The notes beneath the pieces were generated by a model that saw only the letters and a list, made by a program, of their open reading frames with translations, ran no database searches and had not been told where the DNA came from. Below are positions 1 through 64,000 of a stretch of DNA of 64,000 bases, in pieces; within the stretch, counting starts at the first letter, position 1, and every line of letters begins with the position of its first letter. Source of the DNA: Microbacterium profundi (GTDB taxonomy: Bacteria > Actinomycetota > Actinomycetes > Actinomycetales > Microbacteriaceae); assembly GCF_000763375.1 (NCBI RefSeq), contig NZ_JPSY01000001.1, forward strand, positions 1,860,001 to 1,924,000, read 5' to 3'. Position numbers and translations under genes: made by a program.

Positions 1-727
1 TCTCTTCGGAGTGCATGAGTACGACCGAGAGGAACAGCTCGTTCCAGCAGTTCACGAAGTTGAAGATGAACGCCGCGATGATGCCGGGGGTCATGACCGG
101 CACGAGCACCCGGAACAGCGCACCGAGGCGCGAGCATCCGTCGATCATCGCCGCCTCCTCGAGCGCCACGGGCACGTTCTCGAAGAACCCGCGCAGCATC
201 ACCGTGGAGAACGGGATGCAGATCGCCACGTAGACGAGGATCAGTCCGAACTTGTTGTCGACCAGGCCGAGGTCGGCCATCATCGAGTACAGCGGACCGA
301 GCGCGATGAATGCCGGGATCATCTGCGTGAGCAGGAACGCGATCAGCACCGCGCCCTTGCTGCGGAACTCGAAGCGCGCGATGACGAACGCACTCAGCAG
401 CGCGATGAACGTGCTCGTGACACCGGCGATCAGCGCCACGATCGCGGAGTTCGCCAGGAACACCCCGAAGCTGCTCGTCTCGAACAGGTTCGCGTAGTTC
501 TGCATCGACGGCTGGCTCGGCCAGTACTCGATCGGGTACACGTTGACCGTGGCCGGCGCCTTGAACGAGGTCAGCGCGATCCAGTACAGCGGGAACAGCG
601 TGATCAGCAGCCAGACGGCGAGTCCGACGAAGCGCAGGATGCTGAGGGTGGAGAACTTCTTCTTGCGGCGTCCGATCGGCCGCTGTCGTGTGCCGGCCGG
701 AAGGACCATCTGTGCGGTGGCGCTCAT
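1..727 (-). CDS. Carbohydrate ABC transporter permease, MalG type (3' end off the window)
   Basis: Inner-membrane permease of an ABC sugar importer. The reading frame begins at the ATG ending at 727 and runs off the left edge after about 242 residues. Several hydrophobic segments are visible. The cytoplasmic EAA loop that docks the ATPase is clear near residues 193-215 (EEAAMIDGCSRLGALFRVLV). The start codon overlaps the stop of the upstream permease (ATGA), so the two are translationally coupled. No ATPase gene is seen in this part; in this CUT1-type family it is often encoded elsewhere and shared. The substrate cannot be told from sequence. Confidence 0.93.
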   Translation of the reverse strand, partial: MSATAQMVLPAGTRQRPIGRRKKKFSTLSILRFVGLAVWLLITLFPLYWIALTSFKAPATVNVYPIEYWPSQPSMQNYANLFETSSFGVFLANSAIVALIAGVTSTFIALLSAFVIARFEFRSKGAVLIAFLLTQMIPAFIALGPLYSMMADLGLVDNKFGLILVYVAICIPFSTVMLRGFFENVPVALEEAAMIDGCSRLGALFRVLVPVMTPGIIAAFIFNFVNCWNELFLSVVLMHSEE

Positions 728-1674
728 CGGTTCGCCCTCCTCATCGCCATCAGGTAGAAGGCGCAGAACACGAACAGGAACCCGACGACGATCAGGCCGA
801 TCGCGCTGGCGATGCCGTAGTTGCCCTGCTGGGTGTAGTTGATCATCCAGGTGGTGATGATGTGGGTCTGGTTCGCCGGCCCGCCCCTCGTCATCGCCCA
901 GATGATGTCGGGGAAGTTGAAGATCCAGATCACGCGCAGCAGCACGGTCAGCATCAGCGTCATCCGGATGTACGGGATGATCACCGAGAACAACTGGCGC
1001 AGCTTACCGGCGCCGTCGAGGCTCGCAGCCTCGAGCATCTCGTCTGGCACGGACTGGAGCGCGGCGAGGATCATGATCGCGAAGAACGTCACGCCGTACC
1101 AGATGTTCGCGACGATCACCGCGACCATCGCGAGCTTCGGATCGGCCAGCCAAGGCAGCGGCGCATCGATGAGCCCGGCCTTCATCAGCAGGTCGTTGAT
1201 GACGCCGAACTCCGCGTTGAACATCCAGCGGAACAGCATCCCGATCAGGAAGCCGGACACGGCCCACGGGAAGAACACGAGCGCCTGATAGACGCCGCGG
1301 AAGCGGAATCGGGTACGAAGGGCCAGGGCGATCAGAAAGCCGATGACGAACTGCGGCACGAGCGAGCCGACGACCCACAGCACCGAATTCCACGCCACCT
1401 GCGGGAAGACCGGATCGCTGAAGATGCGCGTGAAGTTGTCGAACCCGACGAACGGGGTCGAGGTGAGGTCCCACAGGTTCCAGTCGTGGAACGCCATCCG
1501 CACGCCCTGCAGCATCGGGTAGTAGGTGAACCAGCAGACGAACAGGATGGCGGGGGCGAGGAAGCCGAGGATCGTCCAGGCGTGGCGACTGCGGAAGACC
1601 TTCTTCCCCGGCCGCGCCGGGGCGGCCCCACCGGATTCACCGGTGGAGCGCCCCGCACGCGTCAGCAAGGTCAT
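724..1674 (-). CDS. Carbohydrate ABC transporter permease, MalF type
   Basis: Inner-membrane permease partner of the MalG-type protein that follows it. From the ATG at 1674 it is 316 residues, normal for the family. A basic N-terminus leads into a first membrane helix (WTILGFLAPAILFV), with further helices after it. The EAA loop EAASLDGAGKLRQLFSVIIP lies in the last third. A longer frame exists upstream, but the ATG at 1674 sits three bases past the stop of the binding-protein gene and matches usual MalF N-termini. It forms an operon with the binding protein upstream and the second permease downstream (ATGA overlap). Confidence 0.94.
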   Translation of the reverse strand: MTLLTRAGRSTGESGGAAPARPGKKVFRSRHAWTILGFLAPAILFVCWFTYYPMLQGVRMAFHDWNLWDLTSTPFVGFDNFTRIFSDPVFPQVAWNSVLWVVGSLVPQFVIGFLIALALRTRFRFRGVYQALVFFPWAVSGFLIGMLFRWMFNAEFGVINDLLMKAGLIDAPLPWLADPKLAMVAVIVANIWYGVTFFAIMILAALQSVPDEMLEAASLDGAGKLRQLFSVIIPYIRMTLMLTVLLRVIWIFNFPDIIWAMTRGGPANQTHIITTWMINYTQQGNYGIASAIGLIVVGFLFVFCAFYLMAMRRANR

Positions 1675-1676
1675 GA

Positions 1677-2990
1677 TCAGCCCTTTTCGGAGGCGTACTT
1701 CTCGACCCAGTACGCGTCCCACGACTCGAGCAGCTCGGTCGTGGTCATGTTGCCCAACAGCACGTTCTGGACGTCCTGGTCGGACTTCTGGATCCACTCC
1801 GTCCACCAGCTCACACCACGTGGCTGCTGCACGTTGACGTAGGTGTCGGGGTTCTCGGTCATCGTCACGTAGCTGGTCCACGGGCCGGTCGAATAGAACT
1901 CGTCGTCCGATGCGGCGGCGATGATCGGCACGAGGCTGTTGGCCTGTGCGAACTCGGTGGCTGGCTCGGCGGAGGAGAGGAACTCGACGAGCTTCACTGC
2001 CTCATCCTTGTGCTCGCCGGCCTCTGCGACACCCCAGCCGGCGACGGCGAGGGGCTGCGCGGCCTTGCCGTCAGGGCCGGTCAGCAGTGGTGCGGTGTCC
2101 CACTGGTCCTCGGTGAGGTTGGAGTCCTGCACGGTGGCGATGACCTCGGGATCCTGCAGCAGGAACGCGGTCGAGCCGTTCGTGAAGCCGGCGACCATCT
2201 CGGGGTAGCCCCACGACACGGCAGAGGGCGGTGAACCCTGCTCGAACAGGTCGAAGTAGGTGTCGACGGCATCCTGCGCTTCAGGCGCCGCGAAGATCGT
2301 CGAACCGTCTTCGAGGCGGAAGGCATCGCTCGGATCGAGGTCGTCGACGAGGTACGCCTCGATGGCGGCGACGACGTTCGTGTTGCCGTTCTGGCCGCCG
2401 CGGAACGCGTACCCGTAGGTGTTGTTCGCCGGGTCCTGGATGGCGGATGCCTGCTCGAGGAGCTCTTCCCAGCTGGCGGGAGGCCCGTCGAAACCGGCTT
2501 CCTCGACGAGGTCGGTGCGGTAGAACAGCGATAGGCCGTAGAAGCCGTACGGGACGAAGTAGCTCTCGCCGTCGCCCTCGGCGGCGGCCTTCGCGTTGTC
2601 GGTCAGGGCATCCCAGCCGTCCCAGCTCCCCAGGTCATCAGTCATGTCGTACAGCCACCCGTTGTTCGAGAACGGACCGACGGTGATGTCGCGCACTTCG
2701 AGCACGTCGACACCGGAGCCGGACTGCAGCATCTGCTGGATGGTCTGGTCTGCCTGCTCGGTGGGCGGCGAGACCAGCTTGACAGTGACGCCGGGGTTCT
2801 CGGCCTCGAAGTCGTCGAGCAGGCCGCGCAGCAGCTCGGTGCGCGCGGGGTTGGTCAGACTCTCGACCATCTGCAGTTCGACGTCGCCGCCCTCAGCGGA
2901 GGAATCGGAGCCGCCGCCGGAACATGCGGTCAGAGCCAGCAGGGCGACTGTGCCCACGCCGGCGATCGTCGTCAGACGAGTGCGCTTCAT
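1677..2990 (-). CDS. Extracellular solute-binding lipoprotein of sugar ABC importer
   Basis: Sugar-capturing lipoprotein (family 1 solute-binding protein, CUT1 type) that feeds the two permeases downstream. It has 437 residues, a type II signal peptide with lipobox LTAC and lipidated Cys23, followed by a Gly/Ser linker. The mature part shows the usual family pattern, such as a region rich in aromatic residues (VSWGYPEMVAGFTNGSTAF) expected to bind sugar. A good ribosome site (AAAGAGG) precedes the ATG at 2990. It lies only 44 bp after the aminotransferase gene on the same strand, so all four genes may be one transcript. Confidence 0.93.
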   Translation of the reverse strand: MKRTRLTTIAGVGTVALLALTACSGGGSDSSAEGGDVELQMVESLTNPARTELLRGLLDDFEAENPGVTVKLVSPPTEQADQTIQQMLQSGSGVDVLEVRDITVGPFSNNGWLYDMTDDLGSWDGWDALTDNAKAAAEGDGESYFVPYGFYGLSLFYRTDLVEEAGFDGPPASWEELLEQASAIQDPANNTYGYAFRGGQNGNTNVVAAIEAYLVDDLDPSDAFRLEDGSTIFAAPEAQDAVDTYFDLFEQGSPPSAVSWGYPEMVAGFTNGSTAFLLQDPEVIATVQDSNLTEDQWDTAPLLTGPDGKAAQPLAVAGWGVAEAGEHKDEAVKLVEFLSSAEPATEFAQANSLVPIIAAASDDEFYSTGPWTSYVTMTENPDTYVNVQQPRGVSWWTEWIQKSDQDVQNVLLGNMTTTELLESWDAYWVEKYASEKG

Positions 2991-3034
2991 GACGTACCTC
3001 TTTCGTGTGTGGTGCTTTCTCGGGGGTATTCAGG

Positions 3035-4255
3035 TCAGGATGCTGCGGCCTCGGCCGCACGGAGGATCTCCGGGATGCAGCGCTCGACGAACGCCTCGAA
3101 GTCGCTCGTCTCGGTGTAGAGGTGCACGGAAAGCCGGTAGTAGCCGCGGCCCTCGAAGCTCGTGAACGCCGTCTCGACGCCGACGGTGTCGAACAGCGTC
3201 ATGCGCAGGTCGTCGGCTTCTTCGCGGGTCTTGCCGAGTCCGTCTGGAAGACGGATCAGCCGCATGGAGTCGACTGCGCTGGGCAGCCGCACCAGGGCGT
3301 CATCTGCGACGTAAGGCTGGACCGCATCGGCGATCATTCGAGCACCGACGTCGGCGAGCTCACGCATGGTGGTGCGGGTGCGCTCCCAGGTGTACTCGCG
3401 CTCGATGAAGTCGATCGCGGCAGGGGTGCTGATGTACGTCGTCGCGTCGATCGTTCCCTGCGTGTCGAAGCGGCCGGGGAACGGCTCAGCCGCTCCCCAC
3501 GAATCGATGAGTGGCCAGAGGTCTTGACGGTCGGGATCAGCCGTGACGAGCACCGCAGAACCGCGCGGGGCGCACGGCCACTTGTGCAGATTGCCGAACC
3601 ACCAGTCACCGCCGCCGACCGTCGCGGCATCGGCGACGAGACCCGGCGCGTGCGCGCCGTCGACGAGCACGCGGATGCCGTGTTCCCGAGCGAGTGCGCT
3701 GATCTCGGCCGTCGGAAGCACGCGGGCGGTGGGGGAGGTGATCTGATCCACGACGATCAGGCGAGTGCGGCCGGTGATCGCCTGGCGGAAGAGTTCGATG
3801 ACCTCGTCCGTGGGCGCGAACAACGGGATGTGCACGGCCCGCACCTGCGCGCCGAAACGACGGGCGAGACGGGCCGCCCCCATCGTGATCGCGCCGTACC
3901 CGTGGTCGGTGACGAGGATCTCGTCGTCTTGGGCCAGGCGGAGACTGTTGTAGACGACCGTCGCCGCGGCCGAGGCGTTCGGCACGAACGCGGTGTCCTC
4001 TGCGCGGGCGCCGACGAACGGGGCGACCCTGGTGCGAGCATCCGCCACATGCTCGGCGATGCGGGGGAACCATCCGACCGGGCTGCGGTCGGCCTGCGCG
4101 CGCAGCCCGTTCTGGTGCTCGACGACCTCTGTCGGCACGGCGCCGAACGAGCCGTGATTGAGGTGGATGATCGCAGGATCCAGAGGCCAGGCATCGCGGG
4201 CTCGCATGCCGGATGCAAGCTGCACCGGGGCGATGGTGGATGTCGGCTGCTGCAT
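3035..4255 (-). CDS. Class V PLP-dependent aminotransferase, isopenicillin-N-epimerase-like
   Basis: PLP enzyme of the class V aminotransferase fold, closest in style to isopenicillin N epimerase (CefD-like) proteins. From the ATG at 4255 it has 406 residues. It shows the N-terminal HLNHGSFGAVP motif of that branch, an Asp in LVDGAHAPG and the Schiff-base lysine in NLHKW. The longer frame to 4345 has no good ribosome site and would cover the operator region, whereas GAGG sits just before the ATG at 4255. It is the first gene before a sugar ABC importer, an unusual partner. The real substrate may be an amino acid or amino sugar; the epimerase name is only a homology label. Confidence 0.85.
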   Translation of the reverse strand: MQQPTSTIAPVQLASGMRARDAWPLDPAIIHLNHGSFGAVPTEVVEHQNGLRAQADRSPVGWFPRIAEHVADARTRVAPFVGARAEDTAFVPNASAAATVVYNSLRLAQDDEILVTDHGYGAITMGAARLARRFGAQVRAVHIPLFAPTDEVIELFRQAITGRTRLIVVDQITSPTARVLPTAEISALAREHGIRVLVDGAHAPGLVADAATVGGGDWWFGNLHKWPCAPRGSAVLVTADPDRQDLWPLIDSWGAAEPFPGRFDTQGTIDATTYISTPAAIDFIEREYTWERTRTTMRELADVGARMIADAVQPYVADDALVRLPSAVDSMRLIRLPDGLGKTREEADDLRMTLFDTVGVETAFTSFEGRGYYRLSVHLYTETSDFEAFVERCIPEILRAAEAAAS

Positions 4256-4291
4256 GGTGCCTCGTTCGGGGAGATCATCTGAAGGGGAAAC

Positions 4292-4365
4292 TTGTTGCAC
4301 AACTTTGCCACACAGTGCCCAGAAAGGCGATCCTGAGACGTACATTTAGCAAAGTCGTAATACAA
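4292..4365. promoter_or_regulatory. Two FadR-consensus operators in a divergent promoter region
   Basis: Two 11-bp sites fit the FadR-subfamily consensus TNGTNNNACNA exactly: TTGTTGCACAA at 4292-4302 and TCGTAATACAA at 4355-4365. They lie between the aminotransferase/ABC operon (leftward) and the FadR-type regulator gene (rightward). Autoregulation and control of the transport operon by that regulator is the simple reading; the binding itself is inferred. Confidence 0.7.
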
Positions 4366-4442
4366 CTAGGTGCTCGGGAGCATGCACGGCAGACTCCGAC
4401 TGTGGGTCGGCGCACACCGGGCGCCCGAGAGAGAGCAGGCGC

Positions 4443-5123
4443 ATGGGCGCGATGGAGACGGCACTGCACGGCTTGCGTGCGTTGATCGCCGACGGTGACC
4501 TGCGCCCGGGCGACCGGCTGCCCAGCGAGGGCGAACTGTGCGAAAGGCTCGGCGTCTCGAGGGGCCCCCTGCGCGAGGCCATCCGCACCCTTTCTGCGCT
4601 CGGGGTTATCGACACCCGGCACGGATCCGGCAGCTACGTCTCCGAGCTGCACGCCGCCGATCTGATCAAGGGGCTCGGTCTCACTGTCGGCCTCCTGCCG
4701 TTGGACTCGATCATCGAGCTGTACGAGCTGCGCCGCGCTCTCGAGGCGCATGCGGCCAGCCTCGCGGCGGCCAGGGTCGACCCGGAGACGATCGCGCGAC
4801 TGGACGCTCTGCTCGATCGCTTGGAGGCGGTCACGGATGACGAGGCACTCTCCGAGCTGGACAACGAGTTCCACTCCGCGATCGCCGACATCGCGGGCAA
4901 TGACGCGCTGGCGACGCTGCTCGACGTGCTCCGCTCGCGCTCGCGGGCGTACCGGATCTTCACCACCGACGACGCCGCGCAGATCAAGCTGCTCTCGGAC
5001 GCGGGGCACCGATCGATCCTGCGCGGGCTCGAGGCACGTGACCCGGTGGCCGCCTCGGCTGCCGCAGCCGGCCACGTCGCGCAGACCGAGTTCTGGCTGC
5101 GCAAGCATCAGGCTCCGGCGTAG
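4443..5123 (+). CDS. GntR-family regulator, FadR subfamily (FCD domain)
   Basis: DNA-binding regulator of 226 residues. The N-terminal winged helix covers about residues 5-70, with the typical LPSEGELCERLGVSRGPLREAIRTL recognition region. The all-helical FCD ligand domain follows from about residue 85. FCD metal-site positions are visible (ELDNEFHSAI, then GHRSILRGLEARD near the C-terminus). A second ATG occurs three codons later, but GAGAGAGCAGG is spaced for the first. It is divergent from the aminotransferase/sugar importer operon, with two consensus operators in between, so it likely represses that operon until an acid-type inducer binds. Confidence 0.9.
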   Translation: MGAMETALHGLRALIADGDLRPGDRLPSEGELCERLGVSRGPLREAIRTLSALGVIDTRHGSGSYVSELHAADLIKGLGLTVGLLPLDSIIELYELRRALEAHAASLAAARVDPETIARLDALLDRLEAVTDDEALSELDNEFHSAIADIAGNDALATLLDVLRSRSRAYRIFTTDDAAQIKLLSDAGHRSILRGLEARDPVAASAAAAGHVAQTEFWLRKHQAPA

Positions 5124-5182
5124 ACGTGACGCAGTGCGACGGAGCCGACCCTCACCGTTTCGTCAGCCGCTAGCGTTGAGAC

Positions 5183-6196
5183 ATGGTCAACTATCGCTAT
5201 CTCGGCAACAGCGGTCTCAAGGTTTCTGAGATCACCTACGGCAATTGGGTCACTCACGCATCGCAGGTCGGCGACGACGCCGCGGTGAAGACCGTGCACG
5301 CGGCACTGGATGCCGGCATCACGACGTTCGACACCGCAGACACGTACGCGAACACCGCCGCGGAGGTCGTGCTCGGCAAGGCGCTCGATGGTCAGCGCCG
5401 CGAAGGGCTCGAGATCTTCACGAAGGTCTACTTCCCGACCGGCCCCAAGGGCCCGAACGACACCGGGCTCTCCCGCAAGCACATCCTCGAGTCGATCAAC
5501 GGATCGCTCACGCGCCTCGGCACCGACTACGTCGACCTCTACCAGGCGCACCGCTTCGACTACGAGACCCCGCTGGAGGAGACGTTCCAGGCGTTCGCCG
5601 ACGTCGTCCGTCAGGGCAAGGCGCTGTACATCGGCGTCAGCGAGTGGACGGCAGAGCAGCTGCGCGAAGGCCACGCCCTCGCCAAGCAGTTGGGTGTGCA
5701 GCTCATCTCGAACCAGCCGCAGTACTCGATGCTGCACCGCGTGATCGAGGGCAAGGTCGTGCCGGCATCCGAAGAGCTCGGAATCTCGCAGATCGTGTGG
5801 TCGCCCATGGCGCAGGGAGTGCTCAGCGGCAAGTACCTGCCGGGTCAGCCCGTGCCCGACGGCTCGCGCGCGACCGACCCGCACAGCGGCGCCGATTTCA
5901 TCAAGGGCTTCCTGCGCGATGAGATCCTCACCGCCGTGCAGAAGCTGGGGCCCATCGCCGAGCAGGCCGGTATCTCGATGCCGCAGCTCGCGATCGCGTG
6001 GGTGCTGCAGAACAAGAACGTCGCGGCGGCACTGGTCGGGGCATCCCGCCCGGAGCAGCTGGCAGAGACAGTCAAGGCATCCGGCGTGACGCTCGACGCC
6101 GACACGCTCGCCGCGATCGACGCCGCCCTCGGCGACACGGTCAACCGCGACCCGGAGGGCACGTACTCGGTTTCTCCGAAGCGCCGCCTGGTCTGA
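5183..6196 (+). CDS. Aldo/keto reductase, Kv-beta-like
   Basis: NADPH-dependent aldo/keto reductase of 337 residues, of the family that includes potassium-channel beta subunits and YghZ/GSP69-like reductases. The catalytic tetrad is visible: Asp in FDTAD, Tyr in DTYAN, Lys in IFTKVYF and His in YQAHRFD. A phosphate-binding C-terminal part is present (ALVGASRPEQLAETV). There is no ribosome site. A -10-like TAGCGT lies at 5171-5176, six bases before the ATG, which suggests a leaderless transcript. It is a single gene with no operon partner; the substrate is unknown. Confidence 0.9.
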   Translation: MVNYRYLGNSGLKVSEITYGNWVTHASQVGDDAAVKTVHAALDAGITTFDTADTYANTAAEVVLGKALDGQRREGLEIFTKVYFPTGPKGPNDTGLSRKHILESINGSLTRLGTDYVDLYQAHRFDYETPLEETFQAFADVVRQGKALYIGVSEWTAEQLREGHALAKQLGVQLISNQPQYSMLHRVIEGKVVPASEELGISQIVWSPMAQGVLSGKYLPGQPVPDGSRATDPHSGADFIKGFLRDEILTAVQKLGPIAEQAGISMPQLAIAWVLQNKNVAAALVGASRPEQLAETVKASGVTLDADTLAAIDAALGDTVNRDPEGTYSVSPKRRLV

Positions 6197-6202
6197 ACAG
6201 CT

Positions 6203-6500
6203 GGGGCGCTCGCTTTCGACTCGTCGCTGCTGCGTTTCGACTCGCCTCCGGCTCGCTCAACGACCACCTCGCTCAAGCCGTTTCGTCTCGCTCCGCTCGC
6301 TCAACGACCCGCAGCGGCACTCCCGCAGAAGTGCTCCCCGCGGAGGCGCTCCCCGCTGAAAGCTCCCCGCCGAAGCACTCCCGCAGAGGCGCTCCCCGCG
6401 GAGGCACTCCCCGCGGAGGCACTCTCGCGGGGCGTTGAGCGACGAGCGGAGCGAGGAGACGAAACGGGTTGAGCGAGCGGAGCGAGTCGAAGCCGCCGGA
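6203..6500. repeat. Compound intergenic repeat: inverted arms around a short GC-rich tandem array
   Basis: About 300 bp without a gene, between convergent genes. The outer arms are the window-wide element (ctcgctcaacgac/cgtttcgtctcgctccgctcgctcaac on the left; gttgagcgac, gagacgaaacgggttgagcgagcgg on the right) in opposite orientations, so the whole can fold as one long hairpin. Between about 6310 and 6435 is an imperfect array of roughly 15-bp units of the type gcgctccccgcggag. It could serve as a bidirectional terminator. Confidence 0.8.
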
Positions 6501-6507
6501 CCAAACC

Positions 6508-7014
6508 TCAGGTCAGGGTGATGTCGACCTGAAGCTCGGACGTGAGGCGCTCGAGATCCGCACGCAGCGCGTCGAGGTCGGCGGATGCCGGCACCTCGGC
6601 CGTCACTGACGCCTCGAACAGGCGGCCGCCGGCCATCGCGGCATCCTTCGTCTCGGTGCCGATCTTCTCGATGCTGACGCCGTGCGCCTGCATCACCCCT
6701 GAGATCTCGCGGACGATGCCAGGCCTGTCGTTGCCGAGGACCTGCAGCGATATCGGCCGTGCGGCGGCGGCCGCGGCATCCGACCCCGCATGCACGGCGA
6801 CGGTGAGCAGGCCGTCGAGGGCGCGCAGCGCCGAGGTGAGATCACCCTCGCGCTCTGGCGTCACCGACACCTGGATCACGCCGGCGAAGACCCCGGCCAG
6901 CTCCGCGAGCTGACTGTTCTCCCAGTTGCCGCCGTGAGTGTCGACGACGTCGGCGACGGCTGAGACGAGGCCAGGACGATCGGATCCGGCGACGGTGAGG
7001 ATCAGAGTGGTCAT
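6508..7014 (-). CDS. Double ACT-domain protein, GcvR-like
   Basis: A 168-residue protein made of two ACT domains (about residues 1-80 and 90-168). Each begins with the same pattern: LTVAGSDRPGLVSAVADVV and LQVLGNDRPGIVREISGVM. ACT domains bind amino acids or other small metabolites. Proteins of this layout are annotated as glycine cleavage repressor-like (GcvR), which act by protein contact and not by binding DNA. No ribosome site is seen; TACGCT lies six bases before the ATG, suggesting a leaderless message. It lies just downstream of the Cds1-like gene on the same strand, which could hint at a link to sulfur or one-carbon amino acids, but this is inference. Confidence 0.85.
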   Translation of the reverse strand: MTTLILTVAGSDRPGLVSAVADVVDTHGGNWENSQLAELAGVFAGVIQVSVTPEREGDLTSALRALDGLLTVAVHAGSDAAAAAARPISLQVLGNDRPGIVREISGVMQAHGVSIEKIGTETKDAAMAGGRLFEASVTAEVPASADLDALRADLERLTSELQVDITLT

Positions 7015-7032
7015 GCCGTCAGCGTAGCCGCG

Positions 7033-8094
7033 TCACGCGTCCCATGCGCCGGTCTCCAGGAACCGGTCGAGTTGGGCGCGGTGCGCGGCGAGGTCCCACC
7101 CCTGGGATGCGACCCATTCGTCGGAATAGTACGTGCCGGCGTAGCGGGCGCCGCCGTCGCAGATCAGCGTGACGACGCTGCCCGTCTTGCCCGCGGCGCG
7201 CATCCGCGAGATCAGCTGGAACGCCCCCACGAGGTTCGTGCCCGTCGAGCCGCCTGCCCAGTGCAGGGTGCGCTCCTTGAGAAGCCGGATGGCGGCGATG
7301 GATGCGGCATCCGGGATCTGCAGCATCTCATCGATCACGCCCGGTACGAACGAAGGCTCGACCCGCGGACGCCCGATGCCCTCGATCCGGCTGGGCGTGC
7401 CGGTCGTGTAGTCGGCGGCACCGGTGCTCCAGCCGCCGTAGAACGCCGAGCCCTCGGGGTCGACCACGGCCACCCTGGTGGAATGCTGACGGTAGCGCAC
7501 ATACCGGCCGAACGTCGCACTCGTTCCGCCGGTGCCAGCGCCGACCACGATCCATTCCGGGATCGGATGCCGCTCGCGCGAGAGCTGGCTGAACACGCTC
7601 TCGGCGATGTTGTTGTTGCCGCGCCAGTCGGTCGCCCGCTCGGCGTAGCTGAACTGGTCGAGGTAGTGCCCGCCGCACTCGGCGGCAAGACGCTCGGCCT
7701 CGCTGTACATCTCCGGCGCGCGGTCGACGTAGTGGCAGCGCCCGCCGTAGAACTCGATCAGCGCGATCTTCTCGGGACTGGTCGATCGGGGCACGACCGT
7801 GACGAAGTCGAGTCCGAGCATCCGTGCGAAGTACGCCTCTGACACGGCAGTCGATCCGCTGGATGCCTCGACCAGGGTCGTGCCCTCGTTGATGCGTCCG
7901 TTCACCAGGCCGTACAGCAGCAGCGAGCGCGCGAGGCGATGCTTGAGCGAGCCGGTCGGATGCACGGACTCGTCCTTGAGGTACAGGTCGATGCCCCACT
8001 CGACCGGCAGCGGGAAGACGTGCAGATGGGTGTCGGCGCTGCGGTTGGCGTCGGCTTCCAGCAGGGAGATCGCGGTGCTGGTCCAGGAGGTCAT
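7033..8094 (-). CDS. PLP-dependent cysteine desulfhydrase of the Cds1 / cysteine synthase family
   Basis: Fold type II PLP enzyme (353 residues) of the cysteine synthase superfamily. It resembles the mycobacterial L-cysteine desulfhydrase Cds1, which releases sulfide, ammonia and pyruvate from cysteine. The PLP lysine is in [11 protein letters not shown], the substrate loop is [13 protein letters not shown], and the glycine-rich phosphate loop is [14 protein letters not shown]. The start codon overlaps the stop of a small membrane-protein gene (ATGA), so the two are co-translated. True cysteine synthase is a weaker alternative: the sequence around the lysine and the C-terminus match the Cds1 branch better. 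Confidence 0.82.
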
Positions 8095-8342
8095 GCGATG
8101 TTCGACTGCGAGCTCTGCGGTGCTGTCTGCAGGGAGTTGCTCCAGGCGATGCCGCCGGCGATCAGTCCTGCCAGCACGACCAGCACGGCGGCGAGGACCA
8201 CCCAGCGCCGGCGCTTCTTCGGCGGACGGATGACCGGCGCCGGCTTCGTCAAGGGGCCAGGAACCGGGCTCGGGCGGGTGCTGAGGTCAGCCAGCGGTGG
8301 TGCAGGATCGTCATGCGGGTGGGGCTGCTCTTCGACCATCAT
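8091..8342 (-). CDS. Small single-pass membrane protein with a proline-rich N-terminus
   Basis: Unrecognised 83-residue protein. The first ~45 residues are acidic then proline-rich and cytoplasmic. A KKRRR stop-transfer cluster precedes one membrane helix ([21 protein letters not shown]), followed by a short Ser/Gln-rich outer tail. The start chosen is the ATG at 8342, with GGAAGGG spaced correctly; a TTG at 8363 would give seven more residues. It is translationally coupled to the Cds1-like enzyme downstream. Function unknown. Confidence 0.7.
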
Positions 8343-8369
8343 CGTCCCTTCCGAGGGGATCAATCGCCC

Positions 8370-9206
8370 TCAGAGAGAGACTGTACCGGCTCGTGACGTG
8401 CCACCGTCGCCGTCGACGTGCAGCAGCGACGCCTGCGACTGCTCCTGGCGGAGCTGGAACTCGAAGCGTGAGCGGTCGCCACGGTGCAGCGCGATGAAGT
8501 ACTCGATCGGAATCCCGTTCGCATCGCGGCTGATGCTGCGCAGCCGCAGCAGAGCCGAGCCGGCGCTGACACCGAGACGCTGCGCCTGGTCGTGGGTCGC
8601 GACGGTCGCTTCAGCCGAGCGGACGCCGTCGGTCGCGCGGATGCCGTGCTCGGCGAGTACGCGGTACAACGAGGCCTCGGACAGATCGACGTCGAGGGTC
8701 AGGGCGCCGACGGCATCCGGCATCCATGTCGTGGAGAGCGACCACGGCTCGCCGTCGACGTGGCGCAGTCGCTCCAGCGCGATGACCGCAGACCCGACGG
8801 GCACCTCGAGAGCTGCGGCGACGTCGGCATCGGCATCCGTCCGCTCATGCCGCAGGATGTCGCTGTGCACGTGTCCGCCGCGTCGCTCGACGTCGTCGAA
8901 CAGGCCGATCAGGGTGTGGACCAGCGCTTCGCTCGTGCGCGGGCGCGACACGAAGGTGCCCTTGCCCTTGACTCGTTCGACGAGCCCCTCGTGCTCGAGC
9001 TGCGCAAGCGCTTGCCGTACGACCGTGCGCGAGATGCCGTAGCGCTCGCACAACCGGTGCTCGCCGGGGAGCGGATCGCCGGGCTGCAGGCCGTCCCTGG
9101 TGATGCCGTCGATGATCAGCTGGCGCAGCTGGTCGTACATGGGAGCTGCGGAGTGCCGGTCGATCGCGTCGGTTGCGGCCGCCCCGGCCGGGGCCGTGGC
9201 GGACAT
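8370..9206 (-). CDS. GntR-family regulator, HutC subfamily (UTRA domain)
   Basis: Regulator of 278 residues. A GntR winged helix covers about residues 18-88 (MYDQLRQLIIDGI, LCERYGISRTVVRQALAQL, KGKGTFVS). A UTRA sugar-binding domain follows to the C-terminus (VIALERLRHVDGEPWSLSTTWMP; SALLRLRSISRDANGIPIEYF). HutC-type proteins sense sugars, sugar phosphates or urocanate and bind GT(N4-5)AC palindromes. It is the last gene of a leftward rbsK-rbsD-gntR operon and abuts rbsD directly. The operator proposed here is CCTGTNNTTACAAGT, found before its own operon and at two distant promoters in the window. Confidence 0.9.
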   Translation of the reverse strand: MSATAPAGAAATDAIDRHSAAPMYDQLRQLIIDGITRDGLQPGDPLPGEHRLCERYGISRTVVRQALAQLEHEGLVERVKGKGTFVSRPRTSEALVHTLIGLFDDVERRGGHVHSDILRHERTDADADVAAALEVPVGSAVIALERLRHVDGEPWSLSTTWMPDAVGALTLDVDLSEASLYRVLAEHGIRATDGVRSAEATVATHDQAQRLGVSAGSALLRLRSISRDANGIPIEYFIALHRGDRSRFEFQLRQEQSQASLLHVDGDGGTSRAGTVSL

Positions 9207-9605
9207 CTAGTACGCCACCCCCGCATGCAGGATGATGTTCGCGTACGGGGTGAACTCGCCGGAGCGCACGAACGCGCGGGCGCCGTGCGTCCGCTTCTTG
9301 AACTCGACGTGCGGCACGAGTTCGATCTCGATGCCCGGCAGCCGGTCACGAAGCCCGGCCAGCACCTCTGGACTCTGCTCCGCGATCTCGGCCGACACCG
9401 TCGCGCCCTCGACGACCATCTCGGCCAGCACGGTGTCGAGCACATCGAAGAATGCCGGAGCGCCGGGTCGATAGGCCAGATCGATCCGCTCAGATCCGGG
9501 AGGGATCGGCAGCCCGGCATCCGTCACGACGATGAGATCGGTGTGCCCCGTCTCGCTGATGACTCGGGAGAGAGCGGGATTGATCGTTGTCGACGTCTTG
9601 CGCAT
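9207..9605 (-). CDS. rbsD: D-ribose pyranase, RbsD
   Basis: RbsD/FucU-family mutarotase of 132 residues that interconverts pyranose and furanose forms of a sugar so that a kinase can use it. Family positions are present: His in SETGHTDLIVV, the TDAGLPIP loop, and the C-terminal TPYANIILHAGV motif carrying the conserved Tyr-Ala-Asn. It sits 20 bp after the ribokinase gene and is followed without a gap by the UTRA regulator. A second member of this family (FucU) occurs in the fucose cluster at 17.3 kb. Ribose is the default substrate, but a related ketose or aldose is possible. Confidence 0.92.
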   Translation of the reverse strand: MRKTSTTINPALSRVISETGHTDLIVVTDAGLPIPPGSERIDLAYRPGAPAFFDVLDTVLAEMVVEGATVSAEIAEQSPEVLAGLRDRLPGIEIELVPHVEFKKRTHGARAFVRSGEFTPYANIILHAGVAY

Positions 9606-9625
9606 CGGGGCTCCTGGTTCTGGCG

Positions 9626-10570
9626 TCAGACTCTGGATGCCAGGAAGGCGTCCACGTCTGCACGGACGGGCAGGCTCGGCGAGGCGCCCTGCTTCGTGAC
9701 GGTGAGTGCGCCGGCGGCCGTGGCGAGGCGGACGGCGTCGGTGAGTGAGGCGCCGTTCGCGAGAGCAGCGCCGAGGTAGCCGGCGTAGGCATCGCCGGCC
9801 GCCGTGGTGTCGACGGCTTCGACCGGCAGCGGAGGCACGAGCGTCGCACCGTCTGCCGTGACCACGCAGGAGCCTTGAGCTGCGAGCGTGATGACCGCGG
9901 CAGCGACGCCGTGGCCGAGGAACCAGCGCCCGGCCTGCTCGGCGGTCGCGGCATCCGTCACCTCGATGCCGCTGAGGATCGAGGCCTCGGTCTCGTTCGG
10001 CGTGACGATGTCGATGTTCGCCCAGACCTCGGCCGGCAGCGGCGCGGCGGGGGCAGGGTCGAGGATCACGGTCATGCCGAGCTCGCGGCCCCTGGCGGTG
10101 ATGTGCGCGGTCAGCGCTGACGGCGTCTCGAGCTGGGTCAGCAGCACGGAGGTGCTCGGCGCGAGCGCATCGAGCGCCTCGTCGATCTGCGCGGTGTTCA
10201 GCTCGGCGTTGGCGAGCGGCACCATCACGATGTCGTTCTGCGCCGAGGCGTCGACGCGGATGTGGGCGACGCCGGTGGGGCCGGGAACCGTGCGCAGATG
10301 AGTGAGGTCGACACCGGCATCCGTCAGCCCGTCGACGACCAGGTCGTGGAAGAGATCATCGCCGACGCAGCCGACGAAGCTCGTTCGCGCCCCCGCGCGG
10401 CCGGCCGCCACGGCCTGGTTCGCGCCCTTGCCGCCGAGCATCAGCGTGAACTGGTCGCCGAGGATCGTCTCTCCGCGCGCGGGTAGGCGCTGGGAGAAGG
10501 TGGTCACATCCGCCGTGACGCTGCCGACGATGACGACGCCGTTGCGTCCTTCGGGGGAGGGGGTGGCCAT
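9626..10570 (-). CDS. rbsK: Ribokinase, PfkB family
   Basis: Carbohydrate kinase of 314 residues that phosphorylates ribose or a related sugar at the terminal hydroxyl with ATP. PfkB signature 1 is visible near the N-terminus (GGKGANQAVAAGRAG). Signature 2 with the catalytic aspartate is near residue 240 (DTTAAGDAYAGYLG). The ATG at 10570 is preceded by AAGGAGCC. It is the first gene of the rbsK-rbsD-gntR operon and is divergent from a small transaldolase, with an inverted pair of CCTGTNNTTACA motifs between them. Adenosine kinase and fructokinase branches are less likely given RbsD next door. Confidence 0.92.
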   Translation of the reverse strand: MATPSPEGRNGVVIVGSVTADVTTFSQRLPARGETILGDQFTLMLGGKGANQAVAAGRAGARTSFVGCVGDDLFHDLVVDGLTDAGVDLTHLRTVPGPTGVAHIRVDASAQNDIVMVPLANAELNTAQIDEALDALAPSTSVLLTQLETPSALTAHITARGRELGMTVILDPAPAAPLPAEVWANIDIVTPNETEASILSGIEVTDAATAEQAGRWFLGHGVAAAVITLAAQGSCVVTADGATLVPPLPVEAVDTTAAGDAYAGYLGAALANGASLTDAVRLATAAGALTVTKQGASPSLPVRADVDAFLASRV

Positions 10571-10609
10571 GTGGCTCCTTCGACGTGGCCCGCTTTGACA
10601 GGGCCGTTT

Positions 10610-10650
10610 CCTGTCATTACATTAGCCGAATCCGAACTTGTAACGACAGG
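10610..10650. promoter_or_regulatory. Inverted pair of 15-bp operator motifs (CCTGTNNTTACAAGT family)
   Basis: CCTGTCATTACATTA at 10610-10624 faces ACTTGTAACGACAGG at 10636-10650, whose reverse complement is CCTGTCGTTACAAGT. The same word is tandemly repeated at 27368-27397 and is present in weaker form at 18763-18777. It lies between rbsK and the transaldolase gene, so it is the expected operator of the UTRA regulator encoded in this operon. The arrangement is seen; the binding is inferred. Confidence 0.72.
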
Positions 10651-10672
10651 TTCGTCACAAGGAGCCGATCCC

Positions 10673-11341
10673 ATGCCCGCTGCAGCCATCGCCCCGCGCC
10701 TGTATGTCGACAGCGCCGACACCGAGCGCGTCTCCGCTCTGCTGGCGGCCGGGGTGGTGCACGGCGTGACGACCAACCCCACGATTCTCGAGCGCGGAGG
10801 CCGTGCGGCGGCCGAGATCCCCTCGCTGTACTCGCAGTGGGTGGCGGAGGGTGCGAGGGAGATCTTCTTCCAGACCTGGGGCACCGCTCGGGACGAGTTG
10901 CTCCGCAACGCCTCGACGATCAGAGGACTGGGCGATCGGGTCGCGGTGAAGGTGCCGGCGACCGCCGAGGGCTTCGCGGTCGCGTCGACGCTGGTCGCCG
11001 ATGGCGCGACCGTTCTCATCACCGCCGTGTACTCGGTGGCGCAGGCGCTCGCCGCGGCGAGTATCGGAGCGGCCTACATCGCGCCGTATCTCGGACGGCT
11101 GCGGGATGCCGGCGTCGACGGCGACGCGCTGATCCCCGAGATGCAGGCCGTGTGCGCGGGAAGCACGACGAACGTGCTGGCGGCGAGTCTGCGCTCAGCG
11201 GACGACATCGTGTCGCTGCGGCTTGCCGGCGTGCCGTACTTCACGGCGGCACCCGACGTGCTGGATCAGGTGCTGCAGCATCCGGTCAGCGACAGTTCTG
11301 CCGTGGAGTTCGACGCCGCCATGGGGCGCATCGGGGGTTGA
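10673..11341 (+). CDS. Small transaldolase / fructose-6-phosphate aldolase family protein
   Basis: TIM-barrel transaldolase of the short TalC/FSA/MipB subfamily, 222 residues. The start of the barrel (LYVDSADTERV) and the TTNPTIL motif are clear. The Schiff-base lysine is in VAVKVPATAEG, and the ITAVYSVAQALAAASIGAAYIAPYLGRL stretch is typical. It can transfer dihydroxyacetone units between sugar phosphates or split a ketose phosphate. The ATG at 10673 follows AAGGAG with good spacing. It shares a divergent, operator-bearing promoter with rbsK, so it probably handles the sugar phosphate made by that kinase. Confidence 0.88.
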   Translation: MPAAAIAPRLYVDSADTERVSALLAAGVVHGVTTNPTILERGGRAAAEIPSLYSQWVAEGAREIFFQTWGTARDELLRNASTIRGLGDRVAVKVPATAEGFAVASTLVADGATVLITAVYSVAQALAAASIGAAYIAPYLGRLRDAGVDGDALIPEMQAVCAGSTTNVLAASLRSADDIVSLRLAGVPYFTAAPDVLDQVLQHPVSDSSAVEFDAAMGRIGG

Positions 11342-11354
11342 GCCGTGCATGGGC

Positions 11355-11458
11355 TGCAACTCTGGCGGCCACGTGCAACTCTGGCGGCCACGTGCAACTC
11401 TGGCGGCCACGCAGGCGCGGAGGGGCCGCCAGAATTGCGTTTGGCCGCCAGAATTGCG
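11355..11458. repeat. Three 19-bp tandem repeats facing two inverted copies
   Basis: TGCAACTCTGGCGGCCACG occurs three times without a gap (11355-11373, 11374-11392, 11393-11411). GGCCGCCAGAATTGCG then occurs twice (11424-11439, 11443-11458) as its near reverse complement (14 of 16 bases). It lies between convergent genes (transaldolase and a FadR regulator) and can fold into a strong cruciform, so a terminator role is plausible. Confidence 0.9.
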
Positions 11459-11489
11459 ACGGGCCGCAGAAGTCGACGGCGAGTGGATG

Positions 11490-12188
11490 CTACGCCTCGG
11501 TGCCGCTCTCGGTCACGGCCGCGGCCTGGCGCAGCCAGCGCTCGATGCCGGCGATGTGCGCGGTGGCCAGTGAAGTGGCGAGGTTCGGGTCGCGCTGCGC
11601 GATCGCCTCGGCGATGCCTCGATGCTCCGACAGCGTGCGCTCGACCGCGCCTTGCTCTGTGAGGCCGCGCCAGATGCGTGCGCGCACGGTCTGACCGCTC
11701 AGGCTCTCGATGAGGCTGGCCAGGTAGGCGTTGCCCGCCATGCGGACGATATCGCGATGGAAGCGGATGTCGTGCTCCACCAGCGCATCGACTGAGACGT
11801 CGGTGTCGATGCCGTCGAGCTCCGCGTGCAGCGCCTCGATTCCCTCAGCGGTGCCGAGGGTGGCGGCGAGCCCGGTCGCCTGAGATTCCAGCATCCGCCT
11901 GACCGCGAAGATCTCGAGCAGCGAATCATCGTCGTGCATGTCGGCGACGAACGAGATCGCCTCGAGCAGCAGGTGCGGCTCGAGGCTGGTGACGTAGGTG
12001 CCGTCGCCGCGACGCACATCGAGCACACGGATGACTTCGAGCGCCTTCACCGCTTCGCGCATGGAGTTGCGCGAAAGCCCGAGGCGCTCGGAGAGCTCCT
12101 TCTCCGGTGGAAGACGATCGCCGGGCGACAACTCGCCGGACACGATCATCGCCTTGATCTTCTCGATCGCCTCGTCGGTGACAGCCAT
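11490..12188 (-). CDS. GntR-family regulator, FadR subfamily, of the L-fucose cluster
   Basis: Regulator of 232 residues. The winged helix covers about residues 5-68 (LPPEKELSERLGLSRNSMREAVKALEVI, RRGDGTYV), followed by an FCD domain with the metal-site pattern EHDIRFHRDIV and a C-terminal HIAGIERWLRQ. The start at 12188 is chosen because TAGGAT lies seven bases upstream (leaderless type); an in-frame ATG at 12197 is possible. It is divergent from the fuconolactonase gene. A palindrome near ACATCCGATGT in that gap, at 14970 and at 18848 is the likely operator set, so this protein probably controls the L-fucose genes. Confidence 0.88.
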   Translation of the reverse strand: MAVTDEAIEKIKAMIVSGELSPGDRLPPEKELSERLGLSRNSMREAVKALEVIRVLDVRRGDGTYVTSLEPHLLLEAISFVADMHDDDSLLEIFAVRRMLESQATGLAATLGTAEGIEALHAELDGIDTDVSVDALVEHDIRFHRDIVRMAGNAYLASLIESLSGQTVRARIWRGLTEQGAVERTLSEHRGIAEAIAQRDPNLATSLATAHIAGIERWLRQAAAVTESGTEA

Positions 12189-12206
12189 GATCGCCATCCT
12201 AGCGAT

Positions 12207-12219
12207 TGATCGGATGTCT
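12207..12219. promoter_or_regulatory. Candidate FadR-type operator of the fucose regulon, copy 1
   Basis: TGATCGGATGTCT lies between the divergent regulator and fuconolactonase genes. ATCGGATGTCT (12209-12219) is the exact reverse complement of AGACATCCGAT at 14968-14978, in the promoter of L-fuconate dehydratase. Its core matches the palindrome ACATCNGATGT at 9 of 11 positions. Confidence 0.55.
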
Positions 12220-12235
12220 GGGGCAGGATGGTGCC

Positions 12236-13126
12236 ATGCGCGTTCTCGATTCACATCTGCACCTGTGGGATCCGTCCGTTCTGGACTATCCGTGGCTGGA
12301 GGGCCCGCTGCGCGCACGCTTCGCTGCGGAGGAGATCGCGGGCACGATCGGTGAGGTCGGCGACGAGCGAGGATTCGTGTTCGTGCAGGCCGACTGTCTG
12401 GAGGCGCAGTATCTCGACGAGATCGACTGGGTGACCTCACTCGCCGAGCAGGTGGGCGTGCGCGGCATCGTCGCCGGAGCCCGGCTGGATCGCGGGGCGG
12501 CGACGGTTCGCCACCTGGATGCTTTCGCTGAGCGCCCGCTCGTCGTCGGCGTGCGTCACCTGCTGCAGGGCGAGCCGGACGGGTTCGCCGCGACGCCGGC
12601 GTTCCGCGCGGGCGCCGCGGCTCTGGCCGAACGAGGCCTGACCTTCGACGCGTGTGTTCGCGGCGAGGGGCAGCTGCGTGATGTGATCCGGCTCGCGGCA
12701 GAGTTGCCGGAGCTTCGGATCGTGCTGGATCATCTCGGCAAGCCCGCGGTAGGGACGGCCGCGACACCATCATTGCCGTCTGCAGAGTGGGCGAATGCCC
12801 TGACCGCGCTCGCCGCGCACAGCCAGGTGTTCTGCAAGCTCTCCGGGCTGCCCGCCGAGGCCCGCGGGTCGTGGAGCGCCGAGCAGACGGAGCCGTTCTT
12901 CGACGTGGCGCTGGAGGCGTTCGGACCAGAGAGGCTGATGGTCGGCAGCGACTGGCCGGTGTCGGCGGTCACGGCATCCGGTTGGAACAGCGGCGCGGAT
13001 GCGGCGCTGGATGCCGGGGCCATCGGCGCATGGGCGGATGCCGTGGCATCCTGGGCTGCCTCACGCGCCGTCGATGGCGACGCGATCCTCTGGAGAAACG
13101 CCGAGCGGTTCTACCGACTGAGTTAA
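12236..13126 (+). CDS. L-fuconolactonase (amidohydrolase family)
   Basis: Metal-dependent lactonase of the amidohydrolase superfamily (COG3618), 296 residues. It is predicted to open L-fucono-1,5-lactone to L-fuconate in the cytoplasm. The N-terminal metal motif DSHLHLW is typical. Further family residues are RIVLDHLGKP (His), FCKLSGL and the C-terminal LMVGSDWPV (Asp). The ATG at 12236 is preceded by AGGATGG; the longer in-frame start overlaps the operator and is unlikely. It sits between the FadR regulator and the dehydrogenase/hydrolase pair, and all other steps of the oxidative L-fucose route are within 5 kb, which supports the assignment. Confidence 0.86.
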   Translation: MRVLDSHLHLWDPSVLDYPWLEGPLRARFAAEEIAGTIGEVGDERGFVFVQADCLEAQYLDEIDWVTSLAEQVGVRGIVAGARLDRGAATVRHLDAFAERPLVVGVRHLLQGEPDGFAATPAFRAGAAALAERGLTFDACVRGEGQLRDVIRLAAELPELRIVLDHLGKPAVGTAATPSLPSAEWANALTALAAHSQVFCKLSGLPAEARGSWSAEQTEPFFDVALEAFGPERLMVGSDWPVSAVTASGWNSGADAALDAGAIGAWADAVASWAASRAVDGDAILWRNAERFYRLS

Positions 13127-13127
13127 C

Positions 13128-13272
13128 GGCTTCGACTCGCTGCGCTCGCTCAACCCGTTTCGTCTGCGTCGCTCCGCGATTCCGCTCAACGCCCCGTTCG
13201 TTGCGGGTCGTTGAGCGAGCGCAGCGAGACGAAACGGGTTCAGTGAGGAGCCGCAGGCGACGAGTCGAAGCC
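13128..13272. repeat. Long inverted intergenic repeat, probable bidirectional terminator
   Basis: The outer arms are a perfect 12-bp inverted repeat (GGCTTCGACTCG at 13128-13139, CGAGTCGAAGCC at 13261-13272). Inside are inverted copies of the caacccgtttcgtct / agacgaaacgggtt word. It begins one base after the fuconolactonase stop and lies between convergent genes. Confidence 0.85.
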
Positions 13273-13283
13273 TTCCTCGGCGA

Positions 13284-14054
13284 CTACTCCGCGCGCAGGC
13301 GCAGTTGCGCCATGCCTCCGTCGACCTCGATGAACGTGCCGGTCGTCGAGCCTGCAGCGGGACTGACCAGGTATGCCACAGCCGCAGCGACCTCGTCCGG
13401 TGAGACCAGACGCCCGTGCGGCTGGCGCGCCTCGAGGGCCGCACGCTCGGCATCCGGATCGTCGGCCTGGCCGAGCAGCCGTCCGACCCAGGGGGTGTCG
13501 GCGGTGCCGGGGTTCACGGCGTTGACGCGGATGCCCTCGCGCAGATGATCTGCGGCCATCGCGCGGGTGAGCGCCGAGACGGCGCCCTTCGACGCGCTGT
13601 AGAGCGCGCGGGCCGGCAGGCCGGTCGAAGAGGCGATGGATGCCGTGTTGCACACCGCTGCGGCGGGCGACCTGCGCAGCCAGGGCAGGGCAGCCGCGGT
13701 CACGCGTGCGATGCCGGTGACATTCACGGAGAGCACGCGTGCCCACTCCTCATCGTCATTCGCGCTGATATCGCCGATGGCACCGATGCCGGCGTTGTTC
13801 ACGACGATGTCGATGCGACCGAACTTGTCTGCGACGCCGGCGACCGCGGCATCCACGCTCGCGCGATCCGAGACGTCGGCCGTGAACGCGGCGAAGCGCT
13901 CGTCGGCGCCGGACGTGTCGCGGTCGAGCACGGCGATCTGTGCACCGTCGGCGTGAAGGCGGGTGGCGATCGCCGCGCCGATGCCCGAGGCGCCACCGGT
14001 GACGATCGCGACGAGGCCGCCCAGAGCCGGTCCCTGAGCCTGTCGAAGGGTCAT
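13284..14054 (-). CDS. SDR-family dehydrogenase, probable 2-keto-3-deoxy-L-fuconate dehydrogenase
   Basis: Short-chain dehydrogenase of 256 residues with the NAD motif TGGASGIGAAIA near residue 20, NNAG, the catalytic Ser in NTASIASSTG and YSASKGA (Tyr/Lys). In the oxidative L-fucose route an SDR oxidises 2-keto-3-deoxy-L-fuconate to the 2,4-diketo acid, and its neighbour cleaves that product. The ATG overlaps the stop of the hydrolase gene (ATGA). The first residues (MTLRQAQGPALGG) are encoded by a copy of the cttcgacaggctcaggga repeat element inserted right after the start codon region, an unusual N-terminal extension. Confidence 0.85.
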   Translation of the reverse strand: MTLRQAQGPALGGLVAIVTGGASGIGAAIATRLHADGAQIAVLDRDTSGADERFAAFTADVSDRASVDAAVAGVADKFGRIDIVVNNAGIGAIGDISANDDEEWARVLSVNVTGIARVTAAALPWLRRSPAAAVCNTASIASSTGLPARALYSASKGAVSALTRAMAADHLREGIRVNAVNPGTADTPWVGRLLGQADDPDAERAALEARQPHGRLVSPDEVAAAVAYLVSPAAGSTTGTFIEVDGGMAQLRLRAE

Positions 14055-14911
14055 CGGGTCGCCTCCCATGCCACGAAGCTCTGCCGCTGATGTCCGAGTC
14101 CGTCGATCTCGATCTCGACGACATCGCCCGCCTTCAGGTACGGGTACTTGCCCGACAGGGCAACGCCCTGCGGCGTGCCGGTGAGGATCAGGTCGCCCGG
14201 CTCGAGCGTGACGTACTGCGAGAGGTGATGCACGATCGTGCGCACGTCGAAGATCATGTCGCTGGTGTTCGAGTCCTGGCGGGGCTCGCCGTTCACGAAG
14301 CTCTTCAGGTTGAGGTCGTCGACGTCGACCTCGTCCGGGGTCACCAGCCACGGCCCGGTCGGATTGAAGCCGGGAGCGATCTTGCCCTTCGACCACTGTC
14401 CACCGGAGACCTCGATCTGGAAGGCGCGCTCCGACACGTCGTTCGCGACGACGTAGCCGGCGATGTGGGCGTCTGCCTCATCGGGGGAGTCGAGGTACGC
14501 GGCGCGAGCGCCGATGACGATGCCGAGCTCGACCTCCCAGTCGGTCTTCTCGCTGCCTCGGGGAATCATGACGTCATCGTTCGGTCCGACCACGGTGTTC
14601 GGCGTCTTCAGGAAGATGATCGGGATCTTCGGCGGTTCGGAGCCCGACTCGGCCGCATGGGCGGCGTAGTTCATGCCGATGCAGATGACGGCGCTCGGGC
14701 GTGCGATCGGCGCGCCGATGCGGAGATCCGCGGCGCCCTCGAGCTCGGGAAGCTCGCCGGCGGCGCGAGCCGCATCCACTCGCTCACGGAAATTACCGGC
14801 GAGAAAATCGCCGTCGACATCGGATGTCACGGGCCGCAGGTCGAAGTGGTGATCACCGTCGACCAGGACGGGAATCTCGGATCCAGGGGCGCCAAGCCGC
14901 GCGAACTTCAT
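14051..14911 (-). CDS. FAH-family hydrolase, probable 2,4-diketo-3-deoxy-L-fuconate hydrolase
   Basis: Fumarylacetoacetate hydrolase family enzyme of 286 residues. It is predicted to split 2,4-diketo-3-deoxy-L-fuconate into pyruvate and L-lactate. Metal ligands of the family are visible: Glu residues in EKTDWEVELGIVIG and Asp in VANDVSERAFQ, with Lys in WSKGKIAPGFNPTGPW and a TGTPQGV loop at the C-terminal part. It is divergent from L-fuconate dehydratase across a 125-bp operator-bearing gap and is followed by the SDR with an ATGA overlap. Acylpyruvate hydrolases are close relatives, so the substrate rests on context. Confidence 0.86.
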   Translation of the reverse strand: MKFARLGAPGSEIPVLVDGDHHFDLRPVTSDVDGDFLAGNFRERVDAARAAGELPELEGAADLRIGAPIARPSAVICIGMNYAAHAAESGSEPPKIPIIFLKTPNTVVGPNDDVMIPRGSEKTDWEVELGIVIGARAAYLDSPDEADAHIAGYVVANDVSERAFQIEVSGGQWSKGKIAPGFNPTGPWLVTPDEVDVDDLNLKSFVNGEPRQDSNTSDMIFDVRTIVHHLSQYVTLEPGDLILTGTPQGVALSGKYPYLKAGDVVEIEIDGLGHQRQSFVAWEATR

Positions 14912-14957
14912 GGTTCTCCAGCCTCTCAGGGAAACCGTCTGCTGACGGCACGTGTGA

Positions 14958-14987
14958 TTGACAGTATAGACATCCGATGTTTACACT
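14958..14987 (+). promoter_or_regulatory. Promoter of the fuconate dehydratase operon with a palindrome in its spacer
   Basis: A perfect -35 hexamer TTGACA (14958-14963) is followed 17 or 18 bp later by a -10-like TTACAC/TACACT (14981-14987). The spacer contains the perfect palindrome ACATCCGATGT (14970-14980). A regulator bound here would block RNA polymerase. The same core occurs near the FadR gene (12207) and before the ribose-type importer (18848). Confidence 0.68.
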
Positions 14988-15036
14988 CCAAGGGATCCGT
15001 GCAGAATATTCGTGCTGCACGAGGAGAGGAATCCCC

Positions 15037-16332
15037 GTGAGCCGCATCACCGCACTCGAGACCACCGACATCCGCTTCCCCACATCGTTGAGCCTGGACG
15101 GCTCTGATGCGATGAACCCAGACCCGGACTACTCGGCGGCGTACGCAGTGATCCGCACCGACGCGGGTGACGGCGTCGAGGGCCACGCGTTCGTGTTCAC
15201 GATCGGACGCGGCAACGACGTGCAGGTCGCGGCGATCGATGCGCTCGCCGGACACCTGGTCGGTCGTGAGATCGAGCCCTTGCTCGACGACATGGGCACG
15301 ACGTTCCGCGAGATCATCGGCGACTCGCAGTTGCGCTGGCTCGGCCCGGAGAAGGGCGTGATGCACATGGCGATCGGCGCCGTGACCAACGCCCTGTGGG
15401 ACATCAAGGCCAAGCGCGCCGGCCTGCCGCTCTGGCAGCTGCTGGCGCGCATGACTCCGGAGGAGCTCGTCGCGCTGGTCGACTTCCGCTACCTCACCAA
15501 CGCACTCACCCCCGAGGATGCCCTCGAGATCCTTCGCGCCGGCGTCGAAGGGCGCGAAGAGCGAGAGGCCGACTTGCTCGCGACCGGCTACCCGGGATAC
15601 ACGACGAGCCCCGGATGGCTCGGCTACTCCGATGAGAAGCTCGAACGCCTCGCCCGTGAGGCGCTCGCCGACGGCTTCACCCAGATCAAGCTCAAGGTCG
15701 GCGCCGATCTCGAAGACGACATCCGCCGATTCCGAAAGGCGCGCGAGGTCGTCGGCCCCGACTTCCCGATCGCGATCGACGCCAACCAGCGCTGGGAGGT
15801 GTCGGAGGCGATCGAATGGGTGAAGGCGCTGGCCGAGTTCAACCCCGCCTGGGTCGAGGAGCCGACCAGCCCAGACGACATCCTCGGTCACGCCGAGATC
15901 GCCCGCGGGATCGCCCCCATCCGCGTGGCGACGGGCGAGCACGCGCAGAACCGGGTGATCTTCAAGCAGCTGCTGCAGGCGCAGGCGATCGAGGTCATGC
16001 AGATCGACGCCGTGCGCGTCGCCGGTGTCAATGAGAACATCGCCAACCTGCTGCTCGCCGCGAAGTTCGGCGTTCCGGTCTGCCCGCACGCCGGCGGCGT
16101 CGGTCTCTGCGAGGCCGTGCAGCATCTGTCGATGTTCGACTTCGTCGCCGTGACCGGCACCCGTGAGGGGCGGCTCATCGAGTTCGTCGATCACCTGCAC
16201 GAGCACTTCGTCGTGCCCACCGACATCCAGGGCGGTTCGTACATGCCGCCCACCGCGCCCGGTGTCAGCATGGAGATGAAGGCGGAGACCATCTCGAAGT
16301 ACACCTGGAAGGGGGAGCATGTCGTCGACTGA
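15037..16332 (+). CDS. L-fuconate dehydratase (enolase superfamily)
   Basis: Removes water from L-fuconate to give 2-keto-3-deoxy-L-fuconate. It has 431 residues, the usual size. The enolase-superfamily acid/base and Mg ligands can be read: KLKVGAD (KxK lysine), IDANQRW (Asp), [10 protein letters not shown] (Glu), TGEHAQNR (Glu) and [11 protein letters not shown] (His). The N-terminus [27 protein letters not shown] is characteristic of this enzyme. The GTG at 15037 is chosen because GAGGAGAGGA precedes it; the ATG at 14977 falls inside the operator. It is the first gene of a three-gene operon, overlapping the next gene by 14 bp. Confidence 0.94.
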
Positions 16333-17281
16333 CAGGCAGCTGCCGACGCTCGGATACGGTGCCGCGAACGTCGGCAACCTCTTCCGCGAGCTCTCGGACG
16401 ATGAGGCATGGGCGGTTCTGGATGCGGCGTGGGAGAGCGGAGTGCGCTACTACGACACCGCGCCGCACTACGGCCTCGGGCTTTCCGAGAAGCGTCTCGG
16501 TGCATTCCTGCAGACCAAGCCGCGCGATGAGTTCGTTCTCTCGACCAAGGCCGGGCGGCTTCTGCGGCCCAACCCGGACTTCGCCGGCGGCCTCGACACT
16601 GCGCATGACTTCTTCGTGCCGGACGAGCTGCAGCGGGTGTGGGACTTCTCGGATGCCGGCATCCGCGCATCTCTCGACGAATCACGAGAGCGGCTGGGGC
16701 TCGACCGGATCGATCTCGTCTTCCTGCACGATCCGGAACGGCACGATCTCGACCTCGCGCTCGCCGAGGCCTTCCCTGCGCTCGAGGCGGTCCGCTCCGA
16801 AGGCGGCGTGCAGGCGATCGGCATCGGATCGATGACGTCCGACGCGCTGGCGCGCGCAGTGCGCGAGGCCGACCTCGACATCATCATGATCGCCGGTCGC
16901 TACACGCTGCTCGAGCAGCCGGCCGCCGCCGACGTGCTGCCCGCATGCCATGAGCGCCGCACGGATGTGGTCGCGGCATCCGTCTTCAACTCCGGCCTGC
17001 TCGCGAAGTCCGAACCGACGCGCGACGACCGCTACGAGTACGGCGGCGTTCCGGACGAGGTCTGGGACAGGCTGCAGCGCATCGTCGCCGTCTGCCGCGC
17101 GCACGACGTGCCACTCCCCGCCGCGGCGATCCAGTTCCCGCTGCGCGACACCGCGACGCAGTCGGTCGTGCTCGGCAGTTCGCGCCCGGAGCAGGTGCGG
17201 CAGAACGCCGAACTCGCCGCACTCACGATTCCCGACGAGTTCTGGGCGGAGCTTGTCGCGGACGGACTCATCCCCGCCTGA
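16319..17281 (+). CDS. Aldo/keto reductase, probable L-fucose dehydrogenase
   Basis: Aldo/keto reductase of 320 residues in the branch containing L-fucose (D-threo-aldose 1-) dehydrogenase and pyridoxal 4-dehydrogenase. It is predicted to oxidise L-fucose to its 1,5-lactone. The tetrad residues are [18 protein letters not shown] (Asp, Tyr), LSTKAGR (Lys) and [10 protein letters not shown] (His). The coenzyme-binding end reads [15 protein letters not shown]. It overlaps the dehydratase gene and is followed 22 bp later by the mutarotase, so the three form one operon. D-arabinose, which has the same configuration at C2-C4, could be a second substrate. Confidence 0.87.
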
Positions 17282-17303
17282 ATCCGAGATCGAGGAACAA
17301 GAC

Positions 17304-17723
17304 ATGCTCGAAGGAATCAACCCGTTGCTCATCGGCGAACTGCTGCTGCATCTGGATCGGATGGGCCACTCGGATGCCGTCGTGATCGCCGACGCGCACT
17401 TTCCCGCTTGGGGTCTCGGCGAACGTGTGATCGATCTGCCTGGCACGACGACGCCCGAGGTCCTGGCCGCGATCCGCACCGTGATCCCGCTCGACGATGC
17501 GCCAGGGCTCGACCTGATGGAATCCGCAGACGGCGAGGTTCTCGACGTGCAGCGTGAATTGATGGATGCTGCCGGCACGACGGCCGACACCACTCGTTTC
17601 GTCGAGCGCTTCGCGTACTACGAGGTCGCGAAGCCCGCGTATCTCATGGTGCGCACGGGCGAGACGCGCAAGTACGGCAACGCGCTGTTGCGCAAAGGCG
17701 TCGTGGGGCACGCCTCTGCGTGA
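17304..17723 (+). CDS. fucU: L-fucose mutarotase, FucU
   Basis: RbsD/FucU-family mutarotase of 139 residues that speeds the change between alpha and beta anomers of L-fucose, supplying the form used by the dehydrogenase. Family residues: His in LDRMGHSDAVVIADAHFPAW (two positions), the RFAYYEVAKPAYLMVRTGE region and the C-terminal YGNALLRKGV. The ATG at 17304 follows CGAGGAAC. It is the last gene of the dehydratase-dehydrogenase-mutarotase operon; an intergenic repeat follows at once. Confidence 0.92.
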   Translation: MLEGINPLLIGELLLHLDRMGHSDAVVIADAHFPAWGLGERVIDLPGTTTPEVLAAIRTVIPLDDAPGLDLMESADGEVLDVQRELMDAAGTTADTTRFVERFAYYEVAKPAYLMVRTGETRKYGNALLRKGVVGHASA

Positions 17724-17730
17724 GCTGGCT

Positions 17731-17827
17731 GGCTTCGACTCGCTGGCGCTCGCTCAACCCGTTTCGTCTCGCTTCGCTCGCTCAACGACCCACGGGGTCG
17801 GGCGTCTCGCTCGCTCAACGCCCCGCG
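17731..17827. repeat. Intergenic 'gcttcgactcgc / gctcaacccgtttcgtctcgc' repeat
   Basis: A copy of the window-wide element with two successive gctcgctcaac words, between fucU and the convergent epimerase gene. It lacks the clear opposite arm seen at 13128-13272. Confidence 0.75.
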
Positions 17828-17848
17828 GCGGAGGCGTCCGATCTTGGA

Positions 17849-18721
17849 TCAGTGCAGGTCGATCGTCCTCACAGCGTGCAGCGCGTCGCGGAGGAACCGG
17901 TTCGCGTGTGCGGCGAGGTCGTCGGAGTCCTGCCAGAGGTTGCGCCAGATCCCGAGGGTGTTGCTCAGCTCGGCGCTCACCACGGCAGACGAGAACGACT
18001 CGAACACGACCGGTCCGTCATATGCGACGTCGTGCAGCGCGCGGAAGAAGGTCGCGAAGTCGACGGTGCCGGTGCCGAGGTAACCGCGGTGGCTGTCGCC
18101 GATGTGCACGTAGCCGAGCTTTCCGGCTTCGGAGACGTCGTGCACGGGCTGGAAGAAATCCGACTCCTCGATGTTCATGTGGTACGTGTCCAGGTGCACG
18201 CTGACGTCTCCCTCGACGCCGCCGAGGTAGCCGAGCGCACCCCGGCCGGTGTTGAAGACGTTCGACTCGTAGCGGTTCACGACCTCGAGCGAGAGGCGGA
18301 TGCCTCGTTCCGCCGCCTTCGCGGCCAGTTCCGAGATCGCCCTCTGGCTGTTCGCGATGCCTTTCTCCGTCGCCGGCGTCATGTACTTGCCCATCGCCGA
18401 ATAGATCACACCGCACAGCACATCGCCGCCCATCGTCGCGACATGATCCAGGCAGCGCTCGAGAATCGAGACTCCGGCGACGACGACCGCCGGGTCCTCA
18501 CTGGTGAGGTCGGTCGCCGCTGTCAGGCCGAGGGATGCTGTCACGGCGAGGTCGTTGTCGCGCAGCATCCGTTCAGCAAGAGCCGAGTCGAAGCCTGCGG
18601 CATCCATCAGCGGGATCTCGATCAGGTCGAATCCCGCGTGCTTCGTACCTTCGATGGCGCGCCGCAGGCCTGCGTCGTCGAAGGTGCCGGTGAAGACGAG
18701 TCCGTGCGCGCCGATGAGCAT
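17849..18721 (-). CDS. Sugar (phosphate) isomerase/epimerase, D-tagatose/D-allulose 3-epimerase-like
   Basis: TIM-barrel protein of 290 residues in the xylose-isomerase-like superfamily, closest to ketose 3-epimerases. Metal/catalytic residues are visible: Glu in LEVVNRYESNVFNT, Asp and His in LDTYHMNIEESDF, His in GYVHIGDSHRGYLGTGTVDF and Glu in VVFESF. The product would be a C3 epimer of a ketose. The start at 18721 has AAAGGGAAC before it. It is divergent from the ribose-type importer, and the gap carries a CCTGTNNTTACAAGT-like site 42 bp upstream of this gene. Its true substrate is not known. Confidence 0.84.
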   Translation of the reverse strand: MLIGAHGLVFTGTFDDAGLRRAIEGTKHAGFDLIEIPLMDAAGFDSALAERMLRDNDLAVTASLGLTAATDLTSEDPAVVVAGVSILERCLDHVATMGGDVLCGVIYSAMGKYMTPATEKGIANSQRAISELAAKAAERGIRLSLEVVNRYESNVFNTGRGALGYLGGVEGDVSVHLDTYHMNIEESDFFQPVHDVSEAGKLGYVHIGDSHRGYLGTGTVDFATFFRALHDVAYDGPVVFESFSSAVVSAELSNTLGIWRNLWQDSDDLAAHANRFLRDALHAVRTIDLH

Positions 18722-18762
18722 GTCGTTCCCTTTCGCTGCGCGTTCGCGCAAATCCGTGACGA

Positions 18763-18858
18763 AGTTGTTATTACAGGTCTACCATGATCGGATCGGGTTA
18801 GGTACATTTAGGTACAACTTGTGCTGACGCGATCCGGCAGGCACAATTGATCCGATGT
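18763..18858. promoter_or_regulatory. Divergent promoter region with two kinds of operator
   Basis: AGTTGTTATTACAGG (18763-18777) matches the reverse complement of the 15-bp motif at 11 of 15 positions relative to the 10636 copy. ACTTGTGCTGACGCG (18817-18831) is a weaker half match. Between them TTAGGTACA is repeated with a 10-bp period (18798-18806, 18808-18816). TGATCCGATGT (18848-18858) matches the fucose palindrome at 9 of 11 positions and shares ATCCGATGTTT exactly with the dehydratase promoter. Confidence 0.55.
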
Positions 18859-18914
18859 TTGAAATGGATTCCATGATGGAACCGAGTACGACCTTCAAGG
18901 GAGCAGGTGAGCAC

Positions 18915-20417
18915 ATGAGCGATCCCATCCTCCGGGTGGAAGGCATCAGCAAGGGTTTCCCCGGCGTGCAGGCACTCAAGGATGTGCACCTCGAAGTGCA
19001 TGCAGGTGAAGTGCTCGTCCTCGTCGGCGAGAACGGCGCGGGCAAGTCGACGCTCATGAAGATCCTCTCCGGGATCTACACGCGCGACGAGGGCACCATC
19101 ACGTTCGAGGGGCAGCCGGTCGAGCTGACCAGTCCGCTCCAGGCGCAGCAGCTCGGCGTCACGATCATCCACCAGGAACTCAACCTGATGCCCGACCTCA
19201 CCGTCGCGCAGAACATCTACATCGGCCGCGAGCCCACTTCGGTGGGCCTCCTCTCCGAACGACGGCTCAACCGTCAGACCGCTGAACTGCTGAAGCGCCT
19301 GAACATCCGGCTCGACCCGCGCCAGAAGGTCGGCGAACTCACCGTCGCCGAGCAGCAGATGGTCGAGATCGCGAAGGCGCTGTCGTTCAACGCCAAGGTG
19401 CTCATCATGGATGAGCCGACCTCAGCGCTCACCGACAGCGAGACAGAGACGCTGTTCACACTCATCGAGCAGCTCAAGTCCGACGGCACAGGGATCGTCT
19501 ACATCTCGCACCGCATGGACGAGCTGCGCAGGCTCGCCGATCGGGTGAGCGTGCTTCGCGACGGGCATTACATCGGATCTCTCGAGAAGAGCGAGATCAG
19601 CGTCCCGAAGATCATCGAGATGATGGTCGGCCGCGTCATCGACGAGGGAACGCGTCCGTCGGCCCGCGAGCACCAGGACGAACCGATCGTGCTCGACGTC
19701 GCGAATCTGTCGACCAAGACGCTGCTGAAGGACGTGTCGTTCCAATTGCACAGGGGCGAGATCCTCGGCTTCGCCGGTCTCATGGGGGCCGGTCGCACCG
19801 AGACCGCCCGTGCGGTCATCGGAGCCGACCCGCGTAGCGCGGGGACGATCAGGATCAACGGTCGCGACGCGAAGATCCATCAGCCTGAGGACGCCGTGCG
19901 CCGCGGCGTCGGCTACCTCTCCGAGGACCGCAAGCAGCTCGGTCTCATGCTCGAGCAGGACGTCACGTTCAACACCGTCCTCGCCTCGCTCAGTAACTAT
20001 GCGGGCGCGCTCGGCTGGATGGGCGACGGCAAGGCGAAGAGTCAGACCAAGCAGTACGTCGAGCAGCTGCGCGTCAAGACGCCGTCGGTGAACCAGATCG
20101 TCAAACTGCTTTCCGGAGGCAACCAGCAGAAGGTCGTCATCGCCCGCTGGCTGATGCGCGACTGCGAGATCCTCATCTTCGACGAGCCGACCCGAGGCAT
20201 CGATGTCGGCGCGAAGGAAGAGATCTACCGACTCATGCAGCAGCTCGCTGACGCCGGGAAGTCCATCATCGTCATCTCGTCGGAGCTCCCGGAGATCCTG
20301 CGCGTCGCGAACCGCATCGCCGTGTTCGCGAACGGCCGGATCACCGGAACGCTCCGCAACGAAGAAGCCAGCCAGGAGAAGATCATGCAACTCGCAGCCC
20401 ACGGGGAGGAAGACTGA
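18915..20417 (+). CDS. Ribose-type sugar ABC importer, double ATPase subunit (RbsA-like)
   Basis: CUT2-type ATPase of 500 residues with two nucleotide-binding domains. The first has Walker A GENGAGKST near residue 38 and a Walker B ending VLIMDEPTSAL. The second has the degenerate P-loop GLMGAGRTE near residue 292, the signature LSGGNQQKVVIARWL and ILIFDEPTRGID. The ATG at 18915 follows GGGAGCAGGTGAG; an in-frame ATG at 18855 would overlap a predicted operator. It is followed by the permease (stop/start overlap TGATG) and the binding protein. Confidence 0.94.
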   Translation: MSDPILRVEGISKGFPGVQALKDVHLEVHAGEVLVLVGENGAGKSTLMKILSGIYTRDEGTITFEGQPVELTSPLQAQQLGVTIIHQELNLMPDLTVAQNIYIGREPTSVGLLSERRLNRQTAELLKRLNIRLDPRQKVGELTVAEQQMVEIAKALSFNAKVLIMDEPTSALTDSETETLFTLIEQLKSDGTGIVYISHRMDELRRLADRVSVLRDGHYIGSLEKSEISVPKIIEMMVGRVIDEGTRPSAREHQDEPIVLDVANLSTKTLLKDVSFQLHRGEILGFAGLMGAGRTETARAVIGADPRSAGTIRINGRDAKIHQPEDAVRRGVGYLSEDRKQLGLMLEQDVTFNTVLASLSNYAGALGWMGDGKAKSQTKQYVEQLRVKTPSVNQIVKLLSGGNQQKVVIARWLMRDCEILIFDEPTRGIDVGAKEEIYRLMQQLADAGKSIIVISSELPEILRVANRIAVFANGRITGTLRNEEASQEKIMQLAAHGEED

Positions 20418-21448
20418 TGAGCACCCCACAGCAGCCAGGAGAGACGACGACCGTCATCCAGCAGGCCGTGAACGAAGACACCGACAAGCGGGACGTCGCG
20501 GGCTTCCTGAAGCGCCAGCTTCAGCAGTCGCTCGCGTTCGGGACGCTCGTCGTCCTGCTGATCTTCTTCTCGATCGCCAGCCCGAACTTCTTCACCTTCA
20601 GCAACATCGCCACGGTGCTGCTGTCCACCGCGGTGATCGGCATCCTCGCCCTCGGCACCACTTTCGTCATCATCACGGGCGGCATCGACCTGTCGCTGGG
20701 AACCGGGATGGCGCTGTGCGCTGTCATGACGGGTGTGTTCGTCACGAACATGGGGCTCCCGGTGTGGGTCGGCATCCTCGGCGGCATCGCGACCGGCGTG
20801 CTGATGGGGCTGGTCAACGGTCTCAACGTCACGTTCCTGCGCCTGCCCCCGTTCATCGCCACGCTCGCCATGATGATGATCGCCGGCGGTCTCGCCCTGG
20901 TCATCTCCGGTGTCGCACCGATCTACTTCTCGACATCCGCACCGGACTTCAAGAAGATCGCGCTGGGTGTGCTGATCCCCGGCATCCCGAACGCGGTCCT
21001 CATCACGGCGGTGCTCGCGATCATCGCGGCCATCGTGCTGTCCAAGACGCTGCTCGGCCGCTACACGTTCGCGATCGGCTCGAACGAGGAGGCGACGCGC
21101 CTGTCGGGCGTGAACACCCGCCGCTGGACGATCTTCATCTACATGTTCGCGGGCGCCTTCACCGGTATCGCGGGCATCATCATCGCCTCCCGTCTGGATT
21201 CCGCGCAGCCGCAGATCGGCACCGGCTACGAACTGCAGGCGATCGCCGCGGTCATCATCGGCGGCACCTCGCTGCTCGGCGGTCGCGGGTCGATCCTCGG
21301 CACTGTGATCGGCGCGCTCATCATGAGCGTGCTCGTCAACGGCCTGCGCATCCTGTCGATCCAGACCGAGTGGCAGAACGTCGTCGTCGGCGTCGTCGTG
21401 CTGCTGGCCGTGTTCCTCGACTCGCTGCGCAACCGCCAGCGAACCTGA
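20417..21448 (+). CDS. Ribose-type sugar ABC importer, permease subunit (RbsC-like)
   Basis: Inner-membrane permease of 343 residues with about ten hydrophobic segments after a 35-residue polar N-terminus. The family word TGGIDLSLG is present, together with ARNEEATRLSG-like GSNEEATRLSGVNTRRW and GGTSLLGGRGSILGTVIGALI near the C-terminus. Its ATG overlaps the ATPase stop. It forms the channel for the sugar captured by the lipoprotein encoded next. Confidence 0.94.
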   Translation: MSTPQQPGETTTVIQQAVNEDTDKRDVAGFLKRQLQQSLAFGTLVVLLIFFSIASPNFFTFSNIATVLLSTAVIGILALGTTFVIITGGIDLSLGTGMALCAVMTGVFVTNMGLPVWVGILGGIATGVLMGLVNGLNVTFLRLPPFIATLAMMMIAGGLALVISGVAPIYFSTSAPDFKKIALGVLIPGIPNAVLITAVLAIIAAIVLSKTLLGRYTFAIGSNEEATRLSGVNTRRWTIFIYMFAGAFTGIAGIIIASRLDSAQPQIGTGYELQAIAAVIIGGTSLLGGRGSILGTVIGALIMSVLVNGLRILSIQTEWQNVVVGVVVLLAVFLDSLRNRQRT

Positions 21449-21515
21449 TCGTTTCCTTCCCTGTCCACCACAGCGTCGGCCCTGCCGGCAATCACACAGA
21501 ATAATGGAGTTTCCA

Positions 21516-22520
21516 ATGCGATTTGGCAAGAAGACCGCATTCGCGGCACTCGTGGCCGCATCCGCTCTCGTCATGGCCGGCTGCGCCGGCGGCGGCGGTG
21601 ACGTCATCGAAGAGGGTGGCGGCACAGACGGCGGCAGCGGCGACGGCGAGATGTACATCGCCCTCGTCTCGAAGGGCTTTCAGCACCAGTTCTGGCAGGC
21701 CGTCAAGAAGGGCGCAGAGCAGAAGGCCGAAGAACTGGGCGTGAAGATCACTTTCGAGGGCCCCGCTGCCGAGACCGAGATCGCGCAGCAGCTCGAGATG
21801 CTCACCGCTGCCATCGACAAGAACCCGGATGCCATCGCCTACGCAGCTCTGGACCCCGAGGCGTGCGTCGCCCCGCTCGACCAGGCGAAGTCGAAGGACA
21901 TCCCGGTGGTGTATTTCGACGCACCGTGCAACGGCGACGTGGGCCTGAGCCTGTCCGCCACCGACAGCAAGGTCGCGGGAGCCCTGGCGGCCGAGAAAAT
22001 GGCAGAGCTCATCGGCGGAGAGGGCGAGGTGGCCATCGTCGGTCACTCGCAGATCAACTCCACCGGTGTCGAGCGCCGAGACGGCTTCGTCGACAAGATC
22101 GAGGCGGACTACCCCGACATCAAGATCGTCGACATCCAGTACGGTGACGGCGACCACCTCAAGTCGGCCGACATCGCCAAGGCGATGATCGCGGCTTACC
22201 CCGATCTCAAGGGCATCTACGGGACCAACGAGGGCTCGGCCATCGGCGTCGTCAACGCCGTCAACGAGCTGAACCTCGAAAAGGGCAAGATCACCATCAT
22301 CGGATTCGACTCGGGTGCGGCGCAGATCAACGCGATCAAGGACGGCACCATGGCCGGCGCCATCACACAGGACCCGATCGGCATCGGCGAGCAGGTCGTC
22401 CAGGCCGCGTACGACGCGGCCAACGGCGACTCGGTCGAGGAGTTCTACGACACCGGCTCGTACTGGTACGACGCCAAGAACATCGAAGACGAGGACATCG
22501 CAGCGGTCCTCTACGAGTGA
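21516..22520 (+). CDS. Ribose-type sugar-binding lipoprotein (RbsB-like)
   Basis: Periplasmic-binding-protein-like lipoprotein (family 4, PBP1 fold) of 334 residues. A type II signal peptide with Cys23 (VMAGC) and a Gly/Glu/Asp-rich linker precede the mature domain. Expected sugar-contacting positions include the aromatic QHQFW region near the start, and ETEIAQQLEML, DAPC, GTNEGSAIG and GFDSGAAQ. TGGAG lies at the right distance before the ATG at 21516; the ATG at 21504 overlaps that site and is rejected. A stem-loop terminator follows. Ligand unknown: fucose or the sugar of the neighbouring kinase operon are both possible. Confidence 0.93.
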   Translation: MRFGKKTAFAALVAASALVMAGCAGGGGDVIEEGGGTDGGSGDGEMYIALVSKGFQHQFWQAVKKGAEQKAEELGVKITFEGPAAETEIAQQLEMLTAAIDKNPDAIAYAALDPEACVAPLDQAKSKDIPVVYFDAPCNGDVGLSLSATDSKVAGALAAEKMAELIGGEGEVAIVGHSQINSTGVERRDGFVDKIEADYPDIKIVDIQYGDGDHLKSADIAKAMIAAYPDLKGIYGTNEGSAIGVVNAVNELNLEKGKITIIGFDSGAAQINAIKDGTMAGAITQDPIGIGEQVVQAAYDAANGDSVEEFYDTGSYWYDAKNIEDEDIAAVLYE

Positions 22521-22534
22521 TCCTCTTCTGAGCG

Positions 22535-22568
22535 AGCGGCCTCCGTCTTCGGGCGGGGGCCGCTTTGC
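22535..22568 (+). terminator. Rho-independent-like terminator of the sugar importer operon
   Basis: AGCGGCC (22535-22541) pairs with GGCCGCT (22558-22564) around a 16-base loop with a short inner stem, followed by TTTG. It lies 15 bp after the binding-protein stop. Confidence 0.65.
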
Positions 22569-22591
22569 ATTGCGGGATGCTGTGGCAGTGA

Positions 22592-22858
22592 CGGCTTCGA
22601 CTCCCTTCGGTCGCTCAACCCGTTTCGTCTCGCTCCGCTCGCTCAACGCCCCGCAGAAGTCGTCTTTGCGTTGCGGGATGCCCTGGCTTCGACTCCCTTC
22701 GGTCGCTCAACCCGTTTCGTCTCGCTCCGCTCGCTCAACGCCCCGCAGAAGTCGGTCGCTCAACGCCCCGCAGAAGTCGGTCGGGTCGTTGAGCGCAGGC
22801 GCGGAGCGCCGAAGACGAAAAGCGTTGAGCGAGGAGCGCAGCGACGAGTCGAAACGGG
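22592..22858. repeat. Cluster of intergenic repeats, gene-free gap of about 340 bp
   Basis: Two direct copies of 'ggcttcgactcccttcggtcgctcaacccgtttcgtctcgctccgctcgctcaacgccccgcagaagtc'-type DNA (from 22592 and from 22685) are followed by short gctcaacgccccgcagaagtcgg iterations. An inverted arm (gttgagcg...gagacgaaa-like, gacgagtcgaaacggg) ends at 22858. No coding signal was seen in the gap. Confidence 0.8.
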
Positions 22859-22861
22859 ACT

Positions 22862-23821
22862 TCACCCGAGATCGAGCAGCCTGGCGGGGTTCGCGACCAG
22901 CATCCGCTCCACGGCACCCGCGCCGATGTGCGACCGCAGGCGCGGCAGATAGCGGTCGCCGAGATAGGCGAGGCCGGGCATGCCGCCGTAAGAGATGTAG
23001 CGGGTGCGGCGGGCGACGTCGCCGCCGAGCAGGATGCGGTCGGCTCCCACCTGTGCCACGACCGCGGCTGTCAGCTCGAGCAGCTCAGCATCCGAGCGCG
23101 TGCGCGGTCGCGCGAAGCCGTCGTATCCCAGATACGCACCGCGTTCGGCGAGCGAGGCGTGCAGACCGGCATCCGGATCCCGATCGGCGTGGGCGAGGAC
23201 GACCCGATCGGATGCCACGCCCTCCGCCGCGAGCAGGTCGAGCACCTCGTGGGCGGCGGTGCAGAACTCCAGGTGCACCATGATCGGCGCCTGTGTCGCG
23301 CGGTGCGCGGCGGCCAGTGCCTCGAGCGTCGTGCGCTCGAACGGGCTGATGTGCCAGTAACCGATGCCGCCCTTGAGCATCCCGGCGCGCACCGGCTGGC
23401 CGTGCGGGGTGCGGGCGAGCGGAACGTCGGGGCTCTCGAAGACGACGGCGTCGTCCACCGGCATCCCTCTTGTCACCTCACCGATGAAGAGCTCTGCGAG
23501 CTGCTCGGCCGTCCACACCTGCATCGGATGCTCTTCGCCGTAGTGCGCCTCGCGGTGCAGGCCCGTCGTCGCGACGACGTGCAGGCCGGTCGCGACGCTG
23601 ATGCGCGCGATGGCCTCCGGATTCCGGCCGAGGCCGAAGGGGGTGGCATCCACCATCGAGGCGAAGCCGCTCTTCTTCAGTAGCGCGGCCTCTGCGCCGG
23701 AGGCATCCTCGTCGTCGAGTTCGTCGCCGGGCAGCAGCGGGCTCACCTGGAAGAGGTGCTCGTGGTAGTTCGTCGATCCGAGCAGCGCAGGGTCGATGTC
23801 TCCAAGGACCGTGCGGATCAT
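22862..23821 (-). CDS. Phosphotriesterase-family metal-dependent hydrolase, probable sugar lactonase
   Basis: Amidohydrolase-superfamily protein of 319 residues in the phosphotriesterase branch. Metal ligands can be read: NYHEHLF (HxH), a lysine in GMLKGGIGYW that could be the bridging residue, MVHLEF (His), LAHADRDP (His) and LLGGDVARR (Asp). Some relatives are lactonases acting on phosphorylated furanose lactones (for example Listeria Lmo2620). With a kinase and two dehydrogenases in the same operon, a lactonase role fits. Its ATG overlaps the stop of the gene before it (TGATG). It is last in the operon. Substrate unknown. Confidence 0.82.
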   Translation of the reverse strand: MIRTVLGDIDPALLGSTNYHEHLFQVSPLLPGDELDDEDASGAEAALLKKSGFASMVDATPFGLGRNPEAIARISVATGLHVVATTGLHREAHYGEEHPMQVWTAEQLAELFIGEVTRGMPVDDAVVFESPDVPLARTPHGQPVRAGMLKGGIGYWHISPFERTTLEALAAAHRATQAPIMVHLEFCTAAHEVLDLLAAEGVASDRVVLAHADRDPDAGLHASLAERGAYLGYDGFARPRTRSDAELLELTAAVVAQVGADRILLGGDVARRTRYISYGGMPGLAYLGDRYLPRLRSHIGAGAVERMLVANPARLLDLG

Positions 23822-24747
23822 CAGCGCACTCCCTCGGCGGCCTCCGCGAGCCGCTCGACGATCTCGGGTGTGAGATCGAGCTCGAACACGTCGGCGACGA
23901 CCTGCGACCAGCCGTGGATGAAGTACCGCCACCCGTCGACGACGTGCAGGCCGCGTGCGGCTTCCCGCGCGCGTGCCTGGTGCAGGAACTCCAAGGACCC
24001 GCGGTAGTTGAACTCCCAGACGTACGCGTCTTCGGGGAAGACGACCTCATCCGGCAGAGGGGAGCCCGGGCGATCCTTGCCGAGTCCTGTCGCGTTGACG
24101 AATAGCGATCCGGGAGGCGCTTCGGCGACGATCGCAGCGGCGTCCGCCGGAGCATCCGTGCGCACGTACTCGATGAATCCGTCGCGGGTGCCGTGCTGGC
24201 GGTGCACCTCGCGCAGGTGCTCGAGCTTGGCATCGTCGCGTGCGGTGACGATCACGCGGGACGGGGCGTCGGCCCGCTCGGCGAGCGCCCAGCTGAGTGC
24301 TGTGCCCGATCCACCCGCGCCGAGGACGACGACCTCGGCCCCGGTGCGCGCGAAGTGATCGGCCGGAAGGAAATCGTTCAGGGCGAGGTCGACCGTGATC
24401 GGATCCTTCGCCCGTCCCGACAGGCGTGAGCCGCGCTTGGCGATGCTCGAGATCTCCGAGCACGACACCGCGAACGGGTCGAGCTCGTCGAACAGGTCGG
24501 ATGCCGCGGCATACACATTCATCTTGTGGGTGGTGACCAGGGCGCCGCGGTGATGCGGGTCGTCGCGGATCTGCTCGACCATCGCGCGGTACTGCGCCGG
24601 CGTGGCATCCATCGGCAGATCGTGCCCGACGAGCGTGCGGGTCGGAAGCCCCAGGATGTCCGCCCACAGAGGGAACACCTTCATGATCGACGAGGATCCG
24701 GTCGTGACGCCGACGAAGCCCATGTAGTCGGACGAAGGAGCGGTCAT
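23821..24747 (-). CDS. Shikimate-dehydrogenase-like oxidoreductase, diverged
   Basis: A 308-residue protein with the two-domain layout of shikimate/quinate dehydrogenases. The N-terminal substrate domain keeps the lysine motif as VTTHKMNVY. The C-terminal Rossmann domain has GAGGSGTALSWALAERA and FVNATGLGKDRPGSPLP. The NTDG motif of true AroE enzymes is missing; the matching region reads DLALNDFLPADHF. A polyol, cyclitol or sugar-derived substrate is therefore more likely than shikimate. Both ends overlap neighbouring genes (ATGA upstream, TGATG downstream), so it is firmly part of the kinase operon. Confidence 0.78.
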   Translation of the reverse strand: MTAPSSDYMGFVGVTTGSSSIMKVFPLWADILGLPTRTLVGHDLPMDATPAQYRAMVEQIRDDPHHRGALVTTHKMNVYAAASDLFDELDPFAVSCSEISSIAKRGSRLSGRAKDPITVDLALNDFLPADHFARTGAEVVVLGAGGSGTALSWALAERADAPSRVIVTARDDAKLEHLREVHRQHGTRDGFIEYVRTDAPADAAAIVAEAPPGSLFVNATGLGKDRPGSPLPDEVVFPEDAYVWEFNYRGSLEFLHQARAREAARGLHVVDGWRYFIHGWSQVVADVFELDLTPEIVERLAEAAEGVR

Positions 24748-25706
24748 GATGCGGCCTTTCGGGAGACGGGGAAGGCGGGTTCGCCGCCCTCGAGAACGGC
24801 GATCACGTCGTCGAGCGACATGGATCCCATGTTGTCGACGGCCTGCGTGGTCTGCGCCCCCAGGTGCGGCGTGACGATCACGCGGTCGGCGAGTTCGGGC
24901 GCGAGCAGGGGGCTGGCGGATGCCGCGGTGTCGCCGTCGAGCGTATCGGCGGCGTACCCGGCGAGGATGCCGTCGCGCAGGGCGTGCGCGACCTCGCGCT
25001 CGTCGACCAGGTCTGGCCTGGCGGTGTTGACGATGATCGTGCCGCGTCGGATGCTGTCGAGCAGCGCCCCGGCGACGAGCTGCTGCCCTCCCGGGGCGTG
25101 CAGGGTGATGAGGTCGGCACTGCGGAACAGTTCGTCGAGCTCGACCGGCTCTGCGCCGAGTTCGCGGATGCGATCTGCCGGCAGGAACGGGTCGGCGGCG
25201 AGGACGCGCGGTCCGAACCCGCTCAGCCGTCGTGCGACGCCCTGGCCGATGCGGCCGAATCCGACGATCCCGACCGTCGCGGCGCCGAGCTCGCGACCGC
25301 GTCGCACACTCCAATCACCGTCGCGCACGCGCCGGTCGCCGTCGGGTATGCAGCGCAAAGTGGACAGCATGAGGCCGACGGCGTGGTCGGCGACGGCATC
25401 CGCATTGGCGCCGGGAGTGTTGGTGACCAGGATGCCGCGGGCCTCAGCAGCGTCGAGATCGACCGCTTCGGTGCCGACGCCGTAGCGCGCGATGATCTTG
25501 AGGTCCGGTGCGGCGTCGAGATGCGCGCCCGTGATCGGGCCGGTGCCCGCAATCCAGGCATCCGCTGCCTCGAGCAGCGGGGCGAGTGTCTGGAGCTCGT
25601 GGTGCGCCGGTCCTCGGACGATCTCGTGCCCGGCATCCGTCGCTCGCGCGACGAGATCGATGTCGCCGTCCGAGAAGGAGCGGCTGGTGGTCAGGATGAT
25701 GCCCAT
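24744..25706 (-). CDS. D-isomer-specific 2-hydroxyacid dehydrogenase family protein
   Basis: NAD-dependent 2-hydroxyacid dehydrogenase of 320 residues. The NAD motif is VGIVGFGRIGQGVARRL. The catalytic arginine lies in IIVNTARPDLVDE and the catalytic histidine in VTPHLGAQT. The usual DVFxxEP stretch between them is replaced by DTLDGDTA, so it is a divergent member. It would interconvert a 2-hydroxy acid (for example an aldonate) and a 2-keto acid. It overlaps the kinase stop (TGATG) and the next gene's start (ATGA). 3-Phosphoglycerate dehydrogenase is the default database label but is unlikely in this setting. Confidence 0.82.
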   Translation of the reverse strand: MGIILTTSRSFSDGDIDLVARATDAGHEIVRGPAHHELQTLAPLLEAADAWIAGTGPITGAHLDAAPDLKIIARYGVGTEAVDLDAAEARGILVTNTPGANADAVADHAVGLMLSTLRCIPDGDRRVRDGDWSVRRGRELGAATVGIVGFGRIGQGVARRLSGFGPRVLAADPFLPADRIRELGAEPVELDELFRSADLITLHAPGGQQLVAGALLDSIRRGTIIVNTARPDLVDEREVAHALRDGILAGYAADTLDGDTAASASPLLAPELADRVIVTPHLGAQTTQAVDNMGSMSLDDVIAVLEGGEPAFPVSRKAAS

Positions 25707-27313
25707 CAGCGTGCGCCGCGGTCGGAGTCGGCGGGTACGGATGTCGGCACGGAATCACGGATGTCGGTCGATTCCGTCGATTCCGACCGACGACTGTGCT
25801 TCTCGACTGACAAGCGTCCCGACGAACCGGGCGCGGCGGCGAACCAGGGCGCGAGAGCGTCGTAAGCCGACGTGAAGCGGGCGTGCCGCGATGCGTACAC
25901 GCTGTGACGCCCGGCATCCGGAACGAACTCGGCCGTCACCTCGCTGAGTTCGCGCGCGGCAGAGAAGTCGGCGAGCCCGAGCCCGACCGCACCCGTGACG
26001 GCGGCACCGAGGCTGTTCGCCTCCTCGACGATCGTGCGCCGCCGCACCGGCACGCCCCACACATCCGCGAGGATCTGCAGCAGAACGTCGCTCTGCGCAC
26101 CGCCGCCCACCGCGTCGATGCGGTCGATCGTCGCGCCGGACTCGCGGAACGCGTGGATGCTGCTGAGCAGGTTGTATCCGAGGCTCTCCAACACCGCGCG
26201 GACGAGGTGCTGGCGGGTGTGATGGCGCCCGATGCCGATGAACGCGCCACGGGCGTGCGGGTCCCAGATGGGGGAGCGCTCGCCGAGCAGGTAGGGCAGG
26301 AAGTAGAGGTCTTCGGTGTCGAGATCGCCCCCGGCCTCGGCCGTGAGCCGAGCCGTCTCGGGCTTCGCGGGATCGGGCGAGAGCGCCTCGCTGATCCACT
26401 GGATCGAAGCGCCGCCGGCCTGCATCGTGGCGGTCGGCACGAACGATCCCGGCACGACGTTGTCGAACGTGAAGGTGCGCATGCCCGCGTCGATCAGCGG
26501 CGTGTGCGAGGCGAACGAGATCCACGACGACGTGCCCAGTGACACGTATGCGCCGTCCTCCGGTGCGACGATGCCGGATCCGACGGCGGCCATCGGGCCG
26601 TCGCCGCCGCCCATGACCACCTGAACGCCCGTGTGAAGACCGAGGGCTTGTGCGGCAGCATCCGTGAGCGAACCGGCGATCGCGGTGGAGTCGAGGATCT
26701 CGGGGAACAGCGAGCGGTCGAGGCGTGCCGCGGCCAGCACCTCGTCTGACCAGTCGCCGGTCTGCTGGTCGTAGGCGTTCGTGCCGGAGGCGTCGGAGCG
26801 GTCGGTCGCGAGGCGTCCGGTGAGGCCGAGGACGATGTAGTCCTTGGCGATGCAGAAGCGGCGCACGCGCGACCAGACATCGGGCTCGTTGTCGCGCACC
26901 CACATGATCTTCTCCACCGAGTACGTGGGATTCAGGCGATGTCCGAGCATCCGGTAGGCGTGTTCGGCGCCGAGCGCCTGTTCCAGTTCGCGCTGCTGCG
27001 AGCCGGCGCGGGTGTCGGCCCAGATGATCGCGGGGCGCACGGGTCGTCCGTCGCCGTCGAGCAGCACCGCGCCCATCATCTGCCCGCTGACGACGAGCCC
27101 CTGAATATCCACCGGCGAGGTCTCCGTGCGGGCGAGGAGGTCGCGGGTCGCCGAGACCACGGCATCCCACCAGTCCTGAGGGTCCTGCTCTGCCACGCCG
27201 CCGGCGGCGAAGTGCGCCGGATAGCCGACGGTCGTGGACGCCACGAGTCGGCCGTCGTCGTGGTGCAGCGATGCCTTGTTCCCGGTGGTACCGAGGTCGT
27301 GGGCGATGATCAC
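25706..27313 (-). CDS. FGGY-family carbohydrate kinase, xylulokinase-like
   Basis: Sugar kinase of 535 residues. The N-terminal phosphate loop is AHDLGTTGNKASL, and the catalytic aspartate is probably in IIWADTRAGSQQ. The second domain has SLGTSSWISF and GGGAQSDVLLQILADVWGVPV. The substrate-loop word is SGQMMG instead of the SGQMHG of xylulose kinases, so the substrate may differ. The GTG at 27313 gives the standard VIIAHDLGTT start; longer frames run through the operator region. The C-terminal ~35 residues are Ser/Arg/Glu-rich and beyond the family's core. First gene of a four-gene overlapping operon, divergent from a cupin isomerase. Confidence 0.86.
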   Translation of the reverse strand: MIIAHDLGTTGNKASLHHDDGRLVASTTVGYPAHFAAGGVAEQDPQDWWDAVVSATRDLLARTETSPVDIQGLVVSGQMMGAVLLDGDGRPVRPAIIWADTRAGSQQRELEQALGAEHAYRMLGHRLNPTYSVEKIMWVRDNEPDVWSRVRRFCIAKDYIVLGLTGRLATDRSDASGTNAYDQQTGDWSDEVLAAARLDRSLFPEILDSTAIAGSLTDAAAQALGLHTGVQVVMGGGDGPMAAVGSGIVAPEDGAYVSLGTSSWISFASHTPLIDAGMRTFTFDNVVPGSFVPTATMQAGGASIQWISEALSPDPAKPETARLTAEAGGDLDTEDLYFLPYLLGERSPIWDPHARGAFIGIGRHHTRQHLVRAVLESLGYNLLSSIHAFRESGATIDRIDAVGGGAQSDVLLQILADVWGVPVRRRTIVEEANSLGAAVTGAVGLGLADFSAARELSEVTAEFVPDAGRHSVYASRHARFTSAYDALAPWFAAAPGSSGRLSVEKHSRRSESTESTDIRDSVPTSVPADSDRGAR

Positions 27314-27367
27314 AGTGGGTGCCTGCTTCGATGGTTGCGTTTCCGGATCCTGCTGTTTTGGAGTATA

Positions 27368-27397
27368 CCTGTCATTACAAGTCCTGTAGTTACAAGT
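27368..27397. promoter_or_regulatory. Tandem 15-bp operator motifs before the kinase and isomerase genes
   Basis: CCTGTCATTACAAGT (27368-27382) is followed at once by CCTGTAGTTACAAGT (27383-27397), 13 of 15 identical. The reverse complement of the same word stands before rbsK (10636-10650). It lies in the 98-bp gap between the divergent kinase operon and the cupin isomerase gene. It is probably bound by the UTRA regulator encoded at 8.4-9.2 kb. Confidence 0.72.
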
Positions 27398-27411
27398 TGT
27401 AGGAGAGCATC

Positions 27412-28020
27412 GTGAGCATCCATCCCGCCGTGGACATCCCCACCCTGCTGGAGATCTCGCCGCAGGGCGGAATCGAGGGGCGGTCCCGCCGATACGAGAA
27501 ATATCTCGGTGACATGGATGGCGTCTACCGCGATGATCAGGCGTGGCAGAATGCCGTCGGCGAGCGCGGAACGGATGACCTGGTCTACTGGGTCGACGAC
27601 CAGCGCTACCAGGAGGGCCCCGGCGCACTGATCGTCGGCACCAGCACCCTGCTGCCCGGACGCTACGGCGAAGAGTTCGCCATGACCCGTGGCCACCTGC
27701 ACGCCGTCGCCGACCGGGCCGAGCTCTACTACTGCCTGAGCGGGCACGGAGTGATGCTGCTGGAGACGCTCGACGGGCAGACCTCGGCTGTCGAGCTGGC
27801 GCCGGGCCAGGCCGTCAACGTGCCCGGCCACTGGATCCACCGCAGCGTGAACGTGGGGGAAGAGCCGTTCGTCACGCTGTTCTGCTACGCCGCAGATGCG
27901 GGACAGGACTATGCCGTCATCGCCGAGGCCGGCGGCATGAAGAACCTCGTCGTCGCGGACGGCGACGGCTGGGCGCTGAAGGACAACCCCGACCACGCCG
28001 GATACCGCGCGGCCGAGTAG
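27412..28020 (+). CDS. Cupin-type glucose-6-phosphate isomerase family protein
   Basis: Cupin protein of 202 residues of the archaeal-type phosphoglucose isomerase family, metal-dependent and unrelated to the ordinary Pgi. Metal ligands are in TRGHLHAVADRAELYY (His, His, Glu) and GHWIHRSVNVGEEP (His). GTG start at 27412 with AGGAGAGC upstream. It shares a tandem-operator promoter with the FGGY kinase operon, so it probably isomerises the sugar phosphate of that pathway and is not a housekeeping enzyme. Relatives include fructose-6-phosphate and other aldose-ketose isomerases. Confidence 0.85.
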   Translation: MSIHPAVDIPTLLEISPQGGIEGRSRRYEKYLGDMDGVYRDDQAWQNAVGERGTDDLVYWVDDQRYQEGPGALIVGTSTLLPGRYGEEFAMTRGHLHAVADRAELYYCLSGHGVMLLETLDGQTSAVELAPGQAVNVPGHWIHRSVNVGEEPFVTLFCYAADAGQDYAVIAEAGGMKNLVVADGDGWALKDNPDHAGYRAAE

Positions 28021-28028
28021 GTTGTGAT

Positions 28029-28389
28029 CACTTCGACAGGCTCAGTGATCGGGGGCGTCTCCCTGAGGCGGGGCGTCGCTCCCTGAGCCGGTGGCGTCGC
28101 TCCCTGAGCCGGTGGCGTCGCTCCCTGATGCGGGGCGTCGCTCCCTGATGCGGGGCGTCGCTCCCTGATGCGAAGGAATCGCTCCCTGATGCGGAGGAAT
28201 CGCTCCCTGATGTGAAGGAATCGTTCCCTGATGCGGGGGCGTCGCTCCCTGATGCGGGGGCGTCGCTCCCTGAGGCGGGGCGTCGCTCCCTGATGCGGGG
28301 CGTCGCTCCCTGATGCGGGGCGTCGCTCCCTGATGCGAAGGAATCGCTCCCTGATGCGGAGGAATCGCTCCCTGAGCCTGTCGAAGGGT
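28029..28389. repeat. Minisatellite of 16 units (20-21 bp), flanked by the ccctgagcctgtcgaaggg element
   Basis: A gene-free gap of 377 bp between convergent genes. Sixteen units start with CCCTGA from 28061 on, of the form ccctgatgcggggcgtcgct with variants gaaggaatcgct, ggaggaatcgct and ccggtggcgtcgct. Units 4-7 and 12-15 have the same variant order, so a block was duplicated. The array is flanked by cttcgacaggctcag (28031-) and ends in ccctgagcctgtcgaaggg (28370-28388). Confidence 0.92.
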
Positions 28390-28397
28390 CGATTCCG

Positions 28398-28928
28398 TCA
28401 CCGCTGCCGCGCCCGGTAGGCGGCCACCGCGTTGCGGTTCGTGCAGGTCGTGGAGCAGTACCGACGCGAGCGGTTGCGGGAGAGATCGAGGACGATCCCC
28501 TCGCACTCCTCGTCGGCGCACACCGCGAGGCGGCTGCCCTCCTCTGCGCGGACGACGTCGAGCAGCGCCATCGCTGTTTCGGCGAGGATGCGCTCGGCGA
28601 GCGGCCGGTCATCGGCGACCGCGTGCAGATGCCAGTCCGCCCCGTCGTGGCGGACGACGTGGGCGTCGAAGGTCACCTCGCGCAGTGCGTCGTTGATCTC
28701 TTCCACCATCGCGTCACGTGGAGCGAGCAGCATCCCGCGAAGCCGTGGTCGCAGGCTGCGGATGGCCGCCAACTCGTCGGCGTCGCAGTCGATACGCCCC
28801 GTGTACGGGAAGGTCGTGAGGAACTCCTCGAAGTCGTGCCCCGTCTCGAGCGTGTCGGGGTCCTCTGCAGTGTTGGCGAGGTGGACAGCGGCGCGCAGCG
28901 CTTCGACCGTGTCATCTGTGAAGAGCAT
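28398..28928 (-). CDS. CGNR zinc-finger protein (ABATE-type putative stress regulator)
   Basis: A 176-residue protein. The N-terminal ~125 residues form the ABATE-type domain (ALRAAVHLANTAEDPDTL, LRPRLRGMLL). The C-terminal CGNR zinc finger has Cys residues in VCADEECEGIVLDLSRNRSRRYCSTTC and the motif TNRNAVAAYRAR, expected to touch DNA. The ATG at 28928 lies 39 bp from the divergent EamA transporter gene. This gene pair is common in actinobacteria, and the finger protein is presumed to control the transporter. The signal is unknown. Confidence 0.86.
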   Translation of the reverse strand: MLFTDDTVEALRAAVHLANTAEDPDTLETGHDFEEFLTTFPYTGRIDCDADELAAIRSLRPRLRGMLLAPRDAMVEEINDALREVTFDAHVVRHDGADWHLHAVADDRPLAERILAETAMALLDVVRAEEGSRLAVCADEECEGIVLDLSRNRSRRYCSTTCTNRNAVAAYRARQR

Positions 28929-28929
28929 A

Positions 28930-28959
28930 TTGACACCTTACATCCGCGGCCGATAGCGT
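28930..28959 (+). promoter_or_regulatory. Leaderless promoter of the EamA transporter gene
   Basis: TTGACA (28930-28935) and TAGCGT (28954-28959) are spaced 18 bp apart. The -10 element ends eight bases before the ATG at 28968 and no ribosome site is present, so the mRNA probably starts at or next to the start codon. Confidence 0.55.
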
Positions 28960-28967
28960 CATTGATC

Positions 28968-30032
28968 ATGAGCACTTTGGTAGATGACAGTCGCGTCCGG
29001 TCCGGCTTGCGGCTCGGCCTCCCGCTCGCGATCGGCGCGGCATTCGCGTTCGGGATGTCCGGCGCCTGGGCACGTGGATTGATCGATGCGGGCTGGACGC
29101 CGGGTGCAGCGGTGACCGTGCGGATCTGGGTCGCGGCGCTCGTGCTGCTCATCCCCACCGTCATCGCACTGCGTGGACGATGGCGACTCATGCAGCGCAA
29201 TGCGGGGGTCATCGCGGCGTACGGACTGCTCGCCGTGACGGCCACGCAGCTGTTCTACTTCCAGGCCGTCGCAGTGATGGATGTCGGACTCGCTCTGCTC
29301 ATCGAGTACACCGCGCCGATCGCCGTCGTGCTCTGGCTGTGGATGCGGCGGGGCGAGAAGCCCACCGGTCGCAGCATCCTGGGCGCACTTATCGCTTTCG
29401 TGGGCCTCATCCTCATGCTCGACGTGCTGTCGGGGCGCAGCGTCGACATCGGCGGAGTGCTGTGGGCGTTCGGTGCGATGGTGGGCGCGGCGGCCTACTT
29501 CATCCTGTCCGCGAAGAGCGACACGGGGCTCCCTCCGCTCGTGCTCGCCGGAGCCGGCCTCTTCGTCGGCGCGATCGGCCTGACCGCGGCGGGTCTGATC
29601 GGCATCCTTCCGATCGCCTGGAACACGGATGACGTCACCTACCGGTTCGAAACCGTCCCGTGGTTCGTGCCGGTGCTCGCCATCGGGATCATCGCGACCG
29701 CGCTGGCGTACGTGCTCGGGATCGCGTCGACGCGTCTGCTCGGCTCGCGTCTGGCGTCGTTCATCGCGCTCGCCGAAGTCCTGGCGGCGCTGCTGTTCGG
29801 GTGGCTGCTGCTCGATCAGCTTCCGAACCTTCTGCAGGGTCTCGGGGCGGCGCTGGTGCTCGCCGGAGTCGTCGTCGTTAAGCTCGGTGAGCCAGCGGCC
29901 GCGCAGTCGGGGGATCCGGCACTCGCCACACCCGGTGAACAGTTCGTGGATGCTCTTGAAGTCGAGGGCACGTCGGACGAAACTGGCCGTGCCGGTGCTC
30001 GCACGGGCCCGGACCCTTCGAATGGCCCCTGA
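28968..30032 (+). CDS. EamA/DMT-family transporter
   Basis: Membrane exporter or importer of the drug/metabolite family, 354 residues. About ten membrane helices are arranged as two EamA repeats (first from LGLPLAIGAAFAFGMSGAWARGLIDAGW, second from GGVLWAFGAMVGAAAYFILSAKS). The polar C-terminal tail of ~50 residues is long for the family. Its last residues and the stop codon come from a copy of the ccctgagcctgtcgaaggg element, so the tail may have been extended by that insertion. Substrate unknown; amino acids or drugs are usual. Confidence 0.88.
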   Translation: MSTLVDDSRVRSGLRLGLPLAIGAAFAFGMSGAWARGLIDAGWTPGAAVTVRIWVAALVLLIPTVIALRGRWRLMQRNAGVIAAYGLLAVTATQLFYFQAVAVMDVGLALLIEYTAPIAVVLWLWMRRGEKPTGRSILGALIAFVGLILMLDVLSGRSVDIGGVLWAFGAMVGAAAYFILSAKSDTGLPPLVLAGAGLFVGAIGLTAAGLIGILPIAWNTDDVTYRFETVPWFVPVLAIGIIATALAYVLGIASTRLLGSRLASFIALAEVLAALLFGWLLLDQLPNLLQGLGAALVLAGVVVVKLGEPAAAQSGDPALATPGEQFVDALEVEGTSDETGRAGARTGPDPSNGP

Positions 30033-30052
30033 GCCTGTCGAAGGGCTCAGGG
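30013..30052. repeat. Palindromic ccctgagcc...ggctcaggg element
   Basis: CCCTGAGCC (30027-30035) pairs with GGCTCAGGG (30044-30052) around tgtcgaag. It overlaps the end of the EamA gene and supplies its TGA (30030-30032). It could also terminate that transcript. Confidence 0.8.
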
Positions 30053-30071
30053 ATCAATGGATAGGACCGAA

Positions 30072-30437
30072 ATGGCACACGGAGACATCACGCACATCGA
30101 CATCCCGGTGGGTGACATGGAACGCGCCAAAGCCTTCTACTCGGGGCTCTTCGGCTGGGAGATCGCGGAGATGCCCGGGTTCGAGGGCTATCCGATGTGG
30201 CAGGCGCCGAACAAGATCAGCGGGGGAGGGCTCGCCCCGCGCAGCGCCGACTTCGCTCAGCCGCGCTCGTACGTCGAGGTCGATTCGATCGATGAGACCA
30301 TGGCCGCTGCCGTCGAGGCCGGCGCGACGGTACTGCTGGAGAAGCAGCCGATCACCGAGACGAGCTGGTGGGCGGCGATCAGTGACCCAGACGGCAACTC
30401 GATCGGACTGTATGAAGGCGTGACTGACGCAGGTTGA
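30072..30437 (+). CDS. VOC-family (glyoxalase-like) protein
   Basis: Small metal-binding protein of the vicinal-oxygen-chelate superfamily, 121 residues. It has two beta-alpha-beta halves: ITHIDIPVGDMERAKAFYSGLFGW at the start and ISDPDGNSIGLYEG at the end. The ATG at 30072 follows GATAGGA; the in-frame ATG at 30057 is part of the repeat-flanking DNA. Proteins of this short type are often lactoylglutathione lyase-like or drug-binding. No partner gene is seen, so no specific role is given. Confidence 0.82.
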   Translation: MAHGDITHIDIPVGDMERAKAFYSGLFGWEIAEMPGFEGYPMWQAPNKISGGGLAPRSADFAQPRSYVEVDSIDETMAAAVEAGATVLLEKQPITETSWWAAISDPDGNSIGLYEGVTDAG

Positions 30438-30496
30438 GCGACCGGGGAGATCGCCATGATGCCCGCGGAACGAGTTCGAAGCAGGGGAACTGGCTT

Positions 30497-30871
30497 TCAC
30501 AGCGCGTCGCGGATCCGGGTGACCGCGGCGAGGTCGCCCGGCGCGTTCTCCACGAGGGTCTTCCAGATGATCTGCCAGTCGATGCCCTCGCCGTAAATGT
30601 GACCGACTTTGTCGCGGGTGTTCATGAGCGCTCGCCAGTTCGCTTCCGCATGCGAGTCGCGAAACGCCGAGGGGAGGTCCTTCACCGCGTTGCCGATCTG
30701 GATCAGTGCGGCATATGACGCATAGCGGTTGACGAAGTCGTCAACGAAGAACGCGCTCTCGCCTCGGCCGGCGATGTCAACGCACTGCCGTAAGAGCGAC
30801 TCGATCGCGGCAAGATTCGGCTCGATCCTCGCTTCCCGCTCTCGGTTCTGACGCACTGGATCCGCCGTCAT
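30497..30871 (-). CDS. hepT: HepT-like toxin (HEPN domain RNase)
   Basis: HEPN-domain protein of 124 residues, the toxin of a HepT-MntA toxin-antitoxin pair. The catalytic R-x4-H-x-Y motif is present at residues 86-93 (RDKVGHIY). HEPN toxins of this type cut RNA and are silenced when MntA adds AMP to the tyrosine of this motif. The ATG overlaps the stop of the antitoxin gene (ATGA), so the antitoxin is made first. All key residues are intact, so the module looks active. Confidence 0.88.
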   Translation of the reverse strand: MTADPVRQNREREARIEPNLAAIESLLRQCVDIAGRGESAFFVDDFVNRYASYAALIQIGNAVKDLPSAFRDSHAEANWRALMNTRDKVGHIYGEGIDWQIIWKTLVENAPGDLAAVTRIRDAL

Positions 30872-31326
30872 CCTGCGACCTTCTCGGGCATCGGCAGATC
30901 GAAGGCGGTGCGTTTCATCTCCTCGTTCGCAGTCCGGCCGGAGACCAGATCGACCTCGACTCCTAGCAGTGCCGAGATTTCGTCCTCCATTGCGACGACC
31001 GTGTACAGAGACGTGTTCGTCCCGAAGTCGACGAGGAGGTCGAGATCGGACTCGGGGGTGTCGTCACCCTTCGCCGTCGAACCGAACACGCGTACGCGAG
31101 TCGCCCCGTAAGCTGCGACGATCCGCGCGACCTCTGTCTCACGGCCCGCGAGTGCTTCGCTTGGCCGAGGTCGCATGGCGTTGATCAGTCGGGTTCGCAG
31201 TTCCGGTGACAGGGCTTTCGTGCCGGACTCGTATGCTGCGATGTTCGGCCGTGCCGTTCCGGCGCGTGCGGCGAGCTCGGCCTGGGTGAGTCCTGCAGCG
31301 AGGCGCATTGTTCGAAGATCATCCAT
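30868..31326 (-). CDS. mntA: MntA-like antitoxin: XRE HTH fused to a minimal nucleotidyltransferase
   Basis: A 152-residue antitoxin. The N-terminal ~50 residues form an XRE-type helix-turn-helix (MRLAAGLTQAELAARAGTARPNIAAYE). A minimal nucleotidyltransferase domain follows, with the motif G82-S83-x10-D94-x-D96 (GSTAKGDDTPESDLDL). The enzyme domain is expected to AMPylate HepT. Most MntA proteins lack the HTH; here it gives the antitoxin a way to repress its own operon. A near-perfect AT-rich palindrome abuts the start codon. Start at 31326 is the only one that includes the HTH. Confidence 0.87.
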   Translation of the reverse strand: MDDLRTMRLAAGLTQAELAARAGTARPNIAAYESGTKALSPELRTRLINAMRPRPSEALAGRETEVARIVAAYGATRVRVFGSTAKGDDTPESDLDLLVDFGTNTSLYTVVAMEDEISALLGVEVDLVSGRTANEEMKRTAFDLPMPEKVAG

Positions 31327-31340
31327 GTATATAAATATAC
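31327..31340. promoter_or_regulatory. AT-rich palindrome at the start of the mntA-hepT operon
   Basis: GTATATAAATATAC is a 6-2-6 inverted repeat lying directly next to the mntA ATG on the minus strand. It also contains a -10-like TATATT, so the transcript is probably leaderless. A site so AT-rich stands out in this DNA and is the likely operator of the antitoxin HTH. Confidence 0.6.
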
Positions 31341-31373
31341 GCTCTCGGGAGACTGCGCACCAGAGGGTGATTT

Positions 31374-31434
31374 GTATACGTTCTCTTGCTCGCAATGAGC
31401 GAGCGTGCCCGTATGGACAATTTATGTATACACT
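31374..31434 (+). promoter_or_regulatory. GTATAC sites before the prp-operon regulator
   Basis: TTGTATACG (31372-31380) and ATGTATACAC (31424-31433) both contain the palindrome GTATAC, typical of VanR-type FCD regulators. The second overlaps a -10-like TACACT (31429-31434) that ends six bases before the GTG start at 31441, so the transcript is probably leaderless and self-repressed. Confidence 0.5.
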
Positions 31435-31440
31435 AGCCGT

Positions 31441-32160
31441 GTGAGCACCACTGTCGAGGGCACCACTCCCGAGCGAACCAGGGCGAGTGATCGCGCCTAC
31501 GCGACGCTGCTCGAGGAGATCCAGTCCGGCGATCTCGCTCCAGGCACAGTTCTCGCCGAGGTCGAGCAGGCCTCCCGTCTCGGCGTCAGCCGCACGCCGC
31601 TGCGAGAAGCGCTGCAGCAGCTCAGCGCCGACGGCCTGGTCGAGCAGCAGTCGCCGAGGGTCACGGTTGTGACGGACATCGACGCCGACGACATCCGATC
31701 GCTCTTCGAGATCCGCCGCGCGCTGGAGGAGTCGGCCGCCCGCCTCGCCGCCGCACGCGGCGACGCCGAGCTGTTCGCGCGCCTTGCCGCCGAGTTCGCG
31801 GATGCCGGAGCATCCCTCGATGCCGCGACGGGGCGCGACGGCTACTACGCGCTCATCGCGCGCTTCGATCGGGCGGTGGATGCTGCGGTCGACAACGACT
31901 ACATCGCCGCCGCCCTGCGCACCGTGCGCACGCATCTCGTGCGAGTGCGCCGGCTGTCTCGCGACAACCCTGCTCGGCTCGAAGCATCCGTCGCCGAGCA
32001 CCGGCTCATCGCCGAGGCCCTCGCCGAACGCGACGGCGACCTCGCCGCGCACGCCACGCATGTGCATCTGCGGAACGCTCTCACCAGCATCCTCGGGAGC
32101 ATCCACAACCCAGACATCGCTCAGAACCCCGAGCGCACCGAGAACGAAGGACAGCCATGA
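31441..32160 (+). CDS. GntR-family regulator (FCD domain) of the methylcitrate operon
   Basis: Regulator of 239 residues. The winged helix covers about residues 18-80 ([35 protein letters not shown]). An FCD/VanR-type ligand domain follows ([31 protein letters not shown]). GTG start at 31441, possibly leaderless. Its stop overlaps the prpD start (ATGA), so it is co-translated with the methylcitrate genes and very likely controls them. Actinobacteria such as Corynebacterium use other regulator families for prp genes, so this arrangement is a lineage feature. Confidence 0.87.
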
Positions 32161-33701
32161 CCGTCACCCACCACGTCCGCGTCTACAAGAGCGAAGAAGA
32201 CCTGCCCCGCGAGAACCAGCTGGCATGGAAGATCGCCGAGGTCGCGACGGATGCCGTCGAGGTCGAGCAGGACGTCGTCGACATGATCATCAACCGCATC
32301 ATCGACAATGCCTCCGTCGCCGCAGCATCCCTCACCCGAGGCCCGATCATCGCGGCCCGCGACCAGGCGTTCAGCCACCCCGTCTCGACCGGTGGCAAGG
32401 GCGCGACTGTCTTCGGCGCACCGCTCGATGCGCACACCAGCCCTGAGTGGGCGGCCTGGGCCAACGGCGTCGCCGTGCGTGAGCTCGATTACCACGACAC
32501 CTTCCTCGCCGCGGAGTACTCCCACCCGGGTGACAATATCCCGCCGATCCTCGCGGTCGCCCAGCACACCGGGGCCGACGGGCGTGCCCTCGTCCGCGGC
32601 ATCGCCACCGGCTACGAGATTCAGGTCGACTTGGTGAAGGCGATCTGCCTGCACAAGCACAAGATCGACCATGTCGCGCACCTCGGCCCTTCGGCCGCCG
32701 CCGGGATCGGCACGCTTCTCGGCCTCGACGCCGAGACGATCTACCAGGCCGTTTCGCAGGCGCTGCACACCACCACCGCCACACGGCAGAGCCGCAAGGG
32801 CGAGATCTCGACGTGGAAGGCGCACGCCCCGGCGTTCGCAGGCAAGATGGCCGTCGAGGCGGTCGATCGCGCCATGCGCGGCCAGACCAGCCCCTCGCCG
32901 ATCTACGAAGGTGAAGACGGCGTGATCGCCTGGATGCTGGACGGCCCGGATGCCGCGTACGAAGTGCCGCTGCCCCCCAAGGGCGAAGCGAAGCGCGCGA
33001 TCCTCGACTCGTACACGAAGGAGCACTCCGCGGAGTATCAGGCGCAGGCCTGGATCGACCTGGCGCGGAAGCTGCACAAGGAATATTTCTCGCTCCCTGA
33101 GCCTGTCGAAGGGCGCACCTGGCATGACATCGAGTCCGTTGTGCTGCACACCTCGCACCACACGCACTACGTGATCGGCTCTGGCGCGAACGACCCGCAG
33201 AAGTACGACCCGACCGCGTCGCGCGAGACGCTCGACCACTCGATCCCGTACATTTTCACCGTGGCGCTGCAGGATGGCAGCTGGCACCACGTCGACTCGT
33301 ATGCTCCTGAGCGTGCCGGTCGTGCGGACACCGTCGAGTTGTGGAACAGGGTCACGACGCTCGAGGATGCCGAGTGGACACGTCGCTACCACTCCAACGA
33401 CATCGCGGAGAAGGCGTTCGGCGGTCGCGTGGAGATCACCTTCACCGATGGCTCGACGCTGGTCGACGAGATCGCGGTCGCGGATGCGCACCCGCTCGGC
33501 GCCAGGCCCTTCGCCCGCGAGAACTACATCGCGAAGTTCCGCCTGCTGGCTGAGCCGGTGCTGTCGTCTGAGGAGATCGAGCGGTTCCTGTCGCTCGTGC
33601 AGCGCCTGCCGGAGCTCACCGCCGCTGAGGTCGCCGAGCTCTCGATCATCGCGAAGCCGGGTGTCGTGGCATCCGAGCCCACCACCAAGGGGTTGTTCTG
33701 A
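32157..33701 (+). CDS. prpD: 2-methylcitrate dehydratase, PrpD (MmgE/PrpD family)
   Basis: Dehydrates 2-methylcitrate in the methylcitrate cycle of propionate use. It has 514 residues and the family words [62 protein letters not shown] and [13 protein letters not shown]. About residues 311-319 read SLPEPVEGR: this is a copy of the tcgctccctgagcctgtcgaaggg element inserted in frame, where the unbroken family sequence would run from KEYF to TWHDIES. The insert seems tolerated. It is the first enzyme gene of the prpDBC set. Confidence 0.92.
33088..33115 (+). repeat. ccctgagcctgtcgaaggg element inserted in frame inside prpD
   Basis: The stretch around 33091-33113 (CTCCCTGAGCCTGTCGAAGGG) is identical to the end of the minisatellite at 28368-28388. 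It adds a run of nine residues to PrpD without a frameshift. Confidence 0.85.
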
Positions 33702-33706
33702 TGACG

Positions 33707-33810
33707 CCCTTCGACGGGCTCAGGGCTCGGGGCCGCAGCCGGTCGCTGAGCCTGAGCCTTACCCGGTCGCTGAGCCTGAGCCTTAGCCGGTCGCTGAGCC
33801 TGTCGAAGCG
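33707..33810. repeat. Tandem ccggtcgctgagcctgagcctta units in the prpD-prpB gap
   Basis: Begins with cccttcgacgggctcaggg, then two full ccggtcgctgagcctgagcctta units and a last ccggtcgctgagcctgtcgaagc. The same element family as at 28 kb, here inside an operon between prpD and prpB. Confidence 0.8.
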
Positions 33811-33837
33811 TCCGGCGATCCACCGAAAGGACTTCTA

Positions 33838-34737
33838 ATGCTGTATTCCACCACCACCCCCGCCGAGAAACGCCGCCTCTTCCGCGAGCGTCTCGCCACC
33901 GGTGAACTGCTGCGTTTCCCTGGCGCGTTCAATCCGCTCTCCGCACGCCTCATCGAGCAGAAAGGCTTCGAGGGCGTCTATATCTCGGGCGCCGTCCTCT
34001 CTGCCGACCTGGGGCTGCCGGACATCGGACTCACCACGCTCACCGAGGTCGCGGGCCGCGGTCAGCAGATCGCACGGATGACCGAGCTGCCGGCGATCAT
34101 CGACGCCGACACCGGCTTCGGCGAGCCGATGAATGTGGCTCGCACGATCCAGACGCTCGAGGACGCTGGCCTTGCCGGAGCCCATATCGAGGATCAGATC
34201 AACCCGAAGCGCTGCGGTCATCTCGATGGCAAGGCCGTGGTTGATCTCGGCACGGCGGCGAAGCGCATCCGTGCCGCCGTCGACGCGCGCCGTGACGAGA
34301 ACTTCCTCATCATGGCGCGCACCGACATCGCCGCCGTCGACGGTCTCGTGGCCGCGAAGGATCGCGCCAAGGCGCTGGTGGATGCCGGGGCCGACGCGAT
34401 CTTCCCCGAGGCAATGCGCTCTCTCGAGGAGTTCGCGGCGATCCGGGATGCTGTGGACGTGCCGATCCTGGCGAACATGACCGAGTTCGGGAAGTCGGAT
34501 CTGTTCAGCGTCGACCAGCTGCGCGATGTCGGCGTGAACATCGTCATCTGGCCGGTGTCGCTGCTGCGCATCGCGATGGGCGCGGCGGGTCGTGCGCTCG
34601 ATACGCTGAACGACGAGGGGCATCTCACGAGCAAGCTCGGCGAGATGCAGCATCGCGCAGACCTGTATGACCTCATCGACTACGAGTCGTACAACCATTT
34701 CGACTCCGGCGTCTTCAACTTCACCGTCGACCGATAG
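33838..34737 (+). CDS. prpB: 2-methylisocitrate lyase, PrpB
   Basis: Splits 2-methylisocitrate into pyruvate and succinate. It has 299 residues, the usual PrpB size and shorter than isocitrate lyase. The active-site signature KRCGH (INPKRCGHLDGK) carries the catalytic cysteine. IDADTGFGEPMNVARTI and HIEDQ provide metal-binding acids. The ATG at 33838 has GAAAGGAC upstream. It is separated from prpD by repeat DNA but is co-oriented and probably co-transcribed. Confidence 0.94.
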   Translation: MLYSTTTPAEKRRLFRERLATGELLRFPGAFNPLSARLIEQKGFEGVYISGAVLSADLGLPDIGLTTLTEVAGRGQQIARMTELPAIIDADTGFGEPMNVARTIQTLEDAGLAGAHIEDQINPKRCGHLDGKAVVDLGTAAKRIRAAVDARRDENFLIMARTDIAAVDGLVAAKDRAKALVDAGADAIFPEAMRSLEEFAAIRDAVDVPILANMTEFGKSDLFSVDQLRDVGVNIVIWPVSLLRIAMGAAGRALDTLNDEGHLTSKLGEMQHRADLYDLIDYESYNHFDSGVFNFTVDR

Positions 34738-34751
34738 TCGGTCGCACCCGC

Positions 34752-34852
34752 GGGTCGTTGAGCGAGCGAAGCGAGACGAAACGCATTGAGGACACTTCGA
34801 CTCGCTACGCTCGCTCAGTGCGGGCCTCCGTGAGTCGAAGTGACGAAACGCA
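34752..34852. repeat. Intergenic inverted repeat in the prpB-prpC gap
   Basis: gggtcgttgagcgagcgaagcgagacgaaacgc, then cttcgactcgctacgctcgctcag, then gagtcgaagtgacgaaacgc: the window-wide element in both orientations. It sits within the prp operon, just before the prpC ribosome site. Confidence 0.8.
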
Positions 34853-34871
34853 ATCTGCAAAGGAGCACGGT

Positions 34872-36062
34872 ATGACTGACAACGACATCAAGAAGGGCCT
34901 CGCAGGGGTCGTCGCGGATGAGACGGCGATCAGCAAGGTCAACCCCGAGACGAACAGCCTGCTCTACCGTGGCTATCCGGTGCAGGAACTCGCCGCGACC
35001 CAGTCGTTCGAGGCCGTCGCCTACCTGCTGTGGCACGGCGAGCTGCCGACTTCCTCGGAATTGGAAGCCTTCCGCGCGACCGAGCGCGCGAACCGTGCGC
35101 TCGCCCCCGCGGTGAAGGAGGCCATCGATCGCCTCCCGATCGATTCGCACCCGATGGACGAGGTGCGCACCGCGGTCAGCGTGATCGGCGCGATCGAGAC
35201 GGCCGGCATCAGCAACGTACTGGATGCCGTCGGCACTCCGGAGGAGAACCTCGAGCGCAGCCTCAAGCTGTTCGCGGCTCTTCCGGCGATCGTGTCCTAC
35301 GGCCAGCGTCGTCGTCGCGGCCAGGAGGCCGTCGAGTCGCGTGATGACCTCGACTACGCCGCGAACTTCCTGTGGCTGACGTTCGGTGAAGAAGCCGCCC
35401 CGGAGGTCGTCGACGCGTTCAACCGCTCGATGATCCTCTACGCGGAGCACTCGTTCAACGCGTCCACGTTCACGGCGCGCGTGATCACCTCGACGCTGAG
35501 CGACCTGTACTCGGCCGTGGTCGGCGCGATCGGTGCGCTGAAGGGACCGCTGCACGGTGGCGCCAACGAGGCCGTCATGCACATCTTCGATGAGATCGGT
35601 ACGGCATCCGAGGTGAAGGGCTGGCTCGACACCGCGCTCGCCGAAAAGCGCAAGATCATGGGCTTCGGCCACCGCGTGTATAAGCGCGGCGATTCGCGTG
35701 TGCCCACGATGAAGGCAGCCCTCGACACTCTCGTCGAGCACTACGACCGTCCGGATGTCGCGGAGCTGTACTCGACGCTCGAGGACGAGTTCGTCTCGCG
35801 CAAGGGCATCTACCCCAACCTCGACTACCCGTCGGGACCGGCGTATAACCTCATCGGCTACGACACCCTCACCTTCACGCCGCTGTTCATCGCGTCGCGT
35901 ATCACCGGTTGGACCGCGCACATCCTCGAGCAGCAGGCGTCGAATGCGCTGATCAGGCCGTTGTCTGCGTACAACGGTCCGGATGAGCGTCACATCGAGG
36001 AGTACGTGCCGGATACTGCGGCGATCGATGTGCTGGAGCGGGCTGAAGAAGCGGCGGGATGA
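34872..36062 (+). CDS. prpC: 2-methylcitrate synthase, PrpC (citrate synthase family)
   Basis: Joins propionyl-CoA and oxaloacetate into 2-methylcitrate. It has 396 residues, starting at the ATG at 34872 behind AAAGGAG; an upstream in-frame ATG lies in repeat DNA. Family residues: His in ALKGPLHGGANE, His in IMGFGHRVYK and Asp in NLDYPSGPAYNLIG. It begins IKKGLAGVVADETAISKVN, typical of methylcitrate synthases and not of the long citrate synthases. Last of prpDBC; the thiolase start overlaps its stop. Confidence 0.93.
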   Translation: MTDNDIKKGLAGVVADETAISKVNPETNSLLYRGYPVQELAATQSFEAVAYLLWHGELPTSSELEAFRATERANRALAPAVKEAIDRLPIDSHPMDEVRTAVSVIGAIETAGISNVLDAVGTPEENLERSLKLFAALPAIVSYGQRRRRGQEAVESRDDLDYAANFLWLTFGEEAAPEVVDAFNRSMILYAEHSFNASTFTARVITSTLSDLYSAVVGAIGALKGPLHGGANEAVMHIFDEIGTASEVKGWLDTALAEKRKIMGFGHRVYKRGDSRVPTMKAALDTLVEHYDRPDVAELYSTLEDEFVSRKGIYPNLDYPSGPAYNLIGYDTLTFTPLFIASRITGWTAHILEQQASNALIRPLSAYNGPDERHIEEYVPDTAAIDVLERAEEAAG

Positions 36063-37246
36063 TGTCTACCTCGCGGGAGAAGATCGCGATCGTCGCCGGG
36101 GCGCGGACCCCGGTGGGTCGTTTTGGTGGGGCGTTCAAGGACACTCCTGCGCATGAGCTCGGTGCTGCGGCGACGGTTGAGGCGCTGAAGCGCTCGGGTA
36201 TCTCGGGTGACCGCGTCGGCGAGGTCGTCATCGGCAACATCGGTCAGGTCGCAGGGGATGCCTATATCTCGCGTCGGATCGCTTTGTCTGCCGGTCTCGA
36301 CGTCAATACGCCGGCATTCACGGTGAATCGACTGTGCGGGTCGGGGCTGCAGGCGATCTGGTCGGCGGCGCAGGAGCTGCTGTGGGGCGGTATCGATGTT
36401 GCTGTCGCCGGCGGTGCCGAGAACATGACGCGAATGCCGTTCTATGACTTCAACGCGCGGTTCAACGACCGGCTCGGACATCGCCAACTGCTCGACGGCA
36501 CGATCGCGATGCTCACGGATCCGTTCACCGAGAAGCACATGGGAACGACGGCCGAGAACGTCGCGTCTCGATTCGGTGTGACTCGGCAAGAGCAGGATGC
36601 TTTCGCCCTCGAGTCGCAGCGAAGGGCGGCGGCTTCCGAGGCTCAGGCTGCTTTTGTTGAAGAGATCGTTTCAGTGACTACGTCGGGCCGTAAGCCCGTT
36701 GAGGTGTCTCGCGATGAACACCCGCGACCGGAGACGACTCTGGAGACGCTCGCTTGCTTGCAGTCGGCTTTCGTCAAGGATGGTACCGTCACTGCGGGCA
36801 ATGCCTCCGGCATCAACGATGGTGCTGCGGCTACGGTGCTGATGCGTGAGACAGATGCGCGCGCCGAGGGTGCTCCCGTTCTCGCAACGATCGAGGCGGT
36901 GACCACCGCGGCACTTGAGCCGGAGATCATGGGCTACGCGCCCACGCTCGCGCTGAAGAAGCTGTTCAAACAGACCGGACTCACGCCCTCGGATATCTCG
37001 ACAATCGAGCTGAACGAGGCGTTCGCGTCACAGGCGCTTGCAGTGATTCGCGATACGGAACTCGACCCGGCTCAGGTGAACCCTTACGGCGGAGCGATCG
37101 CGCTGGGGCACCCGGTTGGCGCTACGGGTGCGATCCTGACGTTACGGGCCGCGCTAACGCTGCAGCGTACCGGGGGAGAATACGCGATCGTCACGATGTG
37201 CATCGGTGGCGGGCAGGCACTGGCTGCGCTGTTGAAGCGGGGTTAA
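36059..37246 (+). CDS. Acetyl-CoA C-acyltransferase (thiolase)
   Basis: Thiolase of 395 residues. The acylated cysteine is in NRLCGSGLQAI (near residue 90). The other catalytic residues are in GGAIALGHPVGATGA (His) and CIGGGQALA (Cys); the ELNEAFASQ motif is present. It overlaps prpC by 4 bp, so it is part of the operon. It may release propionyl-CoA from odd-chain or branched beta-keto acyl-CoAs and feed PrpC. Third-position base use is looser (more T and A) than in the genes before it. Confidence 0.9.
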   Translation: MMSTSREKIAIVAGARTPVGRFGGAFKDTPAHELGAAATVEALKRSGISGDRVGEVVIGNIGQVAGDAYISRRIALSAGLDVNTPAFTVNRLCGSGLQAIWSAAQELLWGGIDVAVAGGAENMTRMPFYDFNARFNDRLGHRQLLDGTIAMLTDPFTEKHMGTTAENVASRFGVTRQEQDAFALESQRRAAASEAQAAFVEEIVSVTTSGRKPVEVSRDEHPRPETTLETLACLQSAFVKDGTVTAGNASGINDGAAATVLMRETDARAEGAPVLATIEAVTTAALEPEIMGYAPTLALKKLFKQTGLTPSDISTIELNEAFASQALAVIRDTELDPAQVNPYGGAIALGHPVGATGAILTLRAALTLQRTGGEYAIVTMCIGGGQALAALLKRG

Positions 37247-37367
37247 GCAGTCTACGGCGGCCCTTCGACAGGCCCAGGCCGTCGCGGGCTCTTACTCTGC
37301 AGGAAAGAAGCGCGATTCCTTCACCTTGATTTGGTCACGAGAAGCGTTGAACCTTGCATAGTTTTGA

Positions 37368-38194
37368 ATTATCCCCCTCCCTGCAGCGCAAGACGACGCC
37401 GCTCCCCGCGCCGCATACTTCGTCTCGGACAGCACGGGTGTCACGGCTGAAACCCTCGGCAACGCGCTCCTCGCGAACTTTCCCGGCATCCGCTTCTTCA
37501 AGCACACGATCCCCTTCGTGCTCACGGAGGCGGAGGCTCCAGCATCAATGCCGACGCGGAACAGGGCCGAGAGCCGCTGTTGTTCATCACTGTCAAGCAG
37601 GCGGCGCTGCGCGGCATTCTCCAAGAATCCCGCGCCACACTCATCGACCTGCTCGCCGGGCATCTGACCGAGCTCGAGCAGGCGCTCGGCGTGACAGCAT
37701 CCGAGCAGCTCGGCAACTATCACGGCCTCGGCGACACCGACCGGTACTTCGCGCGGATGCGCGCCGTCGAATACGCGATCGAGCATGACGACGGGCAGAG
37801 CTCCCGTGCTCTCGACCAGGCCGACGTCGTCATCATCGCCCCATCGCGCTGTGGCAAGACGCCGACGACGATGTATCTCGCACTGCAGCACGGTCTGCGC
37901 GTCGCGAACTACCCCCTCACAGACGACGACTACCCGGCTGAAGGACTCCCGCGCGCGGTCGCGAAGTACGGCGCTCGCTGCTTCGGACTCACCACCACGC
38001 CTCTGCGACTGAGCCAGGTGCGTCACGAGCGCCGTCCGAGTTCGCAGTACTCCAGCCTCGAGCAGTGCACCATCGAGTTGCGCCGTGCCGAAGACCTCTA
38101 TCGACGAAACCGTGTTCCCTTCCTGAACTCTTCGACCAAAAGCGTCGAGGAGATGTCCGCGGTCATCATGCAGACCATGAAGCTGCGTGCGTGA
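37368..38194 (+). pseudogene. PEP synthase regulatory protein (PPSR, DUF299), start lost and frameshifted
   Basis: Remnant of the bifunctional kinase/phosphorylase that controls PEP synthase. The first part, read from about 37410, gives AAYFVSDSTGVTAETLGNALL and so on to IPFVLTEAEA. The frame then shifts near 37530, and the rest (PLLFITVKQAALRGILQESRATLIDLL ... APSRCGKTPTTMYLALQHGL ... LSQVRHERRPSS) is read in a different frame to 38194. The P-loop-like SRCGKTPT is intact. No ATG or GTG precedes the first part in frame (stop at 37365). The upstream sequence looks like foreign DNA joined at about 37375. Next to it is its target gene, also broken. Confidence 0.85.
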
Positions 38195-38231
38195 TCGTGC
38201 TTTTAACAAACCCAGTGAAAGAGGCATCACT

Positions 38232-38865
38232 ATGAGCAACATCCTCTGGTTCGACGAGGTCGGCATGGCGGACCTTCCTCAGGTCGGTGGCAAGAACGCC
38301 TCTCTCGGCGAGATGGTCTCCCACCTCTCCGATCTCGGCGTGCGCGTGCCAGGTGGTTTCGCGACGACCGCCGACGCGTACCGCGCGTTCCTGACAACCA
38401 ATGGCCTGGACGCCCGCATCCGCGAAGCCGTCGAAGCCATTGACGTCGATGATGTCACTCAGCTCTCGCGCGTGGGTGCCGCGGTGCGTGAATGGATCGA
38501 GCAGCAGCCCCTGCCCGCCGAAATCGAACGCGACATCCGCGCTGCGTACGCACGCCTGGTCGAGAACGACCCGACCCCGGATGCCGTCTCCTGGGCCGTC
38601 CGCTCGTCGGCCACCGCAGAAGACCTCCCGGACGCCTCCTTCGCCGGTCAGCAGGAGACCTTCCTCAACATCTCGGGCATCGACAACATCCTGCAGGCGG
38701 TGAAGCAGGTGTTCTCCTCGCTCTACAACGACCGTGCGATCTCTTACCGGGTGCACAACGGCTTCGATCACCACGACGTCGCATTGTCGGTGGGCGTGCA
38801 GCGGATGGTGCGCTCCGACATCGGAGCATCCGGAGTCATGTTCACCGTCGACACCGAGCGGAATT
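38232..38865 (+). pseudogene. ppsA: Phosphoenolpyruvate synthase, 5' fragment cut by an IS
   Basis: Only about 211 residues of pyruvate, water dikinase remain. They cover the start of the ATP-grasp domain: [64 protein letters not shown] and [13 protein letters not shown]. The sequence then enters the IS3-type element at 38866. A complete enzyme is several times longer and would carry the phosphohistidine and PEP-binding domains. These are not on the far side of the IS, so the rest was lost. A GAAAGAGG ribosome site precedes the ATG. Confidence 0.9.
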
Positions 38866-38892
38866 TGTCAAGGCGAGTGAGGCCGGTGGGTG

Positions 38893-39906
38893 TTAGGCGG
38901 CGAGTTGGATCTCGTCGGTTGGTGGCTGGTTGATCCACGCGGCCGGGTCTCGGTCGAGGATCTTCGGTCGCGTCTGTCGCGTCGTGAACCGTTCGGGGTG
39001 GGCGCGGCGGGCGGCCTCGAGTGTGGCGTCTCGGTCGCGGTCGATGGCGTCGGCGTGCCCGTAGTGCACGTCGGCGGGCGTGTGCATGCCGATGCCGGTG
39101 TGCCGGTGGTGGTGGTTGTAGGCGTGCACGAATTCGTCCAGGAACTGCCGTGCGTGGGCGAGGGAGACGAACCGGTCGGGGAAGACGGGCAGGTACTTCA
39201 TCGTCTTGAACAGCGCTTCGGAGTAGGGGTTGTCATTGGACACGTGCGGTCGGGAGCGGGACGCGGTCACGCCGAGATCGGCGAGCAGGGTGCGGACGGT
39301 CTTCGACGTCATCGAGGGGCCGCCGTCGGAGTGCACGACCTCGGGGGTGCCGTGGATCCCGAACGCGTCGGTCATCATCTCCTTGGCGAGTAGGCCGTCC
39401 TCGCAGGCGTGCACGATGGCGCCGACGATGTAGCGGGAGAAGATGTCGATCATCACGTACGCGTCGTAGTACGTGCCTTTGACAGGGCCGGCGAGTTTCG
39501 TGATGTCCCAGGTATAGACCTGCCCGACGGCGGTCGCGATCAGCTCCGGCACCTTCCGCGGCGGATGGGTCGCGAGCCGGCGCCGCTCCCGTACCTGCGT
39601 GTGCTCGCGCAGCACCCGATACATGGTCGAGACCGAGCCCACGTATTCGCCGCGCTCGAGCAGGATGGGATAGATCTGCAACGGCGGCTTGTCGACGAAC
39701 TCGTCACTGTTGAGCGTGGACAGCACCAGCGACCGCTCGACGCTCGAGAGCTTGTTCGCTGGGGCAGGACGAGCCGACGGCGGCTCGGGGTCCGGTCGGC
39801 GTGCGCGGGAGGCGGCGCGGGTCGCGGTCGCACGCGCCACGCCGGTCAGGGCTGCCGCCTGCCGGGTCGGCACGTCCGCGGCGGCCAGTTCGACGTAGGT
39901 GTTCAT
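38893..39906 (-). CDS. IS3-family transposase OrfB (DDE integrase)
   Basis: Integrase-like catalytic subunit of 337 residues. The rve domain has the DDE residues in [10 protein letters not shown] (Asp), [10 protein letters not shown] (Asp) and [13 protein letters not shown] (Glu). An N-terminal HTH-like part ([19 protein letters not shown]) comes before. The ATG at 39906 overlaps the OrfA stop (ATGA), so coupling is by stop/start overlap and not by the -1 frameshift common in this family. Frame and catalytic residues are intact, so it may still be active. Confidence 0.9.
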
Positions 39907-40343
39907 GAGCGCTTCCCGCGCCGCGGGTCGGTGTCCGCGCTCTCGGAGATCTGCCCCAAGAGCGCGTGCGCTTTTCCCATGATCTCCAACGCCGTCCGCG
40001 TCATCGACAACTCCACCTCGGCCTTCCGCAGTTGCGCCTTCAACCGGGCGTTCTCGGCCTGCGCGGCGCTGGGACGACCGACCGCTTCGCCGGGGTTCTT
40101 GCCCTCCAGCAGACCCGCGTCGCGCTGCTTGCGCCACTCCGAGATCAGCGACGAGTACAGGCCATGTCGGCGCAGGTATCCCGCGCCCTCACCCGTCTCG
40201 CACGCGACCTCGTACTCGGACAGGTACTGCAACTTCTGGCCCGGCGAGAACGAACGCCGACGCGTCGGCCCGTCCGGGATCGAGGGTGCGCTCACGACTC
40301 CATCATCGGCCGCGACGACCGCGACCGGGGAACTCAAACTCAT
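39903..40343 (-). CDS. IS3-family transposase OrfA
   Basis: DNA-binding subunit of 146 residues. It has an HTH of the IS3 type (SFSPGQKLQYLSEYEVACETGEGAGYLRRHGLYSSLISEWRKQRD split over about residues 30-75) followed by a leucine-zipper-like helix (AENARLKAQLRKAEVELSMTRTALEIM). It overlaps OrfB by 4 bp. Confidence 0.87.
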   Translation of the reverse strand: MSLSSPVAVVAADDGVVSAPSIPDGPTRRRSFSPGQKLQYLSEYEVACETGEGAGYLRRHGLYSSLISEWRKQRDAGLLEGKNPGEAVGRPSAAQAENARLKAQLRKAEVELSMTRTALEIMGKAHALLGQISESADTDPRRGKRS

Positions 40344-40416
40344 CAGATTGGTGATCCTTCAACTCGCCCCACGAGGCGGACTTGCTATAAACCGGTGGAC
40401 TCACTCAACCCTGACA

Positions 40417-41040
40417 CGTAGGGGCCCGGTGAGGCATGTGCTGCACACAGCCGGTCTGTCTCCCGCGCAGGCGCCGACGGCTGCGGTACTCGCGGTGGAT
40501 CTGCTCGGAGTGGCCCTCGTGCTGGACGAGTTCGGCGAGGTCATCCAATCGGGAGGGGCCGGTGTCGTCATCTCGAGCAGTTCCGCCTACCTGCGCTCGC
40601 CGATCGACCCGAACGTCGAAGCTCAGCTTCGGTCGGCGGCAACCGACGAGCTGCTCGATCTTCCCGCCGCGTCCGTTGACGCCTTCTTGCACGCGGGAGA
40701 TGCGTACTCGTTCGCGAAGCGTGCGAATCAACTGCGTGTGCAGTCAGCGAGTACGGTGTGGGGCGCTCGTGGTGCTCGCATCAACACCATCAGCCCCGGC
40801 ATCATCTCCACCAAGATGGGCCGACAGGAGCTCGATGGAGAGTCGGGTGGGATCATGCGCGCGATGGTCGAGGCGTCCGGCAGCGGCCGGCTCGGTTCGC
40901 CGGATGACATCGCCGGTGCCGTCGAATTCCTTTTCTCGGACGCCGGTTCTTTCGTGACCGGTATCGATCTGCTTGTCGATGGTGGCGTCGTCGCTGCGGT
41001 AGCGAGCGGTGCCGTCGAGCTTCCTGCATTCAACTCCTGA
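40417..41040 (+). pseudogene. Short-chain dehydrogenase, N-terminus lost at the IS edge
   Basis: About 207 codons in frame from the right edge of the IS. The sequence starts in the middle of an SDR (VRHVLHTAGLSPAQAPTAAVLAVDLLG, then GAGVVISSSSAYL). It keeps the catalytic YSFAKRANQL and the C-terminal INTISPGIISTKMG and DIAGAVEFLFSDAGSFVTGIDLLVDGG. The NAD-binding GxxxGIG segment is missing. It ends 11 bp before an alcohol dehydrogenase gene, its probable former operon partner. An internal start could give a shortened product, but it could not bind NAD normally. Confidence 0.85.
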
Positions 41041-41050
41041 GGGGCAAGAG

Positions 41051-42064
41051 ATGGAATCGATTATTGTCACTTCACCGAGCGTCGCGTCGCGCGTGACCGT
41101 GGAGCAGCCGCGACCGGGGCCGGGAGATGTTCTCGTGCGGATACGCGCGTGCGGCATCTGCGGTTCAGACTCGTTGTATGTGGAAATGGGCGGGGCGCCG
41201 CCTCACTTCACCGAGACCCCTTTGGGCCATGAGCCCGCGGGGGAGGTCGTGGCGGTCGGAGCATCGGTGTCCGGTGTCGCCGTCGGTGATCATGTCGTGA
41301 TCAACCCGATGGCGCAGGACGGCGTCATCGGCAATGGCGGGCCCCGGGGTGCGCTGGCCGAATTCCTGCTCCTCCCTGACGCTATCGCCGGACAAGATTT
41401 TCGCGTGATCCCTTCAGAGATTCCCTGGAGCGTTGCTGCATTGAACGAGCCGATGGCGGTGGCCTATCACGGCGTGAACCGCTCCGGTGCGACTCAAGGC
41501 ACGAAGGCCGTGGTGTTCGGCGCCGGCCCGATCGGGCTGGGGGCGGCGATCGGGCTCGCAGCGAAAGGTGCGGAGCATGTCGTCGTCGTCGATGTAGTGG
41601 CGAGACGGCTCGAGAAGGCGCTGGCCGTCGGGGCAGATGCCGTGATCAACTCGGCGGAAGAGGATGTCGTCGCGCGGCTTCGCGAGCTTCACGGCGAGGT
41701 GCCGGGGTTCTACGGTGCGCCTCCTCGCCCGGCTACAGACGTGTACCTGGATGCAGCGGGAGCGCCAGCGGTGTTCCAGACCGTGATGTCAGCGGTCAAA
41801 CATCGTGCTGTCTACACCATCGTCGCTGTCTATAAGGATGCAGTTGAGCTGGATCTGCAACAGGCGCTGACGAGCGAAGTCGATATTCGGCTCTCGATGG
41901 GATACCCCACCGAGATCTTCTCGGTGACTGATTCGATCATCGCCGATTGGCAGAAGTATCAGCACATCATCAGTGACCTGGTGCCGTTCGCCGAGGTAGA
42001 GCGCGCGCTCACGCTCGCCAGGACTCCGGGTGCCGCGGACAAAGTCATCGTGACGTTCGACTGA
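41051..42064 (+). CDS. Zinc-type alcohol dehydrogenase, threonine/sorbitol dehydrogenase-like
   Basis: Medium-chain dehydrogenase of 337 residues. Catalytic zinc ligands are in CGICGSDSLY (Cys), LGHEPAGEVV (His, Glu) and ALNEPMAVAYHG (Glu). The NAD motif is VVFGAGPIGLGAAIGLAAKG. The four-cysteine structural zinc lobe is absent; the region reads VINPMAQDGVIGNGGPRG. The ATG at 41051 follows GAGGGGCAAGAG. It is convergent with the IclR gene and follows a broken SDR. Substrate unknown; a polyol or hydroxy acid is likely. Confidence 0.86.
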   Translation: MESIIVTSPSVASRVTVEQPRPGPGDVLVRIRACGICGSDSLYVEMGGAPPHFTETPLGHEPAGEVVAVGASVSGVAVGDHVVINPMAQDGVIGNGGPRGALAEFLLLPDAIAGQDFRVIPSEIPWSVAALNEPMAVAYHGVNRSGATQGTKAVVFGAGPIGLGAAIGLAAKGAEHVVVVDVVARRLEKALAVGADAVINSAEEDVVARLRELHGEVPGFYGAPPRPATDVYLDAAGAPAVFQTVMSAVKHRAVYTIVAVYKDAVELDLQQALTSEVDIRLSMGYPTEIFSVTDSIIADWQKYQHIISDLVPFAEVERALTLARTPGAADKVIVTFD

Positions 42065-42122
42065 AGCGCGGAGCGTGAGCCGCGTAGTGCACCATCCGGC
42101 GCGCTGCGCGGCTCACCCGGCG

Positions 42123-42866
42123 TCAGGTCTGCGTCGAGTGGGAGAGCGATGCGCAGTGCCGTATCGCCGCCAGGTACATCGCTTCGTTCTGCTGAAAGCG
42201 GTCGATGGGCGAGGTGAGTGAAAGCGCGGCTCGCACTTCGCCGTCCACGAAAATGGGGGCGCTGAGCGAGTAGACCCCGACCTGCAGCTGTTCACGGTCA
42301 AGCGCGATCCCCGTCGACCGGATCTGCTCGAGCACGACGTCGAGTTCTTCGCGGGTACGCAGCGTATTCGGAGTCGCCGCGGTGTAGTCATAGCCCGCGA
42401 GAGCCCAATCGCGCGATTCTTTGTCGGCGTACGCGAGCATCACTCTCGCGCCCACCCGTGCGTGAATGTTCTCTGTGTACCCGACGACGAGGCCGGACAC
42501 TCGCACCGCCTGTTTGCCTTCTACTGCCGCTATGACAGCGATCTGGTCGCCTCGCCAGGCGGTGAGGTAACAAGATTCACCTGTTTGGCGCGCGAACTCG
42601 TTCAGCGCTGTGCGCATCTCGGTCGAGGGGCGCAGCTGGCGCAGAGCACTCTGCATGATGCGTTCACTGGCGGTGCCGAGTTCGTAGCGTCGCATCGAGT
42701 CCTTCCGCAGAAGACCGACTTGCACCAGTGTGCTGAGCAGATGGTGCGTCGTCGGTCCGGTCAGGGAGAACTGGTGTGCGACGTCCGATGCGAGGACCCG
42801 CGGATTCTCGGCGACGTAGAGATACACATGCGCAGCACGTTCAACGGACTTGATGGTGGTGACCAT
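42123..42866 (-). CDS. IclR-family transcriptional regulator
   Basis: Regulator of 247 residues. The winged helix covers about residues 1-65 (SVERAAHVYLYVAENPRVLASDVAHQFSLTGPTTHHLLSTLVQVGLL). The IclR effector domain follows (RGDQIAVIAAVEGKQAVRVSGLVVG, HARVGARVMLAYA, GVYSLSAPIFVDGEVRAALSLTSP). The ATG at 42866 follows AAGGGGAAG. It is divergent from the carboxyltransferase operon. A 19-bp palindrome in the gap is its probable operator. Confidence 0.9.
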   Translation of the reverse strand: MVTTIKSVERAAHVYLYVAENPRVLASDVAHQFSLTGPTTHHLLSTLVQVGLLRKDSMRRYELGTASERIMQSALRQLRPSTEMRTALNEFARQTGESCYLTAWRGDQIAVIAAVEGKQAVRVSGLVVGYTENIHARVGARVMLAYADKESRDWALAGYDYTAATPNTLRTREELDVVLEQIRSTGIALDREQLQVGVYSLSAPIFVDGEVRAALSLTSPIDRFQQNEAMYLAAIRHCASLSHSTQT

Positions 42867-42925
42867 GGGCTTCCCCTTGACAAAGCTGGACAGTGCTTTC
42901 ATACTTTTGGCGTTAAGTTCAAATG

Positions 42926-42944
42926 ACTTTCATCATCTGAAAGT
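42926..42944. promoter_or_regulatory. Palindrome between the IclR gene and the biotin-carboxylase operon
   Basis: ACTTTCATCATCTGAAAGT is a 7-5-7 perfect inverted repeat (ACTTTCA / TGAAAGT). It lies 28 bp before the carboxyltransferase ATG. A half copy (CTTTCATACTTTTG) lies closer to the IclR gene (about 42896). Likely IclR binding site. Confidence 0.68.
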
Positions 42945-42971
42945 TACCCTAGTCTACAAAGAGGTGTGGCG

Positions 42972-44495
42972 ATGACGGCAACCGACCGCGAACCGATCGC
43001 GTCGATCATGAGTTTGGGCGGACGCCCCGCGAACAGTGGGCGCGAGATCCGCGTGATCGATACGACTTTGCGGGACGGACATCAGAGCCTGTGGGCGACG
43101 CGGATGCGCACGGACCACATGCTGTCGATGGTGGATGATTTTGCCGCAGCAGGGTTCGAACAGATCGATCTCGTCGCCCCGATTCAATTCGATGTCTCCG
43201 TCCGGTACTTGAAAGAAGACCCGTGGGAGCGCGTGCGGCTGATGCATCGGGCGGCGCCCGACATGAAGTTCCGCGCACTGATCCGATCACGCAATATCGC
43301 GGCGTTCGATTTCCTTGCGGACGACATCATCGAGAACTGGGTGGATCGCTTATACGCGAACGGGTTCCGGGTGATCGGCTCGTTCGACGGGCTGAATGAC
43401 TACGACAACATCGTTCCTGGTCTGATCCGGGCGAAGAAGCTCGGAGCGTCGACGTTCGGAGCGGTGTCGTTCTGCGAGTCGCCGGTCCACACGGATGAGC
43501 TGTTCGTGGCGAAGACGAAGGAACTGATCGAGCGGGCAGATGTCGACGCGATCATGCTGAAGGACGCCGGCGGTCTGCTTACCCCTGAGCGGACTCGGGT
43601 ACTCGTGCAGAAGATGAAGGCGGTCATGGGAGACCTGCCGCTCGAGGTCCACACGCATTCGATGACGGGTCTTGCGCCTCTGGTGTACCTGGAAGCGGCG
43701 GAAGCAGGTGCGGACGTGCTCCACACGTCGATCGCGCCGCTCGCGAACGGGACAGCTCAGCCTTCGACGCAACGTGTGGTGCGCGATCTGCGCGCCCTCG
43801 GGTATGTCGTGAACGTCGATGACGCTCGAGTGGATGCGATCAGTGATCGGATCACCGAGATCGCAGAGATCGAGAACAAGCCGCTTGGTGCCCCGATGGA
43901 GTACGACGGGATGCATTACATGCACCAGTTGCCAGGCGGCATGCTGTCGAACTTCCATATGCAACTGAACGCGGCGGGTATGAGCGATCGGCTCGATGAA
44001 CTCCTGGTCGAGACAGCGCGCGTGCGCAAGGAACTGGCGTACCCGATCATGATCACTCCGTTCGCACAGCACGTGGGAACGCAAGCGGTGATGAACGTGA
44101 TCACGGGTGACCGATACAGCATCGTGCCGAACGAAGTGAAGAAGTACGCCCTCGGCTACTACGGCAGCCTCCTCGGACCGATCGATCCGGAGGTGCTGGA
44201 GTTGATCCTCGCGAATGGAGCGTCGGATATTCCGCCGGAGCCCGCTCCGATTCCACCGATGCTGCCAGGGCTGCGGGAGAGGTATCCGGACGCAGGCATC
44301 GACGAATTGCTGCTGAGAGCGATGTTTGCCGGTACGCAGGTCGACGAGATGAAGAAGACGGTTGCGTCTGGTGGGAACCCGGATGAGGTGCCGCGGCCGC
44401 TGTTGGGTTTGATTCAGGCGTTGTTTGCGGGCTCTGATTCGGGCACGCAGGTATTGAAGACTGGCGATCTAGAGATCGCCCTGGTTAAGGAGTGA
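42972..44495 (+). CDS. Carboxyltransferase subunit of pyruvate carboxylase / oxaloacetate decarboxylase type
   Basis: HMGL-like TIM-barrel carboxyltransferase of 507 residues, the 5S/OadA/PycB family. It moves CO2 between biotin and pyruvate/oxaloacetate. Residues: RVIDTTLRDGHQSLWATRM (metal Asp and Arg), DAIMLKDAGGLLTP with the lysine, and the metal motif EVHTHSMTG. A PYC/OADA C-terminal domain follows (HQLPGGMLSNFHMQL, ITPFAQHVGTQAVMNV). No biotin domain is attached; that is the next gene. The ATG at 42972 is spaced from GAGG; a GTG six bases upstream is possible. First of three coupled genes. Confidence 0.9.
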   Translation: MTATDREPIASIMSLGGRPANSGREIRVIDTTLRDGHQSLWATRMRTDHMLSMVDDFAAAGFEQIDLVAPIQFDVSVRYLKEDPWERVRLMHRAAPDMKFRALIRSRNIAAFDFLADDIIENWVDRLYANGFRVIGSFDGLNDYDNIVPGLIRAKKLGASTFGAVSFCESPVHTDELFVAKTKELIERADVDAIMLKDAGGLLTPERTRVLVQKMKAVMGDLPLEVHTHSMTGLAPLVYLEAAEAGADVLHTSIAPLANGTAQPSTQRVVRDLRALGYVVNVDDARVDAISDRITEIAEIENKPLGAPMEYDGMHYMHQLPGGMLSNFHMQLNAAGMSDRLDELLVETARVRKELAYPIMITPFAQHVGTQAVMNVITGDRYSIVPNEVKKYALGYYGSLLGPIDPEVLELILANGASDIPPEPAPIPPMLPGLRERYPDAGIDELLLRAMFAGTQVDEMKKTVASGGNPDEVPRPLLGLIQALFAGSDSGTQVLKTGDLEIALVKE

Positions 44496-44500
44496 GTGGA

Positions 44501-45016
44501 ATGGATATTCGCGAATTGAAGGCGATTGTTGAGTGGGCGAGCCTGACTGAGGGTGTGCGTGAGCTGTCCCTCAAGGTGGCAGATGTTGAGTTGTTCGTTT
44601 CGAAGAACGAGTACAGCCGCAACGCACCGGCCGCGGAATATGCCGCCCCCGTTACCGCACCGGCACCCGCAGCGGCTCCGGCTCCAGCTGCTCCGGCGAC
44701 GCCGGCTCCTGCACCGGTTGCCGCTCCTTCTCCTGCAGCGCCGTCTTCTTCGGGGGCGGGGGAGCTCGCACCGGGTGAGATCGTGGTGAAGGCGCCGATG
44801 GTGGGTACGTTCTACGCGTCACCGCAACCGGGCGCTCCTGCTTTCGTCCAGGTGGGTGACACGGTCCAGGCCGATACGGTCTTGTGCATCGTCGAAGTGA
44901 TGAAGCTCATGAACAATGTCGAGGCACGTGTTTCGGGCTCGGTCGTTCGCGTGCTGGTAGAGAACGAGGCGGCGGTCGAGTACGGGCAGCCCCTGTTCGT
45001 GATCAGGCAAGCCTGA
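44501..45016 (+). CDS. Biotin carboxyl carrier protein (AccB-like)
   Basis: A 171-residue biotin carrier. The N-terminal ~40 residues match the AccB head domain (MDIRELKAIVEWASLTEGVRELSLKVADVELFV), followed by an Ala/Pro-rich flexible linker. The biotinyl domain carries the attachment lysine in EVMKLMNNVEA. It follows the carboxyltransferase by 5 bp and precedes biotin carboxylase, so it probably carries CO2 between those two. The EVMKLMN word has Val before Met where AMKM/AMKL is usual. Confidence 0.92.
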   Translation: MDIRELKAIVEWASLTEGVRELSLKVADVELFVSKNEYSRNAPAAEYAAPVTAPAPAAAPAPAAPATPAPAPVAAPSPAAPSSSGAGELAPGEIVVKAPMVGTFYASPQPGAPAFVQVGDTVQADTVLCIVEVMKLMNNVEARVSGSVVRVLVENEAAVEYGQPLFVIRQA

Positions 45017-45068
45017 GGCTTAGCCATTGCTTGTTGGGGTATTTCGGCATCGGGTATGAGGAGTGGTT

Positions 45069-46421
45069 GTGGCTGTACGAAGTGTGTTGATCGCGAATCG
45101 TGGCGAGATCGCGTTGCGAATCGTGCGCGCATGTAAAGAACTCGGAATACGGTCGATCGTCGCGTACTCCGAAGCGGACGCGGATTCGTTGCCGGTGAAG
45201 CTCGCGGATGCGGCGGTGTGCATCGGGCCCGCGAATGCCAAGCTGAGTTACCGGGATCCGAAGCTGGTTGTGGGTGCGGCGCAGGCATTCGGTGCGGACG
45301 CGATCCATCCCGGGTACGGGTTCCTCGCGGAGAACGCGGATTTCGCTGCCTTGTGCGAGGCCGAAGGCGTCACGTTCATCGGTCCTTCATCGTCGGTGAT
45401 TGCTCGGATGGGAGACAAGATCCAAGCGAAGCGCATCGCACGGAAAGCCGGTGTGCCGACGGTCCCTGGATCTGATGGGGCCATTAGCGACTTCAAGGAA
45501 GCACTCAAGGTCGCGTCCGAAGTGGGTTACCCGATGCTGATCAAGGCATCTGCCGGCGGTGGTGGCCGTGGCCTGCGTGTGGTGGAGAACGCGGCTACGC
45601 TTGAGAAGGACCTTGCCGAGATCATGGCGGAGGCGGAGGTCGCGTTTGGTGACGCGTCAGTCTACATCGAACGGTATTTGACCGACATCCGTCACATCGA
45701 GATCCAAGTCGTGTCTGATGGGACGACCGTATTGCAGTTCGGAGAGCGGGACTGCACGGCACAGCGTCGGAACCAGAAGCTGGTGGAAGAGTCCCCGTCT
45801 CCCATACTGGATGCGCAGTTGCGCGAGGGGCTCGCTGAAGCTGCGGTCGCGTTGTGCCACGAAGTGGGCTACACGAATGCGGGAACGGTGGAGTTCGTGT
45901 TCGATAACGTGGAACGAAAATATTACTTTATCGAAATGAATACACGTATCCAGGTTGAGCATCCCGTAACGGAGATGGTCACCGGAGTGGATCTGATCAA
46001 GTTGCAACTGCAGATCGCCGGGGGCGAGAAGTTGTCACTCACGCAGGAAGACATCCGGGTCTCAGGCCATGCAATCGAGTGCCGCATTAATGCTGAGGAT
46101 CCGGGGCGGAACTTTGCTCCGAATCCGGGCACCGTTGAGGGTTTCCGGGCCCCCGGTGGATTCGGGGTGCGGTTTGATTCCCATATCGAGTCCGGTTATC
46201 GGATCCCTCCGTTCTACGATTCGATGGTGGGCAAGCTCATTTGTTGGGGGCGGGATCGCGAGGAAGCGATCGCTCGTACGCTGCGGGCACTTGATGAGTT
46301 GGTGGTGGGCGGCGTGGTGACCACGGCCAGTTTCCAGGCAGAAATTCTGGGTAGTAGGGGCTTCCGTTCAGGGGAATTCAATACCGCGTATATTTCCCAG
46401 CTGATGGCGCAGCGAGACTGA
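45069..46421 (+). CDS. accC: Biotin carboxylase (AccC-like)
   Basis: ATP-grasp biotin carboxylase of 450 residues that loads bicarbonate-derived CO2 on the carrier. Motifs: LIANRGEIALRIVRA, IHPGYGFLAENADFA, LIKASAGGGGRGLRVV (ATP lid), IERYLTDIRHIEIQV, QKLVEESPSP and YFIEMNTRIQVEHPVTE. The GTG at 45069 follows GAGGAG; a GTG at 45063 overlaps that site. Rare codons (TTG, AAA, ATA) are more common than in genes outside 36-46.5 kb. Last gene of the IclR-controlled operon. Confidence 0.92.
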   Translation: MAVRSVLIANRGEIALRIVRACKELGIRSIVAYSEADADSLPVKLADAAVCIGPANAKLSYRDPKLVVGAAQAFGADAIHPGYGFLAENADFAALCEAEGVTFIGPSSSVIARMGDKIQAKRIARKAGVPTVPGSDGAISDFKEALKVASEVGYPMLIKASAGGGGRGLRVVENAATLEKDLAEIMAEAEVAFGDASVYIERYLTDIRHIEIQVVSDGTTVLQFGERDCTAQRRNQKLVEESPSPILDAQLREGLAEAAVALCHEVGYTNAGTVEFVFDNVERKYYFIEMNTRIQVEHPVTEMVTGVDLIKLQLQIAGGEKLSLTQEDIRVSGHAIECRINAEDPGRNFAPNPGTVEGFRAPGGFGVRFDSHIESGYRIPPFYDSMVGKLICWGRDREEAIARTLRALDELVVGGVVTTASFQAEILGSRGFRSGEFNTAYISQLMAQRD

Positions 46422-46449
46422 ACTGCGCACCCCTCCTGTTTGCCCTGAA

Positions 46450-46525
46450 CATTGACGTCCCGCATCGCGCTCCAGAACATCACCAGGCTCGTGAGAGCGC
46501 CGAGAGCGACGGGCGCCGACCCGCA
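46450..46525 (-). pseudogene. Remnant of an F420-0-type ABC permease
   Basis: About 25 codons on the minus strand read APVALGALTSLVMFWSAMRD. This matches the intact permease at 57.6-58.7 kb (AALGALTSLVIFWSATGD), and the DNA is similar over about 40 bp on the same strand. Nothing else of the gene is left. It shows that a second permease of this kind once stood here, or that a copy was moved during rearrangement. Confidence 0.72.
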
Positions 46526-46811
46526 TCGCGGCATATTCGACTACGCGAGAGGTCTTCGTGCAGCGGGTCGTCGAGGGTGTGGCGAGGCGGTCAGCGGCGT
46601 TCGCTCCGCAGCTGGTGATCGTGCGGATGAGCGTTTTCGAATCGAACGAGTACGCGAGCCTGCTCGGTGGACCGTTAAGAGCCGCACGAGGATACTTGAC
46701 CGTGACTCCGCCTGGACGCGACTGGTGGCGGGGATGGAGAAGGCGGTGCCCGCGCTTGGCTGACACCTCATCGGGCGCCTTGCACCGTCTAGTGCACAAT
46801 AGGCTTCCCGT
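46526..46811. other. Gene-poor gap, probable gene debris
   Basis: No convincing gene was found. Frames are open on both strands (for example FVQRVVEGVARRSAAFAPQLVIVR on the plus strand), but none has a start with a ribosome site or a recognisable family. Together with the permease remnant to its left, it looks like the edge of a rearranged segment. Confidence 0.5.
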
Positions 46812-47834
46812 ATGCCCTCGATGTCGATGAGCTCCGCACCCGGAGAAGTTCATCATGTTGTCGCGCTGGAGCAGTTTGCTCCGGATGCCGCAGTCGAACT
46901 GGCGGCCACGGCCGACAAGAGCGGTTTTGCAGGCACCGTCGTCGCTGACCGTTTCCAGCCGTGGCTGCCCAGCCAGGGAAATGCCTCGTTCGCATGGGCG
47001 GTGCTGGGAGCGATCGGGCAGCAGACCACCGGGATGATGACGGCTTCGGCCGTGCCCGGCTATCGGATGCATCCGGCGACGGTGGCGCAGGCGAGTGCGA
47101 CGTTGGCAGCGTTGTACCCGGACCGGCACCGGCTCATTCTCTCCGCGGGGGACGCGATCGACGAGCATGTGGTGGGCCAGTACTGGCCGGAGGCCTCCGA
47201 GCGCGCGGCGAGGTTGTTCGACGCGGCAGAGGTCATCCGCAAACTCTTCGCAGCGTCAGCCAAGGGCAAGGACACCAGGCATTCCGGGCCGCACTTCCGG
47301 CTGGAGTCGTCGCGCCTGTGGACGATGCCCGCCACGCCGCCACTGATGCAGGTCTGGGCCGGGGGACCGATGACGGCGCGTCGCGCCGGGCGCACGCTCG
47401 ACGGCATGGTCGTGCATGCTGCCCCGGCAGAGCGACTGACGGCTTTGCTCAATGCTTTTCGGGAGGGCAGGCGGGAGGCCGGACGTTCCACCGAGTCAAC
47501 GCAGACGGTGGTCCATGCGCAACTGTCGTGGGCGCCCGCAGATGACGAGGCGATGAACCAGGCGCTGCGGGACTGGCCGATGACCGGTCTGCGTTTTCCG
47601 AGAGGTGACATCCGTTCTCCGTTCGACGTCGATCAGCTCGCGCGTTCCGTCACAGCGGACGATATCCGCGCACGCATCCCCGTCTCATCCGACGCCGAGG
47701 TTCATCGCGCCTACCTGCAGTCATTCTTCGATCTCGGGTTCGATGCGGTGCATGTGCACAACGTCGGGTCCCGGACGCAGGGCGAGTGGATCGAGATCGC
47801 CGGCCGTGAGATCCTTCCGAAGCTGGTGAAATGA
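46812..47834 (+). CDS. LLM-class F420-dependent oxidoreductase, Fgd-like family
   Basis: Luciferase-like TIM-barrel protein of 340 residues that uses cofactor F420. It is related to F420-dependent glucose-6-phosphate dehydrogenase and resembles the 'F420_G6P family' ([75 protein letters not shown]). The glucose-6-phosphate residues of true Fgd are not all evident, so the substrate is open. It is followed one base after its stop by cofE, so they are co-transcribed. Confidence 0.84.
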
Positions 47835-47835
47835 C

Positions 47836-48630
47836 GTGACTGATCGGATGCAGGTGTGGGCACTTGCAGGGATCCCCGAAGTGGCCGCAGGCGCTGACCT
47901 GCCCGGGATGATTCTGGATGCCATCGGCGCCGCCGGAGACGAACTGATCGACGGTGACATCCTGGTCGTCACATCGAAAATCATCTCGAAGGCCGAGGGA
48001 CGGTCGGTGCGCGCCGCCGACCGTGAGGCCGCGATCACTGCCGAGACCGTTCGTGTCGTCGCGACACGTGCTCGCGCGGACGGCGGTGTGACGCGCATCG
48101 TGCAGAACCGGCTCGGAATCGTAGGTGCCGCCGCAGGCGTGGATGCCTCCAACACTGAACCAGGAACGATCCTGCTGCTGCCTCTGGACCCGGATGCCTC
48201 GGCCCGTGCGATCGCATCGAAGATTCGTGCCGAGACTGGCGTGGACGTCGGCATCATCGTGAGCGACACCCTAGGGCGCCCGTGGCGCGATGGGCAGACC
48301 GACGTCGCTATCGGTGCGGCGGGAGTGCACATCTTCGATCAGCTGCATGGCGAGCTCGACAGTGCAGGGCGGCCACTGATCGTGACGCAGCCCTGTGTCG
48401 CGGACGAGTTGGCGGCCGCCGGTGACCTGGTCAAGGGCAAGATCAGCGGATGCCCCGTCGCCGTCGTCCGAGGAATGGGGCGACTGGTGGGCGATCTCGA
48501 TCTTCCCGGCGCCTCGAGCATCGTGAGATCTTCCGAGAAGGACATGTTCCGGCTGGGCGCCGACGAGGCGCACCGGATCGGGTTCGACGAGGGATTCAAA
48601 GCCGCCCGTGCGGCCACAGCCGCAGAGTAA
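47836..48630 (+). CDS. cofE: Coenzyme F420-0:L-glutamate ligase, CofE
   Basis: Adds glutamates to F420-0 with GTP. It has 264 residues, the stand-alone CofE length; the nitroreductase-like C-terminal domain of mycobacterial FbiB is absent. Motifs: [38 protein letters not shown] and [27 protein letters not shown] start at 47836, immediately after the previous stop. It lies between two F420-dependent enzymes. The lack of the FbiB C-domain raises the question how a dehydro-F420-0 intermediate, if made, would be reduced. Confidence 0.93.
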
Positions 48631-48659
48631 GACACTGCAGAGGACGAAGGAGACAGTCA

Positions 48660-49676
48660 ATGACGCTGACACTGGGTTATAAGGCATCCGCTGAGCAGTT
48701 CGCTCCGCGTGAGCTGGTCGATATCGCGGTCGCTGCGGAGCGGCACGGCTTCGAGTCGGTGGCGGTGAGCGATCACTTCCAGCCGTGGCGCTATACGGGT
48801 GGGCACGCGCCGTTCTCGATCGCGTGGGCGGCGGCGGTCGGTGCGCGCACCGAGCGTATCCGGATCGGCACGAGTGTGATGACGCCGACGTTCCGCTACA
48901 ACCCCGCCGTGATCGCGCAGGCCTTCGCGACGCTGGGATGCCTGAGCCCGGGGCGGGTATTCCTCGGCGTCGGCACCGGTGAGGCTCTCAACGAGATCGC
49001 CACCGGTTTCCAGGGTGCGGGTGAGCAGGAGTGGCCGGAGTTCCGCGAGCGGTTCGCCCGGCTGCGGGAGTCGATCCGGTTGATGCGGGCGCTGTGGACG
49101 GGGGAGCGGACGAGCTTCGACGGCGATTACTACTCCACGCATGATGCATCCATCTATGACGTCCCAGAGGGTGGCATCCCGGTGTATATCGCCGCGGGCG
49201 GACCGACGGTGGCAAAGTATGCCGGCCGCGCCGGTGATGGATTCATCTGCACCTCGGGCAAGGGCCGGGAACTGTACGTCGACAGCCTCGTGCCCGCGGT
49301 GAAAGAGGGAGCGGCGGCTGGCGGTCGAAGTTTCGAGCAGATCGATCGGATGATCGAGATCAAACTGTCCTACGAGGAGACGACTGCTGCGGCGTTGGAG
49401 AACACCCGGTTCTGGGCGCCGTTGTCGCTGTCGAAGGAGCAGAAGCACGACATCACCGACCCGATCGAGATGGAGAAGGCCGCGGACGCCCTCCCGATCG
49501 AGCAGGTCGCGAAGCGGTGGATCGTAGGCACCGACCCGGATCAGGTCGTCGCGCAGATCAAGGAATATGTCGACTGGGGCTTCAACCACCTCGTCTTCCA
49601 CGGCCCCGGCCACGACCAGGAACGCTTCATGACGCTGTTCGAACGCGACCTGGCGCCGCGGCTGCGAGGCCTGTGA
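48660..49676 (+). CDS. fgd: F420-dependent glucose-6-phosphate dehydrogenase, Fgd
   Basis: Oxidises glucose 6-phosphate to phosphogluconolactone while reducing F420, the main source of F420H2 in actinobacteria. The 338-residue sequence follows mycobacterial Fgd1 closely: [83 protein letters not shown] and [16 protein letters not shown]. The ATG at 48660 has AAGGAG upstream. It follows cofE by 29 bp. Confidence 0.95.
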
Positions 49677-49881
49677 GCGCGAGCGCCCGCGATCAGGGAC
49701 CGAGCAGGGCCAGAGGCACGACGGCGACGCCGTCTGAACGGCGATAGGCCCCCTGGATGCCGGAAAAGCCAGACCCGCTCGGCGTCCGTTTGCCGGTCGG
49801 ATGCTGGTCGTGCGACCCTGTTATGCGGAGCGGTGCGCTTGCGCTGGGCGTCCACTCCCTTCGATGCGTGAAAGGGTGCCT

Positions 49882-52800
49882 GTGAACATCTCCCCGTCGG
49901 TGATCGAACGCGTGCGCGAGCTCGTTTCCGCGAGCACGCTGTCCGCCGCCATCCGGATCGCCTCGTCGAACGACGTTCAGATCGAGGAAGTCCAGGTCGA
50001 CGCGGGAGTTATCGTCGCCAACGGGTGTGTGTATCAAGCCGATCGCGTGGAATGGTTCGAGCTATCGATGGGCAACGACGGCGCCGTGTCCGGGAACTGC
50101 ACCTGCTCTACGGATGGCTCCGCGTGCATGCATGCTGTCGCGGCGATGATCACGCTCCTGTCGGAGATCGACCACGCAGAGCCTGCACCCCCACCGGGAC
50201 CCGCCTGGAAGCGTGAGCTCGATGAGGTTCTGCCATCGATCGAGCCGAATGCGGCATCCGATACTTGCCTCTTCTTCTCGGTGCGTCCGCCCGCGTCGCG
50301 CGATCGCTGGCGCCACTCCGGTGCGCCTTCCCGCCCGTATCTCGCCATCCGGCCCGGCGTGCGCGGCGCGCGTGACAACTGGATAAAGGGCAACCAGGGA
50401 TGGAGACTCGTCGACGCTCTCGCGCCTCGCCATCCTGCTCGCGAGCCTCTCGGACGCTTGCGCGCTCTGCACGCTCTGGCGCAAGAGAACTCGTACTACT
50501 ATTACTACCCGTCCGCCGACACCGAGTGGCTGTCGCTCGAAGACATCGCGTCGCCGGAGGCCTGGCAGCTCTTGAATGGATTGCGCGCACACGGCGTCGC
50601 GCTGATCGCCGAGGGCAAGGCGCAGCATCCGATCGAACTCGCCGACCATCCCATCGATGTGCGAATAGCGATCACCCGCAAGGGCCGGTCGCTGCGGATG
50701 AAGGCGGATGTCGACATCCCCGGAGCAACGACCGGAGGGATCAAATGGCTCGGATCGCCGGTCTCGATGGCTGCACGTGTCACCGACCCCGGCGGAGCAG
50801 CGCAGCGGATCACACTCTTCCGCACTGCAGAGCCGTTGACTCCCGTCGCCGAGCAGTTGTTGCGACGCAAACGAGCGATAACCATCGCGCCCGAGGAGCG
50901 CGACGAGTTCGAACAGAGCTACCTGCCGCGGGTGCAGGCCGAAATCGAGGTGACCTCGCCGGACCTTTCGTATGACATTCCCCCGATGCGGCCGGCGGAG
51001 CTGACCCTCGCCGTCACATTCGCCGATCCGCAGGTGCACGTCGAATGGCGCTGGAACCGCCCGGTGGTGCACCTGCGCGACACCGCGCACGAGAGTGCGG
51101 TGCTCGCCCAGGTCCGCGAGGCGGCAGCCGGACACGCCGCAGTGCTCTTCCCCGCGGATCTCTCCGGGGCAGACGAGGTGCCACCCGATCGTACGCTGGG
51201 TATGGCATCGGCCGCCGTCCTGGTGGGAGAAGTGCTTCCGCGCCTGCGCGAACTCGAGCATGTGAGCGTGGTCGAAGTCACCGCGCTTCCCTCGTTCTCC
51301 CGGTCAGGAGACCTTCCGGTCGTCGGGATCGACTCGGAGCGCGACGGGGACTGGTACGACCTGAGCGTCGCAGTCTCGGTCGGCGGCGAGGAGGTCGAGT
51401 TCTCCGCGCTGTTCACGGCGCTCAGCGTCGGCGACCCGGTGTTCGTGTTGCCGAGCGGTACCTACTTCCCGCTGGACGGGCAAGAGTTCGCTGCGCTGCG
51501 CGCCATCATCGAAGAGGCGAAAGCCCTCACCGATCGACCGGTGGATCGCCTGCGCGTCAGCAAGTATCAGGTTGATCTGTGGGCCGAACTGAGCGAGCTC
51601 GGCATCGTCGCCGCGGCGGAAGCCGAGTGGTGGCTCGCGGTGCGATCGTTGTCGACCGACGCGCGTGTCGAGCCGATCACGCCTCCGGTCGGGTTGCAGG
51701 CGGAGCTTCGTCCATACCAGCAGGCCGGCTACGCGTGGCTCGACTTCCTCCGCCGGAACGGTCTGGGCGGCATCCTCGCCGATGACATGGGGCTGGGAAA
51801 GACCCTGCAGACGATCGCGATGATGCTGCGTGCGCACCAGGAGCGAGCGGATGCCGCGCCCTTCCTCGTCGTCGCACCCACCAGTGTCGTCGGCAACTGG
51901 GCGGTCGAATGCGAACGGTTCGCTCCGTCCCTGAACGTGGTGACGATTACTGCGATGAGCACGCGTCGCGGTCAGAGTCTGTCGGATGCCGTGAACGGAG
52001 CAGACGTCGTCGTCACCAGCTACGCGCTCTTCCGCGGAGAGGCGGAGGAGTATCGCGAACTCTCCTGGTCGGGACTGATCCTCGACGAGGCGCAGCAGAT
52101 CAAGAACCCCGCATCGCTCGGGTACCGGGCAGCCCGCACGCTCGGCGCGCCCTTCGTCCTTGTGGTCACCGGCACGCCCATGGAGAACAATCTCGGCGAG
52201 CTGTGGGCGCTGACCTCGCTCGCCGCGCCGGGCCTGCTGGGTGGCAAAGAGCGCTTCGCCGATTTCTATCGGCGGCCGATCGAGAAGGAGAAGAACACCG
52301 AGCGGCTGGAGCTTCTGCAACGACGCATCCGCCCCTTCATGCTGCGCCGTACGAAGGGGGTCGTCGCGCCGGAGCTCCCGCCGAAGCAGGAGAACACGAT
52401 CGCGGTGGATCTGCATCCGCGGCATCGCAAGCTCTACGACGTCCGCTTCCAGCGGGAGCGCCAGAAGGTACTCGGCCTGATCGACGACGTCCAGGCGAAC
52501 CGGTTCCAGATCTTCCGTTCACTCACCCTGCTGCGCCAGCTCGCCCTCGACCCGGAGCTGGTCGGGGAAGGAACCGCTCCGTCGGCCAAGCTCGACGTGC
52601 TGGTCGACCTGCTCACGGAGGCGTCCGCCGAGGGGCACCGGGTTCTCGTGCTCAGCCAATTCACGCGTTTCCTCACCCGGGCGCGGGAACGGGCATCGGA
52701 GGCGGGCATCACGACCGAGTACCTCGACGGTTCGACAACGGACCGACCGACTGTCATCCGGCGCTTCCGTGAGGGCGATTCGCACGCGTTCTTCGTCTCG

Positions 52801-53088
52801 TTGAAGGCCGGCGGCTTCGGCCTCAACCTCGTCGAAGCCGATTACGTGGTGCTTCTGGACCCGTGGTGGAATCCCGCCGTCGAAGAGCAGGCCGTTGACC
52901 GGACCCACCGGATCGGTCAGACCCGACCGGTTTTCGTCTACCGGATCGTTGCGGCCGAGACGATCGAGCAGAAGGTCATCGCGCTGCGTGAGTCGAAAGC
53001 GGCGCTCTTCGCGCAGGTGGTCGACGGCGTCGGCAACGTGGGGTCCGGTTCGATCTCAGCCGAGGACATCCGCGAACTGCTGAGCTGA
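49882..53088 (+). CDS. SWIM zinc-finger SNF2-family helicase
   Basis: Large DEAD/SNF2 ATPase of 1068 residues, of the bacterial HepA/RapA-related type. A SWIM zinc finger lies near residues 70-90 (NCTCSTDGSACMHAVAAM). The SNF2 motor begins near residue 610: Walker A DDMGLGKTLQT, DEAQQIKNP, VTGTPMENNL. The helicase C domain has LSQFTRFL, LKAGGFGLNLVEADYV and the motif QAVDRTHRIGQTRPV. The GTG at 49882 is chosen for AAAGGG upstream; an ATG at 49864 is the alternative. It may remodel stalled transcription complexes. It is an odd neighbour inside the F420 cluster. Confidence 0.9.
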   Translation: MNISPSVIERVRELVSASTLSAAIRIASSNDVQIEEVQVDAGVIVANGCVYQADRVEWFELSMGNDGAVSGNCTCSTDGSACMHAVAAMITLLSEIDHAEPAPPPGPAWKRELDEVLPSIEPNAASDTCLFFSVRPPASRDRWRHSGAPSRPYLAIRPGVRGARDNWIKGNQGWRLVDALAPRHPAREPLGRLRALHALAQENSYYYYYPSADTEWLSLEDIASPEAWQLLNGLRAHGVALIAEGKAQHPIELADHPIDVRIAITRKGRSLRMKADVDIPGATTGGIKWLGSPVSMAARVTDPGGAAQRITLFRTAEPLTPVAEQLLRRKRAITIAPEERDEFEQSYLPRVQAEIEVTSPDLSYDIPPMRPAELTLAVTFADPQVHVEWRWNRPVVHLRDTAHESAVLAQVREAAAGHAAVLFPADLSGADEVPPDRTLGMASAAVLVGEVLPRLRELEHVSVVEVTALPSFSRSGDLPVVGIDSERDGDWYDLSVAVSVGGEEVEFSALFTALSVGDPVFVLPSGTYFPLDGQEFAALRAIIEEAKALTDRPVDRLRVSKYQVDLWAELSELGIVAAAEAEWWLAVRSLSTDARVEPITPPVGLQAELRPYQQAGYAWLDFLRRNGLGGILADDMGLGKTLQTIAMMLRAHQERADAAPFLVVAPTSVVGNWAVECERFAPSLNVVTITAMSTRRGQSLSDAVNGADVVVTSYALFRGEAEEYRELSWSGLILDEAQQIKNPASLGYRAARTLGAPFVLVVTGTPMENNLGELWALTSLAAPGLLGGKERFADFYRRPIEKEKNTERLELLQRRIRPFMLRRTKGVVAPELPPKQENTIAVDLHPRHRKLYDVRFQRERQKVLGLIDDVQANRFQIFRSLTLLRQLALDPELVGEGTAPSAKLDVLVDLLTEASAEGHRVLVLSQFTRFLTRARERASEAGITTEYLDGSTTDRPTVIRRFREGDSHAFFVSLKAGGFGLNLVEADYVVLLDPWWNPAVEEQAVDRTHRIGQTRPVFVYRIVAAETIEQKVIALRESKAALFAQVVDGVGNVGSGSISAEDIRELLS

Positions 53089-53160
53089 GCGCCGGTGGCT
53101 CTAAGGTATCCCCGCACTGGCGGCGTCCACGGACGCGAGGCAGATAGCTATGCTGGCCGC

Positions 53161-54153
53161 ATGCGCTTCGGAACCTTTATCCCCCAAGGCTGGCGATTTG
53201 ACCTCGTCGGCATCGACCCCGCTGATCACTGGACGACGATGCGCGATCTCGCGCAGGCGGCGGATGCCGGACCATGGGAGTCGCTGTGGGTGTACGACCA
53301 CTTCCACACGACTCCGATTCCGAGCGAGGAGGCGACGCACGAGGCGTGGACGCTGATGTCGGCGTTCGCGGCCTCGACCAGTCGCATCCGCCTCGGACAG
53401 ATGTGCACGTGCATGGCGTACCGCAACCCTGCGTATCTCGCGAAGGTCGCGTCGACGGTCGACATCATCTCGAGTGGACGCACCGAGATGGGCATCGGCG
53501 GCGGGTGGTACGAGCACGAATGGCGCGCGTACGGCTACGGATTCCCCTCGGCGGGAGACCGGCTCCGCCGCCTCGACGAGGGCGTCCAGATCATGCGTCA
53601 GGCCTGGGAAACAGGCGAGGCCACTCTGGATGGGAAGTTCTACCAGGTCGACCGCGCGATCGTGCGGCCACTCCCTCTCCAGGACGGCGGCATCCCCATG
53701 TGGATCGCCGGCGGTGGTGAGAAGGTCACGCTGAAGATCGCCGCGAAGTACGCGCAGTACACGAACTTCGCAGGCGGGAATCCTGAGGAGTTCGACGCGA
53801 AGAGCGCCATCCTCCGCGAACACACCCTCAAGGTCGGCACGGACTTCGACGCGATCGTCCGATCGACGAACTACAACACCGTGATCGGGGCGACTGAGGC
53901 AGAGGTCGAGGATCGGTTGGCAGCGATCGAGGCGCGACTTGCCCCGCACCTCGGAGATCGCACGGCACAGGCGATGCGCAACTACCGCGGCGACCACGCG
54001 CACGGCGTAGGCACCCCGGAGCAGATCATCGAGCGACTCCGCGACATGCAGGCGCGCGGCCTCGGCTACGCGATCCACTACTTCCCCGAGGCGGCGTACG
54101 ACCGCTCCGGAATCGAGTTGTTCGAGCGCGAGGTCATTCCGGCACTGAGTTGA
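53161..54153 (+). CDS. LLM-class F420-dependent oxidoreductase, Rv1855c-like
   Basis: Luciferase-like monooxygenase-fold protein of 330 residues. It begins MRFGTFIPQGWRFDLVGIDP, typical of the Rv1855c-type F420-dependent family, and has SLWVYDHFHTTP, RIRLGQMCTCMAYRNPAYLAKVASTVD (with the usual cis-peptide region) and GIGGGWYEHEWRAYGY. TATGCT lies about seven bases before the ATG with no ribosome site, suggesting a leaderless message. It precedes cofD by 40 bp. Substrate unknown. Confidence 0.86.
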   Translation: MRFGTFIPQGWRFDLVGIDPADHWTTMRDLAQAADAGPWESLWVYDHFHTTPIPSEEATHEAWTLMSAFAASTSRIRLGQMCTCMAYRNPAYLAKVASTVDIISSGRTEMGIGGGWYEHEWRAYGYGFPSAGDRLRRLDEGVQIMRQAWETGEATLDGKFYQVDRAIVRPLPLQDGGIPMWIAGGGEKVTLKIAAKYAQYTNFAGGNPEEFDAKSAILREHTLKVGTDFDAIVRSTNYNTVIGATEAEVEDRLAAIEARLAPHLGDRTAQAMRNYRGDHAHGVGTPEQIIERLRDMQARGLGYAIHYFPEAAYDRSGIELFEREVIPALS

Positions 54154-54193
54154 TCGGCGGGTACCGGACACGTCGACAGGAAACGGAGACACA

Positions 54194-55213
54194 GTGAACG
54201 AAACCCACGCTCCGCGAGTGGTGGTGCTTGCCGGCGGTGTCGGCGGTTCGAAGTTCTCACTGGGCGTGCGCGAGGCGCTGCGACGCAGGGGAGCGGATGC
54301 GAACCTGACCATCATTGCGAACACGGGCGACGATCTGTGGCTGACCGGGGTGCGGCTGCAACCCGACGTAGACTCCCTCGTCTACGCACTCGCGGGCGTC
54401 AACGACACCGAACGCGGGTGGGGCCGTGCGGGCGAATCGGAGCGCGTCAGTGCAGAGCTCCACCAATGGGATGCTGGCTGGCCGTGGTTCACGCTCGGTG
54501 ACCTGGACCTGGGGTTGCACCTCGCCCGCACCGGCTGGTTGCGCGACGGCGCGACACCCAGCGAAGTGATCGGCCGGATGGCAAAGCGATGGCCACTGGG
54601 GGCGCGGATCCTGCCCATGACCGACGCGGAGGTCGACACGATCGTGACTGTGCGCGAAGGCTCCATCGAGCGGTCGATGCACTTCCAGGAATGGTGGACG
54701 AGGCATCGGGCGGCCCTGGCGCCGGTGAGATTCGAGAACCCAGGGGTCGCTGAGGCGTCGCCTGCGCCTGGTGTGGTCGAGAGCATTGCCGAGGCGGATC
54801 TGGTGCTGCTCCCCCCGTCGAACCCCGTCGTCTCGATCGGTCCCATCCTCGCCGTTCCCGGCATCCGGGACGCATTGCGCGCTACCGCGGCGCCCATCGT
54901 CGGAACGTCGCCGATCATCGCCGGCAGCGTGGTCAGAGGCATGGCCGATGTCTGCCTGGCGGCGATCGGTGTCGATTCGAGCGCGGCGGCGATCGCGGCG
55001 CACTACGGAGCGCGCGCGGGCGGAGGATTACTCGATGCGTGGCTGATCGCCGAGGAGGATTCCGCGCTCGCGGCCAGCGTCGATGCGGCCGGTATCACTG
55101 CGGTCGTCCGGCCGTTGTGGATGCGGGACCTCGAAACGTCGGCCGCGCTCGCGGAGGACGCGATGCGGGCCGGCGAGGTGCACGGGCCGAAGCGTCGTCA
55201 GGCCGCGCGGTAA
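54194..55213 (+). CDS. cofD: LPPG:FO 2-phospho-L-lactate transferase, CofD (FbiA)
   Basis: Joins FO with the activated phospho-lactate or phosphoenolpyruvyl-GDP to form F420-0 or its dehydro form. It has 339 residues. Motifs: VVVLAGGVGGSKFSLGVREAL, ANTGDDLWLTGVRLQPDVDSLVYAL, GDLDLGLHLART, MTDAEVDTIV, MHFQEWWTRHRA and LLPPSNPVVSIGPILAVPGIR. GTG start with GGAAACGGAG upstream. Its end overlaps the end of the convergent cofC by 16 bp. A cell that only imported F420-0 would not need this gene. Confidence 0.93.
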   Translation: MNETHAPRVVVLAGGVGGSKFSLGVREALRRRGADANLTIIANTGDDLWLTGVRLQPDVDSLVYALAGVNDTERGWGRAGESERVSAELHQWDAGWPWFTLGDLDLGLHLARTGWLRDGATPSEVIGRMAKRWPLGARILPMTDAEVDTIVTVREGSIERSMHFQEWWTRHRAALAPVRFENPGVAEASPAPGVVESIAEADLVLLPPSNPVVSIGPILAVPGIRDALRATAAPIVGTSPIIAGSVVRGMADVCLAAIGVDSSAAAIAAHYGARAGGGLLDAWLIAEEDSALAASVDAAGITAVVRPLWMRDLETSAALAEDAMRAGEVHGPKRRQAAR

Positions 55214-55848
55214 GAGGTGCGCCACGCCGCGGTATTCACGCCGAGGCCTAGTTCGGCCGCATAGGCGAGACCGGCCGCCGTGTCGACGTCGCGACGCAGG
55301 GACGACTGGGCGGAGACATCGACGGCGACGCATCCCATCCCCCGGTGGGCCGCGAACGATCCCGGTCCGAACATCGACTCCCAGGCGAGGCCCGCCGACG
55401 CCGTCACCAGCGTGGATCCGACGCCCTCAGCATCCGCCACCACCCCGCGGGGCACATCGCATGCCATGCGAAGCGCCTCGCCGAGATCGTCAGGAGTGAG
55501 CGCCGGCAGATCGCCGAGCAGTGCCGCACGCCACTGGAATGATGCGGCTGCCGCGCCGACGGCGATCGCCGCGTTCAGCCCCGCATCCGGATCGGGCTCG
55601 AATCGCACGATGTCAGGCAGCCACAGGTGCAGGTCATCGTCATCGGTCACGACGATGACCTCGCCCACCGCGTCGCAAGCCATCGCGGCGAGTACGGTGT
55701 CTGTCGCAAGCGCCAGGGCGAGAGCCTCGCGCTCGCCTTCAGCGACGTCGAACCGCGACTTCCCGCGCCTCGTGCTCTTGACCGGCACGATCACCGTCCA
55801 TACGCGCGCCGCGCTCCCGCACGACATCACCGATGCGTCATCGCGCAT
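55198..55848 (-). CDS. cofC: 2-phospho-L-lactate / phosphoenolpyruvate guanylyltransferase, CofC (FbiD)
   Basis: Nucleotidyltransferase of 216 residues that activates phospho-lactate or PEP with GTP for CofD. Motifs: WTVIVPVKSTRRGKSRFD (N-terminal nucleotide loop), VIVVTDDDD, WRAALLGDLPALTPDDLGEAL and GSTLVTASAG. A start at 55848 overlaps the upstream LLM gene by 11 bp; an ATG at 55827 would give a protein seven residues shorter. It is convergent with cofD, whose product uses what CofC makes. Confidence 0.88.
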   Translation of the reverse strand: MRDDASVMSCGSAARVWTVIVPVKSTRRGKSRFDVAEGEREALALALATDTVLAAMACDAVGEVIVVTDDDDLHLWLPDIVRFEPDPDAGLNAAIAVGAAAASFQWRAALLGDLPALTPDDLGEALRMACDVPRGVVADAEGVGSTLVTASAGLAWESMFGPGSFAAHRGMGCVAVDVSAQSSLRRDVDTAAGLAYAAELGLGVNTAAWRTSYRAA

Positions 55849-56698
55849 GTGCAACGCCGAGTTCACCTGCGAGTCGCTCCAGAGTGTCGATCGGGTCCTC
55901 TCGCGCCGGCAGCAACTGCACGCAGACATGATCTGCTCCGGCATCGAGCTGACCCTGCACGACCGCGGCCAGCCCGGCAGCCGTGCCGTGTGGCGTGAGC
56001 GCATCGACCGCGTCGTCAGTGGCGCCATCGTCGAGATCGGATGCCGTGAAACCGTGCTGCTCGAGCGTGCGACGGTAGTTCGCCAGGGCGAGGTACCGCG
56101 ACAGGAAGCTGCGGCCGACCGCTCGCGCAGCGTCCGTATCGAGATCGGGAACGAGTCTCTGCTCCGCGGCGATCAGTGCATCCGGGCCGATGATGTCACG
56201 CGCGAAGCGCGTGTGCATGGGCGTCGTCATATACGGGTGGGTTCCCGCCGAACGCTCAGCCGCGAGCTTCAGCGTCTTGGGTCCGAGTGCTGAGATCATG
56301 CGGCGATCGGCCGGTACTCCTTCTGCATCGAGAACGTCCAGGTAGCCGACCAGCGCCGAGTACGGTTTCTGATAGGTATCACCCTGGGCTTCGCGGTGCC
56401 CGATACCCACGCCGAGCACGAACCTTCCCGGGTGCGACTGCTCCAGGCGATGGAACGATGCGGCGACTTCCGCCGCCGGGGCGGTCCAGATGTTCACGAT
56501 GCCTGTGGCCACCTTCAATTCGGACGTGGCATCCAGAAGCTCGCTTGCCAGCGTGAGGTCAGCGGCGGGAGAACCACCGATCCAGACCGTGCCATAGCCG
56601 AAGCGCTCTGCCGCGACAGCGATCTCGGGTGTCAGGAGCGGACCACCCCGCCAGAAACCGAGACGTCCGAGGTCGGGCTTGGTGGCAGGCGTGCTCAT
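55838..56698 (-). CDS. LLM-class F420-dependent oxidoreductase, MSMEG_4141-like
   Basis: Luciferase-like protein of 286 residues, shorter than the other three in the window. It begins DLGRLGFWRGGPLLTPEIAVAAERFGYGTVWIGGSP and has TGIVNIWTAPAAEVAASFHRLEQSHPGRFVLGVGIGH and AERSAGTHPYMTTPMHTRFARDIIG, the pattern of the MSMEG_4141-type family. It overlaps cofC at its end and follows the F420-0 importer genes on the same strand, so it may be co-transcribed with both. Substrate unknown. Confidence 0.85.
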   Translation of the reverse strand: MSTPATKPDLGRLGFWRGGPLLTPEIAVAAERFGYGTVWIGGSPAADLTLASELLDATSELKVATGIVNIWTAPAAEVAASFHRLEQSHPGRFVLGVGIGHREAQGDTYQKPYSALVGYLDVLDAEGVPADRRMISALGPKTLKLAAERSAGTHPYMTTPMHTRFARDIIGPDALIAAEQRLVPDLDTDAARAVGRSFLSRYLALANYRRTLEQHGFTASDLDDGATDDAVDALTPHGTAAGLAAVVQGQLDAGADHVCVQLLPAREDPIDTLERLAGELGVAHAR

Positions 56699-56740
56699 GG
56701 AAACTCCAGTCTGCGAGAAGATCAGGGCGCTCTCTCGAGC

Positions 56741-57625
56741 CTATCTGCGACCTCTGGGTCCAGAGGCCGCGACGATCACGTCATCACCACCGCTTCTCCT
56801 GACGACTCTGTTGGTCGGGTCGGTTTCGAGAGGCGAGAACGCGATCAACGGCGAGCCGTCCACCGGATGCGCCAGCACATCCGCGCGCACCCCGTAGACG
56901 AGCTGAATGAGCTCCGGAGTGAGGATCTCGGCCGGCGCGCCGGATGCCACGACCCGGCCATGATCGACGACGATGACCTGGTCGGCGTAGCGGGCCGCGA
57001 GCGGGAGATCGTGCAGTGCCGCGAGGATCGCGATGCCGTCATCGGCAAGCGTGCGCATCAGCCCGAGTGTGTGCAGTTGCGAGTGGATGTCGAGGTGATT
57101 GTTCGGCTCGTCCATGAGCAGCAGTGTCGGTTTCTGCGCGAGTGCGCGGGCCAGCAGCACTCGCTGGCGCTCGCCGCCGGACAGTTCCTGGAATCGCCGC
57201 TCTGAGAACGCCTCCGCCCCGGCACGACCCAGTGCCGCACGGGCGATCTCGGCATCCGCCTGATCCGGCCCGCCGAGCACCGAGAGATGAGGGGTCCGCC
57301 CGAGAAGGACGACGTCGAGCACGCTCAGATCGAGATCAGTGTCTGCCTGCTGCTCGACGAGAGCGGTGTAGCGCGCCCGCGCGCGGCGTCGCATCGAGCG
57401 AGCATCCGTCCCCCCGAGCTCGATCGCGCCCGCCGTCGGCGCCTCCGCCGCGGCGATCAGATGCAGCAGTGTCGACTTGCCCGCACCGTTCGGGCCCACG
57501 AGCGCCGTGAGGGATCCGGCCTCGACAGTGCAGTCGATACCGTCGATCAGCATCCGACCGCCACGACTGAATGAGACGCCGTCGGTGCGAAGGGGCGCGC
57601 CGGAAAGTGGAGAACGAGAAGTCAT
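56741..57625 (-). CDS. F420-0-type ABC importer, ATPase subunit
   Basis: FecE/BtuD-like ATPase of 294 residues. Walker A GPNGAGKSTLL near residue 45, signature ELSGGERQRVLLARALAQ, Walker B TLLLMDEPNNHLD and the H-loop ALHDL. It belongs to the three-gene set that TIGRFAM describes as the proposed F420-0 ABC transporter, found in actinobacteria with partial F420 pathways. Its ATG overlaps the permease stop (ATGA). Iron-siderophore uptake is the alternative label from general homology. Confidence 0.88.
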   Translation of the reverse strand: MTSRSPLSGAPLRTDGVSFSRGGRMLIDGIDCTVEAGSLTALVGPNGAGKSTLLHLIAAAEAPTAGAIELGGTDARSMRRRARARYTALVEQQADTDLDLSVLDVVLLGRTPHLSVLGGPDQADAEIARAALGRAGAEAFSERRFQELSGGERQRVLLARALAQKPTLLLMDEPNNHLDIHSQLHTLGLMRTLADDGIAILAALHDLPLAARYADQVIVVDHGRVVASGAPAEILTPELIQLVYGVRADVLAHPVDGSPLIAFSPLETDPTNRVVRRSGGDDVIVAASGPRGRR

Positions 57626-58689
57626 GAGATCCTCCGGGAGCGCAGCAGCAGGAGCCCGAACAGTGGAGCACCTATGAGTGCAGTGACGACGCCGACGGGC
57701 AGCTCTCTCGGGTCGAAGATCGTGCGGGCCAGGGTGTCGGCCCAGATCAGGACGACCGCGCCGGTCAGCGCCGATAACGGCAGCAGCACGCGGTGTCGTG
57801 CACCGACGATCAGGCGCACGGCGTGCGGGACGACCAGGCCGATGAAACCGATCGAACCGCTCACCGCGACCAGGCACCCGGTCAGCAGGGCCGTGGCGCC
57901 GAGCAGGATCCAGCGGGTCCGTTCTACCGAGACGCCGAGGGAGGCTGCCGCGCGGTCGCCGAAGGCGAAGGCATCCAGTGCGCCTGCGCTGAGCATCAGC
58001 GGCCCGCCCACCACCACGATCGCCACCAGCGCGAGGATCGCCATCGGCCAGGTGACCCCAGCTAGCGACCCGAGCAGCCACCCGAGGATCTCCCGGTAGG
58101 TGTCGCCGGTCGCACTCCAGAAGATCACCAGACTGGTCAGCGCGCCGAGCGCCGCAGAGACGGCGACGCCGGCGAGGATCGTCCGCGATGCGGTCATGCG
58201 CCCGATCGCACCGGCCATCACGAGCGTCAGCGCCAACGCGCCCAGCGCACCGCCGAACGCGGCGAGCGGCAGCGCGATCGAGAACCCCAGCACGATCACC
58301 AGGACAGCCCCGAAGGATGCGCCGGAGGAGAGGCCGAGCAGGTACGGGTCAGCGAGCGGGTTACGCAGCACCGCCTGCATGATCGCCCCGCAGATCGCGA
58401 GACCGGCGCCGACCGCGGCGGCAGCGAGCACGCGCGGCATCCGCAGCTGCCAGATGATCCCGTCGCGCAACGTCGTCAGAGACGACTCCCCGATTCCCAG
58501 GTGCGACAGGATGCTGCCCCACACCTCGCTCGCGGAGATCTGTGCCGGGCCCAGGGTGACACTGACCACGATCGAGAGCGCGAGTGCGACGATCAACGCG
58601 ACCGTCCACGCGCCGGTACGCGCGCCGGAACGACCGCGCCGATCGGTATCGGGCGCGATTGCCGGTTGATCGGAGGTGAGGGCGGTCAC
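57622..58689 (-). CDS. F420-0-type ABC importer, permease subunit (FecCD family)
   Basis: Membrane permease of 355 residues with about nine or ten helices. FecCD motifs: GAGLAICGAIMQAVLRNPLADPYLLGLSSGASFGA and GLVVPHAVRLIVGARHRVLLPLSALTGAVVLIWADTLAR. GTG start at 58689, overlapping the binding-protein stop. A 25-codon remnant of a close relative lies at 46.45 kb near cofE. It probably imports F420-0 or its precursor FO. Confidence 0.89.
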   Translation of the reverse strand: MTALTSDQPAIAPDTDRRGRSGARTGAWTVALIVALALSIVVSVTLGPAQISASEVWGSILSHLGIGESSLTTLRDGIIWQLRMPRVLAAAAVGAGLAICGAIMQAVLRNPLADPYLLGLSSGASFGAVLVIVLGFSIALPLAAFGGALGALALTLVMAGAIGRMTASRTILAGVAVSAALGALTSLVIFWSATGDTYREILGWLLGSLAGVTWPMAILALVAIVVVGGPLMLSAGALDAFAFGDRAAASLGVSVERTRWILLGATALLTGCLVAVSGSIGFIGLVVPHAVRLIVGARHRVLLPLSALTGAVVLIWADTLARTIFDPRELPVGVVTALIGAPLFGLLLLRSRRIS

Positions 58690-59693
58690 GGCAGGTCGAT
58701 CGCCTCCAGCTGAGCGAGCAGGGACTCGACCGCCTCGACATTGCGGACGCCGGCCTCACCAGCGGGGAACGGCACGATCAGGTATCGGCCACTCACGACT
58801 GCCGGTAGCTGGGCTGTCGCCGGATTCGTCTCAAGCATGCCGATCTTCTTCTCCGCTGAACTCCACGCAGAATCGACCAGCACGATGACATCGGGGTTCG
58901 CGTCGACGATGGCCTCCCAGCTCAGGCTCGACCAGGTCTCGTCCACGTCTTCCGCGATGTTGGTGAGCCCCGCGGCATCCATCATCATCTGCGGTGCGCC
59001 GATGCCGGCGCCGACGAACGGGGTGTCGCTGCCCGAGCTGAACCAGAGAGCGGTCAGCCCGCGATCATCGGGGGTGACTGCCTCGAGTCGGCCTTGCAGA
59101 TCGGTGACGAGGTCGGCCGCGGCATCCGATGCATCGAATATCGCGCCGACCTGCTCGATCTCGGCGAAGACGTCATCGAAGGTCAGCGGGGTGGGCTGAT
59201 AATCGGGCTCCTGGCAGGCCGACGGCGACACGAACGTGTTCACCCCGAGCGAGGCGAGCACTTCGCGATCACCGGCCCCGTCGGCGGTGACGTTGGACTC
59301 CCATCCCGCGTAGACGAGGTCGGGCTCGAGCTCGAGCGTCGCTTCCTGGCCGGGAACTTTATCGGAGATCACCGGGATCTCGGCGCCGCGACCCGCCCAT
59401 GCTGCTGCAAGCGGTCCGTCCGAGAACGCAGTGCCGATCAGGTGGTCTTCGAGGCCCAACGCGAGCATCATCTCGATCGAGGTCGACTTGATCGCGAGGA
59501 CATCCTCGGGCGCTTCGTCGAAGGTGACGCTGGTGCCGCAGTTGTCGATCGTCAGCGGGTAGGCGGAACCCGCAGCGGGGCTCGGGGTATCTTCGGCTGC
59601 CGTGCTTGGGGCACTGGCGGAGCACCCGCTGACGACGAGAGCAGTGAGCAGAATGGCGGATGCCGCGAGGGGGCGGCCGGTGAGCGTGGGCAT
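58686..59693 (-). CDS. F420-0-type ABC importer, substrate-binding lipoprotein
   Basis: FhuD/BtuF-type binding lipoprotein of 335 residues. A type II signal peptide ends at Cys24 (VVSGC), followed by a Ser/Thr/Ala linker. The mature part has CGTSVTFDEAPEDVLAIKSTSIEMMLALG and SWEAIVDANPDVIVLVDSAW. The ATG at 59693 has AGGAG at ideal distance; an upstream in-frame start is rejected. Together with the next two overlapping genes it forms a complete importer. The set's link to F420 is by genome context in several actinobacteria; the ligand has not been read from sequence. Confidence 0.9.
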   Translation of the reverse strand: MPTLTGRPLAASAILLTALVVSGCSASAPSTAAEDTPSPAAGSAYPLTIDNCGTSVTFDEAPEDVLAIKSTSIEMMLALGLEDHLIGTAFSDGPLAAAWAGRGAEIPVISDKVPGQEATLELEPDLVYAGWESNVTADGAGDREVLASLGVNTFVSPSACQEPDYQPTPLTFDDVFAEIEQVGAIFDASDAAADLVTDLQGRLEAVTPDDRGLTALWFSSGSDTPFVGAGIGAPQMMMDAAGLTNIAEDVDETWSSLSWEAIVDANPDVIVLVDSAWSSAEKKIGMLETNPATAQLPAVVSGRYLIVPFPAGEAGVRNVEAVESLLAQLEAIDLP

Positions 59694-59878
59694 TGATCTC
59701 CTGAGCGCAAGTCGAATGTGAAGACGAGCGGCCAAGATTCCGGCCGAGAAACCCTGCCAATGCGGGCGAGGTGTGCGGCGAGTCTAGCGGAAGCGGCAGG
59801 TGCCTGTTGCTGATCCGACAGGTTTCGGCTCGCTGCGTCACGCGCCGAGGGTGCTGCGCACAGGGCACAATGGGGTGC

Positions 59879-61063
59879 ATGAGCAAACGCAGCGAAGCGG
59901 TTCTGGTCGACGTCGTCCGCACCCCGGTGGGGCGCGGCAAACCCGGCGGCGCACTGAGCGAGGTGCATCCGGTCGACCTCGCGGCAGGGGTCTTGAAGGT
60001 GATCCTCGAGCGCAACGGCCTGGAGTCACGGCAGATCGATGATGTGCTCCTCGGCTGTGTGAGCCAGGTCGGCGACCAGTCGATGAACATCGCCAGACAG
60101 GCGGTGCTGGCCGCGGGATTCGACGAATCCATCCCTGGTGCGACGATCGACAGGCAGTGCGGATCGAGTCAGCAAGCCGTGCACATCGCAGCCCAGGGGA
60201 TCATGGCCGGCGCCTACGACGCGGTCTTGGTCGGCGGCGTGGAGTCGATGAGCCGCGTTCCGCTCGGGTCGTCCGCGGCGGGCGGATCTCCGATGTCGCC
60301 GCGACTGCGCGCCCGCTACCCCGAAGGGCTGGTGAACCAGGGCGTCTCCGCAGAGCTCATCGCGCATCGCTGGGGCTTCGACCGTGACCGGCTCGACGCC
60401 TTCGCGGCCGAATCGCACCGTCGCGCCGCACAGGCATGGGCGGACGGATTCTTCGACAGCACGGTCGTCGCCGTCGACGAGGCGCCGGACGCACGAGCCG
60501 ATGAGACGGTGCGCCCAGGGACGACCGCCGAGAAGCTCGCCGGACTTCAACCCGCGTTCCGTACCGATGCTCTCGCTGCGCGATTCCCGGAGTTGGGATG
60601 GAGTATCACGCCGGGCAACTCCTCACCGCTGACGGACGGCGCATCCGCCGCCCTGCTGATGAGCGCGGAGCGCGCAGAGGCGCTGGGACTCCGAGCCAGG
60701 GCGCGATTCCATGCGTTCTCCGTCGTGGGCGACGACCCGATGATGATGCTCACCGGGCCGATCCCCGCCACTCGTCGCATCCTCGAGCGCGCAGGTCTCA
60801 CCATGGCCGACCTCGACGCGTACGAGGTGAACGAGGCCTTCGCCTCCGTGCCCCTCGCGTGGACGGCGGAACTGGGGGCGGATGCTGCGAAGCTGAATCC
60901 GCGCGGCGGCGCTATCGCGCTGGGGCACGCGCTCGGCTCTTCGGGTACGCGCCTGCTCGGCACGCTCGTCGATCACCTCGAGGCAACCGGCGGACGTTAC
61001 GGACTGCAGACCATGTGCGAGGGCGGCGGCATGGCGAACGCGACGATCATCGAGCGGCTCTGA
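59879..61063 (+). CDS. Thiolase family protein (acetyl-CoA C-acyltransferase)
   Basis: Thiolase of 394 residues. The acyl cysteine is in DRQCGSSQQAVH (near residue 89), EVNEAFASVPL follows, and the catalytic His and second Cys are in GGAIALGHALGSSG and TMCEGGGMA. In place of the common GHPxGxTG the sequence reads GHALGSSG, typical of a branch acting on longer or branched acyl-CoAs, including steroid-like substrates. CACAAT lies seven bases before the ATG, so a leaderless transcript is possible. It stands alone, divergent from the importer operon. Confidence 0.88.
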   Translation: MSKRSEAVLVDVVRTPVGRGKPGGALSEVHPVDLAAGVLKVILERNGLESRQIDDVLLGCVSQVGDQSMNIARQAVLAAGFDESIPGATIDRQCGSSQQAVHIAAQGIMAGAYDAVLVGGVESMSRVPLGSSAAGGSPMSPRLRARYPEGLVNQGVSAELIAHRWGFDRDRLDAFAAESHRRAAQAWADGFFDSTVVAVDEAPDARADETVRPGTTAEKLAGLQPAFRTDALAARFPELGWSITPGNSSPLTDGASAALLMSAERAEALGLRARARFHAFSVVGDDPMMMLTGPIPATRRILERAGLTMADLDAYEVNEAFASVPLAWTAELGADAAKLNPRGGAIALGHALGSSGTRLLGTLVDHLEATGGRYGLQTMCEGGGMANATIIERL

Positions 61064-61078
61064 CGTCCAGCTTTCCGG

Positions 61079-62233
61079 TCAGGTGTTCTCGGACAACTTC
61101 GGTCGCGCCCAGCGCGCAGGGAGATGGGGACCGTCCCACACCTGGATCACGCCCCACAGTGCGGCTGTGATCGGCACGGCGAGAATGGCTCCCACGATGC
61201 CGCCCAGCACTGTGCCGACGGTCAGGGCGACGAGGATGACGAACGCGTGCAGCTTCATCGATCGTCCCATCAGTACCGGCTGCAGGAAGTTTCCCTCCAG
61301 CTGGTTGACCAGCACGACGATGCCGACCACGATGAGGGCGTTCAGCCAGCCGTTGGCCACCAGCGCCACGAGGGCGGCGAGGATTCCGGCGACGGTCGCT
61401 CCGACGATGGGGATGAAGGCGAGGAGGAAGACCAGCACGGCGAGCGGGATGGCGAGAGGAACCTGCAGGATGAGCAGGCCGATGAGGATGCCGATCGCGT
61501 CCACTGCCGCAACAGTGGCGGTGCCGCGCACATACGAACCGAGCGTGCTGACCGTCTTGTCTCCGATCCGGCGAGCTCGAACATAGCCCTGACCGCGGAA
61601 CGGGCGGAGCAGGAACTCCCACATCCGCGGGCCATCCTTTAGGAAGAAGAACAGGATCGTCACCATCAGCACGAGGCCGGTCACGAAGCTGGCGACGGCG
61701 CTGACGCCGGCGATCGCGCCGGAGCCGAACTGTGCGCTCGTGACGAACTCGGTGAGTGTGTCGACCCACTCGTCGATCTGCTCGGGCTGCAGGAAGTCGA
61801 ACGGCAGTGTCTGCAACCAGGCGAGCAGACGCTGGAAGCCTTCCTCCGCCTGGGAGTAGAGATCGTCCCACTGATCGAGAACGGCCCACACGATCAGCCA
61901 ACCGAGCGCACCCAGGATCAGGACGATCCCGAGCAGGGTGATCACGGTCGCCGGCAGCGACGGCACACCGCGATGCCGCATCCAGCCCATCACGGGATTG
62001 AAGGCACAGGCGAGGATCAGAGCGATCATCAGCGGGATCGTGACGAGCGTGAGCTGCTGGAACGCGAAGGTGATCCCGGCCACGACAGCGACCACGACGA
62101 TGATCTGAATCGCGCGGATGCCGAGCTTGCCGAACCCGTCTGCCCAGAGGCTCCACGGCGCGCGAGTCGCTTTCAGCTCGACGTCCCGCGACTCGAGTCG
62201 CACTCGTTGCGGATCATTTCGGAACAGTCCCAT
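61079..62233 (-). CDS. AI-2E family (PerM-like) membrane protein
   Basis: Polytopic membrane protein of 384 residues with about eight helices. Two N-terminal helices (IIVVVAVVAGITFAF; LILACAFNPVMGWM) are followed by a large outer segment and a C-terminal group with family words VTILFFFLKDG, FIPIVGATVAGILAALVAL and NQLEGNFLQPVLMGRSMKLHAF. Family members export peptides or signals or exchange ions; few are characterised. It is convergent with the thiolase, 15 bp apart. Confidence 0.88.
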   Translation of the reverse strand: MGLFRNDPQRVRLESRDVELKATRAPWSLWADGFGKLGIRAIQIIVVVAVVAGITFAFQQLTLVTIPLMIALILACAFNPVMGWMRHRGVPSLPATVITLLGIVLILGALGWLIVWAVLDQWDDLYSQAEEGFQRLLAWLQTLPFDFLQPEQIDEWVDTLTEFVTSAQFGSGAIAGVSAVASFVTGLVLMVTILFFFLKDGPRMWEFLLRPFRGQGYVRARRIGDKTVSTLGSYVRGTATVAAVDAIGILIGLLILQVPLAIPLAVLVFLLAFIPIVGATVAGILAALVALVANGWLNALIVVGIVVLVNQLEGNFLQPVLMGRSMKLHAFVILVALTVGTVLGGIVGAILAVPITAALWGVIQVWDGPHLPARWARPKLSENT

Positions 62234-62314
62234 GCACCCGAGGTTAACTCTCAGGTCGCGATTGCGCCGTTACCCCGCACGGACAACGACAGAACCGCGA
62301 CCTGGACGAGCGGT

Positions 62315-63850
62315 TCAGGACCGCGCGACCTCCAGCTCGATCACCGACCATGACAGCGGCGGCAGGCTCGCCCGCACCGCCCCGTCGACGATCTCGGCGC
62401 CGGGCAGCGGCACCATCCGTACGGAGTCGGGGGCGCTCTCGAGATTCGCGGTGAATCGGTCGCCGTCTTCGGGGATCGTCAGCGTCTCGGCGTTCTTGAC
62501 CCGAAGGTTGCCCAGCCCGCGCAGATCGACGGTGAGGTCGTTCGACTCCTCCAGCGAGCGGTTCGCGACGAACACGACCAGTCGGCCGGTCTCCTCGTCC
62601 CACGTCGCGGCCGCGTCGACGGCATCCACATCGCCGTATCTCTTGGTGCTGATCTGCGATGACGAAACGGCGAGACGCAGGATCTGCCCGCGGGCGAGCC
62701 GGGCCATCCGCTCGAAGGGCCAGAACGTCGACTGCCGCCAGGCGGCCCCGCCCTCCTCGGAGCGGATCGGGGCGATGACATTGACGAGCTGCGCCTGATT
62801 GGCGATCCGCACCCGGTCGCCGTGGCGCAGCAGGCTGTTGAGGAACGTGCCGACGACGACGGCATCCGTCACCGAATACGTGTCCTCGATGAGGCGGGGG
62901 TGCGTGCGCCACGACTTCGAAACCTGATGCGGCTGGTCGTCGGTGTCGAGTCCCGACTGGTACCAGACGTTCCACTCGTCGAACGAGATGTCCACCTGCT
63001 TGGTGTGCTTGCCCGCGGCCTTCACGGCGTCGATCGTCGCGACCACGCCCTCGATGAAGGCGTCCATCTCGACGGCCTCGGCGAGGAACGACTCGGCGTC
63101 GCCGTCGTGCTCCTGGTAGTACGCGTGCATCGAGATGTAGTCGACCTCGTTGTAGGCGTGCGTGAGCACGGTGTGCTCCCACGTGCCGAACGTGGGCATG
63201 CCGCGGTTGGACGATCCGACCGCGACGAGCTCGATCGAGTCATCGACCAGCTTCATCGCCTTGGCGGTCTCCTGTGCGAGACGCCCGTACTCCGCAGCAG
63301 TCTTGTGACCGATCTGCCACGGGCCGTCGAGTTCGTTGCCCAGGCACCACAGCTTGATGTCGAACGGATCGGCCGCGCCGTTCTTGCGGCGCAGGTCCGA
63401 CCAGTACGTGCCGCCGGGATGGTTCGCGTACTCCACGAGTGCGCGCGCCTCTTCGACGCCACGGGTGCCGAGGTTGATCGCCTCCATGATCTCGACGTCG
63501 GCCGCACGCGCCCAGTCCACGAACTCGTGCAGGCCGAACGCGTTGGTCTCGATCGTGTGCCAGGCGCCGTCGATGCGCGTCGGGCGGTCGGCGGCGGGGC
63601 CGACGCCGTCCTCCCAGAGATAGCCCGAGACGAAGTTGCCGCCGGGGTAGCGGACGACCGTCGGCCCCATCTCCTTGACGAGCGAGAGCACGTCCTTGCG
63701 GAAGCCGCGCTCATCGGCCATCGGATGGCCCGGCTCGTAGATGCCGGTGTACACGCAGCGGCCCATGTGCTCGACGAACGAGCCGAAGAGCCTGCGCGGC
63801 ACGTCGGCGATCGTGTAGTCGCGGTCGATGGTGATACGGGCGTGGGACAT
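62315..63850 (-). CDS. Alpha-L-arabinofuranosidase, GH51
   Basis: Glycoside hydrolase of 511 residues, cytoplasmic (no signal peptide), which removes arabinofuranose from short oligosaccharides. The acid/base Glu is in WCLGNELDGPW (near residue 175) and the nucleophile Glu in ISFDEWNVWY (near residue 294). The N-terminal FGSFVEHMGRCVYTGIYEP and VVRYPGGNFVSGYLWEDGVGP are typical. A C-terminal beta-sandwich follows. It lies 39 bp downstream of a sugar ABC permease gene on the same strand, so it probably degrades what that importer brings in. Confidence 0.94.
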   Translation of the reverse strand: MSHARITIDRDYTIADVPRRLFGSFVEHMGRCVYTGIYEPGHPMADERGFRKDVLSLVKEMGPTVVRYPGGNFVSGYLWEDGVGPAADRPTRIDGAWHTIETNAFGLHEFVDWARAADVEIMEAINLGTRGVEEARALVEYANHPGGTYWSDLRRKNGAADPFDIKLWCLGNELDGPWQIGHKTAAEYGRLAQETAKAMKLVDDSIELVAVGSSNRGMPTFGTWEHTVLTHAYNEVDYISMHAYYQEHDGDAESFLAEAVEMDAFIEGVVATIDAVKAAGKHTKQVDISFDEWNVWYQSGLDTDDQPHQVSKSWRTHPRLIEDTYSVTDAVVVGTFLNSLLRHGDRVRIANQAQLVNVIAPIRSEEGGAAWRQSTFWPFERMARLARGQILRLAVSSSQISTKRYGDVDAVDAAATWDEETGRLVVFVANRSLEESNDLTVDLRGLGNLRVKNAETLTIPEDGDRFTANLESAPDSVRMVPLPGAEIVDGAVRASLPPLSWSVIELEVARS

Positions 63851-63888
63851 TGCTCTCCTTGTTTCTGGCTGGATGCCGGGGTGACGGA

Positions 63889-64000
63889 CTACTGACCGCC
63901 GAAGCCGCTGGTCGCGACTCCCTTGACGATCTGCTTCTGGAAGATGATGAACACGATGATGAGCGGAAGGGCTGCGAGCACCGCCTGCGCCATGACCTGC
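63889..64000 (-). CDS. Carbohydrate ABC transporter permease, C-terminal end only
   Basis: The last 36 codons of a MalG-type permease enter from the right edge. They read QAVLAALPLIIVFIIFQKQI, then VKGVATSGFGGQ and a stop. This C-terminal FxxFQKxxxxGxxxGxxxG pattern is diagnostic. It precedes the GH51 gene, pointing to an arabino-oligosaccharide uptake operon. Confidence 0.88.
   Translation of the reverse strand, partial: QVMAQAVLAALPLIIVFIIFQKQIVKGVATSGFGGQ

Follow-up and report, generated by a model that had tools for sequence, protein, structure and literature searches.

The operon and its divergent cupin gene

The window, the whole 64,000-nucleotide stretch of Microbacterium profundi DNA that was analyzed, carries on its minus strand four consecutive genes. 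In operon order these are KIN, an FGGY kinase similar to xylulokinase with a GTG start (25706..27313), HADH of the D-2-hydroxyacid dehydrogenase family (24744..25706, PF02826 and PF00389), SDL, an AroE-fold dehydrogenase which resembles shikimate dehydrogenase and is not AroE (23821..24747), and PTE, a phosphotriesterase-family hydrolase and proposed phospholactonase (22862..23821, PF02126 with 128 bits). The genes are codirectional in Microbacterium as read directly from the sequence, and the same reading gives the three junctions, in operon order, as CGCTGATGGGC (TGATG), ATCATGACC (ATGA) and CGCTGATGATC (TGATG), bearing out the stop/start overlaps described in a previous sequence-only reading of this DNA. 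The motif changes listed there, SGQMMG in the kinase and the absence of NTDG from SDL and of DVFxxEP from HADH, are also real. That reading took the four genes as the whole system, however, and overlooked the cupin isomerase beside the kinase, a partner of the KDPG-aldolase family and a shared operator; the four genes make up about half of a gene set widespread in bacteria.

Divergent from KIN lies CUP (27412..28020, plus strand), a cupin-type phosphoglucose isomerase matching PF06560 with 120.3 bits (cut-off 20.7) and 1j3p with an E value of 1.7e-41. A search with SDL matched 32 of 199 related genomes, and 25 remained after exclusion of seven weak matches (at most 31.6 bits). The cupin is found in 23 of these 25, always within 10 kb of SDL, and in one of the 174 genomes without close SDL, there as a 23-bit match. 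The divergent cupin gene is a core member of the set. CUP may also serve as the housekeeping phosphoglucose isomerase, since the classical PGI profile gave only a weak partial match of 23 bits in a 541-aa frame of this genome.

The catalytic residues of these families are intact. In alignments made before two duplicate loci were removed, the metal-binding His, His, Glu and His of CUP are present in 85/85 sequences, the catalytic Asp of KIN in 78/78, the catalytic Arg and His of HADH in 87/87 and the six metal ligands of PTE (H, H, K, H, H, D) in 69/69. KIN scores 397.4 bits with the xylulokinase profile TIGR01312 (cut-off 380.25). The substrate motif of xylulokinase (XylB) is SGQMHG; at this position SGQMMG stands in the window and in 49 of the 78 aligned sequences, and CGQMHG in 12. 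KIN is not the sole candidate xylulokinase of the genome, as a second gene exceeds the cut-off of the profile with 400 bits. HADH remains below the cut-off of the phosphoglycerate dehydrogenase (PGDH) profile TIGR01327 (207.2 bits, cut-off 454). It has DTLDGDT at the position of DVFxxEP, so that its catalytic acid is Asp and not Glu; among all 87 aligned sequences, the window included, Glu occurs in 46 and Asp in 41.

SDL has the AroE fold but scores below the cut-offs of TIGR00507 for shikimate dehydrogenase (31.5 bits, cut-off 200.2) and of the PRK00258 models (39.7 bits at best, cut-off 252), and the profile scan detected no PF08501 match in it. AKDP replaces NTDG in the window protein, and the NT motif of AroE is likewise replaced. 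Since AKDP retains the Asp, both residues of the catalytic Lys/Asp pair are preserved: K75 and D115 are invariant in 56 aligned sequences and align with the catalytic pair of AroE chains. AroE chemistry is therefore not necessarily lost despite the missing NTDG. We rejected SDL as the biosynthetic AroE, because two PF08501 genes are present elsewhere in the genome. Other members of the AroE family work on sugars or rings resembling them, as is described for 5-ketofructose reductase (PMC7954740) and for iminosugar precursors (PMC9881201). The deposited names of the 120 SDL matches listed (7835 proteins scored) are in nearly all cases shikimate dehydrogenase or its family, with one hypothetical protein, and this label can mislead the annotation of aromatic amino-acid synthesis.

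Conservation of the gene set

We compared 107 distinct loci drawn by SDL (109 minus the duplicates L032/L081 and L033/L103, each pair being one locus). Close to SDL, a kinase occurs in 94 loci, the cupin in 86, HADH in 83 and PTE in 67; about 20 of the loci come from close Microbacterium relatives, so these counts are not independent, and the count for HADH is a lower bound, as matches sharing positions with the kinase tail were discarded (L045 is an instance). None of six partners lies near SDL in six of the 107 loci. The grouping of the genes is not due to chance. A phylum-level SDL search matched 112 of 346 genomes at an E value of 0.001 and only 11 below 1e-20; the weaker matches resemble ordinary AroE and were excluded.

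A hydrolase of the metallo-beta-lactamase (MBL) fold takes the place of PTE in Proteobacteria and a small number of other groups. Counted per locus (n = 107), 66 have PTE only, 23 MBL only, one both and 17 neither. This near-exclusive occurrence of PTE or the MBL-fold protein supports lactone hydrolysis. Three phospho-furanose lactonase models match PTE, the best being NF045706 with 97.7 bits (cut-off 630). By sequence its nearest solved relatives are 3pnz and 3msr, the pentonolactone-5-phosphate lactonases Lmo2620 and MS0025. Two MBL proteins scored 43.9 and 28.4 bits with the UlaG profile NF008688 (cut-off 306); PRK00685 is matched better, again below its cut-off.

A KDPG-aldolase-family gene lies near SDL in 55 of the 107 loci. 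The window organism has only one such gene in its genome. It is detached, lying 26 kb away from the operon, and shares 80% identity with the copy found within the operon of Microbacterium sp. 8M. The catalytic Glu and Lys are present in 57/57 sequences of this family. Upstream of the detached gene no operator site was detected. The genome has no Edd gene above the cut-off of TIGR01196, its one match reaching 249 bits (cut-off 708.25). A DeoC-type aldolase is found in seven loci.

A shared operator and the neighboring sugar genes

The operator motif CTTGTAANKACAGG occurs in three perfect copies genome-wide, all inside this island. Two of them, 15 bases apart, lie between CUP and KIN (27368..27396, minus strand) and are conserved in relatives; the third lies between the RbsK and FSA genes (10637..10650, plus strand). 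In 57 loci of relatives 78 of 90 matches fall at three promoters of the set, compared with 0 of 10 for the reversed motif. Since matches with two mismatches are not enriched genome-wide (20 versus 41 for the reversed control), we counted sites only if they were perfect or conserved in position. Weaker copies with two mismatches are found in the RbsK/FSA promoter region (10610..10623, minus strand), the site occurring also before PfkB in some relatives, and between EPI and RbsA (18764..18777, plus strand); in 12 of the 57 relatives' loci a site lies at most 250 bases 5′ of EPI or RbsA. The likely operator binder is a GntR-UTRA regulator (8370..9206, minus strand, PF00392 and PF07702); in relatives a homologue is often encoded ahead of CUP, and the motif lies between them. 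This regulator probably controls the set through the CTTGTAANKACAGG sites.

Next to the regulator gene RbsD, a D-ribose pyranase, is encoded (9207..9605, minus strand, 150 bits, cut-off 93), followed by an RbsK-like protein of the ribokinase family (9626..10570, minus strand), which just misses the cut-off of TIGR02152 (291.9 bits, cut-off 299.65). The FSA gene for a protein of the transaldolase/fructose-6-phosphate aldolase family lies at 10673..11341 (plus strand, PF00923 with 118 bits), the start being taken from the sequence while the profile scan began at 10685. EPI (17849..18751, minus strand) is a sugar epimerase with a xylose-isomerase-like barrel (PF01261) which scores 152 bits with the psicose 3-epimerase profile (cut-off 300); its true start is probably further in than this frame. 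A CUT2 sugar transporter is encoded on the plus strand by genes for an RbsA-like ATPase (18855..20417, 590 bits with the RbsA profile, cut-off 745), an RbsC-like permease (20417..21448, assigned from the open reading frame and homologues beside RbsA in relatives) and an RbsB-like binding protein (21504..22520, PF13407 with 198 bits). The presence of RbsD and a ribokinase-like gene in the regulon might indicate a pentose as substrate, which would make the final cleavage proposed below less attractive.

The solved structures nearest to the binding protein of the window are 4kqc, 4wut and 3g1w. Binding proteins of SDL clusters in Rhizobium leguminosarum and Aureimonas match 4RY9 with 371 and 372 bits, respectively, and the one of Plantactinospora is nearest to 4rxt (148 bits). 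The presumed ligands are D-talitol (4RY9), D-fucose (4wut) and D-arabinose (4rxt). We set aside the transporter relatives as a guide to the substrate, because the nearest structures and these ligands do not fix it. The binding proteins linked to SDL fall into several types, so that different lineages may use different substrates. The main text of a paper on alditol dehydrogenases (PMC12193009) describes neither an operon nor a kinase.

A candidate pathway and its alternatives

The four genes together with the divergent cupin may encode a pathway that degrades an unusual sugar, or a ketose derived from a polyol, via a phospholactone, a reading for which we see a little less than an even chance. 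We infer its substrate, the order of its steps and every reaction from what is observed, i.e., the genes, their families and catalytic residues, their linkage, the exclusivity of PTE and MBL and the motif. The sugar would be taken up by the CUT2 transporter and phosphorylated by KIN to a ketose omega-phosphate, which CUP would convert to the aldose phosphate. In the next step SDL would use NAD(P)+ to oxidize the cyclic aldose phosphate at C1, yielding the phospholactone; PTE would open this to the phosphoaldonate and HADH would oxidize C2 to give a 2-keto-phosphoaldonate. The KDPG-aldolase-family enzyme, whose gene in many relatives lies next to those of the operon but is detached here, could cleave this product, for a hexose into hydroxypyruvate and glyceraldehyde-3-phosphate. 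It would be unusual for a KDPG-type aldolase to act on a 3-hydroxy substrate. The phosphorylate-oxidize-hydrolyze-oxidize route suggested earlier is thus strengthened in its chemistry by the PTE/MBL exclusivity and the intact catalytic residues, but does not stand as a system of four genes.

Several observations run against the phospholactone route: the PTE and MBL scores lie below the phospholactonase and UlaG cut-offs, the aldolase is outside the operon here without a detected operator site and near SDL in only 55/107 loci, the aldolase of seven loci is of the DeoC type, 17/107 loci are without PTE or MBL and 6/107 without any of the six partners. The same set could act differently if SDL attacked the ring elsewhere than at C1, by oxidation or reduction, in the way 5-ketofructose reductase acts on C5; PTE or MBL would then open a keto-lactone phosphate like ascorbate 6-phosphate and HADH would be a keto-acid reductase. 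We consider this unlikely, as the cupin isomerase (86/107 loci) fits a simple aldose phosphate better and no member of the set would obviously make the lactone from a ketone. That the set serves a common pentose, with KIN as xylulokinase, RbsK and RbsD for ribose, and SDL, PTE and HADH as a branch that handles pentose 5-phosphates or their oxidized by-products, would agree with the scores of KIN and RbsD above and of the ribokinase just under their cut-offs and with the pentonolactone-5-phosphate lactonases 3pnz and 3msr as nearest relatives of PTE. The second xylulokinase-profile gene (400 bits) and the replacement of SGQMHG in KIN, however, make this quite unlikely, and a pentulose 5-phosphate needs no oxidative route.

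The operon might also belong to the adjoining oxidative L-fucose-type pathway (12206..17723) and serve L-fucose, L-galactose, D-arabinose or by-products. Fuconolactonase-like, enolase-superfamily, aldo-keto reductase and FucU-like genes adjoin here and in several relatives (e.g., L073, L074, L085, L095 and L101), and the Paenibacillus cluster contains an L-fucose isomerase gene (932 bits, cut-off 850). Against this, no operator sites were found among the genes at 12206..17723, such genes were not seen nearby in most non-actinobacterial loci and a 6-phosphate is impossible on 6-deoxy sugars, so that we regard this connection as very unlikely. Finally, the fold shared by SDL with AroE and quinate dehydrogenase, and IolG-like oxidoreductase genes near SDL in L100, L105, L121 and L124 (judged by eye), would suit oxidation of a ring hydroxyl in a cyclitol or quinate-like compound. 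A cyclitol had been named among the possible substrates, but it is now less likely because the sugar-phosphate isomerase and the phospholactonase-like enzyme are core parts and common partners of SDL; as the NTDG and NT motifs are also replaced, we regard a ring of this kind as most improbable.

The earlier statement that the route matches no known pathway still stands as far as a search of mainly open-access journals reaches, in which we found no publication on this gene set. Within this scope the set is a conserved catabolic module of several phyla with no named pathway found for it, and a simple assay is available for each of its six enzymes, for the binding protein and for the operator. 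If SDL oxidizes C1 of a sugar phosphate this would add a new function to those of the AroE fold. A wider claim, possible but doubtful, would be that a branch of the AroE family, hidden by the shikimate dehydrogenase label, acts in at least seven phyla as sugar-phosphate 1-dehydrogenase of a phosphorylative, doubly oxidative pathway in which a second oxidation replaces the Entner–Doudoroff dehydration and two lactonase folds are interchangeable.

Among known systems, the Entner–Doudoroff and oxidative pentose-phosphate pathways also convert a sugar phosphate via the lactone to the phosphoaldonate. The proposed route follows this order and shares a KDPG-aldolase-family enzyme, but its dehydrogenase and lactonase differ in fold, no gene here exceeds the Edd cut-off and C2 would be oxidized, not dehydrated. 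In the 2-ketogluconate pathway (KguE, KguK, KguD) a 2-hydroxyacid dehydrogenase homologue interconverts 2-keto-6-phosphoaldonate and phosphoaldonate; this pathway is without PTE, cupin and SDL and runs opposite to the direction proposed here. The PTE-family phospho-furanose lactonases (3pnz, 3msr) match PTE from end to end and share its conserved metal ligands and the GGDVARR...YGG.PG loop, but PTE is no equivalog, scoring 97.7 bits where the cut-off is 630. The MBL replacement belongs to the same superfamily as the L-ascorbate 6-phosphate lactonase UlaG, with a weak profile match below cut-off. AroE, YdiB and 5-ketofructose reductase share the fold and the catalytic Lys/Asp pair with SDL; SDL differs in that it falls below the curated shikimate dehydrogenase cut-offs, is without NTDG and is encoded among sugar-phosphate genes.

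A conserved gene set around the shikimate-dehydrogenase-like gene

Four minus-strand genes, read from 27313 down to 22862, encode in turn KIN, an FGGY kinase; HADH, a D-2-hydroxyacid dehydrogenase; SDL, a shikimate-dehydrogenase-like protein of the AroE fold; and PTE, a phosphotriesterase-family hydrolase. The sequence-only reading had described these four genes as a translationally coupled operon, and direct reading of the sequence confirmed the stop/start overlaps at the junctions. In relatives, 39 KIN/HADH junctions were found and all 14 displayed are TGATG; at the other junctions neighbouring genes either overlap or stand a short gap apart. SDL places the window in a Microbacterium, its closest named relatives being those of M. 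profundi, at 96% identity, and of M. murale, at 94%. Past about residue 490 KIN has a low-complexity Ser/Arg-rich tail (25706-25840), and TTCGACTC...CGCTCAACCCGTTTCGTCTCGC-like units are repeated in the intergenic stretches 22530-22860 and 17730-17800.

We scanned named genomes with an SDL alignment, which gave at least 592 stretches, 575 of them encoding a relative, and kept the best 80 loci, about 20 of which are close Microbacterium. In the available stretches of these 80 loci we found a KIN-type kinase in 65, HADH in 64, a cupin-type phosphoglucose isomerase (CUP) in 62, PTE in 56 and a KDPG-aldolase-family enzyme (EDA) in 36. With 20 stretches of further relatives and 9 plasmid loci added and 2 duplicates removed, the set comprised 107 loci, with KIN near SDL in 94, CUP in 86, HADH in 83, PTE in 67 and EDA in 55; six loci had none of the six partners sought. 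Judged by their record titles, carriers of the module include Actinomycetota, Alphaproteobacteria, Chloroflexi, a planctomycete, a verrucomicrobial MAG, a spirochaete and Paenibacillus, several of these being metagenome bins, and, through a Paraburkholderia plasmid, also Betaproteobacteria. On annotated alphaproteobacterial plasmids the usual order, at five plasmid loci, is CUP-EDA-SDL-HADH-MBL-RpiR/SIS, MBL being a metallo-beta-lactamase-fold hydrolase; the exceptions are one locus without EDA, one rearranged and one with the cupin unannotated. The gene set is real and conserved. Second SDL copies within one genome region were seen in loci L052, L041 and L038, the latter two also with a transketolase-half gene nearby.

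CUP (27412-28020, divergent from KIN) is a core member of the module. PF06560 matches occur in 24 of 199 Microbacteriaceae genomes, and 23 of these carry SDL on the same contig at a distance of 99 to 9333 bases; the 24th (G103) has a 23-bit match. Two of the 25 SDL genomes lack CUP (G097 and G159). The co-occurrence is significant with kinship ignored (Fisher exact p = 9e-27), and the CUP metal ligands are kept in 85/85 aligned sequences.

Several neighbouring stretches were also noted. An oxidative L-fucose-type cluster (12206-17723) often adjoins the SDL operon in Actinomycetota and encodes a fuconolactonase-like amidohydrolase (135/400 bits), an FAA hydrolase, an enolase-superfamily dehydratase, an aldo-keto reductase and a FucU-like mutarotase; the Paenibacillus SDL cluster has an L-fucose isomerase gene inside (L124:13332-15146, 932 bits, cut-off 850). 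A GC-rich repetitive stretch (28040-28520), with reading frames containing repeated SGSDSxASGSD units, adjoins an ABATE/CGNR regulator gene. The GntR, MmgE/PrpD, PrpB-like and citrate-synthase-like genes at 31405-36062 (GntR and PrpD by profile, the rest by eye) probably represent a methylcitrate cycle, and 46812-55213 resembles, by eye, genes for coenzyme F420 synthesis and F420-dependent enzymes.

Operator motif and predicted regulator

The gene set is under one conserved motif, CTTGTAANKACAGG, which has three perfect copies in the 3.37-Mb genome: two between CUP and KIN (27368 and 27383) and one (10637) before a transaldolase-like gene (FSA) that stands back to back with RbsK-RbsD-GntR. At up to two mismatches the window holds five matches against 0.33 expected, and none of 100 shuffles reached five. 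Over the genome as a whole, however, allowing two mismatches reveals no enrichment of the motif (20 matches versus 41 for the reversed control), so that the weak sites at 10610 and 18764 rest on conserved positions. In 57 loci of relatives (L045-L101, 1.06 Mb; up to two mismatches, at most 250 bases 5′ of a gene) 78 of 90 matches were at promoters of the set and 12 elsewhere, with 59 sites 5′ of CUP or KIN (36/57 loci), 12 5′ of the sugar epimerase or transporter ATPase RbsA genes (12/57) and seven 5′ of FSA or PfkB (6/57). The reversed motif gave 10 matches, none at these promoters. Since in relatives a homologue of the GntR-UTRA protein (8370-9206) often adjoins CUP with the motif in between, this protein is the likely, predicted binder.

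A possible route, its substrate and known enzyme families

Judging from family chemistry, in the most likely route KIN would phosphorylate a ketose, CUP would convert the ketose phosphate to an aldose phosphate, SDL would oxidize this to a phospholactone, PTE or MBL would open it to a phosphoaldonate, HADH would yield the 2-keto-phosphoaldonate and EDA would cleave this in a retro-aldol reaction. In 56 SDL sequences, the second Rossmann strand ends in NRS, in AroE the NADP type, in most members outside Actinomycetota, and in D-T-S, D-T-D or A-R-x in many PTE-type actinobacterial ones; the cofactor may have changed from NADP to NAD.

Among the 107 loci 66 have PTE alone, 23 MBL alone, 17 neither and one both (L052, where one SDL copy goes with PTE and the other with MBL). 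PTE and MBL nearly exclude each other (Fisher p = 7e-12, 109 loci with duplicates still in). Lineage explains much of this split; both hydrolases are found within Microbacteriaceae, MBL there in L038, L041, L042 and L052. As two unrelated folds occupy one slot, the simplest reason is that both hydrolyse the same bond, and phospholactone hydrolysis is known from both superfamilies. All six PTE metal ligands are kept in 69/69 aligned sequences, and the nearest solved relatives by sequence are 3pnz and 3msr, which we take to be phospho-pentonolactone lactonases. MBL matches PRK00685 and more weakly UlaG, both below cut-off.

In M. profundi the aldolase gene is detached from the operon. The only PF01081 gene of the genome lies 26 kb away, just beyond the window, and its product is 80% identical to that of the gene after PTE in Microbacterium sp. 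8M. The Schiff-base Lys and the catalytic Glu are kept in 57/57 aligned aldolases of SDL loci. A genome profile search gave no Entner-Doudoroff dehydratase (Edd) gene above cut-off, and having the aldolase but no Edd is consistent with a part for it in the proposed route. The detached aldolase may instead serve something else; the genome motif search found no operator site over it. A DeoC-type aldolase gene lies near SDL in 7/107 loci (L034, L088, L098, L104, L110, L115 and L125), in some of which the KDPG type is absent, and could possibly provide an alternative last step.

For the substrate, we give a hexose about an even chance. A six-carbon sugar is favoured because EDA cleavage would then yield glyceraldehyde-3-phosphate, because cupin phosphoglucose isomerases use hexose 6-phosphates, because the best profile match of the epimerase, with a score below cut-off, is psicose 3-epimerase, and because 4RY9, whose ligand is presumably D-talitol, is a close relative of two binding proteins linked to SDL. 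A pentose, for which the RbsD and RbsK-like genes in the regulon speak, is somewhat less likely. By the searches used the gene set matches no named pathway, and every enzyme in it is a member of a known superfamily.
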